A DNA stretch of 64,000 nt, from the NCBI GenBank assembly GCA_018417955.1, contig JACTVC010000025.1, forward strand, positions 620,001-684,000, written 5' to 3'. The notes under the pieces are model-generated. The model was not told the origin of the DNA. It did no database searches and saw only the letters and a program-made list of their open reading frames with translations. The position numbers and the translations under genes were made by a program. Positions within the stretch are counted from its first letter, which is position 1; the number at the start of each line of letters is the position of its first letter. This document shows, one piece after another, positions 1-64,000 of this stretch. This DNA comes from Laccaria trichodermophora (taxonomy: Eukaryota; Basidiomycota; Agaricomycetes; Agaricales; Hydnangiaceae).

Positions 1-1694
1 CAAAGCCCGGTTTTTGGAGTTCAAGAAGATCTCGGGCTTAGGGTATTTGAAACCAATGTTCGCGATGTGATCGGGATGTTTGATTACTCGCCTGCGATCC
101 GAATCGATGCTTCGCAAAGCCTCCGCCCATCTTGGCATAGGGTCAGGCATGAACGGGCTGTCTGGGGCATCTTCGCCCGCTAGGCGTGGGCGCTTGGAGG
201 GCCCTGGACCGTCATCCAACGTTGGCGCGAGCCCCAGAGATGGTGGAATAGCGGGCATCGAGGGTGGCAGGGACTGCTGCTGGGATTGTGGCTGGGATTG
301 CTGCTGGAATCTCACAGATTGTAAAACTGCAAACACGTTTTAGTAAACTCGGCACTTGAAGCGAAAGAACGACTTTACCTTGCTGAGTGGTTGAAGTGGC
401 TGAGGAATACCGTCCCTCACTCCTAGAAGATGATCCAGCTGAATACACTCCAAGTTAGCATTGAAAACATCAACCTGATAACAGTCCTTCTTACCAATGG
501 GCCCCACTGCCCCTGCAGCCGACAATTGGGCAACGGACGGGACAGGAAGTGAGTCTACAAAAGATAAATGTTAGCTACTGGTCCAAATAGAAGAAGCTTT
601 CACGTACAAGACTCCCGAACCGCACCAAGCTTCACTTTTCCCTCAATGAAATCCTGACGGCCTATTGCCGTAACGTCCTGAAGGTCCATAATCCCGCAGC
701 CTATGCGCTGCATCCGCCGGTAGAGTTCCGCGGATGATGGGCCAACAACCAGAACGGGATAGGGGTCAGGCGTTCCCAAGCCATCAGAAAACTGCTGCAA
801 GACGATATCGTCATCATGTCGCTGGGGGGAATACATGTTGACATTCATCGTTGGCAAAATACGAAAAGACGGGCGAATCAACCAAACCGGAATGCCCATC
901 GCGTGAAGTTGTTGCACAACAACGAGTTTCTCCGTAAAGGCGCCCATAAGTTTCTGATTGGGTTCGTGTATCTCCATGCCATTGGGACCAGGGCAGAGAT
1001 GGGGCTGGTAAACATCGACATATTCAATCCACCCGTGTATATCGAGTACGGCCCGTTGAAACTCTGCAACCGCAAGTACGATCTCTTTGTACGTCATTCC
1101 GAAAGATCTGAGTTTATCGAGACATTGACACATAGTCGTCACCAGGAGGCCAGCCAGCGGAGAGCGATCGGGACGTTGGCCTATGAGGCCAACATACTTG
1201 TCGCGAAGCTTTTTGTATCCCTCCAACAGGTGCGGTTTGAGGACGCGAATGACGATTGCAAAGGGGCCATTGGGGACTTCAGGACAATCGTCCCTAGTAG
1301 GAGTCCACCATAGCATGCGTCGCGAGTGCTCGCGCTTGGGAATACAGCAAATGTACTCAAAACCCCTGACGTACATCTGCGGATGTTGAGTGCGGTCTTC
1401 CAAGCCAAAACGTCCATCGGCTCTCGCTTGAATCGTTCGGATGCCGATGGGGGCAGTGGGAATGTACCCAGCATTGGGGGTTGTGATTACCCACCAATGG
1501 CTCACATCCTCGCTGTCTGGGTGCTCCATGTACGTGTTGATACCCGCTTCACTCAAAACCTCCCCTGACCGAACTCGACGGTCCGTCACATCCCAGCATA
1601 CCGCATCCGTGGCCTGGTATTCACAATCCCCTTCGCGGAAGTATTCTTTATAGAAAGGTTTGGCGTCAGAGGGGGACATTGCTGTCCAAGGCAT
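1..1694 (-). CDS. Hypothetical protein, 5' part (3' end beyond window)
   Basis: Three exons read on the minus strand: 1694-608, 554-379 and 303-1 (runs off the window). Donors GTACGT and GTAAAG, acceptors TTGTAG and TTCCAG, and the phases (1, then 0) agree. I chose the ATG at 1694 (MPWTAMSPSD); a second in-frame ATG is at 1679. An open frame continues upstream to 1790 but reads through a hairpin-repeat module and is not credible coding. At least 522 residues are encoded. The middle is Trp/Tyr/Pro-rich with no catalytic motif I recognise. The last exon has a Gln/Pro-rich, disordered-looking stretch and a KRPRL basic patch. The overall style matches large hypothetical proteins repeated through Agaricomycete genomes, which may be mobile-element-linked, but no function can be assigned. 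No in-frame stop is visible. Confidence 0.62.
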
Positions 1695-1728
1695 GAGTAT
1701 TGAACTCGATCGATGGAAAATGATAGAA

Positions 1729-1826
1729 ATTGAGCGACAAGGAGTCAAACTCAAGACGAGGATGTAGATCGACAAGGAGTCAAAACCCACATCCTCGGTT
1801 GGAACGACAAAGAGTCAAATTCCCAG
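1729..1826 (-). repeat. Hairpin triplet module A
   Basis: Three copies of GACAAGGAGTCAAA (minus-strand sense TTTGACTCCTTGTC) at 1736, 1771 and 1806, exactly 35 bp apart. Each copy is flanked by complementary arms of different sequence: TTGAG/CTCAA, GAGGATGT/ACATCCTC and GGAA/TTCC. The module lies just upstream of the ATG of the minus-strand gene, in its 5' leader or a first intron. The third copy has AAGAG instead of AGGAG. Confidence 0.75.
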
Positions 1827-2135
1827 AAAAGTATACAAAACAGAGGAAGATAGTGAACGTGGTATGAACCTAGACTTCGGCCGCGCAAAACAAACAATGA
1901 CTACGAGTCGGGCGCGAGACGTGGTAACACAAGCAGAAGTTCTGTCAACGACGTAAATTGACCAAACGAAACACAAAGAAAGGATGGCAGACACTCACCT
2001 GGGAAAGGGGGAGAACAGCCGAGATGATGAGTGTAACTCCAAGTGCTCCACAATGAGAGAGGCGGGCGTGACCGGTGGTAACACGAGCAATGGTCCTGTC
2101 AAACATGTAAATCGACAAGCACCACGATTGAGATG
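1827..2135. other. Noncoding spacer with donor-like repeat
   Basis: No supported gene. It contains GGCAGACACTCACCTGG at 1986-2002, which recurs identically at 2256-2272. On the minus strand it reads CCAGGTGAGTGTCTGCC and looks like an exon end plus 5' splice site. These sites suggest untracked minus-strand introns in this stretch. Confidence 0.4.
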
Positions 2136-2237
2136 AAAACCCAAGCGACAAGGAGTCAAGCTTGGGATGGAGAGACGGTCCGACAAGGAGTCAAAGACCA
2201 TACTCCCCAACGGAACGACAAGGAGTCAAGTTCCATG
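2136..2237 (-). repeat. Hairpin triplet module B
   Basis: Copies of GACAAGGAGTCAA start at 2147, 2182 and 2217, again 35 bp apart. The arms are CCCAAG/CTTGGG, GGTC/GACC (extending outward with GGAG/CTCC) and GAAC/GTTC. On the minus strand the module begins about 30 nt downstream of a GTGAGT donor-like site at 2263-2268. Confidence 0.75.
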
Positions 2238-2759
2238 GACACCGAAAGACAACACGGCAGACACTCACCTGGATAGTCCGTCAAGACGTGGAGGCGGGTG
2301 CGTGTGTCAAGTTGGTGTCAAGCTGATCAGATTGACAACTTAGACTTAATACCTGTCACGTTGATCAGTACACGTGACAAGACGCGTCGCGCGTATTTTC
2401 TCCTTGATGAACGCAACATTTGTGATCGAACTTTTCGAGTAGTTAATTTGGTTATACTCAGAGCAATAAATGTAGGTTGTATCTATATCGGAATTGATAT
2501 TACGGCCAATTGACAAGTGCATAATGTGAGTACCAGAAGCAAACTACTGGCAAGAACGTGTGTGGCCCAGATCAATGATGGAAGTAGACCGTGAAGCTTT
2601 GAAGCATAACCATAGTGTAATGATAGGAATGAAGGATGTTTCGCGCCACGAACTCGCAGGTATTCCCTCGTTCTTCCTACCCTTGAGCGTGCAGCTGAGC
2701 AAACTTGTAAGAACCTAATTTTATTAATGTATTGTGAGGCGCTCTAATGAAAGAAAAAT
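2238..2759. other. Intergenic stretch
   Basis: Beyond the donor-like repeat at 2256-2272 I see no gene, repeat or structured element. A 71-codon open frame at 2298-2513 lacks codon bias, splice support or recognisable sequence. Confidence 0.4.
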
Positions 2760-3186
2760 ATGGATAAGTACGGCAAGAGGTGCTATGTGGTCCAAGAGCT
2801 GACGAACAATGGTAAGTACGTGTCTATCTTATAATAGTCAGAACTACGCACTTACAACTTTGCTTCCACGCGGCATTGCTTGACATCATCAATGGCGTCC
2901 TCGAGTCTCAATGGCGTCCTGCTTACATCTCATGTTGTTGTCCCAGGCATCGGATGCGTTATCGGATCATGGTTATGCCCTAAGCATGGTGGATGAATTG
3001 TACAAGTTCACCATGGATATAGGACTTGATATTCGGGGTCATCTTCTCCCTTACTTTGCCGCTGATACCATGCCCCCGTGCCTCGACGTTGTGCGAACTT
3101 ATGTCATTGCGCACAGGGACCTAATAATCAGTCAGCAGGACCTAATAATCAGTCAGCGTGAATACAATGAGAAGCTTTACTTATAG
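2760..3186 (+). CDS. Small hypothetical protein, tentative
   Basis: A possible first exon begins at ATG 2760 (MDKYGKRCYVVQEL) and ends at a GTAAGT donor near 2812. A later exon after a CCCAG acceptor near 2946 reads ASDALSDHGYALSMVDELYK and ends at TAG 3184-3186. Intermediate splicing is unclear. A 21-bp tandem duplication near 3118-3159 encodes the peptide DLIISQQ/DLIISQR. No known domain is recognised. It may be a small lineage-specific gene or a gene fragment. Confidence 0.3.
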
Positions 3187-3302
3187 ATCGATGTACGGCT
3201 GTCATATCAATCAAACCACCCAAAAAAAGTTGGTGTGGCAGGACAAAATTCTATAATCGTGAACAGTCAGCGTGAATACATCGACAACGGTCAGCGATGC
3301 AA

Positions 3303-3400
3303 CCAGCCGAGCGACAAAGAGTCAAACTCGGTTGGACCCGCAGACCGACAAGGAGTCGAGGTCATTGGGCTCCCGGAACGACAAAGAGTCCAATTCCAGG
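3303..3400 (-). repeat. Hairpin triplet module C
   Basis: Loop copies at 3313 (GACAAAGAGTCAAA), 3347 (GACAAGGAGTCGAG) and 3380 (GACAAAGAGTCCAA), spaced 34 and 33 bp. The arms are CCGAG/CTCGG, GACC/GGTC and GGAA/TTCC. A minus-strand GTGAGT donor-like site lies at 3429-3434, about 30 nt upstream in minus-strand sense. Confidence 0.72.
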
Positions 3401-3698
3401 AGGTAGCATCCCAGACGTAGAGACAATCACTCACCGATGGTCCGCCGACTGTGTAGAGTTGACATGAAGACATTGGAGTTGATCTTTGAGTTGATCTTCA
3501 ACTCGAAGAATCAACTCGAAGACTCAAGTTGATCTTGTTGTCATTTGTTAATCGGCGGTACTCTGATCAAACCTTGATCACATTCGATGCGCTCTATCTC
3601 CGCACAAGGGCGCTTCTCTCACCTCTCCTCACCGCTTACCTACTGCCCTCAACGTTCAACAATGTAAGTTCCATTCTTCCCTCCTTGACCCCTTCTGG

Positions 3699-3795
3699 AC
3701 CAGCGGGACTTGACTCCTTGTCGTCCTCGCTGCGTTGTAGGCTTTGACTCATTGTCGGCCTTTTGCAGTTTGACTCCTTGTCACTGCTACTTGCC
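3699..3795 (+). repeat. Hairpin triplet module D
   Basis: Sense copies TTGACTCCTTGTC at 3710, TTGACTCATTGTC at 3744 and TTGACTCCTTGTC at 3770. The arms are AGCGGGA/TCCTCGCT (imperfect), GGC/GCC and GCAG/CTGC. The module follows a GTAAGT donor at about 3663 by roughly 45 nt, so it appears intronic and in transcript-sense orientation. Confidence 0.7.
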
Positions 3796-4035
3796 CCTCT
3801 GATATACACGTTGATGACGACCATGCTTATTCTTTCAACCAGATGCTCTCCGGAGTTAGACCTGCGCCTTCAATTCCCCTCGTGCATGTCCATGCACATT
3901 GCTTTCAACCACCTCCGGTTAGATCTGCACTCCCGCACGCCATGCTCGTTGCTTCGGTGCCTCTTGCACTCGCACAGAGGCTGCATTTCGGCTCAACAAC
4001 GTAAGTGTTCTAGCTCCATTCTTTTACCATTCTGG

Positions 4036-4130
4036 CTGCTGGATTTGACTCCTTGTCGTCCGTGCGGCTTATGAGGCTTTGACTCCCTGTCAGCTTTTCA
4101 CTTATGCAGTTTGACTCATTGTCGCTGCAA
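4036..4130 (+). repeat. Hairpin triplet module E
   Basis: Copies at 4045 (TTGACTCCTTGTC), 4079 (TTGACTCCCTGTC) and 4111 (TTGACTCATTGTC), spaced 34 and 32 bp. The arms are GGA/TCC, GCT/AGC and GCAG/CTGC. It sits about 40 nt after a GTAAGT near 4004. The copy order and middle/last variants resemble module D, as expected from local duplication. Confidence 0.7.
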
Positions 4131-4620
4131 GCCTCGCTTCGTGACTGGCAATCCACGACGCCATGCTAATTTCTTTGAATAGTATCTCCATTGGTCACAC
4201 CATGAAGCCATGGGAAACACCAGAATCCCGGGGACACACGTCTTATATGGTTCCAACTCTAAAACTGAATGTTAGTTCCTTTCCCGCTTCGTAAATCGTG
4301 TTCCACGACGCTGTGCTCATTTTGTATGCAAAGTTGGTTCATTGGCCTTACACTCGCAGTGTCATCTCCACTGGTCACACCATGAAGCCATGGGAAACAC
4401 CAAGTTGGTCCATTGGCGTTACACTCGCAAAGTCAACGTGTTGGAGGTATGTAGCTTCGCCTCGTAAATACCAATCCACGACGCTGTGCTCATCCGTTTG
4501 TTTAGTATCTACATTGGTCCCACCGCTCGGATCCTCCGCTCGGATGTTTCAGTCATCTAAGCAGTTTCGTGTCTCGGTACGTAGTTTGTAAACAAAAACC
4601 TTGATCTTCTTTAACAGGCA

Positions 4621-5287
4621 AACATCAGATATCGTGGATACGCCGGCGTTAGCTCTTTCATGGGTTGGTATGTTGGATTGAAAGACAAACCAACCAAAAA
4701 AGTACTTAATGGCTCTATTAGAATAATCACGCCAATATTGTTTATTATACATTCAGCTAAAGCCTTTTTCGTGGCTTGGTACGTTGCGACTTATTTTTTA
4801 AAAAAAAGAGGTTTATGTAACAAACCCCTTGGCAGACCTTCCTACTGGCCTGCGCGTGATCGCGTGGAGGGTAGTGTAGTGGTGGGCGCTAACCTGGTTG
4901 CCGCCGGGAATTTGACGCCACGAAGGGTCTATTTCCAGAGACCCTTCCACGTCAAGCTCTCAATGGTAATAAGACGGTGTGGCCTCTCTTTGAAAGACAG
5001 GAGTCGTTTCAACCTGGTTTGTCCATTTGGCTGGTTTATTGTCGACTTGGCTGACTCTCAAGGTCAATAAGTAGGATTTGGTTGGATCAACAGGGTTATT
5101 TTACCCTGAGACACACAACTCGCAACAACACTAGGGATATCCTGATTGAGCTAGTCCGTACCTGGCCTAGAGTGAACTAAGTAAGAATATATATTATAGA
5201 AACAGTAGACTGTTTTTTTAACTCAAACTCCCTAGAAAACAATTCCAACTTTCAACCACCACCAAGTTTACAAGAGCTATACCCAGC
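4621..5287. other. Intergenic region upstream of the 5.3-kb gene
   Basis: A 136-codon open frame (4660-5070) has no recognisable features and is not called. GACGCCACGAAGGGTCT...AGACCCTTCCACGTC-type inverted sequence near 4912-4955 could form a stem. The stretch just before ATG 5288 is A/T-rich with CAACCACCACCAAG-like leader sequence, compatible with a promoter and 5' UTR. Confidence 0.35.
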
Positions 5288-8200
5288 ATGTCCGAACCTC
5301 GTCAGCTTCGTCCGCGTAAATTAGTACCAGTCGTACTTTTGCCCCCTGTGGGCAAAGGCAGGGCGTTCACTAAAGTGAGTACTTTGCCTCCACAGCTTGC
5401 CACGTCGCTCAAAAAAAAACAGCAGGGAGCTGGAAAGTCTGCGCCAAGCAAGGAGGCTGAGATGTAAGTCGTGACAAATTTTAGTGCACGTTCTCTACTT
5501 ATTGTTCAATATAGTGCGACCGTCGAAGCTAGCGCCAATGCCGTCCCCGACACCGCAGATACTCAGGCCGTGGGTCAACCTACCCGCTCCAAGAAAAAAC
5601 TTGACGACAGTGTCAATGCCATCGTCAACACCAGATCGACTCCGGCAGTCAAGCGCCCTCGTCGTTCCAAAAAGTAAGTATATCATTGGAGTAATGAAGG
5701 ATCCTCTTTGACGTCTGCCATCAGAAAGACTTCGAAAGCCGTCAAGCGAGCTCCTGTCCAGAATTCAGAGCATGAGAAGTCAGCATTGACTACAGATAAT
5801 GAAAGGTAAATGTCTCTTCTGTGACTCTTTTTCAACTCCTCAACGTGTGCTCTAGCGTCACGGACACCAATGCTAGCAACAAGGCCGTGGTCAATGCCCA
5901 ACCCACTCAGGATGTACCCTCCACCACCGCCGCAGGTGCCATGGACGACCAACATGGTCTCAGTTCTGACGCTACTCAGGCCGTGGTCACGAAGACTAAG
6001 GGTGCGGTCGGTACATCCGAACAGCAAGACACTGCACACAACAATATACCCAAACCAATCCGCGCCTACGGCCGCCCAAACCAGTGTGTGGATTTGTCCT
6101 TGGGGATATACCGTTTGACTCCTTGTCGCGGGGTATCCTTTCCTTTGTGAAATTGGACTCTTTGTCGTTTCACTTGGGTCTCACCAGCGTTAACTCCTTG
6201 TTCGCTGCGCTTTTGGCATCTGTATTTGGCTGACAATCCTACAGGGTTATGGCCGTGGACGACCCAGATACCACGCCAACCCAGAACCTGGTTTCTTGCG
6301 GAAATCGGTTAGTGACGTCAGATAAGATTCCGCCGTCGTTTTATATGAAATATAACCTCCGCAGACGCAAGGATGACTTACCGGACGCCGCGGAAGACAT
6401 GTTTTACAACAGAAACCCGAATGCTAGGGCTTCAAATGCCTCTGCATCTGCTCCTTCGGGATTGCCTTTGGGTCTCCAGGCTACCCTGAGGTGTGTCTGA
6501 TTGTTTGAGCAATCCTCTCAGTCAGTTCACTAATATCTGCTAGATCTGCCTCAGCAAGACTTTCCCCATCAGCGGACGAAACTTTCACAATTCATTCGAC
6601 TCTTATTCCGACGTAAGTTTACTTTATTACGCATAGTGAGATTGGCACTGAGAATCCCTTCTACAGTAATGATTCTTCGGGTTTTCTTCCTTCTTCTCCG
6701 CTCTCCTGCATGACTGGGCCGGCTCCTCGTTCACGAGGTCTCTACAACATACGTAGCAAGCCGAACATCCCCCCTCTCAATGTAATTGACCCTACACTGT
6801 CCTATCGGCAGCCCATGACCCCAGACCCCGCATCCAGTGATGACGAATTTGATTCTTCGATGCCGTCGGATGACGGGCTTCCCCTCCCTGCAGCTTCATC
6901 TGTTCCGCATCCAGTGACCAACTATTTCTGCCATATTGGCAGAGCCATTGAGGACCTGGGTTATGTAGGTTTTCGATCAAGGATTTGGCTGGCTAGGCCT
7001 GGCGACTGGGTTGCGTATGCCCCATACACCTGTTGGTATAATCACGTAGGTCGTCAATGGGAGAGTCTCCCCCTGGGCTACACCACAGAGGAACCTCGGG
7101 CGTTACACGATCTTGCTGAGGTGGAGGCGTGGGAGGAGGCTGAGATAATTGCCCAGCGTCAAGAGGATGAACAAGACTCATGCGACGATCCAGAGTCTGG
7201 CGGCACAAAAGAGTCCGGCCAGGAACCTGTTGAAGTAGAGTCAGGCGGTGAGAAAGAATCAGGCGGCGCAAAGGAGGACGACTACCAAGCAGAGTCAAGG
7301 CGCGAAGCTGATCAAGATGGCGAAAAGGGCTATAGATCGAGTTCTTGCGGGTCAGGTAGCGACTTCGGCGAAACCGAGGAGGCGAAGGCGCGTCAATGTG
7401 AATGGGCTCGCAAGAACCGGGGACGGGGCCATGATGAGATGGATACCGTGGAAGAGGAAGAGGATGATGAGAGGAGGATGGAGGAAGAGGATGAGTAGGA
7501 CAGGCGTCGAATGAGTAAGCAAAAGGGTCGGAAGGGGCGTTCGGGTGCCAATCGCGGCAACGAATTGGGAGAGGACCAGGTTTCACGGGGTCGACAACGT
7601 AAACGAGCTGCAAGGAAGTCGAAGGACAATGGGGGCTCAGGCCCAGGTGAAAACTTTGCAGAAAAACTATGTCGGTTAGCAAAGAGCAAGCCACCAGCGC
7701 AACGGCCTTCAGCAGACAGAGAGGGTTCAGATGCGGTTGCGGAAGGTGCTTCTGATGAGGGTTTGGAGGCGGACGCGGAAGGTGCTTCTCAAGAGTTCGC
7801 ACAAAAACTGCGTCGCCTAGCGAAGAGCAAGCCACCAGCACAAAGGCCTTCCGCAGAGGGTGAGGGTTCGGATGCGGACGAGGAAGGTCCTTCCGAAGTG
7901 CCCACTGCACGCCCTGTCACGAGCACAAAGGCATTGGGAAAAAGGCGAGACAATCCGGCAGAATCAATAAAGCGTGGCCCATTCACAGCTCATGAGACTC
8001 GACTGGCGATGGAACTCGCAGATACTATTGTCGCGCATTGCAAGAACATGGGTCGTACGCCTGAGTCTGTGCTGCGGAAAGGGGGATTCAATGTGTCCCT
8101 TTCTCAGGAAGCCTCGCGTTGGGACATTTGGCAAATGTACTTGCGTTACCAGCCTTACAATCCCAAAAAAAGTAAGCACATCCATGTCTTATAATTCTCG

Positions 8201-10126
8201 TCTCGGGGTCTGATGTTGTTTTCAGGTGGAGGTTCATGGGTAACTCAGGCCGCCGAAATGTACAACAACATTGTGGACAAGTTGTCCCCGGATCAGATGG
8301 ATAAATTCGTGGAGGAGATGGTGTCTGAGTTGGCCGTGCTCAGGCCTGAGACGGATGGGCAAGAATTCAAGATAACAAAAACAGCACTGAAGCAAGTTCA
8401 AGACTTGGTAAGTCTTCAGCCTGTTTTATCGAGCTGCCTTCTAACGAGAGTCCTGCTTTGTAGGCAACAGCCCTGGGACGTGCCGATGTCGACATGATTG
8501 GGATCATCATTCCGCGGGATCCTGTCGCCAACCAAGCCGCGACGGTCCTTACAGGGAATGCACATCTTCAGGGCGTCATTCAGCACTGTCAAGCTGATAT
8601 CAAACAGATGCTTCATCATTTAACGACGCTCCTTAGGTAAATTCCGACCTTGACTGGCTTAAAAATCATATTTATTGATAGTAACGTTGAAGGGGAATGG
8701 ATTCGAAGATGATCACACCGAAGTCTGTAAACTTGGCGCAGTTGCTGGGTAGGGATGTTGCCAACATTCCGCAGATTGATGAAGTGCCGTTACCAAAGTC
8801 CCCTACCATGCCAGGTGGACTGAAAAAACCGTCAAAACCGTCAACAAAAGCTTCTAAGACCGCGAAAGCTGTAGCCAACCCCATTGACCCCAATCTTAAC
8901 CTTCCAATGACCGCCGTGCCTGCAGCATATTGGGAGTGCCGCCACACAGAAATATCAAGAGATCGCGCTCGAAGATGTGTCCCCCAGCTGTTGAAGTTCC
9001 AAATGGGTATGTCGTCTTCTGTTCCATGGTTTGGCTGGAGGCTCACTGGGATGAAGTGGAATGGGCAGGCCCAGAGGTAGCGGCGGGCTCTTCGGTGTGG
9101 GCAAATTTTTTGACCCATTGCCGTGATGCGGAAATGGTCCTCGAGCGATGGCCCTGCAAGGAGCCTTTCCCTGGCGCGAAAGGCTGGTCCGTCAGTGATA
9201 TCAGTTCACCCGGAATCACCGTCATGTTCACGTACTTGATGAGCAAGGATGATGAGTTGAAGGCTTTGGCTCCTCGTATTGTGGCATGGTCTGATGGTAA
9301 GTTCCACTTACATCACACAACATCATTTCACAGAATGGCTCTAGATCACAAGTCTCTGGATGAAGGGAGCGAAGAATGGCTGGAGATACCTATCGTCACA
9401 GGAGTTACGGAGTCGGGGGAGGTGAAGGTCTTGGCCCGCATCAAAAACTGTCAGCCCGAAGTCCACAATGCTGCACGACAAAAAGATGGTGGGCCGGATG
9501 TGGCGCCTCTCCTTCGAGCGAGAGCTCGCAGTCAGGCGATCGATGAGAACACGCTGAAAGTTACCAAGAAGAAGACGACCAAATCCACTCAATCCGACGC
9601 TCAGAAACGCAAGTTACGTGAGGAGCCCAAACGTCAACCCAAAGTGATATATGTTGAGGACCCCCCTTTGGACGACGATAGTGCCAACGACTCTCGACCT
9701 CCAGTACCGACAAAGCTTGTTCGCCGCCAGGGAACATCACACCAAGTGGCAGATCCGTTTCCACAGCAGCCACGCGAGCCCAAACCTCGATCAAAAATGG
9801 TATACAACGTAGAGGATCCCCCTTCCGATGAAGAAATGGCCGACGGGACTTGCCCTGTGGTGAACTCCCTGACAGCCTCCCCTCCTGCTAAGCGAGTGCA
9901 CTGCGAGGATACGTCAAACGAAGCAGCAAGTTCAGTTCAACAGCAAGCACGCAATTACCATGGTACGTCACACGCTCTTGGTCCATGCGATGAAAGTCAC
10001 TCAGAGGTTTTAGGTGCAGGTTCTCGCCAACAGAAAGCACAAGACCCCCGTGTCGCATACCAGCGTCAGGTCTGCGCGCCTGAGGACAGTGGCCCAGGAC
10101 TGGTGGCTACCACTTTTATCATATAA
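5288..10126 (+). CDS. Large hypothetical protein, multi-exon, probably decayed
   Basis: It starts at ATG 5288 (MSEPRQLRPRKLVPV) after a CA-rich leader. Exons I can follow are 5288-5464, about 5514-5675, about 5726-5804, about 5856-6083, 6245-6492, short exons near 6543-6610, and then a long stretch from about 6667. Further introns lie near 8171-8225, 8408-8463 and 8638-8683. The product is low-complexity: repeated Lys/Arg-rich and Thr/Ala-rich exons, then a very acidic segment (about 7100-7495) and a basic GRKGR segment. Two near-copies of a block reading KLRRLAKSKPPAQRPSA occur near 7660-7710 and 7804-7854. A TAG at 7496-7498 lies in frame with MSKQKG at 7511 (CAG to TAG would explain it), and the frame changes near 8930-9000. 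The last codons (GLVATTFII) are not its own: they lie in the tip of the transposon at 10099. The gene is therefore truncated by that insertion. The protein resembles Agaricomycete hypothetical proteins; function is unknown. Confidence 0.5.
6103..6206 (+). repeat. Hairpin triplet module F, inside a 161-nt intron
   Basis: Copies at 6115 (TTGACTCCTTGTC), 6153 (TTGGACTCTTTGTC) and 6190 (TTAACTCCTTGTTC). The arms are GGATATACCG/CGGGGTATCC, GTGAAA/TTTCAC and CAGCG/CGCTG. The module lies inside an intron (6084-6244) whose boundaries keep the frame across ...RPNQ and VMAVDDP. The other introns of this gene are near 50 nt, so the module accounts for the excess length. Confidence 0.78.
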
Positions 10127-10319
10127 ATAAGGTAACTGCCTAGAGGTCATTGTGTATAAGTCCACAGTCTTTATGATAGGGAATCATTCCAGTTACCATG
10201 TCTTTTCATTATCATAAAGCCTGCGCTTTTTTCATTAGGTGTAGGCAAGGCTTTAGACCTCCATCATAAGCTAGTCTGGGATTATCATTACCAATTTCAT
10301 ATATTTACCAGGGCATATC

Positions 10320-11400
10320 ATTAGCTATTTCATTGACTACTTTGGGTGATATCATTGCGATTTTCATTACTTATCTGGCCGATATGATTGAAAATTTCAT
10401 TAGCTGCTTGGCCAATATCATTGGAATTTTCATTAGCTTCATCTGGCCAATATCATTGTAATTTTCATTAAATACCTGGGCTATATATCATTGGAAATAT
10501 CATTAGCTACTTGAACAATATCATTGCGATTTCATTATTCATCTGGCCAATATCATTTGCGATTTTCATTAGCTCCTTGACCAATATCATTACAATTTCA
10601 TTATTCATCTGGCCAATATCATTTGCGATTTTCATTATATACCTGGGCTATATCATTGGAAATTTCATTAGGTATTTGGCCAGTATCATTGGAATTTTCA
10701 TTAGCTTCATCTGGCCAATATCATTGCGATTTTCATTAAATACCTGGGCTATATATCATTGGAAATATCATTAGCTACTTGAACAATATCATTGCGATTT
10801 CATTATTCAGCTGGCCAATATCATTTGCGATTTTCATTAGCTCCTTGACCAATATCATTACAATTTCATTATTCATCTGGCCAATATCATTTGCGATTTT
10901 CATTATATACCTGGGCTATATCATGGAAATTTCATTAGGTATTTGGCCAGTATCATTGGAATTTTCATTAGCTTCATCTGGCCAATATCATTGCGATTTT
11001 CATTAAATACCTGGGCTATATATCATTGAAAATATCATTAGCTAGTTGAACAATATCATTGCGATTTCATTATTCAGCTGGCCAATATCATTTGCGATTT
11101 TCATTAGCTCCTTGACCAATATCATTACAATTTCATTATTCATCTGGCCAATATCATTTGCGATTTTCATTATATACCTGGGCTATATCATGGAAATTTC
11201 ATTAGGTATTTGGCCAGTATCATTGGAATTTTCATTAGCTTCATCTGGCCAATATCATTTGCGATTTTCATTATATACCTGGGCTATATCATTGGAAATT
11301 TCATTAGGTATTTGGCCAGTATCATTGGAATTTTCATTAGCTACTTGGCCAATATCATTGCGATTTCATTAGGTATCTGGGCGATATCATTGTGAATTTC
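10320..11400 (+). repeat. Left-arm tandem array of the KDZ element
   Basis: Short units of about 30-45 bp share TATCATTGCGATTTTCATTA, joined by GCTACTTGGCCAA- or TACCTGGGCTA-type spacers. A higher-order unit of about 268 bp repeats: equivalent points fall at 10511, 10779 and 11046. It matches the right arm in inverted orientation. Open frames through it (NNIIAISLF...) are a by-product of unit length and are not genes. Likely subterminal transposase-binding or spacer repeats. Confidence 0.9.
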
Positions 11401-11870
11401 AATAGCTGTTCCTGCAATATCATTGATTACCCATGGCACTGCAATTGTGAATTTTATTACTTCTGACGGATATCATTGATTGTATGTGGTGCTTTCAAAG
11501 CGCATTTCATTACTTGTCTGTGTGATATCATTGTGATATCATTAATTTGCCACAGCATCTTCAAAGCAAATTTCATTCGCAGTGTATGCGATATCATTCT
11601 ATTTTCATTAAATAGCACAGAAATAACATTGCATCCGCAGTACCCTTTCTTGGGGCTTTCTACACTCTCAGTCTCTTAGTAGGTGTAGACAGGTGTCTTA
11701 TTGTAAACAGTTGTGTAGCACAGCTTAATTGGGATTGATTGCACAGCCAAAAAAAAAGCGAAATTATAAATGTATGTATGTGTCAGGGCGCAGTATTTAT
11801 GAGTTGCGAAAGCATTTAATTAACCTGAACGACATGTCAGGGGTAGTATCTACAAGTCAAAAGCATTCAA
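11401..11870. other. Inner flank of the left arm
   Basis: Degenerate copies of the ATATCATTG/TTTCATTA unit fade out by about 11620. Between 11700 and 11870 two imperfect copies of a block occur (GAACGACATGTCAGG.../GAACGATGTCTACATT..., each after TTTAATTAACC or TTCAATTAACC). No gene is seen. Confidence 0.5.
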
Positions 11871-14444
11871 TTAACCCGAACGATGTCTACATTGGGGGAT
11901 CAGTTGTTGAAAGACAATTAAGTGCCGAAACTTACCTTTTGCCAGTGGCCTTGCTTGACTGGGTGGGGGAAGGATCTTCACGACCTCGCTTGGTGCCTTT
12001 GGTGCCTTTGGGGGTTTGCGAGACCATGTTGTAGATCTGATCGATGACCCATTGAACGTCTTTGACAGCTGACCACGCACGCAAGCAAGGGGGAAGTTCC
12101 GGACGCAACGCTCCAATCCACCACGAAAGCGCAACGACGACCGTATAGAGGCCAGCAGATCCACCTTTACAGAGCAATCGCCAATCCTCGTCAGGCGGGG
12201 CATCGTAGACGAAAGATGCATTGTCGGACAACCTCCAAGTTGGCTGAATGGCAAACCACCAAGCCATGAACGAAGAGCCATAGGTATTCGGGTCGACCTC
12301 GGGTGGCACCTCCTTCTTCTTATTCTTGATCCACGCTGCAACCTCAGCCAGACGCGAAGTGGTCGGTAAGTTCTATGTATACGAAGTACGTCAGTATGTC
12401 ATAACATAGCAACTTAAGTTAAAAAAACTTACCCCAGTCGTGGTATTCAAACCTTCTAAACGAAAGAGTGAGTTTATAAGGCCTTGCCATGCCTTATCCT
12501 TCGAAATACCACACAGGTAACATGGCATACTGGTGTTGACAAGCCAAGCAGGGGGGTTGACTGCAAGCTGAGAAGCCGCATCTTCGCTATCGACGTCCAT
12601 GGGCACTCCTAAATTAGAGTCCTGTCCGCCGACATCAGGAGTATCGTCTGTTGAGGCAGTCGGGCTGGCGGATAACGTGGGCTTGAAGGCAAGTGGGTCG
12701 GTACTGGCAGAGCCTGTTGACGCTGGCAGAGATGGAGGAGTGGACTCAGTGGAGGCGCGGGGGAAGGACTCGGACTTGTCAGGTGCTGATGCAACTTTGC
12801 CCAATTCGACAATTCCATCTGCTGAGTCATGCGCACAAGCCTCGGAGTTACCGTTGATCCTATTAACTTCATTTTCGGTCACCATGGTATTCTCAGGTGT
12901 CGTCGAAGGGGATTCGTTTCTTGATAAAGGGAGTTCAGTTTTGGGTACAACGCAAGGTACGTGTTCCTCACCTCAATCCTTGGAGCGGGGTTGAACTCCC
13001 CCCCTGTTCTTCCCTATCCATTTCATTCTGCTTTGCCGTTCCCGATTCCTCCTTGTCACCTTTCTTGGTGAAATCTATCTGGCCATTCATGACCTGCTTC
13101 AATAACTCCTTGTTTCGGGCAATGTTTGCCTCTCGAGTGAGCTCGTACGCCGATTTGCCGCCCTTTTTCTTGGTATTCAAACCCTCTCCCCTCTTCTTCT
13201 CTCCATCTCTAGCACTACCGATGACCTTATCGCTTTCTTTCTTATCGACACCGTCTTTGTTATTGGTGTTTTCCTTGTTAACGGCACCTTCTGTCTTATC
13301 AGCGCCTCCCTCATTGTCGTCAGTGTTTGCAGTACCACTCTCTTCTCCCGCTTCAGGTGAGTTGGATTTCGAAGTTAACCCTCTCCCCATGCGGACTTCA
13401 GCAGCTGATAACTTGTTAGTAAAAGCTTAGCTTATCATGTACAAAACTTACGGAACACCTTGTGTAGGAATTCGTCAAACAGGTCGACGATATGTTCATC
13501 ATAGGCGGCCTCTCCAAGAAAACCCTCGAAGTCCAATTCGTCCGCTGTCTTGCCACAATTCAGCCTTATCAACTAGTCAGTGAGAATCCGGCACCACGGT
13601 AAGTGCAGACCCTTACATAAATGTCATTATTTTACCGTTCTGACGTGGTTCAGGTCCTCCAACTAGGAAAGTCACGAACCATCCCGTTTGCTTGAAGATT
13701 GAGTCCCCCAGCATGGAAAGAGTACAGGGAAGCTTATCAATGGCACTGTGGAAATGGTAAGTAATCTTTCTAAGCTAATGCGTCATTTACTTTACTCACG
13801 TCTGGTAGGCATTATTTTGTTCGTCGGTCTCTGCATTGAACTTGGCTTTCATCGCAGCCCGACGCTTCCTAACGTCTGCCTTTACTTCGTCTGTTTCCTC
13901 CGCATACTTATTTTTGAGGAACGAGTTCATGAAAGCGAAACGCCCCTGAGGAATCTTGACGCCAGGGTTTTCTTCGTTCCATTTATTCGTGTAAGCCTCC
14001 CATTCACTATCGATTATGGTCTTCCATTTACTCTCGTACGTCATTGTCTGATAGACTTGCCATTCTTGGCGAAGCCTTGGTTGCGTGATTTTTAGAACAC
14101 CCCGAGTTCCTGAACCCGACGTCGAGCTTCGAGTGTGGTTATGAAACCACGACTTGATCTGCTGCCATTCATGTGAGTTAGTCTGTGTTCATTTTACGTC
14201 AAGCGCATTCACGTACCTCATCCTCTTTGTCCTTCTTCACCTTGGCAACTTCCTCGGGACTGTCAGCCCCAGCAACTTCATCATTTGTAGGCTCTTCGAG
14301 GGGCCACAACTTCCTCCATTCCTTGAGGACGTCAGGAAAGAAATGAGTGGATGTCGTCTTGTCAGCTTGGGAATCAGTGAAGGCCGAAAGCCGTTCCTTG
14401 AGCCACTTCTCTTGTGATGGGGTAGTCCATTTGCGGCGCGTCAT
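11871..14444 (-). CDS. Transposon-borne hypothetical protein with WFHNHTR motif
   Basis: Eight minus-strand exons close in phase: 14444-14217, 14182-13800, 13745-13617, 13564-13452, 13404-12972, 12919-12433, 12372-11936 and 11886-11871, giving 741 residues and no internal stop. It starts MTRRKWTTPSQEKWL. An N-terminal helical region leads to a conserved-looking WFHNHTR at about residues 85-91. The centre is Lys/Asp/Glu-rich and Ser/Thr/Pro-rich (disordered). The C-terminal part has Trp-rich segments (SFMAWWFAIQPTWR, ALSWWIGALRP) and a basic tail. Proteins of this architecture recur as hypothetical proteins in Agaricomycete genomes; I recognise the type but know no function. Its place between the inverted arms suggests an accessory or cargo gene of the element. 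Unlike the transposase beside it, it is intact. Confidence 0.72.
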
Positions 14445-14647
14445 GGTCGATAATGCGGCAGTAGGTTGGTTGTAATGTGACCAGGGTTGTATGAATTCTA
14501 GATGGATGTCAAGTCCAACTTTGACGTGGCAAGTTCGGGTTAAGTGTTTTATAATCGGGTTTTTCCAGTTTTCTCACTTGTCGTATACCACCAGCTCAAC
14601 ACCGCATGCAATTTTTCCTCTTGCCTGTCGCAAAGCCCCCTTCGACG

Positions 14648-15497
14648 ATGAACGGTGATTCTCTCCACTCATTCAATTTCGTGTTAACTGACTCATTGGA
14701 TTACAGGACCACCTCCTCCAATTAACTACGCCACCCGCCCGAAACGTGGCCAACAAAAGCCTGCTGAAAGCCTCGTTTCAACCAACGGTGCCGTGGACAA
14801 CTGTTGCCCCGACGTTGTCCAACGAGACAGACAGGCTGACGTCTCCCTTGGACATTCTCAACAGGATGGTCGAGGTCATGTTCTTGAACATTCTCAACAA
14901 GATGGTCGGGGTGATGTCCAGCAGGACAGTTTGGCCGACATCCAGCACAATCGGTATCCCGATTTTGGCACCACAACCATTGCGCGTTCTTCTAATTCTG
15001 CCTCTAAACTGTACAGCTTCCATGGTTTCCCCAATGGCCTGCCGACGCCTCGAACTCCTCACTCCTCACCTCGCAAGCAGTGTGGTTCTCCTGATGGCCT
15101 GCTGACGCCCCAAACTCCTCACTCCTCACCTCGCAAGCAGTATGGTTCCCCTGATGGCCTGCCAATGCCCCGAACTCCTCACTTCTCACCTCGCAAGCAG
15201 TCATCTAGGGCCAGATTCTATTCAGTAGTTGTCGGAAGACAATGTGGAGTGTTTGAAAGTTGGTATGTGATCGTCAATTACTTCGACTGCTATATTATCT
15301 CATATTCTTTCAATCAATCTAGGACATATGTCAGTGCTTTGACGACTGGTATTTCCGGCAATTCTCAGCGTGGCTTCAGCACTCGTGAGGCAGCCCTTGA
15401 GGATTATTTTGAGGCGAAAAGGTTGGGTTTGGTCAAAGTTTCCAGGTTGCCAGGTGATGAACGCATCTTTGGCCCCATTTCTGAGGCAGAGTTATAG
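14648..15497 (+). CDS. RNase H1 N-terminal / viroplasmin-like domain protein
   Basis: Three exons: 14648-14654, 14707-15262 and 15323-15497. The tiny first exon (ATGAACG) and both introns keep the frame; the product is 245 residues. The C-terminal part carries a hybrid-binding fold signature: RFYSVVVGRQCGVFESW, then GFSTREAALEDYF after about 25 residues. This matches the Caulimovirus viroplasmin / eukaryotic RNase H1 N-terminal family, which binds RNA-DNA hybrids or dsRNA. No RNase H catalytic domain follows. The N-terminal part is polar and repetitive (SQQDGRG repeats, then three copies of a 20-residue PRTPHSSPRKQ unit). Nucleic-acid binding is inferred from family membership; its role inside a KDZ element is unknown. 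Confidence 0.7.
15025..15204 (+). repeat. Three 60-bp coding repeats
   Basis: Three near-identical 60-bp units (GATGGCCTGC...CTCACCTCGCAAGCAG) encode a Pro/Ser-rich unit containing TPHSSPRKQ. It keeps the frame in all three copies, so it is a protein repeat rather than insertion debris. Confidence 0.85.
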
Positions 15498-16817
15498 TTG
15501 TATGAGATCTTGTAGACCAATCGTAGACGGCGGAGTTGTCGTTATCTTGTAGACTACTTTTGATCTCCTTAGCGTTGTCATGCCGTCGTCAACTCTCTTT
15601 GAATGTAATGCCGTTTGTTTGATCAATACATTTGGAAGCTTTTGGATAATCACAATGATAGACCTCCACATGATTAAGTGACTGAGGGCAGCATCAATAA
15701 CTGTGAGTTGCAAGTGCGAAGTCTTGACGTTCCATACATGATGCATGAGCGCGCAATGTTCCAAGTGGGAAGTTTTAACTTTGACCTGCTATATCCTCGC
15801 AACATCAAAAGTACGAAGTGCAAAACTAATTTTATCTAGTAGATACTATACCCTAGACTACTCAGCAAAAAGAACTAAGTGAAACGACTTCAGTAATGTA
15901 TCTTAATAAGTCTGTTACTCGAAGATCAAGCCAAATCAAGTAGTCGATCACAAATGTATATTCTAAGATGGATACTGCTACACCCTCGTAACATCAAAAG
16001 TACGAAGTATAAAACTAATTCTGGCCAATAGATACTATATCCTAGACTACTCAGCACAAAGAACTAAGTGAAACAACTGCAGAAACATATCTTGATAAGT
16101 CGATTACTCAAAGATCAAGCAGTCGATCACAAACATATATTCGAAGATATATATTATAAGCTATCATGATCATTGGTTACAGGTTAGCTGAAAGGATAAG
16201 TACAAGACGACATCAACTGGTTAGGAATAGCTTTTATTCTAAGATGTACATTCTAAGTTAATTCTGAGCTATCGTGGTCGTTTGAACGGATACTAAATAC
16301 AAGTTTCAACCTTTTTCACCAGAGTCCGAGTCGTACAGTCTGCACTCCTTTAAATCTGCATACACCTTGACAAGGGCTGAAGTCCTCTTTTCATTAGAAG
16401 CTACGATCTGTAGCTAAAGCTATACCTTTCCCAATTAAAGTTGTCTTGGTTGCCAGTGAAACTTGAAATCGAGCTTCCCAAGTAGTATGAGCATTCCGAA
16501 GTCAGGCATGAACTACTTCATTTAAACTGAACTGTATCCTTAGGGAGCTCTTTGAAGAATCATAATTCTCTCTTTTAAATCTGTCCATGCAATGTCTATC
16601 TGCATTACAGACGATTTGACGAACGCCCAATACTGATCATGTAACCGAGATCACGAGTTGCCAAATTTGGGTGTCGCTTCGTTGATTCCTGCCATATCGA
16701 ACTCATTCCAGGTGCGTAATCTTTGTTTCTCATTTTTTGCCATGCCAATCTCAATTTTCATTCCTTTCATAAGATGTCTGCACAGTCTTGGCTCTCGACT
16801 GCCAGCACACCAGGCGT
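15498..16817. repeat. Intergenic region with a ~190-bp direct repeat
   Basis: After the gene end, two imperfect copies of a roughly 190-bp unit lie near 15788-15975 and 15978-16165 (CTCGCAACATCAAAAGTACGAAGT..., GACTACTCAGCAMAAAGAACTAAGTG..., AGTCGATCACAAA). Differences include several C/T and G/A changes. From 16166 to 16817 no gene or repeat is evident; it should hold the transposase promoter. Confidence 0.65.
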
Positions 16818-19800
16818 ATGTCCAAGCGCAAAGATGAGGACGACCCCAGTGCCCATCCTCCGATGGCCACAAAGCGTTGTCGACCCACCCCTGGCTTCCA
16901 TGTTGCTCGTAAAGGAGACTCAGAGCCTCAAGACGTTACATCGTCTCACGCATCAACAACACTGCTTGGCTCTATACATGCTGGCAAATACTCTAATGCC
17001 AAATCCACGACTTCTGCGAACCCCCTTCCCCATCTTCCTGGCTTCCGGGCCGCCCGCGTCAGAGAGCCCCAAAGCTCTGACCCTTCTGGTCCATCAACCT
17101 CAACAAACGAAGGTCGTGACTTGAGTGCGAAACCTCAGTCTTCCATGAAGCAACAACGGCTTCGTCCTGGCTTCCGTGTAGCTCGTTCTCGAGAGACTGA
17201 AAACACCGCTTCCGGCACATCATCTTTACCAACAAAGTCACGCATCACCACCCTTGCTCTTAGCGCTAATGGACGACGGAAAGCAAAGCGCAAAGACCGG
17301 AGTCATAACCCATCAGCCACCAACCCAACCTCCATGGCCACGACTTCCGCAACTCCTCCTAATGACTCCATGCCCTCTTCCTACTTCTCTGGTGGTCCCA
17401 CCACACCTCCCGCTGAAACAAGGCATAAACGAAAGAGAACGAATAATGCACAGGTATGTCAATGCTAAGCGTCATTTTATTCTCAAACTAACATTCTCTA
17501 TTTTGAAGTCCAAACTCCTCGAGTGGCTCTCATTTCGAGATGCTACGCTTGACGAGATCTTGCGTCACGATGGCCTTGGAGACTTTCTCGGGCAACAATT
17601 TTGTGTGGAGTGTAACGAGGAGATGGGAGTCTTCAAGTGCAAGGACTGTTCGAGTGGATGCTACCTTCGCTGTCAGGCTTGCATTGTCAAGGCTCACCGG
17701 GAGACGCCGTTGCACCGAATCGAAGTAAGTAAACTTTCATATAACGAAAAACTGCAGAACTTGAACTCATACTGCCCTCAGAAATGGACTGGGGACTTCT
17801 TTGACAAGATTTGCCTCAAGGATCTTGGATTACGCGTTCAACTCGGGCACGGCGGGGGCGCTTGTCCTTGCCCATCACCCGGCCCACCAAAATTTATGGT
17901 TTTCGACACTTCCGGCATTCACCTTGTAAATATCGACTACTGCGATTGTCCAAATGACAACGTGCCTGATCGAAAAACTCAGCTTCTGCGACAAGGCTGG
18001 TTTCCAGCGACTTTTTCACGGCCCAACACAGTGTTCACGTTCGATTGCCTGGATACATTCCATGAACATACCCTGCAAGGAAAGGGTAACCTGTATGATT
18101 TCTACCATCTTCTAGTACGTAAAACAGATAATGCAAACTTATTCAAGACTTTCGTAAGTCTTGATTTATTACATTGGTCAATAAGTACACTGTAATAAAC
18201 TAAATCCCTCTCCAGTATCGCTATAAGGAGATCCATCGGGTGTTTCGCATATGGCGAAACCTCATGGCCCTCAAACGTGCTGGCCGTGGACACGATCCTG
18301 CCAGCGTAGACAGCACCTCATCTGGTAGCTTGACCGTTGAGTGCCCTGCATGCCCACACCCCGGCCGAAACCTGCCCCAAAATTGGCGAGAGGCTGGCCC
18401 TCTCATGTAAGTATCATCCAGTATCGTCTGTTGTTTGTCAAATGTTCTAATGGGTGGTAATTAGGTTTCTATATATATTATACATATCGGTCGACGCCAA
18501 TTTCAAGCTCAAAAGCAAGGATTGTGGTCTCAAGGATGTTGAGCTTATGCCAGGTTGGGGACCCTTCGTCGAAGAGTCGGCATACCAAGCCTTCATAGCA
18601 GAATATATTGATCAGCCTGAGGTAAGTTTACAAAGATACTTATCCTTTCTCGTTGACTTAAAAACTCTCACATAGATCAACACTTGTGAGTCTGAGCGTG
18701 ATGCGATTGTCCACGCACAGACACGCTGCACACCCGGTTACGCTGTCTCGGGCACTGCTATTGTCATCTGCTCGAGGCATGCACTTATACGAAGAAATGG
18801 GGCAGGTGACCTGCAGAAGGGTGAGAAGTACGTATTCTTAGTAGTAAAAAATGATCCTGCTAATTTCTTCATGGGTAGATATTGTAATGTTGACTATATC
18901 ATCTTTGCCACACTTGTCGGCGTCATGTTACCCTGGATTTTCATCACGTACGACATTGGCTGCCAATGGTCGACGAACTTCTGAAGCCGCATGTCCGAAT
19001 TCCCAGAACACATGAGGCTTCCGCCAGAGACGAAGGTCAGCGTTGCTGTTCCCAGCTGGCACATCAACAGCCATGGACGGAGGTGCCGCAAGACCTTCTG
19101 CTTGGGCTATACGAAGGGCGCCGGGAGGACGTGTGGCGAGGAGGTTGAAATTACATGGTCGAGCACGAATTCTCTTGCTCCGAGCGTGCGAGAGATGGCA
19201 CCTGGGGCTCGCCATGATACATTGAATGATCACTGGAATGGCTGGAATTTCCGCAAGATCATTGGTTTTCGTACGTGTAGCTCTTCTTTTTCTTATTTGT
19301 TTATTTGTTTTCTGACATCTTTTCTGGTCTTCCAGGTACATTATTTGCGAGACGTTTCAAAGAAGCGGTTCTCATGAGTGAAAAACAGAAGGAGGTATTC
19401 AACAAGTTTTCGTCAACATTCCCTCCTGAGACCGTCGTCAAATGGGAGCGGATGGTCATCCGCTAGGAAGCCGATCCGAATGCTCAGAACCCTTATGACG
19501 AACCTGAGGCCAGTAAGTACTGTTGCCAATGGTAAACTTTGGAAAAATTTTAATCAACCTCTAGCAACGACTCTCCAGGACGTGCGGCTTCGATTGATGC
19601 AAAAGGAAACCCTTGAACTTGCGTCTGGTCGTAAGCCGAAGCACAAGGTTACCATGATGGGTTATTTCTCAATGGGCTTTGATATCGAAGATCAGCAGTG
19701 AGTACTTCGACAACATTTGTTTCTCTATGTAGTATGATCTAATGTACTTTAGGTTTATCCTTAAAGCAGAAATCGCACGATTGAAGGGGAAGAAGACCAG

Positions 19801-20881
19801 TAAACAGCTCGCCGATCTCGAGGAGAAGAAGAGCACCCTCATCCGACATATACAAGTTTGGAGACCGATACAACTTGCTTACACACCTCACGTCGCCATC
19901 CTACTCCCTTCACTACATACGGTTGATGATGCCGGGTTCCACTATGCAAATCCAGAGTCGACAATGCTTCTTTTCCCTTTGTCGCTTCCGCCTGAGATAC
20001 GTCGACTTCCTGAGTTAAAGGAAGTATGTGATGCCGAGCGCAGTTTACGTGAACCGCAAGCCCACGACGCCCTCGCTGACATCCGCCGCCTACGTCGCAT
20101 CATCCAAGGCTTGTGGCAGTTCAAGAAACTTAATGTTTCCGGAACTGGAAATCACCCAAACACGCGGATGTTAGGCACATACAGCCGAATTGAGTACAAG
20201 TTGCAACGTGCGGCTAATCGGTACCGTGTTGCATATACCGCATTAACAGCTCTGGACCCCAACGGTGCCTGGACAGAGTGCCTTAAGGAGCTGAAGCCTA
20301 CAGACCTTAGGGGTCCTGGAAGAGACCCTGACAACCCGGTAGACACGAAGACGTCGAATGGCTGATTTACTCCATCATGGATCTGGCTGGTCCCACGCCC
20401 ACCTCACGAGAAGGGAGACAATCAGACTGAAGATGAGTTCAATGATAGTATGCGTTCGGAATGGGCACAAACAAGAGTGCGTATGTCTCGTTGGGGTGAG
20501 GAGCTTCTGATTCTCCAAGAGGAGATGCGGAGAGTGCTCGCATTTTTCGAATGGAAGGCTACATGGTGGTTAGAACAAGGTAATCGAAGACAGGGTCTTG
20601 AGTCATCAGTCCATAGTGGTATCGTTGCGTACGCCCATAAGCAAGCTGCTATTTGCTTGCGTATGGCTGCTCGATGTGCAGCATACTGGTTACCCATCAT
20701 GAAGCAGTACAGCATCATTCCGACTTGGGCTGAAAGGTACAAACACAAACCAGGGACTCCCCTGGATGGTGTTCATTCCAACTCTGATGCTGACTCTGAC
20801 TCTGAGTATGAGGTGGATGGTGCAGATGAAAAGTCAGATGTTGGTGAACCAAATGTAGATGATATTTTTGACTTGGATTAA
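16818..20881 (+). pseudogene. KDZ transposase with CxC2 domain, three in-frame stops
   Basis: Ten exons close in phase: 16818-17453, 17509-17724, 17782-18153, 18216-18406, 18465-18621, 18676-18827, 18879-19270, 19336-19512, 19565-19697 and 19753-20881 (1185 codons). The basic N-terminus has three PGFxxAR repeats. Next comes the CxC2 zinc cluster (CVECNEEMGVFKCKDC...CYLRCQAC...H) with CPCPSPGPPKFMVFDTSG after it. The transposase core includes SVDANFKLK, DLQKGEKYCNVDYI and YDIGCQW; the acidic residues of the first and third are candidate catalytic residues. A helical region and a Ser/Asp-rich acidic tail end the protein. These are hallmarks of Kyakuja-Dileera-Zisupton transposases of basidiomycetes. 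In-frame stops at TGA 18982, TAG 19464 and TGA 20363 break it; each is one C-to-T step from CGA or CAG. Splice sites are otherwise preserved, so inactivation looks recent. Confidence 0.88.
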
Positions 20882-20924
20882 AGGTGCTGTCACTTGATTA
20901 GATCATTATTTTCAATGAAAAGTA

Positions 20925-21715
20925 ATGAAAAATTGCAATGATATTTGCCAAGTAGCTAATGAAAATCGCAATGATATTGCCCATTTAGCTAATGAAAATT
21001 CCAATGATACTGGCCAAATACCTAATGAAATTTCCAATGATATAGCCCAGGTATATAATGAAAATCACAAATGATATTGGCCAGATGAATAATGAAATTG
21101 TAATGATATTGGTCAAGGAGCTAATGAAAATTGCAAATGATATTGGCCAGCTGAATAATGAAATCGCAATGATATTGTTCAAGTAGCTAATGATATTTCC
21201 AATGATATATAGCCCAGGTATTTAATGAAAATTGCAATGATATTGGCCAGATGAAGCTAATGAAAATTCCAATGATACTGGCCAAATACCTAATGAAAAT
21301 TCCAATGATATAGCCCAGGTATATAATGAAAATCGCAAATGATATTGGCCAGATGAATAATGAAATTGTAATGATATTGGTCAAGGAGCTAATGAAAATC
21401 GCAAATGATATTGGCCAGATGAATAATGAAATCGCAATGATATTGTTCAAGTAGCTAATGATATTTCCAATGATATATAGCCCAGGTATTTAATGAAAAT
21501 CACAATGATATTGGCCAGATGAAGCTAATGAAAATTCCAATGATATTGGCCAAGCAGCTAATGAAATTTTCAATCATATCGGCCAGATAAGTAATGAAAA
21601 TCGCAATGATATCACCCAAAGTAGTCAATGAAATAACTAATGATATGCCCTGGTAAATATATGAAATTGGTAATGATAATCCCAGACTAGCTTATGATGG
21701 AGGTCTAAAGCCTTG
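20925..21715 (-). repeat. Right-arm tandem array of the KDZ element
   Basis: Inverted copy of the left-arm array (TAATGAAAATYGCAATGATATTGGCCA units) with the same ~268-bp higher-order period (equivalent points 21182 and 21450). It starts about 40 bp after the transposase stop. The outer 140 bp (21716-21856) matches 10105-10245 in reverse complement almost base for base. Confidence 0.9.
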
Positions 21716-21862
21716 CCTACACCTAATGAAAAAAGCGCAGGCTTTATGATAATGAAAAGACATGGTAACTGGAATGATTCCCTATCATAAAGACTGTGGA
21801 CTTATACACAATGACCTCTAGGCAGTTACCTTATTTATATGATAAAAGTGGTAGCCAGTAGT

Positions 21863-23040
21863 GGTTCATCACCACCCACGGATGGCGACGACCGCCCACC
21901 ATCACCATCCTCGAATGACAATGGTGCCAGCTGCCCATCACAGCACCAACTCAGGTAAGTCATCACCTTTCACCCACTCCCAGATTTGACCCAGGTGCCA
22001 CGTCGCCGACAGCGACGTGGCAACTGAACTACGAACAACGACGAATCCGCTGTTTGCCGTCATCAGAACAACACAAGACGACAATGGACGACCAATACGA
22101 TGACGGACAACCAGTACGATGACGGGCAACACAACGACGGGTCAACGACAACGACAGTCGACGATGACACGGGACGACGTCACCGGACAACGACAATACG
22201 ATAATACAGAAACCGGACAAGGACCACAACGACGGCGCAACCATGCCCTTGCTTTCACAACGACGACGCCCATGATGTCAGGACGGGACGACGACAACGA
22301 TCCACCATCACCACCCTCCACCAACAACGCTGACCGCCCACCACCACCATTACAATCCGTGAACAACAACGGGCCACGAGTGCCCACTACCGTCGAGGGC
22401 GATTTTCACAACAACAACGGGTGAGTCGCCATAACCTTCCCCTCTCCTCCATTCCCTCAATCACACATTAGTTATCTGTTACCACGGATCGACACGATGA
22501 TGGCCAACCGGGTCGACGACATCACCAGACAACGGGCCACACGCGAACGAACTACAACTCGGCGCCCACGAATGACAACCCGCGCCCACGAACATCAACC
22601 CACGAACAACATGCACCGCACCTGGACAACTCCCACCGCCCCCAAACGATAACCCACGAACAACGACCCAGCACCCAGCACCCACCACGAACATCAACCC
22701 CCCACCCACGAACAACATGCACTGCACCCGGACAAGTCCCACCTCCCACAAACAACGACCCAATGCCCATGCACAACGCCCAGCACCCATCACGACCATA
22801 AACCCCCCACCCACGAACTACGTGTACTGCACGCGAACAAGCCCCACCTCCCACAAACGCTGTGTTGCAGACGCACGACATGCGCTCCACATTGTGGAGC
22901 CGATCCATGCAAGTGGGTGCACGACCTTCGCTTGCATGCACAAGGGGGTACATGTCAGATGTAAGGGGACCGGATAGTAGATGCGAGGGATGGCACCAAG
23001 CGCTGGATGGGGCAGCTGCAAGGATGAGGCCGAAGGAGTT
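21863..23040. repeat. ACGACA-rich low-complexity region
   Basis: Directly outside the element, 21863-21955 could be an exon end (SSPPTDGDDRPPSPSS) running into GTAAGT. The rest is built from CGACGACAA-like repeats. A block of roughly 100 bp recurs three times near 22600-22860 (CCACGAACAACATGCACYGCACCYGGACAA). GCCACGTCGCCGACAGCGACGTGGC-like palindromic sequence lies near 21990. The same sequence style fills the TIR elements at 55.5 and 60.2 kb. No gene is supported. Confidence 0.5.
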
Positions 23041-23798
23041 TTTTTTTTTTCATTTTCATGAGTCATCAAGAACTGATTCCCAGTTCTCTTTTAATTTATA
23101 TTAGTAGATACTTTATTAAATTCTTTTTACCGTTGCGTTTGCCTGTATCTCGTGTGGCAGAGTAGCTAGACTTTTTTTCAACTTTCTTTCACTGTTGTTT
23201 ACAGTTGTGTACCAACAGCGTCTAAGGCCCCAAAGTCATCCAAAAAGGGTTTGTTGCATCCAGCTATTTCGGTCAGATTTGACAGAGGGAAACTATCTGA
23301 AGTGGTCTGAACATTATCAAATATATATATGGTGAAGTTTCAGGGGTTGTGTCTAGGAAGAACAAATTTTAGGGAACAAAGGATCTCCTCAGAACAAGCT
23401 TTAGGAATTGTTTACATTTGTTGTCCAGGAGCATCAATCCCCAAAGGTCATCCAAAGTCGGTCAACACAATCCATCTATCTCTGACATACGGACAGATGA
23501 GGAACCAATTCTATTAAATGTAAATAACATACAGGACATATTTGGAATGATTTTCAAAGCTTTTTTGTGGGAGAAACACATGCAGAAGCAAAAATATTGT
23601 TCTGCAGCCCAAAACAGAGGTTTGTTTGCAGATATTAACATGAGTGAGAAACAAATATAGGACATCAATGGATAATTAGGAATACCCTAAATTATAACTG
23701 GAGGCTCCCTGGACTAGTCCATATCCCAAAGAGCATGGTTAGATCCATGCTCGACGCAATAGGTATAGGTGGATGGGTCCAGTATACAAGGCATAGCC
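23041..23798. other. Noncoding, with a diverged internal duplication
   Basis: A poly-T run is at 23041-23050. Sequence near 23195-23260 (TTGTTTACAGTTGTG...CCCCAAAGTCATCCAAA) resembles 23406-23460 (TTGTTTACATTTGTTG...CCCCAAAGGTCATCCAAA). No gene is recognised. Confidence 0.35.
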
Positions 23799-25890
23799 TT
23801 ACAGCCATGGGTGGACATACCAAGAGGCAGGTGGGATATTACTCCTTCTCCTAGCGTCGCCACTGTTCTCAGAGGGAGTTGACCCACCCGAAGGCGGCCC
23901 TCCACTTCGTTGACCAGAGGTTCTTTCATGATTGTGATCCTCGTTGGTTCGACCAGCGGATCTAGTAGTGGATTGATCACCCCTGTTTCGGAAGACGTAA
24001 CTGGTCCAGGATTTAGGGCTTGGTATGCGCGTGCTAGACGCTGCAGGCACCCTTTGTTGACTTTCGTTAGCACCCGAGTTAACGGTTGCTGGGCCATTGT
24101 TTGTAGTAGCTGTCCTTTCTGAAGGAGCTCCTACGGCTGACATTCCAATCATACCAGTTCCGGGCAGTCGAGTCACAGTGTGTCTTCTTGATAGCAGAGC
24201 AGATATGGAGTTTGGCACTGGGGGATCTGTTGCAAATCGGATGCTTTGGCCTTCACTCGCGGCGGGAATTCGCACATCGTGAGGACCAGTCGTTGGGGTG
24301 GTGGAACTCCGAGAGGTAACGGACCCTGTCTTCGCTACTTCTCGTAAGGTCTTAGTACGGTGATTGGAGAACTCCTGGGGTTTGGGCAGACTTTTGTAAG
24401 CCCTATCGCGCAAGTATGCAGCAATCTCTATTAAGTCTTCTGGCATTTTGTCGAAATATTCTGGTCTAGCGAGTAGTTTTCCGACTTCAGTCCTTGCAGA
24501 TCTGTTGCCAAAGAGTGAGCGCAATGATGATCTTGAGGACTCGTAAGAACTGATGGACATTCTGTCTGAGTCGGCGGAATACATTCGAGTAAGGGCGTTG
24601 ATCTCTCTGATAAGATGTTTAGAGGCTACAGAGGTACGGTGTTGCAACACTCGGTATGTGGCTAGTATCTTGGTACGACTCAAGTGATATGCCAATTGTC
24701 GAAGAAAGGCGAATCCCCAATCCAGAATGAAACGTTCTCGCTCTCCTTTGTGGAAGAATTCAGCTAAGACCTGTAAGACTTGGTCTACTGAAACGACTAC
24801 CTGGGCAACTCCGAGAAGATGATTTCTTTCGACGCCATAGTAGATTCCTGAACCCAAGTGTTTAACAAGGTCGTCTCTGTCGATTTCATAGGCAGCGAAA
24901 TCTTTTATGGCGGAGCCTAGGAATTCCCATCGACAATCCCGGGGGGTTTTGTACACCAGCTCGATCGCACATCTTAGTCAGTCACATTCACTCTTCGTCC
25001 GATCAGGTAGCATACCGTCAATCGCACCCAAAGTCACAAGGACGTCTTCGTCGACGGCGGGATTGACGAGCTCGCGCTTCTTGGAGCGGCGGGCAACTTG
25101 GTCGTGCCCTTATCAGGCGCGGGCAGTTTGTTCGCGCTATGGGAAGCAGCGGGATTCAAGGAACTCCCCGAGGCATGGGGCCCTGAAAGGAGAGGCCCAA
25201 AGGCTGGTAGAGGGTTACTGTTCGAGGGTGTAATCGAGTCTGGGTCTGTTTCTTCTGTTAAGACCACTCCTTTACCCTTTTTTCTAGTCGTCAAGGGGGT
25301 TACGAGTTCGCGGCTGGCAGAGTTGTTCATGTGGCGGGACTTGTTTCTGGAGCTTTCCTCCCCGGCTGAGGGGGCTGACGCACTCATTGGAAGACGATGA
25401 AAGGCGTCTTGCTGGCAGACATCAGGTTTATAAGGCAGTGGTTGAGGTTCAGGGCGTAGACAGGGCAGGGATTTCCCAGGAGGATCGGCTGAAGGGGCTG
25501 GGTCCATCAAGGGATTTACCCTTTCAGGGAAGGATTCCAGTGGGACTGAGCAACAGGGAGCGAAGTAGTCGCAACAGGCATAGCTCGAGCAAGTTGGGAG
25601 AGGTAGATGAACAGTAGTATCTGAGCGGTCATCATATAGTCGCTCGGAATACACGAGGGAATACGAAGACGAAAGAGCGTCGTCTGAACCAGCGGAATCG
25701 TGACCCTCGAGAGCTGTGGGTGTACGCGCTGATGAGGGTCTGATGACGACAACGTAGTCTTCTCCTTCCTCGTAGTGGTTTGAGTTTGCTTGGGAAGCAA
25801 GGTGTCTAGAAACTGATGTTAGTTGACAGAATCTGTCTGAATCACATACCTTTCACCGTCCTTCCGAATCTTCGCACTTGAGGACTTCAT
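23799..25890 (-). pseudogene. Hypothetical protein, fragmented reading frame
   Basis: A short exon 25890-25850 (MKSSSAKIRKDGER) splices through GTATGT...TTCTAG to 25805, opening a Ser/Pro-rich frame (HLASQANSNHYEEGEDYVVV...) that runs to a TGA at 25036. Another frame overlaps near 25080-25000 (RSKKRELVNPAVDEDVL) and meets a TGA just before ELVYKTPRDCRWEF. From there 24956-23799 is open for 385 residues: a helical N-terminal half, then a Ser/Thr/Arg-rich half. One frameshift near 25080 and one TGA would connect all parts. No catalytic domain is seen. A retrotransposon gag-like protein is possible from its composition and helical core but is unproven. Confidence 0.5.
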
Positions 25891-26370
25891 CTTGGTGAAG
25901 TCCACAGTGCCCCCACCATTGTGAAACCGAGTGTTCGGGGACTTCTTCTCGATGTGCTCGTGGTTGAGAGATGGCGGCGATAAAGAGGCGAGGTATGTGG
26001 TGCAGTGTTGACGGCGCCTTTGAGCTGTGCAGGACGGTGCCTAAGTTATCCCGTGACCCCGGAATGGGGACGCTGTCACCTGGCATAGGGCTCTTATCTC
26101 CTGGAGGGGTGGCGAACAGTTGCCAGACCGTATATCGAGGTTGTGACCCAGTCCACATGTATTGTATGTAGTGGCGAAAAGGTAAAGGTATTTACAGAGG
26201 GGTCTCAACACTATGTAAACAAGGAACAAACAATGTACAACTACTATGATCCAATGTCATGCAAGAGATATATCGGCCGCCATTACACTGGTCCTTGATC
26301 CTATGTGTCTGTTGCTTGTTCAAACCATTTGGGTTTGCCTTTCTTACAAATTCAAGGCACACAGCAAAGT
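25891..26370. other. Upstream region of the minus-strand gene
   Basis: No supported coding sequence; open frames here lack recognisable domains. It should contain the promoter of the 23.8-25.9 kb gene. From about 26.2 kb onward CG dinucleotides become rare. Confidence 0.3.
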
Positions 26371-27189
26371 GAGTGGTACCTACCATTTAAATCATATGAA
26401 ATAGGCAACTGTCACCACAGTCATTTATTTGCAGCCAAGGTTTTTTATGATATGAAATGCCTAGGCAAATCTTATGAAATCATTTCAATTTCAATTTCCT
26501 AGCCTATGCCATTTATCCTAGCTCCCTGTCAATCATTCCAGGCTTGATTTAATTTCCATTTCATTTGCTATTTCATTGCTACCCAGCCCTATATTTCACT
26601 GCTTTCCTGGTGCTTGAAGGATTAATATGATCTTACTTACATATTGTGCTGCAGCATTAGTTTTTGACATTGTGCACAAGCAGTCTTTCACATTAGGAAA
26701 GGCTACTTTATGCCTTCATATTGATACCTGTCCTATCTCAAAACATAAAAATTATAAGTTCATGTGGGGATATGGTTGAAGGATTGACATGACTTTACAT
26801 ATTGCTATTGCCACATCACCACTTTTTGACATCATGACTAAGTTGCCTTTCACATTGATAGTTACTGTCTGTCTGCTTTCACACATAAATGGCCTCCTCT
26901 GGCTTGAAAACCAATTTGAGCATGATGTGAAAAAGTGATGATGTGGCAATAGCAATATGTAAAGTCATGTCAATCCTTCAGCCATATCCCCACATGAACT
27001 TATACTTTTTATCTTTTGAGATAGGACAGTAGGTATCAATATGAAGGCATAAAGTAGCCTTTCCTAATGTGAAAGACTGCTTGCGCATAATGTCAAAAAC
27101 TAATGCTGCAGCAATGACAATATCCAAGTAAGATCATATTAAGCCTTCAACCTCATCCCCATGACCTAGACAGAGCCAAGGACACCATA

Positions 27190-27740
27190 AACTACATGTC
27201 AACTACAAAATTTTGCAGTTTCAAAAAGCAGACACTACAAACTTTTCTCCTGAAAAAGCAGACACTACAAACTTTTGTAGACTCAAAAAGGGGACACTAC
27301 AAACTTTTCTATTGAAAAAGCAGATACTACAAACTTTTGTAGTCTCAAAAAGTAGACACTGCAAACTTTTCTGATGAAAAAGCGCACACTACAAACTTTT
27401 GTAGTTTCAAAAAGTGGACACTACAAACTTTTCTAATAAAAAAGCGGACACTACAAACCTTTGTAGTCTCAAAAAGCAGACACTACTAACTTTTCTAATG
27501 AAAAAGTGCACACTTTGTAGTCAAAAAAAGTGGAGACTACAAACTTTCCTAATGGAAAAGTGCACACCAAACTTTTGTAGTGCTAAAAGGCAGACACCAC
27601 AAACCTCTCTAAGGAAAAAATGAACATCACAAAATTTTGTAATGATGGAAAGTGAACACTACAAACTTTGTAGTCTAGATAAGCTTTTAACCCTAACCAT
27701 AACTTTGTAGTCTAGGTCCAAACTTTTGTAGTCTTTTGTA
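27190..27740 (+). repeat. CTACAAACTTTT tandem array
   Basis: Alternating units ACACTACAAACTTTTCTAAT-GAAAAAGC and ACTACAAACTTTTGTAGTCTCAAAAAG repeat about every 55-60 bp. Inverted pairs (CTACAAA...TTTGTAG) are frequent. The same array recurs at 42.8-43.2, 45.5-45.9 and 46.6-47.0 kb. Confidence 0.85.
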
Positions 27741-28199
27741 GTCTATCAGTCAACTTTGTAGTCTATGGTAGACTCTTATAGTCTGTCAGTGTCAATTTCT
27801 TTTCTAGGGCATGCACCTTCCTTTTTTGGTCATTTTTTCCAAGATACAATAATTGCAGCCCTTTCTTTTAGCTTTCTAAATATACTGAAATCATGTTGTT
27901 TGGTTTTATTTTCATGGAGAATGACACTTTTGAAAATCCTTTATCTCATGTCTCCACTACAGGAGCACTTCAGAATATAATTTAAACAGATTTGGGAAGC
28001 TACAGTCTAGGGCTATAACTTTCTTTTTTGACCATTTTTGGTAATTGGTCATGTGACTACCCTCCCAGGTGTCATCATCCCCACCCTGCTTTTCACCTAG
28101 GCAGGAATGAATTACCAGAAATATTGCCCTGGGCAAGCAAAAAAAAAATAGCCCTAGAGAAAAATGAATTCCCTTTTTGGAAACTGCACCCTGTGCCAC

Positions 28200-28760
28200 C
28201 CAAAAGATCACACTAGGCAGGCAATGAAATGTAGGCAGGATAGAAATGAAATGGCTAAAACATTGCACCAGGAAAGCAATGAAATATAGCCCCAGGAAAG
28301 TAATGAAATAGGGGATTGGGTAGAAATGAAATGGCTAAAACATCAAGGTAAGCAGGCTATGAAATATGAGGCCAGGAAGAAATGAAATCACTAAAACATC
28401 ACACTAGGAGAGCAATGAAATATAGCACCAGCCAATGAATGAAATACAGGGCTGGTAAAAATGAAAAGACTAAAACATCACACCAAGAAAGCAATGAAAT
28501 ACAGCACCAGGCAAGCAGTGAAAAATAGAGCTGGATAGGAATGAAATAGCTCAAACATTGCACCAGAAAAGCAATGAAATTAGGGCTGGGTAGCAATGAA
28601 ATGAGTAAAACATCACACCAGGAAAGCAATGAAATGCAGCACCAGGCAAGCAATGAAATATAGGGCTGGATAGGAATGAAATAGCTAAAACATCACACCA
28701 GAAAAGCAATGAAATATAGGGCAGGGTAGCAATAAAATGGCAAATGACATGGAAATGAAA
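28200..28760 (-). repeat. Subterminal GCAATGAAATA array
   Basis: Units of about 30-36 bp with the consensus CACCAGGAAAGCAATGAAATATAGG and variants, the inverse being CCTATATTTCATTGCTTTCCTGG. It shares the TTTCATTG core with the arrays of the KDZ element and the palindromic element. Confidence 0.8.
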
Positions 28761-28936
28761 TCAAGCCTGGAATGATTGACAGGGAGCTGGGATAAATGAC
28801 ATATGCTAGGAAAATGAAAATGAAAACATTTCATAAGATTTGCCTAGGCATTTCATATCATAAAAAACCTTGGCTGCAAATAAATGACTGTGCTGACAGT
28901 TGCCTATTTTATATGATTTAAATGGTAGCCACTAAT

Positions 28937-29276
28937 GCTGATTTCAGCCACTTTCAAATTCAGGATTTTTATAATTATGGTATTTATCTGTATTTACTCA
29001 GATTACCATGATTGATGAATGGCCATGTTGTTGAAGGGGAGATTATGCCCTAGAGTGCAATGAGGCATGAGCATAAGGATAGGGTGCTGTCTTTGTACAG
29101 GGCATGTGATAGTCTATGTAATCACATACTCTTTCTTCCTACCACTATCACTGCCCCTCTGAGTCTGAGGACACAGTGTTCACTTTTCTTTTCTTTCCCT
29201 GCTTTTCCACATCCATGCTTGCAAACACACTCTTTTCAGATCATCAGTTTTCACCACATTCTGAGTCAGACTCCTT
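28937..29276. other. Short intergenic stretch
   Basis: It lies between the fold-back element and a decayed gene. Pyrimidine-rich sequence near 29170-29260 could be the leader of that gene. Nothing else is seen. Confidence 0.3.
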
Positions 29277-30165
29277 GTGCCACCAATGCCATGTATCACT
29301 CAAGACCCCAATCTGGAGGTGAGGCCTGACTTCACAACTATGGCTTTTGACCCCCTTTGCATGGCCCTCACCACAGCGGAAGGCATAGACAAGGCTGCTG
29401 TAACTGCCCACTTAGCTGATGCCTGGGTTGTGCACAACAACACCAGGAAAGAGGCTTGGGCAGAACAGGTTAGGGAGGATGAGGCAGCTGCGGCTGAGGC
29501 CAGGCTCACCCAGGAAGCAGAGGAGCTTTGGGAGCTCGAGAAGCTCAGGAAGAAAGAAGAGGCAGAGAAGAGGGAGAAGGAGAAGAAGAAGCCTAAGTTG
29601 AAGGGTTTTGTCATGAACAAGCCTGTGGGGAACATCCCAGACCTCCACCCTTCACACTATGCGATCCACAAGCTGGACAAGTGCGACTACATGGAGCTCT
29701 ACTACTTCATGGATGAAGGCTGCTTGGAGGCGGTGAGGTTTGATTGAACCATCACCCAGGACACTTTCACCTTCGTGAAAGCCAATGACACTCCTCCTAA
29801 AGCCCATGGCTTTGCACAAGCCTTTGAGCAAGGTCATCCTGGATGAGGATTTGACATGGCATCAAATGTCAATGGCCAAGACCTGTTTACTCCACCACAT
29901 GTCACAGGCAGGCTGGCCCAAGGAGCTTGTCATCGCCCTTGCAGAGTTTTACCTCAACCTCAAAGGCCACCCCATGCAAAGGCAGGTTGACAGTGACATG
30001 GTACTGCTGCATTACCAGGCTCAGGTTTGATGGGAGTGGCATGAGGCCCTTTGCGCCACTGACAACGATGACGAGGTCTTCGACATCAGCTTCATCAACA
30101 GGCAGTGTGTTGAAGAGATTGCAGCCTTGCTTTGCAACATGAGGTGTACCACAGGAGTTTTAAGG
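29277..30165 (+). pseudogene. Decayed Agaricomycete hypothetical protein
   Basis: Open from 29277 to a TGA at 29745-29747: an acidic N-terminus, a charged coiled-coil-like Glu/Lys stretch (KKKPKLKGF) and NIPDLHPSHYAIHKLDKCDYMELYYF. The frame continues past the stop, shifts once near 29800, then reads DLTWHQMSMAKTCLLHHMSQAGWPKE to a second TGA at 30028-30030, followed by WEWHEAL...DISFINRQC to about 30165. This is a familiar hypothetical protein type repeated in mushroom genomes; its function is unknown. Both stops are one C-to-T step from CGA. Confidence 0.6.
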
Positions 30166-32000
30166 TTAGTTCTCATCTTTTTTCCCATTGCCTCCTGGAA
30201 GTGGGCAGCATGGACTTCTCTGCTGTTCTGAGCAGCACTTCCAGCTTTGCTGAGTCCATCTGCACTTGACCCCATGGAGGATGTGCCAGGCCTGAATGCC
30301 ACACATGTAGTTGTCAATTGTGCTGCCTGAATACCTGCCTGCTAGTGAGGAAATGAAGGCATTAATGAGGATTGGGCTGGCAGGTGCATGTTCCTCTTCT
30401 GGAATGCCCTTTTGGTTGCAATATACATGAAAGTTTAATAGACCTGAGCCATAGGTGGCCAGAGTTGACTCCTCCCATGATTTTCCCATTACAATGGCAA
30501 TCTGGCATACATCCTGTGGGCCTAGGCTTGATGGTATGTCTGTGGCAGACTCCTGCCCATGAAGTGGCATCCAACACTGCAGATGCTCACTAGCAAGAAT
30601 GCGCATAGTGTTTGAAAGTCCGGTTCGGTCTGGTTTTTTGATGCCCAGGGGCATTAACCGTAACCGTAACCAGTCTGCATTTTCCCCAGAAGTCAAAAGA
30701 CCAGACCGGACCGCAAAAAGACCGCAGACCGCGGTTTTTTGCAGTCTATAGACCGGTTTCGGTCTGCATCGGTTTTAACTGGTTTATGACCGGTCTTTAG
30801 GCCAATATTTTAAAATTATTAATCGGTAAATTTATTAACATTTTTAATAGCTTCAAAACGAGCCCAAGAACGTTAAATTCCGATAGGAATTGGTGCTTCT
30901 ATAAAATAAGTCTGGTACATCTATTATTCCCCAAAGTAATTTACATGTTAATTCATATCTCTCTCGTTTTTTTACCAAATCGTACGTTCTTGGGTGCGTT
31001 TTAAAGGGTATTTAAGGGGCTACAAAAGACCGGTCAAAACCGGTTCACGTTAACCGGTTTTTTTGCAGTCTTTACATTTCAAAAATAAAAGACCGTAACC
31101 GCAGGTCCGGTCTTTTGCGGTCTTGGTCCGGTCTGGTTACAGTCTTTTTCCAGTCACGAGACCGGACTTCCAAACACTAAATGCGCAGGCATCTGGGAGA
31201 GGGGATGGGACACAAGTCCTTTGCATATTGTGCCAGCTTCGCAACCTTGGGCGTGTACTGGAGAGTCTGAGGAAAATGGTCACCCATCAAGCCAGCCTTG
31301 TGCCTGGGTAAACATGGCCCTAGCATGCTGCTCAAACACATAGTCAACGGCTGTCTGCCCTTGTTGGAGGGATGTGCGGTCAGACCTTGGGAGAGAGACT
31401 GGGGCCTTTCCTTGCTGTATAAGGCATGACTCAGCCTGTGTGAGAGGCACATCAAAGTCGCACATGTGTTGCCTGAGTGTTGGTGGGATGACAACAGTGG
31501 GGAGGAGGAGGGAGCCATGGTAGTATTTGCCTCTAGAAGGCCCATCTGCTGGGTTCTCTTTGCTGGGAACATATCTTGTGTGGAAATGGATGCCTTCCAT
31601 TTCCATGATGGCATGAATATGCTTGAAGACTTTGTTTGTGAATTTGTTCTGGCTTCTGCCCTTCCACCAACCTTCAACAACCCCTTTGTTGTCCCCAAAG
31701 ACTTTGATGTGAGTCCCTCTGGGAGCAGATGGGGTGAGGGTGAGGATGAGGAGCCAGAAGCCAACTGCTTCTGCCCAGCTGATGCCCCTTCCATCAGCCT
31801 TCCAACCTGGGAGGGGCCTCCAAGCTCTCCACCTGCCCTTGACTGTGATCCCAATACCAGTTTCTGAGCTAGCATCTGAGTAAGCATTGGCATCGAAGAT
31901 TGGGAGGGATCCAGAGATGGGCCTGACAACATCTGGGCAGGCAAGTCTCTCCTTCCACCAGGATAGATCACACAGGGCAAATGGCTTTCGTCGCCTGGTA
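30166..32000 (-). pseudogene. Tyrosine-recombinase retroelement remnant (RNase H + YR N-terminal part)
   Basis: Reading down from about 32000: DLSWWKERL, then AYSDASSETGIGITV, GISWAEAVGFW, IKVFGDNKGVVEGWW and TRYVPSKENPADGPSRG, which are RNase H-like motifs typical of DIRS/Ngaro-type elements. A stop and frame change lie near 31280. After removal of the 30606-31179 MITE the frame runs into ESTLATYGSGLLNFHVYC and FISSLAGRYSGSTIDNYMCGIQAWH, the core-binding (N-terminal) part of a tyrosine recombinase. The catalytic R-H-R-Y part and the reverse transcriptase are missing. The domain order RNase H then YR supports the assignment. Confidence 0.72.
30606..31179. mobile_element. hAT-type MITE with 8-bp target duplication
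   Basis: 574 bp with terminal inverted repeats TAGTGTTTGAAAGTCCGGT and, read inward from the right, TAGTGTTTGGAAGTCCGGT. It is flanked by perfect 8-bp copies AATGCGCA at 30598-30605 and 31180-31187. An 8-bp duplication and this tip sequence fit hAT elements. The inside is rich in ACCGGT and GACCGG runs that can fold into long stems; no protein is encoded. It splits the YR-element remnant, so it is younger than that copy. It keeps many CG dinucleotides in a CpG-poor neighbourhood. Confidence 0.88.
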
Positions 32001-32940
32001 AAAATGTGGTAAAATGCAAATGACTATGTTAAATCTTTAATTTCACATTTATAACAAAAAATTGGAGTCAAAAAAGATTAATCATTACTGCAAGTTTTTT
32101 GCTGCAGGGAGATGATATTGAAGATGTAAAATATTTATCAATCTTTTGCAAGCTGAGTAAAATGAATTTCCTACAAAAAATGTCCTCCTGGTAAAGAAAT
32201 AAAAAAAAGTCATGAGCAATAATGGTGATAAAGAGAAGTAAAATATCCAATACCTTTTTTTTGAGTGACAGATGTTCAATAAAATAGTTCACCTCTTCAA
32301 CTCAAAATTTCTATCAGGGGAATGAGTAACAAAAACAAAAAGTAATTGCTTTGCAAAAACATAAAGTATGACATCTGTCTATTTGTGGAATAAACATTTA
32401 ATAAGCATTGCCAAGGGTTTAGATTAAAATTTTATTGCTCATGATCTTTGAAGGAATGACCAATAAATATTATACATTGTCGCCGCAGTAAGAAGATAAA
32501 GATTGATCACATTTTGCCGCGGCAACAATGATGAGGCGACGAGTTATTGTTGTCGAAAGATCATTCTGACACAAGGAAACAAGAACAAAAACTTTAAATG
32601 GTTGCCAAGCAATTAGATGAGCTGGTTTGCGTTGAGTTGAGCCTGACCTGAGTTGATCGCTGCATTTGCGTTGCGCTGGTCGGAGCTGGCCATGCATATC
32701 ACGTGACGGACAACACGTCGTTTAAATTACTCTCGCTGGGTCGCCGTAGCATTCGACTGCACCACCTGAAGGCAGCGACATGAACCTGGAGTCAAGCACA
32801 TAAGTAGTTAATGGATAATTACAATACCAATTTACGAGTTAAATGCGTCCCAGTGATTAAATTCTATTGAGTCACGAATGGCAGAGAATAGGCTGGTAAG
32901 CAGTCATTGAATTTATAGTCTGTGAGAAATTTCTTGAGAG
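32001..32940. other. AT-rich DNA with a 300-bp CpG-rich island
   Basis: 32001-32460 is AT-rich without genes. 32470-32770 is abruptly CG-rich (GTCGCCGCAG, GCCGCGGCAACAATG, ATCACGTGACGG, ACACGTCGTTT) and contains a CACGTG E-box. 32780-32940 returns to CpG-poor sequence. No open frame in the island is convincing. Confidence 0.4.
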
Positions 32941-33460
32941 CAATTTCATGCTAGAGTTGACTGCATGATCAAAAAAATTGCAACAGAACAAAGAAGGTGT
33001 CAAGGAAAGTCTCGGCCTTGAGAATATTTTTAAGGGACATAGATGCCTATTGAGCCTTCAGCTTGCCATACAATGCCAAACATGAACAGGTGGTAATGAG
33101 TTGCTTCCTAGTTGTTGGTGGGCCCTCGTTTGTCAACAAGTCGATAAACAGCTTCCTGCAGATTTTGCAGCCAAAGCAGGTTGCAACACTGTTTCAGGCT
33201 GATTGCGTTCTGGTGGGGAAATTTTGCCAGATGACATACATGAGCAATTGTCAGTTGACCCATGCATGATAATGTTGATTGCAGGTGAGAAGAAGATCCA
33301 CTGAGAGATACACCTGCAGAACACAGAAGCCAGCGAATGATGTCCACAACAGTTCAAGGTGAGCTACTGTCACATTGCCATGACTCCCCAACATAGGCCT
33401 TTGGTCGGCAATCGTTGACTGCATCATTTTTCCAGCACCACAAACTAGCTTGGGGGGAAA
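32941..33460. repeat. Diverged duplication, copy 1
   Basis: Matches 36190-36730 in the same order, though rearranged: CTAGAGTTGACTGYATGAT, AAGGTGTCAAGGAA, GAGCTGCTTCCTAGTTGTTGGTGGGCCCTCGTTTG-type sequence (GAGTTGC here), GATTGCAGSTGAGAAGAAG, and a CATGACTCCCC/CTATGACTCTCC block. Most differences are transitions. No coding capacity is seen. Confidence 0.6.
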
Positions 33461-35690
33461 GGTGCTGGCCCTCCATACTGACTGCTGAAAGGAAGAGACG
33501 AAATCGTAGAAAATGAGGCCGATAAGGGGTGGCCTTGGAGCGAAATGAAATGATTGTGGGATGTGGGCCTATGCATGAGTCAACGCAAAGGCTGGTCCAT
33601 GTGCAAGTGTTCCTTCAAGGTGCGTGCATGCACAATTTGGAAACGTCCAAGTCGATGAAATTGAGTTCTGGCTGTGCGGACATTAAGCTTTGTCTGCCAA
33701 AAACTCAATGAACAGCTTCAGCAGGACTGTGCAAAACAGGGGTGTTGGATCATGGTTTGTGAGAGGACTATTTGTGCGATTTCCCACTAGAGTTGGCTGG
33801 GTGCAAAGCAAATTTATTGTGCATGTCAGACCGGGGAGAAAGAAGGTCGATAAAGACGATCACAGAATATGCAGACAACATGCACAATGCACCTGCTGAC
33901 ACCCGGACTAAAGGACAGACGTGCCTGGAAAAGCATCAAGATCTTCAAATGTTGTATTGAAAGCTAGACATTCGTCATTCAAGGCCTTTGCCACACAATG
34001 CCAAACTTGAAGTGTGGGCCACTGCTATGCATGGCAAGGGTACGAGTCCAAAATAAATAGTTAAAGTTGATGATCATGTGCCACTTCTGGCTATGCAAAC
34101 ACATCCAAATATGCATGTTTGGGAAGAATGACATCATTGGGTTGCATTCTGGCTACCCCTGGTGAAGGAATGATGTCATCAACACTTCTGGTTATCTCAA
34201 AGTTTTCAACTTTCTGCATTGGACTTTTCTTTCATTGTCTTATTACTTCCATGAATATTTACTTCTGACAACTCCCCATGTGGTCATGGCAGTGGATTCA
34301 ATGCAAACTCTCATTATGCATACCTCAAATAGCAGCATTCAGAATGTACTTGCATGCTGTCTATGCTGAGTCAGTCCTAACCTTTGTTTATCTTTATTTC
34401 TTTCCTTCTTCTGGAGGCAGACAACCAGGTTCTGCCTCCTGTTGACAAACTTCTGTTCATGTCTTGAATAGAGTGCAGATCACCAATCATTATATAATAA
34501 ACTAAGCATAGATGAATTCCAATTCAATATACCTGGCCCTCCTCCATACAAAATTTAAGAGTGTAAAAACTCAGGTCTCTGTATGTATATTGGTCGCCTG
34601 CTCATCGCTGAACTGCTTGTGCAGTTTGCTCCTTGCAGTCGATGTAAGTCCTGGGTACAAGTCAGAAATGCCATCACATGACCATTGGCAGGGAATGTGA
34701 TTTATTGAGTTGACTGTCAATGGCAACTTCAGTTGAAAACCTTTGAAAACACATCTTCATCATGTGCCCAGCTATGTTGTGGGAGTATAATTAGATTACA
34801 AAAATATTTTATTGAAAAGTGTAGTATTGTAGATACATACTGCTGAGTTTTTTTAGGGGAGGATGAAGACAACCTATCTTAGGCAAGGGGGTGGTGGAAT
34901 GTGGAAAAGAGACCAACACTCGTTATTTTTTTTTCAGGGTTCTGCCTGACACCCCCCCACCATTACCTTCCTAATAAAGTATGTTTTTCCCATACTCATG
35001 TTTTTTTTTTTTTTTGAATTCAAAATATTTCCATGTAACAAGTCAACTACATAGTACGTACAGGCAGTTGGCTGTAGACTAAGTTTAAGTGAAGTCGAGT
35101 CTGCTGAAGATGCATATAACAGGCCTGTGCTAGCATGATATTGAAAAAACTTGTTTAAAGGTGGACCATCCTCTACACTGTACAGAATTCTGAATGTGAT
35201 AAATCTTCAAAAGTGACTCTTTAATATGCAGGCTGAGAAAGAATCTGAAGCATCCAAGTGGTGTAACAGCAAGAGGCACTTGGCCTGGCGTGGTGTGGGA
35301 GTGTAGGGTGTGTTGACGTAGATGATAGTATGTACTCTAGTCTCTTGGTTTGGACCGTCCATGTCAGCTTCAGCTATATGGAATGTCGCTGCCCTTCAAA
35401 ATCTCAAAATTGATGGGGTGTCACTTGTTTTTTTTTGGCCTTTGGCCAGACACCCTCCCCTCCTACCCTTGGTGTGGGATCCACATCCTGCTACCCCCTT
35501 GATCTTAGGTTGAAATTCATGCCAAGTTGGCTACTGTTTTGTGACATTGATTATCAACCAGTTTTTAGTTGAACAGTTAGGTTGCTGATCAACCAGAAAA
35601 ACAGGTTGATTTTTTTCAACCTAAATTTCAACTGATCTGGTTGAAAGGTAAAATTCAACCTAATATTTGTTGAATAACAATCAAAGCTGC
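33461..35690. other. CpG-poor noncoding DNA
   Basis: A third weak relative of the duplication (CACACAATGCCAAACTTGAAG) lies near 33990. 34920-35020 and 35400-35500 each contain a poly-T run followed by a CTGCCTGACACCCCCCC- or GGCCAGACACCCTCCCC-type block, resembling ends of small retroposed pieces. Near 35540-35690, TCAACCTAAATTTCAAC and GGTTGAAATTCATG form inverted repeats. No gene is supported. Confidence 0.35.
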
Positions 35691-36010
35691 CTTCACAGTT
35701 AACCCTCCTCTGTTCTACAGTCGAGGATGGATAAATTGAGCCAACCGCACCTCAAGAGGACCGAAAAATAGCTGAAGCATGGGAGAAATTGTTGACAGAT
35801 CTTCTTTTGTTGAAAACAAAGCCAAGCACACCTCAAGAGGGCCGAAAACCAGCTGCAGTCATGGAAGGAATTGTTGACAGATCTTCTTTTGTCCAAAACA
35901 AAGCCAAGCACACCTCAAGAGGGATGAAAAGCAGCGCCAACAAAAATCAGGGACCAAGCAAACAAAGCCAAGCACATCTCAAGAGGGACGAAAAGCAGCA
36001 CTAAACAGAT
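35691..36010 (+). repeat. ~80-bp tandem repeat, three to four units
   Basis: Units contain TTGTTGACAGATCTTCTTTTG, AACAAAGCCAAGCACACCTCAAGAGGG and GAAAASCAGC. Equivalent points lie near 35740, 35830, 35910 and 35975; the last units are shortened. Noncoding. Confidence 0.75.
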
Positions 36011-36189
36011 CATGGTTGGATCACAGACCGATTGATGCGCCATCAATTGATTGATACCTCTTCAAACGGGACGAAAATTGGTGCAATACAAAGTACGATT
36101 CCTCGTTCCTCGGACTCGTAACATGAATGGTCTGCTTCCTAGTTGTTGGTACTTCGTCTGCCAAAACCTTGATGAATAATAGCCACAGG

Positions 36190-36730
36190 CTGATGGATTC
36201 AGGAGTAGATGCTCATTGAGCCTTCAGTTTGCCGCACAATGCCAAATGTGTGGTAACGAGCTGCTTCCTAGTTGTTGGTGGGCCCTCGTTTGGCAGGAAC
36301 TCAATAGACAGCTTCTTGTGGATGTATTAAGGGACGTAAATGCCTATTGTGCCTTGAGTCAGATATATCTCCCAGGATGAAGACAACACTCACCAAGCTG
36401 ATGCCAAATTTCCCGTGCTCTACTGTCATGTGCAACACAGGGGTGCTGAGTCATAGTTTGTGAGAAAGCTCTGCACGAATTCACACTAGAGTTGACTGTA
36501 TGATGAACAGAATAAACAAGGTGTCAAGGAACCTGTCCTTGAGAACATTAGCAAGTTGTACCAGCGTTTCATGCCGATCGCGTTCGTTGATTGCAGCTGA
36601 GAAGAAGGTTCACTGCACAATAATGGTGTCCGCGAGCGTCCAAGGTGAGCAACTGTCACATCGCTATGACTCTCCGATGTAGGCCTGCAGTCGGCGTCAT
36701 TGTTCCCTGTTGCTCCAGCACCCTTGACTA
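36190..36730. repeat. Diverged duplication, copy 2
   Basis: Partner of 32941-33460 (see that entry). Shared blocks include GCTTCCTAGTTGTTGGTGGG at 36265-36284, also found near 33103-33122, plus GTGTCAAGGAA and the GACTGTATGATGAACAG region. Confidence 0.6.
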
Positions 36731-37638
36731 GCTTGGGGGAGAAAAGAGGCAATTGCGGGATATGGGTGTTGTGCGCAAGTCCACACACAAGCCAGCCTAG
36801 CCAAAAAATGTAGTACTAACTCATAATTATGAGAATAAAACAATTTTGCTATGGTGAGAAATAAAGAGACAAAGGCATTGTTGACTTGAGGTAAACTTAG
36901 ATTTTTCTATGGAGAGAAATAAGGAGACAGGTATCGTTAACTTAAGGTAAACTTAGATAAGAGTTCTAACTCCATGCTCACATGCAGTGTTTCATCATAA
37001 AGAGCTGAATGGCTGGCAAGTGAAGTGTTGGGATGTTCAATTGATATGGACACCAACTTGACCAATTTATTTACATGGATGAAAAAGCTAGTGTCCATCT
37101 GGAACAAATTTCATTGAGGAAATCAACTGACAACATATCTTAATAAGTCTTATAATTATCATGTAGGACTGGAAAGCATTTCAAAGTGTTGAATGGAGGG
37201 CCCATTAAGCCAATTGAGCATGGGACTCCTAGCTTCTAGAGATCTATCTGCCTAGACACATAATCAGAACATCTATAGGACTTCCAGAATTACCTCAAGA
37301 TCTAACATGGGAGTCCCAAGGATATTATGGTTGGATTCCCACAAGCCTCTCTGGGACTCCCATAGAGGAAGTTGAACATCTGTAGGACTTCCATATCTAA
37401 CATGGGAGTCCCAAGGATATTATGGTTGGATTCCCACAAGCCTCCCTGGGACTCCCATAGAGGAAGTTCAACATCTGTAGGACTTCCAGAATTACCTCAA
37501 GATCCCCTTTATCGAAGAAGATGCCTCTGGTTCTGATTATGAGGAAACCATAAGACATCAAGAACATCCACAGTGTTGTGATTCTACCCCCACAATGGAG
37601 GAACAGGATGAAGGGATGACAGAGAATCTGTTGCTGAG
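36731..37638. repeat. Noncoding region with GGGAGTCCC palindromes
   Basis: 36840-36960 holds a short direct repeat (GAGAAATAARGAGACA...GGTAAACTTAGAT). 37280-37500 holds two near-identical ~110-bp units containing AACATGGGAGTCCCAAGGAT and CTGGGACTCCCATAGAGG, mutually inverted GGGAGTCCC/GGGACTCCC sequences. Similar GGAGTCCC motifs border the TIR element at 60.2 kb. It may be part of a TIR element. Confidence 0.5.
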
Positions 37639-40600
37639 GTGAACTTGTCTCCTCAACGCTTCACAGCTGCCCAAAAGAATAAGGGTCATGCTTGTGTCAA
37701 TGTTGACGACGACTCTTCTGGTGTGGAGGACGAGGGCGACCACAACAGGGAGGATGAGGATGAGGAACTAAATGGGGAATCTTCGGCAGTTGAGCTGTCA
37801 GAGAAATTCATTGACAAAAAAGCTAAGGATGCCACTGACGTGACACACCTCCTTCAGATGGTACTCCCACATGAATCTACACCGGATGAGGATTTAGATT
37901 GTGAAAGCCAACATTCTGGTGGTGAACATATGTGAAGTGTTCACTCTGAACTTCTTGCATAGCTGAAGCCAAGAGGGAAGGAGGAGGCAAGAATGGGCAG
38001 ATCTGGGATCAACACCCATGAGTGAGCAATGAGCAGTTACAAGATACTCAGCTGGCCCAACATGATTATGCATACTGTAGGAAGTACAGATATACAAAGC
38101 ACTACATGTAGTGCAAGAGGATGGCAAGACTGCTAGCAAGATGGTGGTTCAAGACAAAAGATCAATCTATTATGTAAGATATCCAAATCTAGCTATATAC
38201 CACTGTTTGACTATGGCCTCTGGGCATTCCCTTCCAATCCTATATCACAACATATCCCCAAGGCCCCAAAGGAGAATTTGAATGGATCACATTCAGATGC
38301 CAATGGCGTGTTTGAGTTGGTGGATGAGGATGAAGTTGACGATGAACCAGAAGCCACCCAGCTGCGAAAGAGGCCGCGTTCACCACTCATCAAGAGTATC
38401 TTGACAAGCTCGAAGCCTTGGCTTCTGAGTATGACAAACCTCTGAAACTTTTCCTGCAACTTGTTGCTCAGGATGTCAAGTCAAGTCACCGTTGAAATCC
38501 TTGGTCGGCCTTTCAGCATTGGTATTCTCGACATGGCAATGTCAAGAAAACAAAAGATGGTGTGTACCTCCAATGCCATGTTACCAACTGCTAATTAAAA
38601 ACATCTAGTTTCTGCCCAAGCATGGACAAAGTTTGTCGCCAAACTTTATCATCAGGAACTCAAGACTTTGGGAGCAAACCCTTCTCAAGAAGATGTTCAT
38701 GAACATTTCAAAGAACAAATTGATTATTATTGCAGCATCATAGGGGCATTCTTGGAATCGAAACGAGATGATGGGAAGTTCCCACAAGTTGTGAAGAAAG
38801 TGGTCATGCCATTTGTCAAATTGGTATGTTGTTACATTGTCAGTACCCTATTCCATCATGCTAACACATGTTGAAGGCCACTTGAGCATATGAGGAGACA
38901 GGGATTACAGTCTTTGGATTTGCTGTCGATGTCAACACCAATTCAACCTCAAGCTTGGCTTGGGGCGGCAGCTGTGAGCATGAGAAACTCCATGAACACT
39001 ACAAGTCCTCCATCAAGACTCAGCTGAGAGATTACAAGGGGATGTTCAAGATGGCAGAGATGGACCAGCGATTGACAGCTGCAAGCGGTGCATTGATTCA
39101 CTGCAAACCAAGGTTGAATGAAAATAAGCATGATTGCCTTATGCGAGTCCTTGGAGAATTTCTACAAAGTGATCTCAGTAAGTTTGCCTATTGTCTCTTC
39201 TTGCACTCTTTAGTAACATTTTCTAGTTGAGATCTTCAGTGCCTGGAACAAGGAAGGCAGTAACATGAAGAAGGTCATGATGAACTGGTCTTGGATGGAC
39301 TTCATGTACAGGAACAAGGTCACCATCCTTGGTTGGGGGCTGATGGATGACTACCCTCACAAAGGATTTTCTTTGAAGGGAAAGGGAAAGGGGGAGGCTT
39401 TTTTTCAAAGAATTGTCCAGACATGCATCAATGAGTACAAACAGAAGCGCAGTAGCCTCATGGTGAACAATGAAGAACTTGATGATTCAGTTATCTCACT
39501 GTATGTTCGCATTGTCCCATGGACGTCAGGTGAGTCTCAGCCAACTGCCTTTGCAATCTGTCTTGTTGATTATACATTATCAGAGCAATGAAAGCTTCAT
39601 GTGGTCAAACAGCAAGACATCCCCCTTGTGGTAGATGTTGCAGGAAAGGTTTTATCCACCATCTTCAACTTGAAGGTGTGGGTGAAGGCAGTCGAAGTCA
39701 CCAACCATAAAAAGTCATGCCAGAAGTCAGCGCAACCACAAAGTGATGATAAAGAAGACTTCAAAATGCACATTGAGATACCTCCATGTCATCCACCTCC
39801 CCGCCCAAACACTTCACGAGAGGATCCCGATGCTGTTCCCCCTCACTTGCAATTTTCACCAGAGCCTCAATCTTGTCGTCCACCTCCCTGCCCAAACACT
39901 TTATGAGAGGGTTCCAATGCAGTTCCCCCTCATTTGTGATTTTCACCAGAACCTGAAGATCATGACCAGACTTATAATCAGCAGGCTCCAAGCAACTTTG
40001 ACACATGCCCCCCTCACTCCAGATATAGAATAGATATGCAAGATCATGATCAGGACACTTACAATTGAACACCTAACAATGCCAGTGCATGTCCTCCCCA
40101 CTCTCAATCTACTATGGATTCTATCAATTGTGGTCATGATTATCCTCGACAAGCACTCAACAACTCTGATACAAATCCCCCTTACTCTCGATCTATGGCA
40201 GATTCTATTGATTGTGGTCCTGCTGACAACTTTGACAGACATCCCCCTCACTCTCAGTCCTCTTGCGATTATGAACAAACTCAGTAGCGATTTCCAGTTG
40301 GCCTTCAGCCAATCAAGTCTCATCGAGATATCATCTACAATGACCATCCAAACTATAACTGAAACATCTATCATGGTGATGAAGGTGACAACTACTGGTT
40401 CACCCGTGATTTCACTCCTGCCCCCAATCAAAGTCGCTATTACAAAATTGACTCTGACTTATGAGGGGGTGGCCAAGAGCCATACAAACCTCCAACACAT
40501 GATCATCACCTTGCAAGGAACAAGAACAACTATCCATCGCATGACCACTGCTCAGCAGACTTTACATTGCCATCACCTCCTGGAAGATGACCAAGGCCTC

Positions 40601-40800
40601 TCAAAGCAGCCATACAACAAAGAGGATGTGGGACAGCTCAATATTGGCCCTTCCAAACTGCAGCCGCCTCAGAAAAAGCAGAAGATTTTGGAACTGGAGG
40701 AAGAGACACACAAGGTTGTTGTGCATCCTACATGACGAATTCCATCCAGAAGCCATGCAACTGCTCCAGAGAATGGTAGACCTGGCTCTTTGAAGGATTC
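37639..40800 (+). pseudogene. Decayed hypothetical gene region
   Basis: A succession of plus-strand open pieces that look like one broken multi-exon gene: an acidic segment (37639-37935), HQELKTLGANPSQEDVHEHF (about 38630-38820), a piece with EHEKLHEHYKSSIKTQLRDY (38955-39180), WNKEGSNMKKVMMNWSWMDF...GKGKGEAFFQ (39240-39591), then Pro/His/Asp-rich tandem repeats (39760-40720) with many stops. Splice-like GTAAGT...TTCTAG joins 39180 to about 39226. I recognise no domain. Stops in the repeat region fall where a sister unit has CGA or CAA, which points to decay by C-to-T change. Confidence 0.45.
39780..39955 (+). repeat. Paired tandem repeat showing transition-only decay
   Basis: Two adjacent ~80-bp units start at CACCTCCCCGCCC (39792) and CACCTCCCTGCCC (39881). 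Aligned differences are overwhelmingly C/T and G/A. Unit 1 has ACTTCACGAGAG where unit 2 has ACTTTATGAGAG, creating a stop. Confidence 0.7.
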
Positions 40801-41124
40801 AATTCAGGGTCATCCTCCAATTGGAAGGTGTTAAAAATTGCACATGACTATAGTATTTGAACTTGCCCCTCAGTGTTACTTATGATTTTTATCTGAACTT
40901 GTCCTTTGCTATTACTTATATGACCATTATGTATATGCCTTATGTATATGCCTTATGTTTCTGCTTTTAAATTTGTATGTTATTGCATTAAGATCACCTG
41001 ACTTAGGTTTTCTATGCAACTTGAAGTTGTACTTCTGTTTCCATGTAACTTGAAGTGGTACTTCAGTTTCTGTGTAACTTGAAGTGGTACTTATCCATGT
41101 AACTTGCAGTTGTCCATGACTGGC
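40800..41124. repeat. AACTTGAAGT short tandem repeats before the 3' LTR
   Basis: Three to four units of about 30-35 bp (TGTAACTTGAAGTGGTACTT) at 41010-41112. 41120-41124 is CTGGC, the target-site copy bordering the Gypsy LTR. The unit-2 open frame on the minus strand that enters the LTR is spurious. Confidence 0.6.
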
Positions 41125-41416
41125 TGTAACAGGTGAGCTGTGAGCTAGCTGTAGCGGGGTTGTCAAGACGACGACAGTGAGCTGGCGAATGTATGTGTAA
41201 CTCCTGTTACTATGGTGTGAAGACCGATTCAAAGACTCGGTCCTGAGCTTCGTTCACTTAGTGGAGACCATTGACGCTTCGGATATCCATTGCACGGTCT
41301 CTGCTCTCTTTCAGGAAATCCTTGAAAGAGTTGTGAACACTATGGATCGAGCTGAATACCTATAACAAAGTATTCAGTGACCTCCCAAACTCAAGTCACT
41401 TACTTATACTCTTAGG
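41125..41416 (-). repeat. Gypsy 3' LTR, outer 292 bp only
   Basis: Identical to 59220-59511 except for six transitions. It begins TGTAACAGG (terminal inverted repeat of the LTR) and is preceded by CTGGC, the same 5 bp that follows the other LTR at 59780-59784. It stops abruptly at ACTCTTAGG, where the fold-back fragment starts. The remaining ~268 bp of this LTR is not found nearby. Confidence 0.88.
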
Positions 41417-43183
41417 TACTAGTAGCTGCATTCTACATTGATGCATTTATGGCAGCTGCCGTGGCAAAACTTGATCAGCTACCGTGAATGAATGAAATGC
41501 ATTTTCATTCAATACGGCACCTGTTTCATTCAAGATAATTCATTCTGTTTCATTCATTCCTGGCGATGATTTCATTCATTCCTGGCAATGATTTCATTCA
41601 TTTCATTTCATTCTTTCATGGCACCTGTTTCATTCAAGATAATTCATTCTGTTTCATTCATTCCTGGCAATGATTTCATTCATTTCATTTCATTCTTTCA
41701 CGGCACCTGTTTCATTCCTTCCTGGCAATGATTTCATTCATTTCTGGCAATGATTTCATTCATTCACGGCAATGATTTCATTCATTCACGGCAACTACTT
41801 CATTTTTTATTTCATTCCACCACGGCAACTGTTTCACTCATTGCTTTACAGTGGTTGTGCTCACTGTTGGTGACGACGTCAGGCACTGTTTTCAGGGTCC
41901 AGGGCGCATTTCCAAATAAGGAAATATGCGCTTTTTCCAAATGAAAAATAGCAATAAAATAGGGTAAAAATCAGAAAAGAATGGGGGATGGTGCTCACTG
42001 TTAGTGATGACATCAGGGTCTGTTTTCAGGGTCCAGGGCACATTGACAAATATGGTAGAATAGCTGGAAAATAGCCAAAAAATCAGAAAAAAATGGAGGA
42101 TGGTGCTCACTGTTGGTGATGACATTGGGGTTGTTTTCAGGGACCAGGGTGCATTGCCAAATATGGTAATATATCCAAAAATAGCCAAAAAATCAGGAAA
42201 AAAATGGCAGGGTGGTGCTCACTATTGGTGATGACATTGGGGTTGTTTTCAGGGTCCGGAGTACATTTCCAAATATGGTAATATATCCAAAAATAGCCAG
42301 AAAATAGCAGAAAATAGCAGAAAATTTGGAAAAACATATGAATGGTATACAGAACATCAGGCACTGCCTTCAGGGTCCATCCCAAAAGGGAAATATGACC
42401 TGGTTTGACTAAAAGTGAAGAAAAGCAAGATGAGAATGATTTTACCTATCAGGGTCCATGTAATGGGATGTTGGGATGATGGTCACATGACCAATTACCA
42501 AAAATGGTCAAAAATGAAAGTTGTAGCCCTACACTGTAGCTTCCTGAATCTGTTTGAATTATGTTCTGAAGTGCTCCCATTGTGGAGATATGAGGTTAAG
42601 GAATTTCAAAAGCATCGCGTTTTTTTTTGTTTTTTGTGTTTTTCTCCATAAAAACAAAACCAAATAACATGATTTCAGTATATTTAGAAAGCTAAAAGAA
42701 AGGGCTACAATTATTGTATTGTGGGAAAAATGACCAAAAAAGGAAGGTGCATGCCCTACAGATGCAGACTACCAAGTTTACTGATAGACTACAAAAAAGT
42801 CGGACTTAGACTACATAGTTTACTGATTGATACATACAAAAGACTACAGAAGTTTATAGACTACCAAGTTTACTGATATACTATAAAAGTCAGACCCAGA
42901 CTACAAAAGCTTGGACTTAGACTACAAAGTTTGTAGTGTGCGCTTTTTCATTAGAAAAGTTTGTATTGTCTGCTTTTTGAGACTACAAAAGTTTGTAGTA
43001 TCTGCTTTTTGAGACTACAAAAGTTTGTAGTGTGCGCTTTTTCATTAGAAAAGTTTGTAGTATCCACTTTTTGTCATTACAAAAATTTGTAGTGTGTGCT
43101 ATTTCATTAGAAAAGTTTGTATTGTCTGCTATTTGAGACTACAAAAGTTTGTAGTGTGCACTTTTTATTAGAAAAGTTTGTGA
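41417..43183 (+). mobile_element. Half of a fold-back element (left arm only)
   Basis: It begins with TACTAGTAGCTGCATTC, a diverged form of the ACTAGTGGCTACCAC tip. Then come TTTCATTCATTCCTGGCAATGA arrays (41480-41830), a GTTTTCAGGGTCCAGGGYRCATT repeat with ~115-bp period (41870-42320), the conserved block 42440-42760 (AATGGTCAAAAATGAAAGTTGTAGCCC...AAAGAAAGGGCTACAATTATTG) and a TTTGTAGT array (42770-43183). Block order matches the left arm of the 44.1-48.3 kb palindrome, but no right arm follows. It interrupts the Gypsy 3' LTR on its left and abuts a truncated gene on its right. Confidence 0.75.
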
Positions 43184-44239
43184 CATCCTTCAAATGTTCC
43201 TCTTGAAATCCGGCTTCGTAAGTCCGCTTCGTGAGCTCCAAGAGTTCTGGCACAATCGCTGGTTTGAAGAGCCAAAGGTCGCCCAGCTTAGTCGCCATGA
43301 TGAATTTCGTATTCCGAGCTAACATGAGTTCTAACAGTTGACGCACACTCAAAGTGTGGGGGCTACAGACTGCCCAGTAGCGTGTGCAGGTAAGCGTTCT
43401 GCTGTCTGGGAAGAGGAGGAAGCTCTCCTCAAGGAATGTCAAGTCCCAGCTGAGGTCCAGAGGCGTGACCCACTCCATGTCATTGTGAGTAATGACAGTG
43501 CAGCACTCATGAAGTCGTGTTATGGCTTTCTGTTGAGATGAGACAACGTCCAGTGGGGAAGCCTCTCTACATCAAGGTTGCACTCGTTGACAGGGTGATG
43601 CCGAGCAATCTCAACTGTGCATAACAGAAGACAGCCTTGAAGAAGGACGAGGATTCCAGATGCTTCGACTTCCTGCCTCCGAAGACGAGGATGCAGAAAG
43701 CTCACGATCGTCTGTCATTTGCTGTAACCAGTGCCTAAAGGAAAAATCTGTGACATTCCAGGGCTTCCTCCTCAAATTCCCGCTGCCGCGTGAACTGACT
43801 GAGGAGTGAGGTGAGCACTGAGGAAGGCCTTCGTGATCATAACGGGAGTTGCCAATGGGGGCGTGATTGTATTTGTGAAGCTCTCTAATCTCCCTTGTTT
43901 CTCGAATGACGCTGTATGGGTCCATGCCCTCCATGAAGTCCACTGAAGGAGGCTGCACCGCTGAGAAGTTATTCAGGGGTTCCCAGCAGCGGAACAACAC
44001 AACATTTGCCTCATCCTCGTTGGTGACCGACGATGCGAAAAGGAGGTAGTAGTGCCGTGCCACGTGTAATGGAATTTGCCGTCGTAGCCATCCCTGGAAA
44101 TCGATGATGTACACTAGTGGCTACCACTTTATTTCTATAACCTAGACCCAAGCCTAGAGGGTCATTTCTATAACTTAGACATAAGCCTAGAGGCCATATC
44201 TATAATGCTTAGGATTTTTTGAAAGGCATTTCAAATGTA

Positions 44240-45165
44240 GGCCTGGGTATTTCATAGTGAATTTTCCATAGATACCCAGCGCATTTTCTGTGAAATTTCA
44301 AATGCAGCCCTGGATATTTCATTGCGATTTTTCAATAGATACCCTGGGTATTTCATTGGGAAATTTTCAAATGTCACCCTTGGTGTTTCATTGTGATTTT
44401 TCAATGGATACCTGGCGCATTTCATTGTGATTTTTCAATAGATACCCTGGGTATTTCATTGCAAAATTTCAAATGTAGCCCTGGGCATTTCATTGCGATT
44501 TTTCAAATGTATCCCTGGATATTTCATTGCAAAATTTCAATGGATACCTGGCGCATTTCATTGTGATTTTTCAATAGATACCCTGGGTATTTCATTGCAA
44601 AATTTCAAATGTAGCCCTGGGCATTTCATTGCAATTTTTCAAATGTATCCCTGGATATTTCATTGCAATTTTTCAATAGATACCCTGGGTATTTCATTGC
44701 AATTTTTCAATAGATACCCTTGATATTTCATTGCAATTCTTCAATAGATACCCTGGGCATTTCATTGCGATTTTTCAAATGTATCCCTGGGTATTTCATT
44801 GCAAAATTTCAATGGATACCTGGCGCATTTCATTGCGATTTTTCAATAGATACCCTAGGTATTTCATTGCGATTTTTCAAATGGAGCCCTGGGCATTTCA
44901 TTGCGGTTTTTCAATAGATACCCTTGGTATTTCATTGCGATTTTTCAAATGTATCCCTGGGTATTTCATTGCGATTTTTCAATAGATACCCTGGGCATTT
45001 CATTGTGGTTTTTCAATAGACACCCTGGGCATTTCATTGCGAAATTTCAAATGTATCCCTGGGTATTTCATTTCGATTTTTGAAATGGAGCCCTGGGCAT
45101 TTCATTGCAGTTTTTCAAATGTATCCCTGGATATTTCATTGCAATTTTTCAAATGTATCCCACAT
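44240..45165 (+). repeat. Subterminal array, left arm
   Basis: Units of about 37-39 bp: GGTATTTCATTGCGATTTTTCAATAGATACCCTG, with alternates AAATGTATCCCTGG and AATGGATACCTGGCGCA. The position written GCGA also appears as GTGA and GCAA, the two products of CpG decay. Open frames (ISLRFFKC...) are spurious. Confidence 0.9.
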
Positions 45166-47329
45166 GTCAGGGTCCATGCAATGGGCTTCCCTGGAGGGTG
45201 GTCACATGATGAATTACCAAAAATGGTCAAAAATGAAAGTTGTAGCCCTACACTGTAGCTTCCCGAATCTGTTTGAATTATGTTCTGAAGTGCTCCCATT
45301 GTGGAGATATGAGGTAAAGGAATTTCAAAAGTGTTGCGTTTTTTTTTTTTTTTTGTGTTTTTCTCTATGAAAACAAAACCAAATAACATGATTTCAGTAT
45401 ATTCAGAAAGCTAAAAGAAAGGGCTACAATTATTGTATCGTGGGAAAAATGACCAAAAAAGGAAGGTGCATCCCCTACTATAAGAATCAGATATAGATTT
45501 ACTGGTAGACTACAAAAAAGTCGGACTTAGACTACACAGTTTACTGATACACTATAAAAGACTACAAAAGTTGAACTTCGACTACAAAGTTTACTAATAC
45601 ACTACAAAAGCGTGGACTTAGACTACAAAGTTAGGGTTAGAGTCAAAAGGTTATCTTGACTACAAAGTTTGTAGTGTGCGCTTTTTCATTAAAAAAGTTT
45701 GTAGTGTCTGCTTTTTGAGACTACAAAAGTTGTAGTGTTGCGCTTTTTCATTATAAAAGTTTGTAGTGTCCGCTTTTTGAGACTACAAAAGTTTGTAGTG
45801 TTGCGCTTTTTTATTAGAAAAGTTTGTAATGTCCGCTTTTTTAGACTACAAAAGTTTGTAGTTGACATGTAGTTTATGGTGTCCTTGGCCCTATCAATGT
45901 TATGGGGATGAGGTTGAAGGATTGCCATCATATTGCCAGTGCTGCAGCATTAGTATTTGACATCATGCACAAGTTGTCTTTCACATTAGGAAAGGCCATT
46001 CTATGTCTTTCATATTGATACCTCCTGTCCTATCTTAAAACATAATTATAAGTTCATGTGGGGATATGGCTGAAGGATTGACATGACATGACCAGTTTTT
46101 GACATCATGACCAAGTTTGGCTTTCACACTGTCTGCTTTCACATTGATAGCTACTAGCCTGTCCCAAACATAGTCAACTTTGATACAGGTCTTTGAGGGC
46201 TGTAGGATGATGGGCTGATTCATCCTTTGAGGTGTCTTTAAGACAGGTCATGTTGTAAGTTGACCATGTATTGAGTAAATATCAACATGAATAGCCTTCT
46301 CTAGCTTGAAAGCCAACTTGGGCATGATGTGAGGAACTGATGATGTGGCAATAGCAATATGTAATGTCATGTCAATCCTTCAGCCATATCCCCATATGAG
46401 CTTACAATTATGTCTTGAGATAGGACAGGAAGTATCAATATGAAAGACATAGAATGGCCTTTCCTAATGTGAAAGACAATTTGTGCATGATGTCAAATAC
46501 TAATGCTGCAGCACTGGCAATATGATGGTAATCCTTCAACCTCATCCCCATAACATAGATAGGGCCAAGGACACCATAAACTACATGTCAACTACAAACT
46601 TTTCCAAATGAAAAAGCAGACACTACAAACTTTTCTAATAAAAAAGTGCAACACTACAAACTTTTGTAGTCTAAAAAAGCGCACACTACAAACTTTTGTA
46701 GTCTCAAAAAGCGGACACTACAAACTTTTATAATGAAAAAGTGCAACACTACAACTTTTGTAGTCTCAAAAAGCAGACACTACAAACTTTTTTAATGAAA
46801 AAGCGCACACTACAAACTTTGTAGTCAAGATAACCTTTTGACTCTAACCCTAACTTTGTAGTCTAAGTCCACGCTTTTGTAGTGTATTAGTAAACTTTGT
46901 AGTCGAAGTTCAACTTTTGTAGTCTTTTATAGTGTATCAGTAAACTGTGTAGTCTAAGTCCGACTTTTTTGTAGTCTACCAGTAAATCTATATCTGATTC
47001 TTATAGTAGGGGATGCACCTTCCTTTTTTGGTCATTTTTCCCACGATACAATAATTGTAGCCCTTTCTTTTAGCTTTCTGAATATACTGAAATCATGTTA
47101 TTTGGTTTTGTTTTCATAGAGAAAAACACAAAAAAAAAAAAAAAACGCAACACTTTTGAAATTCCTTTACCTCATATCTCCACAATGGGAGCACTTCAGA
47201 ACATAATTCAAACAGATTCGGGAAGCTACAGTGTAGGGCTACAACTTTCATTTTTGACCATTTTTGGTAATTCATCATGTGACCACCCTCCAGGGAAGCC
47301 CATTGCATGGACCCTGACATGTGGGATAC

Positions 47330-48225
47330 ATTTGAAAAATTGCAATGAAATATCCAGGGATACATTTGAAAAACTGCAATGAAATGCCCAGGGTGTCTAT
47401 TGAAAAACCACAATGAAATGCCCAGGGTATCTATTGAAAAATCGCAATGAAATACCCAGGGATACATTTGAAAAATCGCAATGAAATACCAAGGGTATCT
47501 ATTGAAAAACCGCAATGAAATGCCCAGGGCTCCATTTGAAAAATCGCAATGAAATACCTAGGGTATCTATTGAAAAATCGCAATGAAATGCGCCAGGTAT
47601 CCATTGAAATTTTGCAATGAAATACCCAGGGATACATTTGAAAAATCGCAATGAAATGCCCAGGGTATCTATTGAAGAATTGCAATGAAATATCAAGGGT
47701 ATCTATTGAAAAATTGCAATGAAATATCCAGGGATACATTTGAAAAATTGCAATGAAATGCCCAGGGCTACATTTGAAAAATTGCAATGAAATACCCAGG
47801 GTATCTATTGAAAAATCACAATGAAATGCCCAGGGCTACATTTGAAAAATTGCAATGAAATACCCAGGGTATCTATTGAAAAATCACAATGAAATGCGCC
47901 AGGTATCCATTGAAATTTTGCAATGAAATATCCAGGGATACATTTGAAAAATCGCAATGAAATGCCCAGGGCTACATTTGAAATTTTGCAATGAAATACC
48001 CAGGGTATCTATTGAAAAATCACAATGAAATGCGCCAGGTATCCATTGAAAAATCACAATGAAACACCAAGGGTGACATTTGAAAATTTCCCAATGAAAT
48101 ACCCAGGGTATCTATTGAAAAATCACAATGAAATATCCAGGGCTGCATTTGAAATTTCACAGAAAATGCGCTGGGTATCTATGGAAAATTCACTATGAAA
48201 TACCCAGGCCTACATTTGAAATGCC
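47330..48225 (-). repeat. Subterminal array, right arm
   Basis: Inverse of the left-arm array (CAGGGTATCTATTGAAAAATCGCAATGAAATACC). It has the same unit alternation with slightly different copy number. Variant bases again sit at the CG of CGCAATG (CACAATG, TGCAATG). Confidence 0.9.
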
Positions 48226-49295
48226 TTTCAAAAAATCCTAAGCATTATAGATATGGCCTCTAGGCTTATGTCTAAGTTATAGAAATGACCCTCTAGGCTT
48301 AAGTCTAGGTTATAGATAAAAGTGGTAGCCACCAGTCCGATGTAATAGGACCAATCCTCACTGAATTCAACATCTGGATCCAGACGACCCCCAGAATAGA
48401 TCCCCTGGAAGTAATGATCGAAATCTCTGACAATGGCGAAGTCGGCATCCAAGTCATGCAGTTCATCGGAAGAAAGCTCCCTTCTGGATAACGACCATGC
48501 TTGTTCGTAAGCCACGAGAACGCAGGGGGAAAGACTGGTGAAGCGAGGGAGGGATGCCAGTGATGGGGACCAAAGGTAAGCGACTGGCACTTGATGCTGA
48601 ATGAGGTTAGGCATATTGATCTCTTGCCAATCGCGGTGTAAGTCCACCAGGACGCCCCGCTTGTGAAAGCGATGCAGACAAAGATTCTGAACAATGGCAA
48701 CCACTTGTTGATCCAGATCTGCGTCCCAACGAGATACGGCTAGAGTCCACCATAATAAGAATCCTAAGTGATTGACTGCGGAACGCTTGCAGAGGCCACC
48801 CGCTGCCTGAAGGTCTTCTAATGTGGAAAACCCTTGGATGAGAGTACCGAGATCGAAGACAGGAGGGCGAGCTGTTCCAGGGGGAAATGGATGATTGGAG
48901 CAGATGACATCGACACACCAAGACCAGGTCGCGATGTCGGCATGGATCTGATCGCGTGTTGATTTGGGAACCGTGAAGACGCTGGTGGAAAGTTCATTAT
49001 ATGTGGTGGTCATGTCGAAGTCAAAGAACCAGTCTGACCCACTCTCGCTTAGAGGTCCCCCTTCCACGCCATCCGTCTTCTGAGGGATGTATGGGCGCCA
49101 GCAAGCCTCGTGATCGTACCAGTCCAAATCCAGGCCCCACTCCATGTCGAGGTAAACACCTGTAGGACCTGTAGCTCGACGCTCATCGGGTCGATGTGAC
49201 CGATACTCCGTAGCTTCCATAGGGATCCCCACAGTGGGGCCATTCGTCCTTCTGTACAATACGGTGCTCAACCAGTGGAACTCTACCTGCTTCAT

Positions 49296-49667
49296 TGGTA
49301 ATCAGTACATCCATGATCAATCGCCGGGGGTGGAAATCTGCCCACAGCTAATGATCCCTCTAGGTCGACTCAGGCAGGAAATCCTCACTGTTGACCGATC
49401 TAATGTGGTGTGGAAGCACCACTAGAAGCAGGGAGGGGACGTAGCAGGGAGGGGAAAGTAAGAAGAGGGGGGAAGGTAAGAAGAAGAAAAGAGAAAAGAG
49501 AAAAGATCAAAAACAAAAAGAAAATAACATGTGATCGAAATGTTCAGAAGTAATATATGATAATCAGTCAAAGATAAGTAAGTCCGAGTCCACGGCTGTT
49601 TTGAATGTTGGATACAACGCCCTTACCAGAGAACAGCCAACCATCAAGCCCAAGCGCTTCAGAGGCC
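49296..49667. other. Junction between gene fragment and Gypsy 3' region
   Basis: Purine-rich (GCAGGGAGGGGA direct repeats at 49426-49460, then GAAAAGAGAAAAGAG). The expected polypurine tract on the Gypsy sense strand (minus) and the start of the 3' LTR are absent, so a deletion or replacement breakpoint lies here. Confidence 0.4.
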
Positions 49668-52600
49668 ATTGGCCCTCTTGTACTCGTTAAGTACAATGGG
49701 CGCATTTTTCAGGAAGGACATTGGCTCCCATGTATCGAATTGAGGGCCATAACCTTCCCATCTCACCAGCCATTCCAAGCCTCATTTCTTCCTTCTGTGG
49801 CCGACGATCGCTTTGATGCTATATTCCTCGGAAACTGGTTTCTGACGACCTGATTCTTTCATGATGGTGCGTTCTCCCCACTCTTCGCCAGACGGCGTGT
49901 ACAGCTTCAAGTGCTCAATATTGAACACAGGGAGACCTGGGTACCGATCACTCATGCGTAAGCGATATACGTTTGGATTTATCTTCTGAATGACTTCGAA
50001 AGGGCCTATCCACTGCTGTTTAAGCTTAGCGCCTGCTCCTTTTGCATTGACCCATTCCAAAGAGTGTGGATTCACGAGAACCTGTGAGCCCTTAGTGAAC
50101 TCTGGTGCCTCACGACGGTTCTTATTGTAATGCATAGCCTGTTTGTCTTGTGCCGAAGCAATTGCGCGCCTTGTGCTATCCCTGTGCATGGTTAATGTCT
50201 CCAAGAATGATACAGCCTCTGGTGACAAAGAGTAAGTAGTTGCTTCGGCACCCTCTGGCTTCAGAAAATCTAATGGCGTTCTAGGGTGGAAGCTGTACAG
50301 CAGGAAGAGCAGTGTCGTCCCTGTTGAGGAGTGAATAGTGTTGTTGTAGGCAAACTCAAGAATGTGCAGCCATATAGCCCAGTCCGATAAGTCATCATTG
50401 ACATATGCACGTAACATTGTGACCAGCTGCTTGTTGACGATTTCAGTCTGCTCATCGTGTTGGGGGTGATGCGAGGACAAGGACATCCGAGTTTTGAGGT
50501 ATTTAGCAACGCCTCGCCAGAAATCGGATGTCCACCGAGGGTCCCTGTCAGTGATGATACTCTCTGGCAGTCCGAAATGGCATCCAATGTGTTTAATGTA
50601 GAGTCCCCCAAATTCTTCAGCTGTGAGACCCGTCGTTGTTGGGATGAAGCTAGCATGTTTCTTCAATCTATCCACTACGACGAAGATCACATTGTACTCC
50701 CCCAACCAAGGTAAGTTGACTATGAAATCCATGGACACGGATTGATAAGGTCGGCTTGGAATAGGATTAGGAATCAAAAATCCAAACTTGTTGAAATTCG
50801 AGAATTTCGTTTTCTGGCATGTATCACAGGAGCGCGCGAAGGCAAGTACGTTGACTCTCATTTGTTTCCAGTAAAACTTCTGACTGAGCTGTTGCCATAG
50901 ACGTTCAGGACCCATATGACTCGATTCCATCAGGTTCTCGTGTGCCTCCCTCAAAATAAAGTTACGCTGAGAACTGGGAACACAAAGGTGTGGTTGATAG
51001 TTGGGATCCATGAAATAGAGTAAGCCTTGTTCATCCTTGATGAACCGGCTCTCTGTTTTCCCTGCCAGGCCGTTATGATCAAGATTCCTCCATATGTTCT
51101 GGAAGGATTGATCTCCTTTGATCCAGTCCTTCAGAAACTCATCACTGATAGCGATGTGTAAATTCGGTGTGGGATTTTGCGCTTTCCAGTACTCTGTGCT
51201 TGGCTCTAGCTCATCAAGTTCCTCAGAATTTTGTTCCTTTTCTGCCGAAACAGGCCAAGCTGACTGATGCCCTTCCAGACACTCGTCTAAACTCCATATT
51301 GCAAAGGCAGTATGCGCAGGTGCTAGGTCTGCTTGTCTCTCCTGCTTTGCTGCTAAGTCTGAGTCCATTCAAATAGTCAATTCATTATCATGAATTGGCG
51401 ATATATGATCAGGAGGAGCTCGTGGTAGATGTGAGAGCGGATCGACGTTCAAGTGGACACGACCAGCTCTATGAATTATCTCCAGGTTAGGAGCATAGGC
51501 TGAAAACACGGCCCCCCATGCTGCAAGTCTCCTATTCGAATTTTCATACGTTCTAGCCCATTGGAGTGCTGAATGATCCGTAACAAGTAGGATCTTCTCC
51601 CCTTCAATGAATGGCTGAAATTTCACTAGGCCTTCTTTTGCAGCCAAAGCTTCCCTTTCGGTGGTTGAATAGCGCCCTTCAGCTGATTTAAAAGTCCTTG
51701 ACCAGTATGCAATGACGCGTTCTACGTGAACTACTGAAGAACCGAAGGTATCACCCCACTTGTCATTGTTAGGACTGTCGGGGGTTTTCACACTCAAGGT
51801 CACAGTGAGCTTAGGCGGTGGTAGGCCGGCATCATACTGCTTTCTCAAGCGGGTGTAAATTCGCATGCCTTCTAAATCCTTGACCTTAATAGGTTGAATT
51901 TGCTGCAAAGTGCATCCCAAAGCCTTGTCGGACGCATCCGTATAGAGTCAATATGGTAGGCCTTCAATAGGGTGTCCTAACACAGGGCTAGTACACAGAG
52001 CCTTCTTTGCTGCTTCAAATGCATTTTCCTCTTCCACCCCCCAATGCCATTGTGCTCCCTTCTGAAGGAGGTGGAATAGCAGAGTGCAGATTGATGTGTA
52101 GAAAGGTATGAAGGCAGAAAAATATACTACCATGCCAAAAGGGTTTGTAGTTGGGACAATTTCTTAGGTTGTTCAAGATGAAGAATTGCGTTGACCTTCT
52201 CGAGGTGAGTTGACAGTCCCAATCTCAAGACCTTATGGCCCAGGAGTAAGATTGAACCATAAAAAAGATGGCATTTACTCGGCGATAATGTTATCCCAGC
52301 CTTTTCGATTGCTTCCAAGACCAAATCCAGATGTTCAATGTGGTCGTCATAAGACTTTGAGTAGACCACAATGTCATCTATGTAGACCAAGCAGAATAGC
52401 CAGAGGTATGGAGAGAGAATCCCTTGCATTACTTGTTGAAATATAGACGGCCCGTTACGAAGACCAAAAGGCATCCTTTTGAATTGAAATAGACCTCTGT
52501 GTGTCCAAAATGCCGTCTTTTCGACATCTTCAGGGTCGAGTTCCAGTTGAGTGAACCCAGATAAAGCATCTAATGAGGATAATACTTGAGCACCAGATAG

Positions 52601-54631
52601 CAAAGACAAAATTTCTGATTGTCTGGGAATGGGGAACTCGTCGGGAGTCGTAACAGCATTCAACTTCCTATAGTCGATGCAAAAACGTGGTTTACCATTC
52701 CGATAGGCAATAACTACTGGTGCACTCCATGGACTATTTGAAGGCTCAATGACGCCTTGCTCGAACCACGTATCGATTTGTACATCCATGAATCGGTGTT
52801 TTTCAGGGGAGCTGCCATACATTGGTCCGGAAATAGGCACTTGGCCATCCTGCATCCGTATATGCACTTTGGTAGGTAAATGACCTAACCTCCAGTCAAA
52901 TCCAAATGCCTTAACACGTTGCTCCAGCATATCCCAAGCTTTCTCCTTCAAGTGATCCGGGAGTGATCCTACATCAATAAGCTCTCTCATCTTAGAGGAT
53001 GGATATTCCATCAGGTCCGGCATTTCGGCTGTTTTCGGACCATAAGACTCTTCCTCTGATGATTCTTTAACATTACTTTCTTCCATATCCTTGGTCTTAT
53101 CGTCGTCCAATTTTGCCTGAGCTGGTTCATCGTGGGCCTTACGGTCTGCATCCATCTGTATCTGTATGATCGCGGCTATGGCATCTGCATGTTTCGAACA
53201 AGTCTGCCAATCCTCCATCGTTTTCACGTGGTCAAAATAGTTCGCTGGATCCTCCAATACACCGACTATTTCTCCCTTCCTTATGTATCTCGGATGATTA
53301 GAAGGATTGGTAATGGGTACCCAGGGGTTTGCTGCCAATATCAAAGTATTTGGAACTGCAAAGTACGAATTGTCTGCTCCTGATAGTAGGGTTTTAGTGA
53401 CTAACCAATCCTTATCTTCTTCCAGTTGTCCTTCAACTTGGATGGGTTTACATTCGTGAGGTCGCAACTTATAGTCCTCCTTTGCTCGAATGACTTTCTC
53501 TTCTTTGCCTAATTTCAGCTTAAGTCGGTGTCTTTTGTTCTTGTTCCTTCTATGCAGCTTACTCCTTATGAAACGTCCTATCAAGTGCGCGCTCTGTTGG
53601 AGACGGTCAAAGTCTTCCGTTCATTCCACATGCTGTGCTGAAACTTCATACTCAGATTTACCGAATCGAATCCGAGGGCCTTCCTCCACATTGCGCGTAA
53701 CCCCGATTTCATAAGTCAGCTGGAAGTCTTCTCCCAATAGGATGGGTACGGTCATTCCTGGCACTACATAGGCTTCCGCCTCTGACTCCAGGGTGACTCC
53801 GTCATCCGTAGTCATGAAGACTGGTATCCAGACGAATCCTCTCAAGGTCGAGTCCTTGTCCATGAGTTGCCATAATCTCATCCTCATGCCTTGTTGAATA
53901 GAAGGGGCCGACTTCAAACTGTCATAGTATTCGGTGGAGATTAATGTTACATCTGCGCAAGAATCCAGCCTGAGGTCCGTAATATCATTGTTCTGACTGC
54001 CAACCCTTCCTTTTACTGAAAGAACCGATACTCCGACTGATGACTCCCCTGCAGGATAGAATTGTTTCTTCAACATCCATATTGGTTTGAGTTCCTTTGA
54101 TGGGGGTGGTAACATAGTATCTTGCTCAGAGGTGAGGTTGATAGATTCGATCTCGGTAGATTCAGTCTTTAATTGTTGTTCAGAGATGAATGTATTCCTA
54201 TGAAATTCTGTCAACGAAGCATAGGCGTCATCATCGTCGTTTCCCAGAAGGTGGTTCTCCCACTGTTCTGAGTCTACGTCCTTTTCTGGTGATTTGGTGG
54301 GATGCTTCGTCTGACTTGGTCTCTCCTCCTGCTCATTGTCAATATGGTATAACAGATGCTTTTCTGATTTCGGTTTCTGGCGTGCTTGCAAAATGTCGAT
54401 ATCCTCTTCTTCTTCCACGATCGTTTTGCGACTCTCCCTGGTCTTATGCCCTTTCTCAACTACCTCTACACTAGAAGTGTCGATTTCGTCAAGAAGGACT
54501 GCCGCCTCAAAATCCGATTCCACTTTGCCAAAATCAATTTGTGATGCTGCTAAACACAGAGAGCAGGATACTGAAAGCCGTTTGGTACATTTTGTCTGCT
54601 TCATCCACATCCTTTTCAGTAGAATAACCAC
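49668..54631 (-). pseudogene. Gypsy chromovirus pol: protease, RT, RNase H, integrase, chromodomain
   Basis: In sense order: protease-like DLRLDSCADVTLIS (~53960); reverse transcriptase with FCIDYRKLN, FKRMPFGLRNGPSIFQ and the catalytic YIDD (52690-52370); RNase H with YTDASDKALG, STTEREALAAKE and VTDHSALQWAR; integrase with an H-H-C-C finger ending CDTCQKTK, and a DDE core in MDFI, TDRDPRW and EQTEIVNK; GPF motif in IGPFEVIQK; chromodomain GLEWLVRWEGYGPQFDTWEP ending at TGA 49668-49670. In-frame stops: TGA 53621-53623, 51948-51950, 51369-51371 and 49782-49784. Frameshifts lie near 52130 (one G missing) and near 54530-54630. All four stops are one C-to-T step from CGA. Domain order PR-RT-RH-IN-chromo defines Ty3/Gypsy. 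Confidence 0.92.
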
Positions 54632-57600
54632 TCTTTGTTGAAGAAGCTATGTGTGCTTTGTACATCTCCAAGTCCGGACACTCTTTATCCCAGTGGTTAT
54701 CACTGCCGCACGCCTTACACGGGGATGGAGGCAGTCTACCCATTTTAGTTGTGACATGGTCATTACATGCAAACATGTAACCACCAGGAGGAGGAGCTCG
54801 TTGTCGTTTTTGCATAACATGGTAAACTTCACGTAAAATATTGTCATGAGTTTCTCCTGACGACTCATTGGCTGTAAACTCTGCGGGACCGCTAGTTGTA
54901 TTCTCTGCAGATGTAACATTATTGTCTCCCTCTGTAGTATTAATTAGTACCCATCGATCTGCGGGCAGTCTCTCTTGATTGAAGGGTGGTCTCTCTTGAT
55001 TGAATCGATTTACTGGCTTTTCTTGGTTGAATCGGTTCGTTGACAATTTTGGTTGTTCCCATCCTAGTTGCCTTAACGTCGGTATTATGTTTTCCGCCGT
55101 GATCGCTGCCGAATTGGCTGTTTTTCTTCTCCAGGCATCTAATAAGTCATCCTCATAGTCCACTACCTTAGTGTACAAGGCTTTGGTTGACATGATACTT
55201 CCCATGACGAGTATGGTCTTCCAGGATAAGGGTGCTTTCTGCATGATCAAACTCATTTCTAGTTTACCACCGGGTTGAGCGGAAGTTAACATGCGAGTGT
55301 ACATGATCCGATGGATGATAAAAGTTTTCGGTAATTCCTTCTCGTGACCAGCTTGTTGGAAATACTAACTCTTGTATACCCTATTGATCTTGAATTGCCA
55401 GGCCTCTCCTAGGTACCTGTCCTTTATACCTCAGAGGTAATTTATGTAGTGGGACCTCATATTTGATTGTTCTTTGAAGGTGAGAGTAGTAAACCAATCT
55501 TTCAGTACTTATCAGTCCCCCACTGATTCCTGCAGGACTCTCAGGATTCCTGAGGATTCCTGAGGATTCCTGCAGGACTACACCATAATTTTGGCAAATT
55601 TGAGTTTTAGGAGAAAAATTCTGTCAAGTCCTCAGGATTCCTGAGGACTACATGACATTTAACCATCTGTGACATCTTTAAACACTTCCTCTAACTTCCT
55701 TAATGAACTTAACTCTATTTCCCTCCTTAACACATTCAGATATCAATACATAGTAGAATTTAATTATATTTTAAATGTCATCAAAATTACTTTACAAGTA
55801 TATTACAGGAAGGGGGGTACAGACAGGGTAGAAAGGAGGACAGGAAAGGGAGAACAGAGAGCAAGGGAGATAGAGAGAAATGGGGGACAGACAGAAATGG
55901 TGACAGACAGGGAGGGAGGATAGATAGGGAAAGAGGACAGACAGGGAGGGGGGACAAACAGGGAGGGAGGACAGACAGGGCAGGAGGACAGACAGGGAGG
56001 GGGGACAGACAGACAGGGAGGGAGGACAGACAGGGAGGAAGGATAGAAAGGGAGGGGGGACATACTGGGGGTGGGCACTCATTGCCGCTCGTCGGTGGCG
56101 GCCTCGTTCGCCGTTCGTCGGCAGTGGTGGGGGGTCGTGTCTGTCTGTGGGTGCGCGTTGTCCGCAGGCGCTCGTCGTTCGTGCGTGGGGGGTCGTCGTC
56201 CATGCGTGGGCATCGTCGTCCATGGGGGGCTCGTTGTCATCCGTGGGCGCTCGTGGGTGGTCGTTGTCTGTGGGCGCTCGTCGTTCGCGGGTACGGGGTT
56301 GTCGTTTTCCGTGGGTGGGGTTGTTGTCGTCGTTCGTGGGCGCTCGTCGTTCGTGGGTGGTGGCGGAAGGGGTGCTGGTGTGGTTGTGGTGGCTCGTCGC
56401 AGGGTCCCGTTCGTTGTCGAAAAAGTCGCCGTCGACGTGGCATACCCGGATGGGCATGCCACGTCAGCGGTTTGGTGGTGGCGCCGTTTGTTGGGCGCCA
56501 CCGCCGTTTCCGTTCTTCGCCGTCGCAGTCAGCGTCGGTGGGTGGGCCATCGTGGTGTGTCGTGGTGGTGGGGTTGTCGTCCCTCGTCGTGGGGTCGTGG
56601 GCGTTCGTCGTCGAGAAAATCACTGTCGACGCGGCACACCCAGATGGGTGTGCCACGTCATCCGTTTGGTGGTGGCGCCGTTTGTGGGGCACCACCACCG
56701 TTGTCGTTGTCGATGTCGTGGTTGTCGTCGTCGTTGTCTGTTGTGGCCGTCGTCGTCGTGGGCGAGTGGTGGTGGGTGGTGATGAAAGAGAGAGGTGACG
56801 TGACGTGTCACATATGAAAACCATCATCAACAAACATGTGCACAGGATGCATCACATCACGTGATGCATTCCAAGCACATGTTTGTGGGTCATGTGACTC
56901 ATCACATGCATCAATCCTGGGACTAGTCCTGTCTGAAAATCCTCAGGACTGTCTTCAGTCCTCAGGAATGGACCCCCACAGGACTGAAAAAATTGGCTGG
57001 TACATCAGCCAATACTCAGTCCTGGGACTGTGCAAGAATCCTCAGGAATCCTCAGGAATCCTGCAGGAATCAGTGGGGGACAATAAAGACCTCCAATCTT
57101 TTATGTCCGATCCGTCTTCTAAATTCATCCATAGCCAATATCCAAGGGCTTCTGGTAGATCCCCTTCTAAGGCAGCTAACTGCTGAATTCTTATGAAATA
57201 TTGGACAGCCGTATTGGGGTCACCGTTCCAGTGAGGTACTTGTTCTTGCTTTATTTCTGTTTTGATTGTGGGTTTGATCTTACCATAGGGAATGGCCGCT
57301 TTGTTTTTCTGATTGTTCTCCATATCGGTATTATCTGGCTCAGATTCAGAACTTGAGTCATCTCCGTCGCTAGGTTCAGTTGGCGGTCCATTGCCACCAC
57401 CACCTCTACGACCCCGGCTAGAAGAAGCAGTAGTCGAAGTCCCTTGGTGGGAAGGTTTGTGATTCTGATGATGACGATTCGGACATGCATCCCGATCTCC
57501 TCCCTCATCGTCATCATCTCCTTCATCGTCTGGAGGATTGCCATCCGGCTGATTCCTTGTCTCTCTTCTGTTTTCGGTCGTAGGCGGTAGGTGTGGAGGT

Positions 57601-59327
57601 AAGTCCTGATCTGGCCATTGTCTCAACTGTTGACGTTGTGTAGATCCGAACAGTTTTGCGTTCAAGGGTGTATCTGTGGCCCATGAAGGGATCTGAGGGG
57701 TTGCCATGCCGAAGAGAACGTTCTGGTCCATTCTACGAGCTCCCACCACAATCTGAGAAGCTGATGATTCACAACGTTGAAGTCTCCCTCCATCAAACCA
57801 CTTATTCAGCCCTTTGTAGGGCATATCTGCTCCAAGCCACACCCTACTAGACGTTGCGACGTCGTCCTCTGTGGCTTCCGTTCGTAATTCTCTTCCTTTG
57901 CCTTTTAATTCCGCAGTGGAACGTTTTCCTTGCGTTGCATCCTTATCAGTTATGAAAGCAGATTTCAAAGGTTCAGGCAATGGTATGATATTCATCCAAG
58001 ATTTACCCTGGTTCAAAGCGACTTCTGCTTGTTTGGAGAGCTGATCATGATGATGTGGAAATTTTTGGTAGAGGATCTGTAAACGTTGGTCTGCGGTGGT
58101 AAGGTCTCGTAATTCCTGATGTAAATCAGGAAGGGTTGAGATGGGAGAAAGGAGTAGCTCCTCGTTCAGTTCGTTTTGGTATTGTTGAACGTATTTCTGT
58201 AGAGTCTTGTGTCCCAATTCCAAGCGTCTTTGTACAGTCTTCCATGCAGCATTGAGTTGAGGTAAACTTGTAGTCCCTTGCAAAACATAACTTAAGTTAT
58301 CATTTGGGTCTACTACAAAATGCCGAGTCCTTTCTTCTATGAAACCCACTGCTTTCTGCACGAAGATCTGCAATTCTACTGCGGTTCTACTCAAGTCGTT
58401 AAAGAGAGAGTCCACGAGTTTGTACTTGAGCATCCGTCTATTCCGATCTTCGACCATCGCTATATGCTCAGGTTCCAGTTCATCCATAGTAACTAATAGA
58501 ACAACTGTCGCTTCAGTAGAAAGGTTGCTACCGTCGACCTCTGCCATGTATTCTTCTAAGAGCTTTGCCATTGGAGAATCGTTGTACAACGATGTATTAC
58601 CCCTAGTACTAACAGGATGATCAATTTCATCACCCTCCACTATAGTGTTGAATCCTGACAGTTGCGTAGCAGGCCTAGGTGATGAAGGGTTTTGAACTTT
58701 GGAAATGGTAGGATCTACGTTGGACGAAGGACTACGCAAAGGGGGGTTATGAGTCTCGAGGATGTCTGGTGTGTCCGAAATCGATACGCCGCCTGACGTG
58801 GAGACAGTAACGTTGGATGTAGTTGGTTTTACTGAATGAGAACTGAACTGGAAAGTGTTTAGAGGGGATGCCGGTTTCGTTAGAGTTTTAGATTTGGTTG
58901 GATGGCTCTGTGTGGTCGATTTCAAAGAGCTGACTTCCTTTGTAGTTGACCCTGCTGGTTTATTGGGCGAGGAAGATCGTGAGGAAGTCTGTGATTTGGG
59001 TTTTGCTGGGGGTAGTCTTGAAGTCTGAGGAAACAAATAAGACGGCTGCGAAGGAGTTGAAGACTGATTCGCCGATGCCTCGGTAGGATTAGAAACATTG
59101 ACAGGGATAGTAGGTCTGCGTTTATTTACGAATGGAGTGTCGGGGATGGTCACCTCGGCGCTATTGAGATTCTGATTGGCGTCGGCCAGGTTGTCGTCAT
59201 ATCCCACAGTGTCCACCTTTGTAACAGGTGAGCTGTGAGCTAGCTGTAGCAGGGTTGTCAAGATGACGACAGTGAGCTGGTGAACGTATGTGTAACTCCT
59301 GTTACTATGGTGTGAAGACCGATTCAA
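54534..59327 (-). pseudogene. Gypsy gag, interrupted by a TIR element
   Basis: The first part (59327-57082) is 761 codons open, Ser/Thr/Pro-rich, with a helical capsid-like region (LEDGSDIKDWRSLL at its end). The TIR element 55515-57081 follows. Gag resumes at about 55490 (KDWFTTLTFKEQ...GEAWQFKINRVYKS), crosses TGA 55431-55433 and TAG 55365-55367, then continues MYTRMLTSAQPGGK...CKACGSDNHWDKEC, a CCHC zinc knuckle at about 54700. The TAG sits where relatives commonly have Gln. The frame opens inside the LTR: codons 59327-59220 (MNRSSHHSNRSYTY...) are LTR-encoded and also open in the other LTR copy, so the true start may be downstream. Confidence 0.85.
55515..57081. mobile_element. 1.6-kb TIR element inside gag
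   Basis: Ends are perfect inverted repeats GTCCCCCACTGATTCCTGCAGGA, extended by several ATTCCTGAGG units on each side (~46 bp). Inside: AT-rich DNA, a GGGAGGGAGGACAGACA array (55800-56060), then CGTCGTTCGTGGGCG-type repeats (56080-56780) including two copies of a ~100-bp block (CACTGTCGACGCGGCACACCCAGATGGG-like, 56425-56510 and 56615-56700). No protein is encoded despite long Pro- or Val-rich open frames. No clear target duplication. Confidence 0.8.
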
Positions 59328-59779
59328 AGACTCGGTCCTGAGCTTCGTTCACTTAGTGGAGACCGTTGACACTTCGGATATCCATTGCACGGTCTCTGCT
59401 CTCTTTCAGGAAATCCTTGAAAGAGTTGTGAACACTATGGATCGAGCTGAATACCTATAACAAAGTATTCAGTGACCTCCCAAACTCAAGTCACTTACTT
59501 ATACTCTTAGGGCGAAGTGCGATACGACGAACTTCAGAGCAAAGGGTATGCGCAGTGGTGAATTGAAGAATAGAAAGAGATGTCACTACAAATGTGACTA
59601 CTGAGTATATGTCACGAGTTGAATTGTGACTCATGTAAACAAAGGTAATGTAAGTAATAATCGTGAATATAAGTCCTTGCAACGTGATAGGTCATGAATG
59701 AGAATGGAAAGGGCCTGAACGTTAACTGCATAAGGTGGAAATCACTCGTAGACTTGCCTAGTCCTGGGCATCCGTTACA
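59220..59779 (-). repeat. Gypsy 5' LTR, complete, 560 bp
   Basis: Begins TGTAAC and ends GTTACA on either strand (6-bp terminal inverted repeat). Followed by CTGGC (59780-59784), matching 41120-41124. Sense transcription runs leftward. Immediately inside, the sense strand reads AAGGTGGACACTGTGGG; I do not recognise a standard tRNA primer site there. Confidence 0.9.
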
Positions 59780-59784
59780 CTGGC

Positions 59785-60239
59785 CTTCTCTTTTATAGTA
59801 TAAGAATTGGTTGTTATGAGTTTGTTATAGTATAAGGCTTAGTGTCAACTCCAAATTATGCAACTTTATACTCTATGTTATAATTTTCAAGCCTTCTCTG
59901 TTGTAGTATAAGGTTTGGTTGTTATAAGTTTGTTCTAGTAGAAGGCTTGGTTGTCAGAAGTTCTAAGCTTTCTCTGTTATGATACAAGGCTTGCTTTTTG
60001 CTACTTAGTACTCACAGGCACATATATTCTTGGGAGTCCCAGGGAATAGGAATTTAGGTACAGATATACTTGAGAGTCCCAGTGAGTTGAAATTTAGGTA
60101 CATATCTACTTAGGAGTCCCAGATAACCATATGGGAGTCCCTCACCTTGAGGAGTCCCAGAGAATATAAAATTTGGGACTCCCACAGAGGTGGGATTCCC
60201 AAGGAAATGTAAGAGGAATGTGGAAGTCCTAGCAGAATC
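59785..60239. repeat. TTCTCTGTTRTAGTATAAGG repeats and GGAGTCCC motifs
   Basis: About three imperfect ~70-bp units (GCCTTCTCTGTTGTAGTATAAGG, TTGGTTGTTATRAGTTTGTT) from 59784 to 60000. Then four to five AGGAGTCCCAG or GGGACTCCC motifs at 60030-60200, resembling 37.3-37.5 kb. No gene. Confidence 0.55.
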
Positions 60240-62100
60240 CCATGGGAGTACCTGGCTACCCCCAGGGGGTGTACTTTACACTCCTCCACATAGTCCAGTT
60301 GGACTCTGGCAGACTCCAGCTGGATTTCTGGAGTCCAAATGGAGTCCAACTATCATACAACCAAATGTCTATATTTCTGGATCATCCAGGTGGAGTCCAT
60401 CTGGAGTCTGTATACTCTGTCTGGACTCCACCAGACTTAGACCTTAAGCTGATAATTAAGAGACTTAGATTTCATGAGACAAAGAAAATTGAAGTATATT
60501 AGCAACTACATAAGTTGATTTTACTACATTCTATGTTATGGAGAGGGGGGAAGGAGTGGGGGGGTGGGAGTGGTGATCAGGAATGGAGGGGGGAGGGAAA
60601 GGGAGAAAGGGAAATAGGAATGGAGGGAGGGGGTAGAGAGGAATGGAGGGGGAGGAAAAGGAAGGGAGAAGGGAGAGAGGAATGGAGGGAAGGGGTAGAG
60701 AGGAATGGAGGGGGGAGGGAAAGGGAGAAGAGAAAGAGGAATGGAGGGAATGGGTAGAGAGGAATAGAGGGGGAGGGAAAGGAAGGGAGAAGGGAGAGAG
60801 GAATGGAGGAGGGAGGGAAATGGAGAAGGGAAAGAAGAATGGAGGGAGGAGTGGGTAGAGAGGATTGGATGGGGACAGAGGAATGGTGGGGGAGGGAAAG
60901 GGAGAAGGGAGAGTGGAATGGAGGGAGAATGGAAGGGAGGAAGAGGGGGGAGAGAGAGGAATGGAGGGGGGAGAGAGGAATGGAAGGGGGGGGAGTAGTG
61001 AGCAGCATGGGAGGGGGTGGTGAGTCATGGAGGGAGGGAGGAGTGATGGTGCTTGGCCCTCGTCGTGTCCCGCATGGGCATTGTATTGTCGTCCCAGGGC
61101 AGCCGTTCATCGTCGTCGCGTGTCGCCATTGTCACGGTCGCGGTTGTGTGTTGCCGTTGTCGCGTCTCGTGTCTTGTCGTCATCGTTGTTGTCGTGTGTT
61201 GTTGTTGTTGTCGTGTGTTGTGGTTGTGGTCGTTGTCGCGTGTCGTAGTCCTCACGTGTTGTTGTCCTCGCGTGTTGTTGTCGGCGTGTGTCATGTGTCA
61301 TTGTCGGCGTGTGTCGTTGTCCTCGCGTGTCGTTGTCGGCATGTGTCGTTGGCGTCGCGTGTCGTTGTTGTTGTTGTTGTCGCGTGTTGTGTCGTTGTTG
61401 TCATGTGTCATTGGCGTCATGTGTCGTTGACATGTCATCATGTCGTGGGTGGTGCTTTTTGTCGGCCTCGGTGGTGGTTGTGGGCTGTTGTTGGGGTGTG
61501 GTGTTGTTGCATGGGGTTGCCGTTGTCATGAGGTCGGTTTGGGCGAGGTACGGTGGTTGGGTGTGTTGAACGAGGTTGGAGATGGTGGGAAGGTGGTGGT
61601 GGGAAGACAAAAGACAACGACGCGGCAACAAAGCCAACGTGCTTTCAGAATGTGCCGGGAGCGAGGGTATATGATGTGTAAAAGTTATAGGGCTAATAAA
61701 GCCTTTGTGGTGTAGTGGTTTATTGTGGCAGTTACAGCTGCCCAAGTGATTGAGTGTTCAATTCCTGGTCATGGCATTCTTTTTTTCTGGTCTAATAATA
61801 ATAACAATAACAAATAAACAGAGATTGTAAACTCTTTCTGGACTCCATATGGAGTCTGGCTGGTTGACTGTGTTATGAGGTGGAGTCCATGCAGTCCAAA
61901 TGGTGGACCTGGACTCCAGTTGGAGTCCAGGTGGATCCTAGACTAACATTTGGCTGGGTTGCCACCAAAGAAAAAATCTGGATGAACAGCAGTAATCCAT
62001 CTGGAGTCTGCCGGAGTCCATCCGGAGTCCAACCGGAATATGTGGAGGAGTGTAAAGTCCTCCCCAGGGGACTCCAAGAAATAGGTGGGACATACCATGG
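60240..62100. mobile_element. ~1.85-kb TIR element with GA-rich and GTC-rich interior
   Basis: Inverted ends share TTTACACTCCTCCACATA, then several TGGACTCCRGNTGGA units (60280-60430 and 61835-62040). The interior order matches the 55.5-kb element: short AT-rich part, GAGGGAGGAATGGAG array (60540-61000), then GTCGTTGTTGTCGTG repeats (61030-61420). The exact outer boundary and target duplication are not resolved. No protein is encoded. Confidence 0.7.
61701..61819 (+). ncRNA. tRNA-like / SINE-like sequence
   Basis: GCCTTTGTGGTGTAGTGGTTTATTG resembles a tRNA 5' end with an A-box (TGGTGTAGTGG). GGCAG/CTGCC can form an anticodon-like stem. GTGTTCAATTCC resembles a B-box, and CATGGCA partly pairs with the 5' GCC. 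The T-stem is poorly paired, so it is not a functional tRNA. A T-run and a TAATAATAATAACAATAAC tail follow, as in tRNA-derived SINEs. Confidence 0.4.
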
Positions 62101-63234
62101 TATTGGACCCTCATAGAGTAGTCTTATAGGCATGGACTAACTACCCTAAGAGGGTAGGGTTAGGTGGTTGCCTGAAGTGTATCACGGCAATTGTACCCCA
62201 CTCCTATTTCTTCCCAGCCGTCACACGTCAAGCTTCAAGACCTGGGTTAATCGACATCCACACAAGAACTCCAGGCTCTGAACATCTTGATGCCGGACCG
62301 CTAATCAATATCATTCTCTCGCAAGTCCAACGTTAACATTAACGAGATCCCTCTCCCCCGGGCCGCCGGTCTACCCGACTCCTCCCTCAATCCCCAAATC
62401 AATCCTACTATTCGAAAGATAAAGTACGCGAATGGAAGATACGCAGATCCTCCGAGCGGGCCAGGTATGGAGAGGGGAGGAAGTTCCAAGGAAGGGAAGA
62501 ACAACGGTGACTTCTTGTCTTGTCTAACAAGATCTTTTTGAATATCATTGTCGTATCGTATCGTATCAAACAAAAGCGAGGCAGAATGACGGCACACCGG
62601 TCATAATTAGATATTTGTGATTTCCTGGAGTTGGTGTCACAGGGTGACGATCACCTGCCTCGGTTATTATTATTATTATTATTATTATTAATCTTTTATT
62701 GCCATGCTCGTAAGCGAGGCACGCCCATGTGCCACTACATCCAATCCTGGCTATGTAAGCTATATATGGTATGTAGGCCCCAGGCTAAGAGGTATACCTA
62801 CAACTGTCATGTGCATCATGGGTTGGTGTTATTATTTACAAGATCCTTTATCCAACTTTGTGACCTAGCTGAACTATTTTTGAACATAACCCCTACCCCC
62901 AAATCCTCCGGCAAATTCCTGATAAGGCCGACTATCCCCCCGGGTGGCTCCGTAGAACGGCAAGCTAGTAGAGGCCCATCTAAGGGCGTACTGAACCAGG
63001 ACCGTGGGTAGATTTATCCCATGTGGGTGCGATTAGTAAGCAAGCTGACTTGAAGGTAAGGCTCCAACCGTATAGTATATGTATAGGCCTGGAGGTCTAA
63101 ATATACGGATATGGTTGTATACCGTATATTTACTGTTTATATACAGTTATACAGTTTTTAGTATACAGTTTTAAAAACGGCACTAAATTTTGTAAGTTAG
63201 GTGATGACCAGCGTGTAGTTCACTCGTCTACTGC
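62101..63234. other. Intergenic region with ATT microsatellite and AT-palindromic block
   Basis: (ATT)n microsatellite at 62664-62690. CGTATCGTATCGTATC at 62550-62570. 63070-63180 is dense in TATAC/GTATA inverted motifs (TATACAGTTATACAGTTTTTAGTATACAG) and may be a MITE remnant. A 98-codon minus-strand frame at 62301-62597 has no recognised features. No gene is supported. Confidence 0.4.
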
Positions 63235-64000
63235 CTACTGAGTATCTACATCCATCTGACTTCCATGCTTTTGGCGAGGTAGGTTAGGCTTGTTCAGTTC
63301 AAAAAGTCCACTCCAAATCCAGACCTTCGTGAGCAGGGCTTCCTTAATTGTTTCAGCCTTGAGAGCGCTACGAAGGTCAGTACAAATGTGTCGAGACTTT
63401 GAAAACACGCGTTCAACAGAAACACTAGTCGCCGGAATGGCAAGGACATCATGCGCGATTCGAGCAAGAGTCGGAAACAATTTTTCATGCGCCTAAAATA
63501 ATGATAGTAAGCAAGGATTTGAATTCAAAGACATCGAGTTGACTTACCTTCCACCAAAGTAAAGGCTTCTGTAGATCACCTCTGCCACCATGAAACATGA
63601 TATAGCGCTTTATTTCGTCCTTCAGCAGGTCTAACGGATCCGCCGCAATCTCCAAGGTCTCAGTCTCGGAGATCTGGACATCGCAAGCCTCGTCCATAAA
63701 ACTAGCGCCTTTCTTGATACCTGATGAGTTTGAAACATCATTTGTCTTCAATGATGGCAATGGAGGTGACACGTCTTCGAGGTAAGTTGTCGCAACATGC
63801 ATAAGCAAAATTTCGGCCTTCGTGATCATTTCTTGTTGATCAGTCGAGTCTGACGTAGTTGCCATTTTTGCGAACCATTTTGTACGCATAGATGGGTGGA
63901 GCACTAGGATATCATTAGTATCACAAGATAATGAAGAGGATAGAGGTACGTACTCGTTCCAAGCTTGTAGAATTGGTTGTTGTCCGCCTTTGTTTTGTAT
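63235..64000 (-). CDS. hAT family transposase, C-terminal part
   Basis: Minus-strand exons: from beyond the window to 63954, then 63903-63548 and 63492-63235 (TAG). Donors GTACGT and GTAAGT, acceptors CCTAG and TTTAG; phases agree. MLHPSMRTKWF is typical of hAT proteins just before the dimerisation region. LLWWK joined to AHEKLFPTLARIAHDVLAIPATSVSVERVFS is the classic hATC dimerisation domain (ASSxxxERxFS-like). No stop or frameshift is visible in this part; the DDE core lies outside. It could be a live transposase or a domesticated copy. The hAT-type MITE at 30.6 kb is the kind of element such an enzyme could move. Confidence 0.85.

Follow-up and report, generated by a model that had tools for sequence, protein, structure and literature searches.

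In yeast, splicing of RPL22B and RPL7B is reported to be held back by a protein of the same gene family, which binds a structure inside the intron (PMC4838235, PMC12311795). In the Drosophila P element, transposase is limited by splicing control near the 5′ splice site of the third intron, where PSI and hrp48 recognise a silencer in the preceding exon; the main text of that paper mentions no hairpin, unlike the arrays described here (PMC7776569). KDZ (Kyakuja-Dileera-Zisupton) transposons combine a transposase domain with a CxC cysteine cluster, and hairpin arrays are nowhere mentioned in the main text of the paper describing them (PMC12730594). A literature search found no report of such hairpin arrays. 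CACTA and other DNA transposons carry short repeated subterminal motifs.

The KDZ-type element analysed here resembles the yeast genes in carrying structures inside predicted introns, and binding by its own protein would complete the analogy. However, each yeast case concerns one structure in one host gene, whereas here triplets of hairpins recur in several predicted introns of both divergent genes of a transposon, and the hairpin tips differ between element families. With the P element it would share splicing control near a 5′ splice site in a DNA transposon. Its arrays are like CACTA-type subterminal repeats in that a short motif is repeated inside a DNA transposon, but they are internal, lie in predicted introns, keep to one strand for each gene and preserve pairing over sequence.

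Hairpin triplets inside a KDZ-type element

Six hairpin triplets (18 hairpins) span positions 1730–6208 of the window, the whole 64-kb stretch of DNA analysed, within a KDZ-type DNA transposon. As the initial annotation had described, all 18 copies are present in six groups of three, each with at most two mismatches to TTGACTCCTTGTC, and the complementary arms around them are real; the spacing, given there as about 35 bp (26–38), measures 26–39 from start to start. Core matches on the minus strand form groups at 1736–1818, 2147–2229 and 3313–3392, and those on the plus strand at 3710–3782, 4045–4123 and 6115–6202. The window holds 23 core matches compared with 2.55 expected, a number that none of 100 shuffles reached. 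The remaining five of the 23 are single and scattered. Three triplets lie on each strand and point outward, each being sense for one of two divergent genes, and most arrays sit in between these genes. On the minus strand, triplet La (1730–1824), which is sense for ORF-A and adjoins its start codon, is accompanied by Lb (2141–2235) and Lc (3307–3398); on the plus strand, Ra (3704–3788), sense for the right gene, is accompanied by Rb (4039–4129) and Rc (6109–6208), whose third hairpin has the inner stem AAC:GUU, a two-sided change. This three-hairpin unit is kept among the source-genome copies analysed, with exactly three hairpins in 85 of 89 clusters; raw cluster sizes were 74 of three, 11 of four and 4 of two, and four core variants (at most 3 mismatches) that gave a spurious fourth match were removed before the triplet count, while the count of 174 hairpins retains the spurious matches. 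The spacers between hairpins vary in length and sequence, and conservation is confined to the hairpins themselves.

The KDZ transposase domain (PF18758) was matched on the same contig just to the left of the window, at L037:3092–3727 on the minus strand (E 2.8e-35; 122 bits, cut-off 26.6), and beside it lies a CxC1 cysteine cluster that scores barely above its cut-off (27.3 bits, cut-off 26.9; E 4.3e-6). Arrays of a 43-bp repeat, mutually inverted, occur near both ends of the element, one end being taken from another copy, and the hairpin arrays are set ~6.6–11 kb into the element from the repeats at its left end. The hairpins are internal to the transposon and its ends bear these other repeats, which does not fit the earlier suggestion of a hairpin-ended mobile unit. 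Nor do the arrays have the position next to the element ends that marks subterminal transposase-binding repeats.

The first gene to the left of the arrays, ORF-A (606–1679, minus strand), belongs to a family of unknown function that comprises 161 proteins at E values up to 0.001 and is found beside most arrays studied. The protein is slightly acidic (pI 6.1), and its confidently predicted fold found no convincing solved relative, so neither property points to RNA binding. The right gene (5289–10097, plus strand) has several predicted exons and is interrupted here by a nested element; the pieces of it that were scanned gave no Pfam match. An RG-rich tail ends the right protein in 11 of 12 relatives, which is a suggestive hint of RNA binding, and ORF-A and the right protein are both candidate binders.

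Covarying stems and the paired strand

In each hairpin a variable outer stem is followed, across a 2-nt bulge, by an inner GAC:GUC stem that is capped by a UCNUU pentaloop; we regard this anatomy as firm. What had been described as a conserved 13-nt loop is indeed a conserved core, but because it holds the further GAC:GUC stem, only 5 nt of it form a true loop, and the 2-nt bulge separates the two stems. Our alignment comprised 35 distinct triplets, all from the source genome, 50 of 85 triplets having been omitted for at least 93% identity to a kept one. Across these, pairing holds in 97.4% of 840 pair cells, and two-sided changes occur in 133, compared with a shuffled mean of 36.3, with none of 500 shuffles having as many. 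The proposal of covarying stems around a conserved core is upheld by these counts, and the outcome that the initial annotation had named as fatal to it, stems no better paired than shuffled flanks, was not what we found among the source-genome copies analysed. Sliding the arms by one or two columns lowered pairing from 97.4% to 28–35%, sliding partners by three columns left 52–57% of cells paired owing to repeats in the motif, and when arms were swapped between sequences, outer pairing averaged 68.7% instead of 95.7% (maximum 75% in 2000 shuffles). Copies that occupy the same place in the triplet show compensatory double changes in 18 of 144 slot-pairs. RNAalifold, run unaided, returned the same three hairpins, except that one end pair was lost and one gained. 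Rfam covariance models, including those of snoRNA families, gave no match in positions 1–10000 of the window at E values up to 5, and even leaving mechanism aside, the hairpin triplet stands as a covarying RNA element without an Rfam match.

In the outer stems G·U mispairs outnumber A·C by 29 to 3, compared with 314 to 222 off register (p = 1.4e-4), and across all pairs the counts are 97 and 6. Because G·U so far exceeds A·C, pairing can be assigned to the sense strand of each of the two divergent genes. The sense fold is more stable than the antisense fold in all six window arrays, and the minimum-energy fold contains 17 of the 18 hairpins complete; Rb is not clearly more stable than its own shuffles (z −1.54, with 18 of 200 as good). 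The hairpins are predicted to fold as RNA, presumably in the pre-mRNA.

Conservation and tip types across elements

The arrays are kept while flanking sequence drifts: between subfamilies, arrays are 72–83% identical and flanks 31–59%, the comparison values being 69–71% for ORF-A coding DNA and 28% for unrelated 100-nt pairs. The copies L009–L028 were picked for holding core matches, and so give no gauge of array frequency among copies. L045–L047 were picked from ORF-A matches, with core matches already known near L046 and L047 and none near L045; this last copy, a main-family member whose ORF-A is 73% identical, showed no array over the 4.8 kb upstream of that gene.

More distant elements in the same genome, whose first-gene protein is 22–32% identical to ORF-A, carry like arrays with other tips, and one of them (L044) has a KDZ-associated CxC cluster (41.1 bits, E 2.1e-10). 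In 65 of 74 cases their core is at most 6 kb upstream of an ORF-A relative, a count made up of 43 of 52 UUYGC cores (the other 9 being elsewhere) and all 22 one-base-bulge cores. A core accompanies 20 of the 31 distant ORF-A relatives, with the UUYGC and one-base-bulge sets not overlapping, and the two core patterns find nothing at the other 11. The loops of the 22 one-base-bulge matches are UUUGA (9), UUUGU (6), UAUGC (3), UGUGU (2) and two others; the second-type loop UUUGC is one base from the third-type UUUGU and UUUGA, and the single element L043 carries several loops (UCUAY, UGUA, UGUGU and UUUGU). The tip types are therefore not cleanly separate, and the argument for private readers rests mainly on UCNUU versus the rest.

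Predicted introns and readings of the arrays

A 5′ splice site (GTRNGT, sought up to 100 nt upstream) lies 25–46 nt before 32 of 35 main-family arrays. With distant arrays included it is present for 34 of 42, compared with 21.6% of random places, and on the antisense side for 8 of 42; two of the seven distant arrays have strict sites, and two more have GTAAGC by eye. La is the sole window array with no 5′ splice site within 100 nt, and its predicted intron (1682–1998, minus strand) takes a GTGAGT further upstream. The other predicted introns surround Lb (2096–2268, minus strand; CCAG/GTGAGT … TTGACAG, with no branch-point match), Lc (3251–3434, minus strand; GTGAGT … CTGAC-N-TATAG), Ra (3664–3842, plus strand; GTAAGT … CAACCAG), Rb (4001–4182, plus strand; GTAAGT … CTAAT-N-ATAG) and Rc (6084–6244, plus strand; GTGTGT … CTGAC-N-ACAG), the last having coding exons on both sides within the right gene. 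The exons flanking Rc encode conserved protein, and reading through meets in-frame stops inside the array. On sequence grounds, the arrays are predicted to lie inside introns of the element's own genes. With the mobile unit set aside, a structured intronic RNA and a protein-binding hairpin series fit best among the options first raised, because of the sense-strand G·U bias and the nearby 5′ splice sites.

Our preferred reading, which we place just short of an even chance, is that the triplets serve as RNA operators in predicted introns, where a protein encoded by the element would likely bind them and control splicing. This protein would read the bulge, inner stem and loop, and could either block or permit splicing of the two divergent genes; if the Rc intron were retained, an in-frame stop in the array would cut the right protein short. 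An element-encoded reader is suggested because, within a single host genome, the tip changes from one element family to another, and splicing is presumably the process that the binder controls. A bolder extension, possible but doubtful, is that each KDZ family has its own copy-number sensor, in which a protein recognises a private tip, be it a UCNUU loop, a UUYGC loop or a one-base-bulge hairpin, in arrays placed downstream of the 5′ splice sites in element genes and shuts splicing as copies rise; tip and reader would coevolve, such that families in one nucleus stay independent. If true, DNA transposons would own an RNA operator code that is private to them and has been kept between families in which the first proteins share only about a quarter of their residues. 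The unexplored ORF-A protein group might then include an RNA reader, the self-limitation of large KDZ elements in mushrooms would be explained, and the families would be a source of hairpin/protein pairs with differing specificity.

The hairpins might instead aid splicing by structure alone, as in yeast RPL7B, where structure in the intron can enhance splicing (PMC12311795), or be read by a host protein. We consider this unlikely, since a structural aid would have no need of the conserved bulge, inner stem and loop, and a host reader, with which the closeness of the second and third tip types would be compatible, should have preserved a single tip, whereas the source genome contains both UCNUU and UNYGN tips. 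More unlikely again is an intron-hosted small RNA, in which the three hairpins of the excised intron would persist as a stable RNA with a trans-acting role. Many snoRNAs are made from introns, the arrays lie behind 5′ splice sites with room left towards the branch point, and the three-hairpin unit is kept, but the variable spacers, the absence of Rfam matches and the several similar arrays in each element all speak against such a product.

It is improbable that the arrays act as DNA, whether as transposase or transcription-factor binding sites or as cruciforms near a divergent promoter. Their position between divergent genes would suit this, and subterminal repeats of other transposons bind transposase; however, pairing is kept though stem sequence is free, tolerance of G·U but not A·C marks one strand, array orientation follows the genes, and Rc occupies a predicted intron inside the coding region. 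Lastly, an ordinary degenerate tandem satellite, with arm complementarity as a by-product of copying, would account for repeated copies at regular spacing but has a negligible chance, given the loss of pairing on sliding the arms by one or two columns and on swapping them between sequences.

Hairpin architecture and covariation

The six arrays, La, Lb and Lc on the minus strand and Ra, Rb and Rc on the plus strand, hold eighteen copies of the 13-nt core TTGACTCCTTGTC in six groups of three, as the initial annotation had reported, and lie between and within two genes of the host element, ORF-A (606–1679, minus strand) and a divergent multi-exon gene starting near 5289 on the plus strand (the right gene). 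There are three groups per strand, and every group is sense to its own gene. The core had been taken for a single loop, but within it an inner stem, GAC:GUC, closes a pentaloop that is mostly UCNUU, and two bulged bases precede this inner stem. Outside the core is an outer stem of 4–5 bp or more whose sequence differs in each hairpin; the inner stem varies too, hairpin 3 of Rc carrying AAC:GUU instead.

The proposed covariation of the stems held up. In an alignment of 35 distinct triplets made without structure, on which the named structure was then scored, 97.4% of 840 cells were paired vs 82.8% in shuffles, 15 pairs showed two-sided change vs 9.7, and 133 cells were two-sided vs 36.3, each value reached in 0 of 500 shuffles, with the caveat that kinship among sequences can exceed shuffles even without structure. 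Slides preserve kinship, and sliding the partners by 1–2 columns left 28–35% of cells paired, or 52–57% when slid by 3. Swapping 3′ arms among sequences lowered outer pairing from 95.7% to 68.7%, and RNAalifold, supplied with no structure, returned the same three hairpins, differing by the loss of one end pair and the gain of another. Across 174 distinct hairpins of the genome, 593 of 696 cells at outer-stem positions 2–5 were Watson-Crick and 45 were G·U, vs 178–180 Watson-Crick cells of 696 when the arms were shifted by one base. Between copies, compensatory double changes at the same triplet position were found in 18 of 144 slot-pairs, none of them contributed by Rc.

Comparing the window’s copy with the other subfamily (four copies, or three in the case of Rc) gave array identities of 72–83%, vs 31–59% for the 100-nt stretches on either side; ORF-A coding DNA was 69–71% identical between the same copies. 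Forty unrelated 100-nt pairs aligned in the same way had a mean of 28% and a maximum of 41%, which places most flanks near background, and the highest flank value, 59%, belongs to the side of Rc that extends into coding sequence.

Folding strand and predicted introns

Pairing maintained in DNA would be expected to leave G·U and its mirror A·C about equally frequent. Outer stems instead contain 29 G·U vs 3 A·C (314 vs 222 off register; p = 1.4e-4), and all 24 pairs together 97 vs 6, of which the motif’s own T·G closing pair supplies 60. Because G·U so far exceeds A·C, the folding strand is, on this sequence evidence, the sense strand. Predicted folds were more stable for the sense than the antisense array in six of six cases, and minimum-energy folds contained 17 of the 18 hairpins complete, the third hairpin of Ra retaining its inner part only; the fold of Rb did not stand out clearly from its shuffles (z −1.54).

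A 5′ splice site, GTRNGT, lies 25–46 nt upstream in 32 of 35 main-family arrays (those with mostly UCNUU tips and a close ORF-A), and within 100 nt in 34 of 42 arrays overall; random places had such a site in 21.6% of cases and the antisense side in 8 of 42. For 25 of the 35, a raw count, the 150 nt downstream also match a loose branch-point and 3′ pattern. Predicted introns in the window span 161–184 nt for five arrays and 317 nt for La, where the 5′ site is farther away. The firmest prediction of the six is that of Rc, which parts exons encoding protein sequence that the subfamilies conserve (IPKPIRAYGRPNQ and KSFRMYGLKQ upstream, DDPDTTPTQNLVS and ADPDATPTQELIS downstream); in either subfamily, reading through runs into a stop within the array.

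Distribution and other tip types

The genome contains 410 cores with no more than one mismatch, vs 61 for the reversed pattern, and ORF-A has at least 60 matches, 29 at 62–100% identity and 31 at 22–32%. Reading the window and 16 loci, two of which represent a single copy, gave arrays in 16 main-family copies; most of these loci had been picked by core matches, and in L045, a further main-family copy picked via ORF-A, no array was found. The main-family covariance model detected arrays in the upstream regions of distant ORF-A relatives outside its training set, scoring 47.8, 42.8 and 30.4 bits at L044, 28.9 at L042 and a weak 15–18 at L043. These share the main-family architecture but differ in their tips, which at L042 and L044 are UUYGC or close variants of it, combined with a two-base bulge, and at L043 UNUGU, UCUAY or UGUA, combined with a single bulged base. 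The divergent partner gene at L044 encodes a KDZ-associated CxC cluster (CxC1, E 2.1e-10), which shares 46% of 87 aligned residues with the cluster in the window’s element. By pattern search, the genome has 52 exact UUYGC cores and the reversed control one. Of the 52, 43 lie no more than 6 kb upstream of a distant ORF-A, oriented sense (38) or antisense (5) to it; one-base-bulge cores occur 22 times vs 0 (18 with one mismatch to the pattern), all 22 in such positions (17 sense, 5 antisense). Together, and without overlap, the two patterns mark 20 of the 31 listed distant relatives, whose upstream regions make up ~0.3% of the genome. The age of the arrays beyond the source genome we infer, provisionally, from the depth of ORF-A divergence within it.

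A putative reader and the host element

Variable stems beneath a conserved bulge, inner stem and loop are what a reader gripping the hairpin tip would leave. The variable spacing of the three or four consecutive hairpins suggests that they are independent docking sites, and placement right behind the 5′ splice site suggests splicing control. We infer that the reader would belong to the element, since the main-family tip is nearly constant (UCNUU) and other families of the host differ (UNYGN and relatives); the likeness of the second and third tip types weakens this argument for those two. ORF-A, the usual companion of the arrays, is a putative reader. RG-rich composition is familiar from RNA-binding proteins, and a conserved RG-rich tail ends 11 of 12 right-gene relatives (e.g. 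L040, 2237–3853, minus strand), making the right protein a candidate as well. By analogy, we favour binding that would block splicing as self-limitation rather than aid it, as in yeast RPL22B (PMC4838235) and, through a different mechanism, in the P element (PMC7776569).

ORF-A belongs to a multicopy family of unknown function (161 proteins in the protein search), with its nearest named relatives in Laccaria (59–69% identity, across the whole of ORF-A or part of it) and others, at the protein level, in Hypsizygus, Coprinellus and Arthromyces; its predicted fold is confident, without a clear solved relative. In the 59-Mb source genome, that of an agaric-like fungus, the window’s left edge falls within a large DNA transposon whose KDZ transposase (PF18758, E 2.8e-35, minus strand) lies left of ORF-A, outside the window, beside a CxC cluster only just above cut-off. 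Arrays of a 43-bp repeat mark the left end of the window’s copy and, inverted, the right end of the contig 77 copy. At least three contigs (C1, C6 and C77) terminate in near-identical copies of the element, reflecting either a subtelomeric preference or breaks in the assembly at a repeat. The right gene is interrupted near 10098 by a nested KDZ-type element (10098–21862; CxC2, E 4.2e-41) that carries long arrays of a 33-bp repeat in inverted orientation and in which the covariance-model search found no hairpin array. Elsewhere in the window, two more tandem-repeat arrays with ~62-bp and ~80-bp spacing and a flanking 233-nt inverted repeat occupy 27202–28749, and open frames at 49782–55364 (minus strand) resemble, by eye, an LTR retrotransposon polyprotein.
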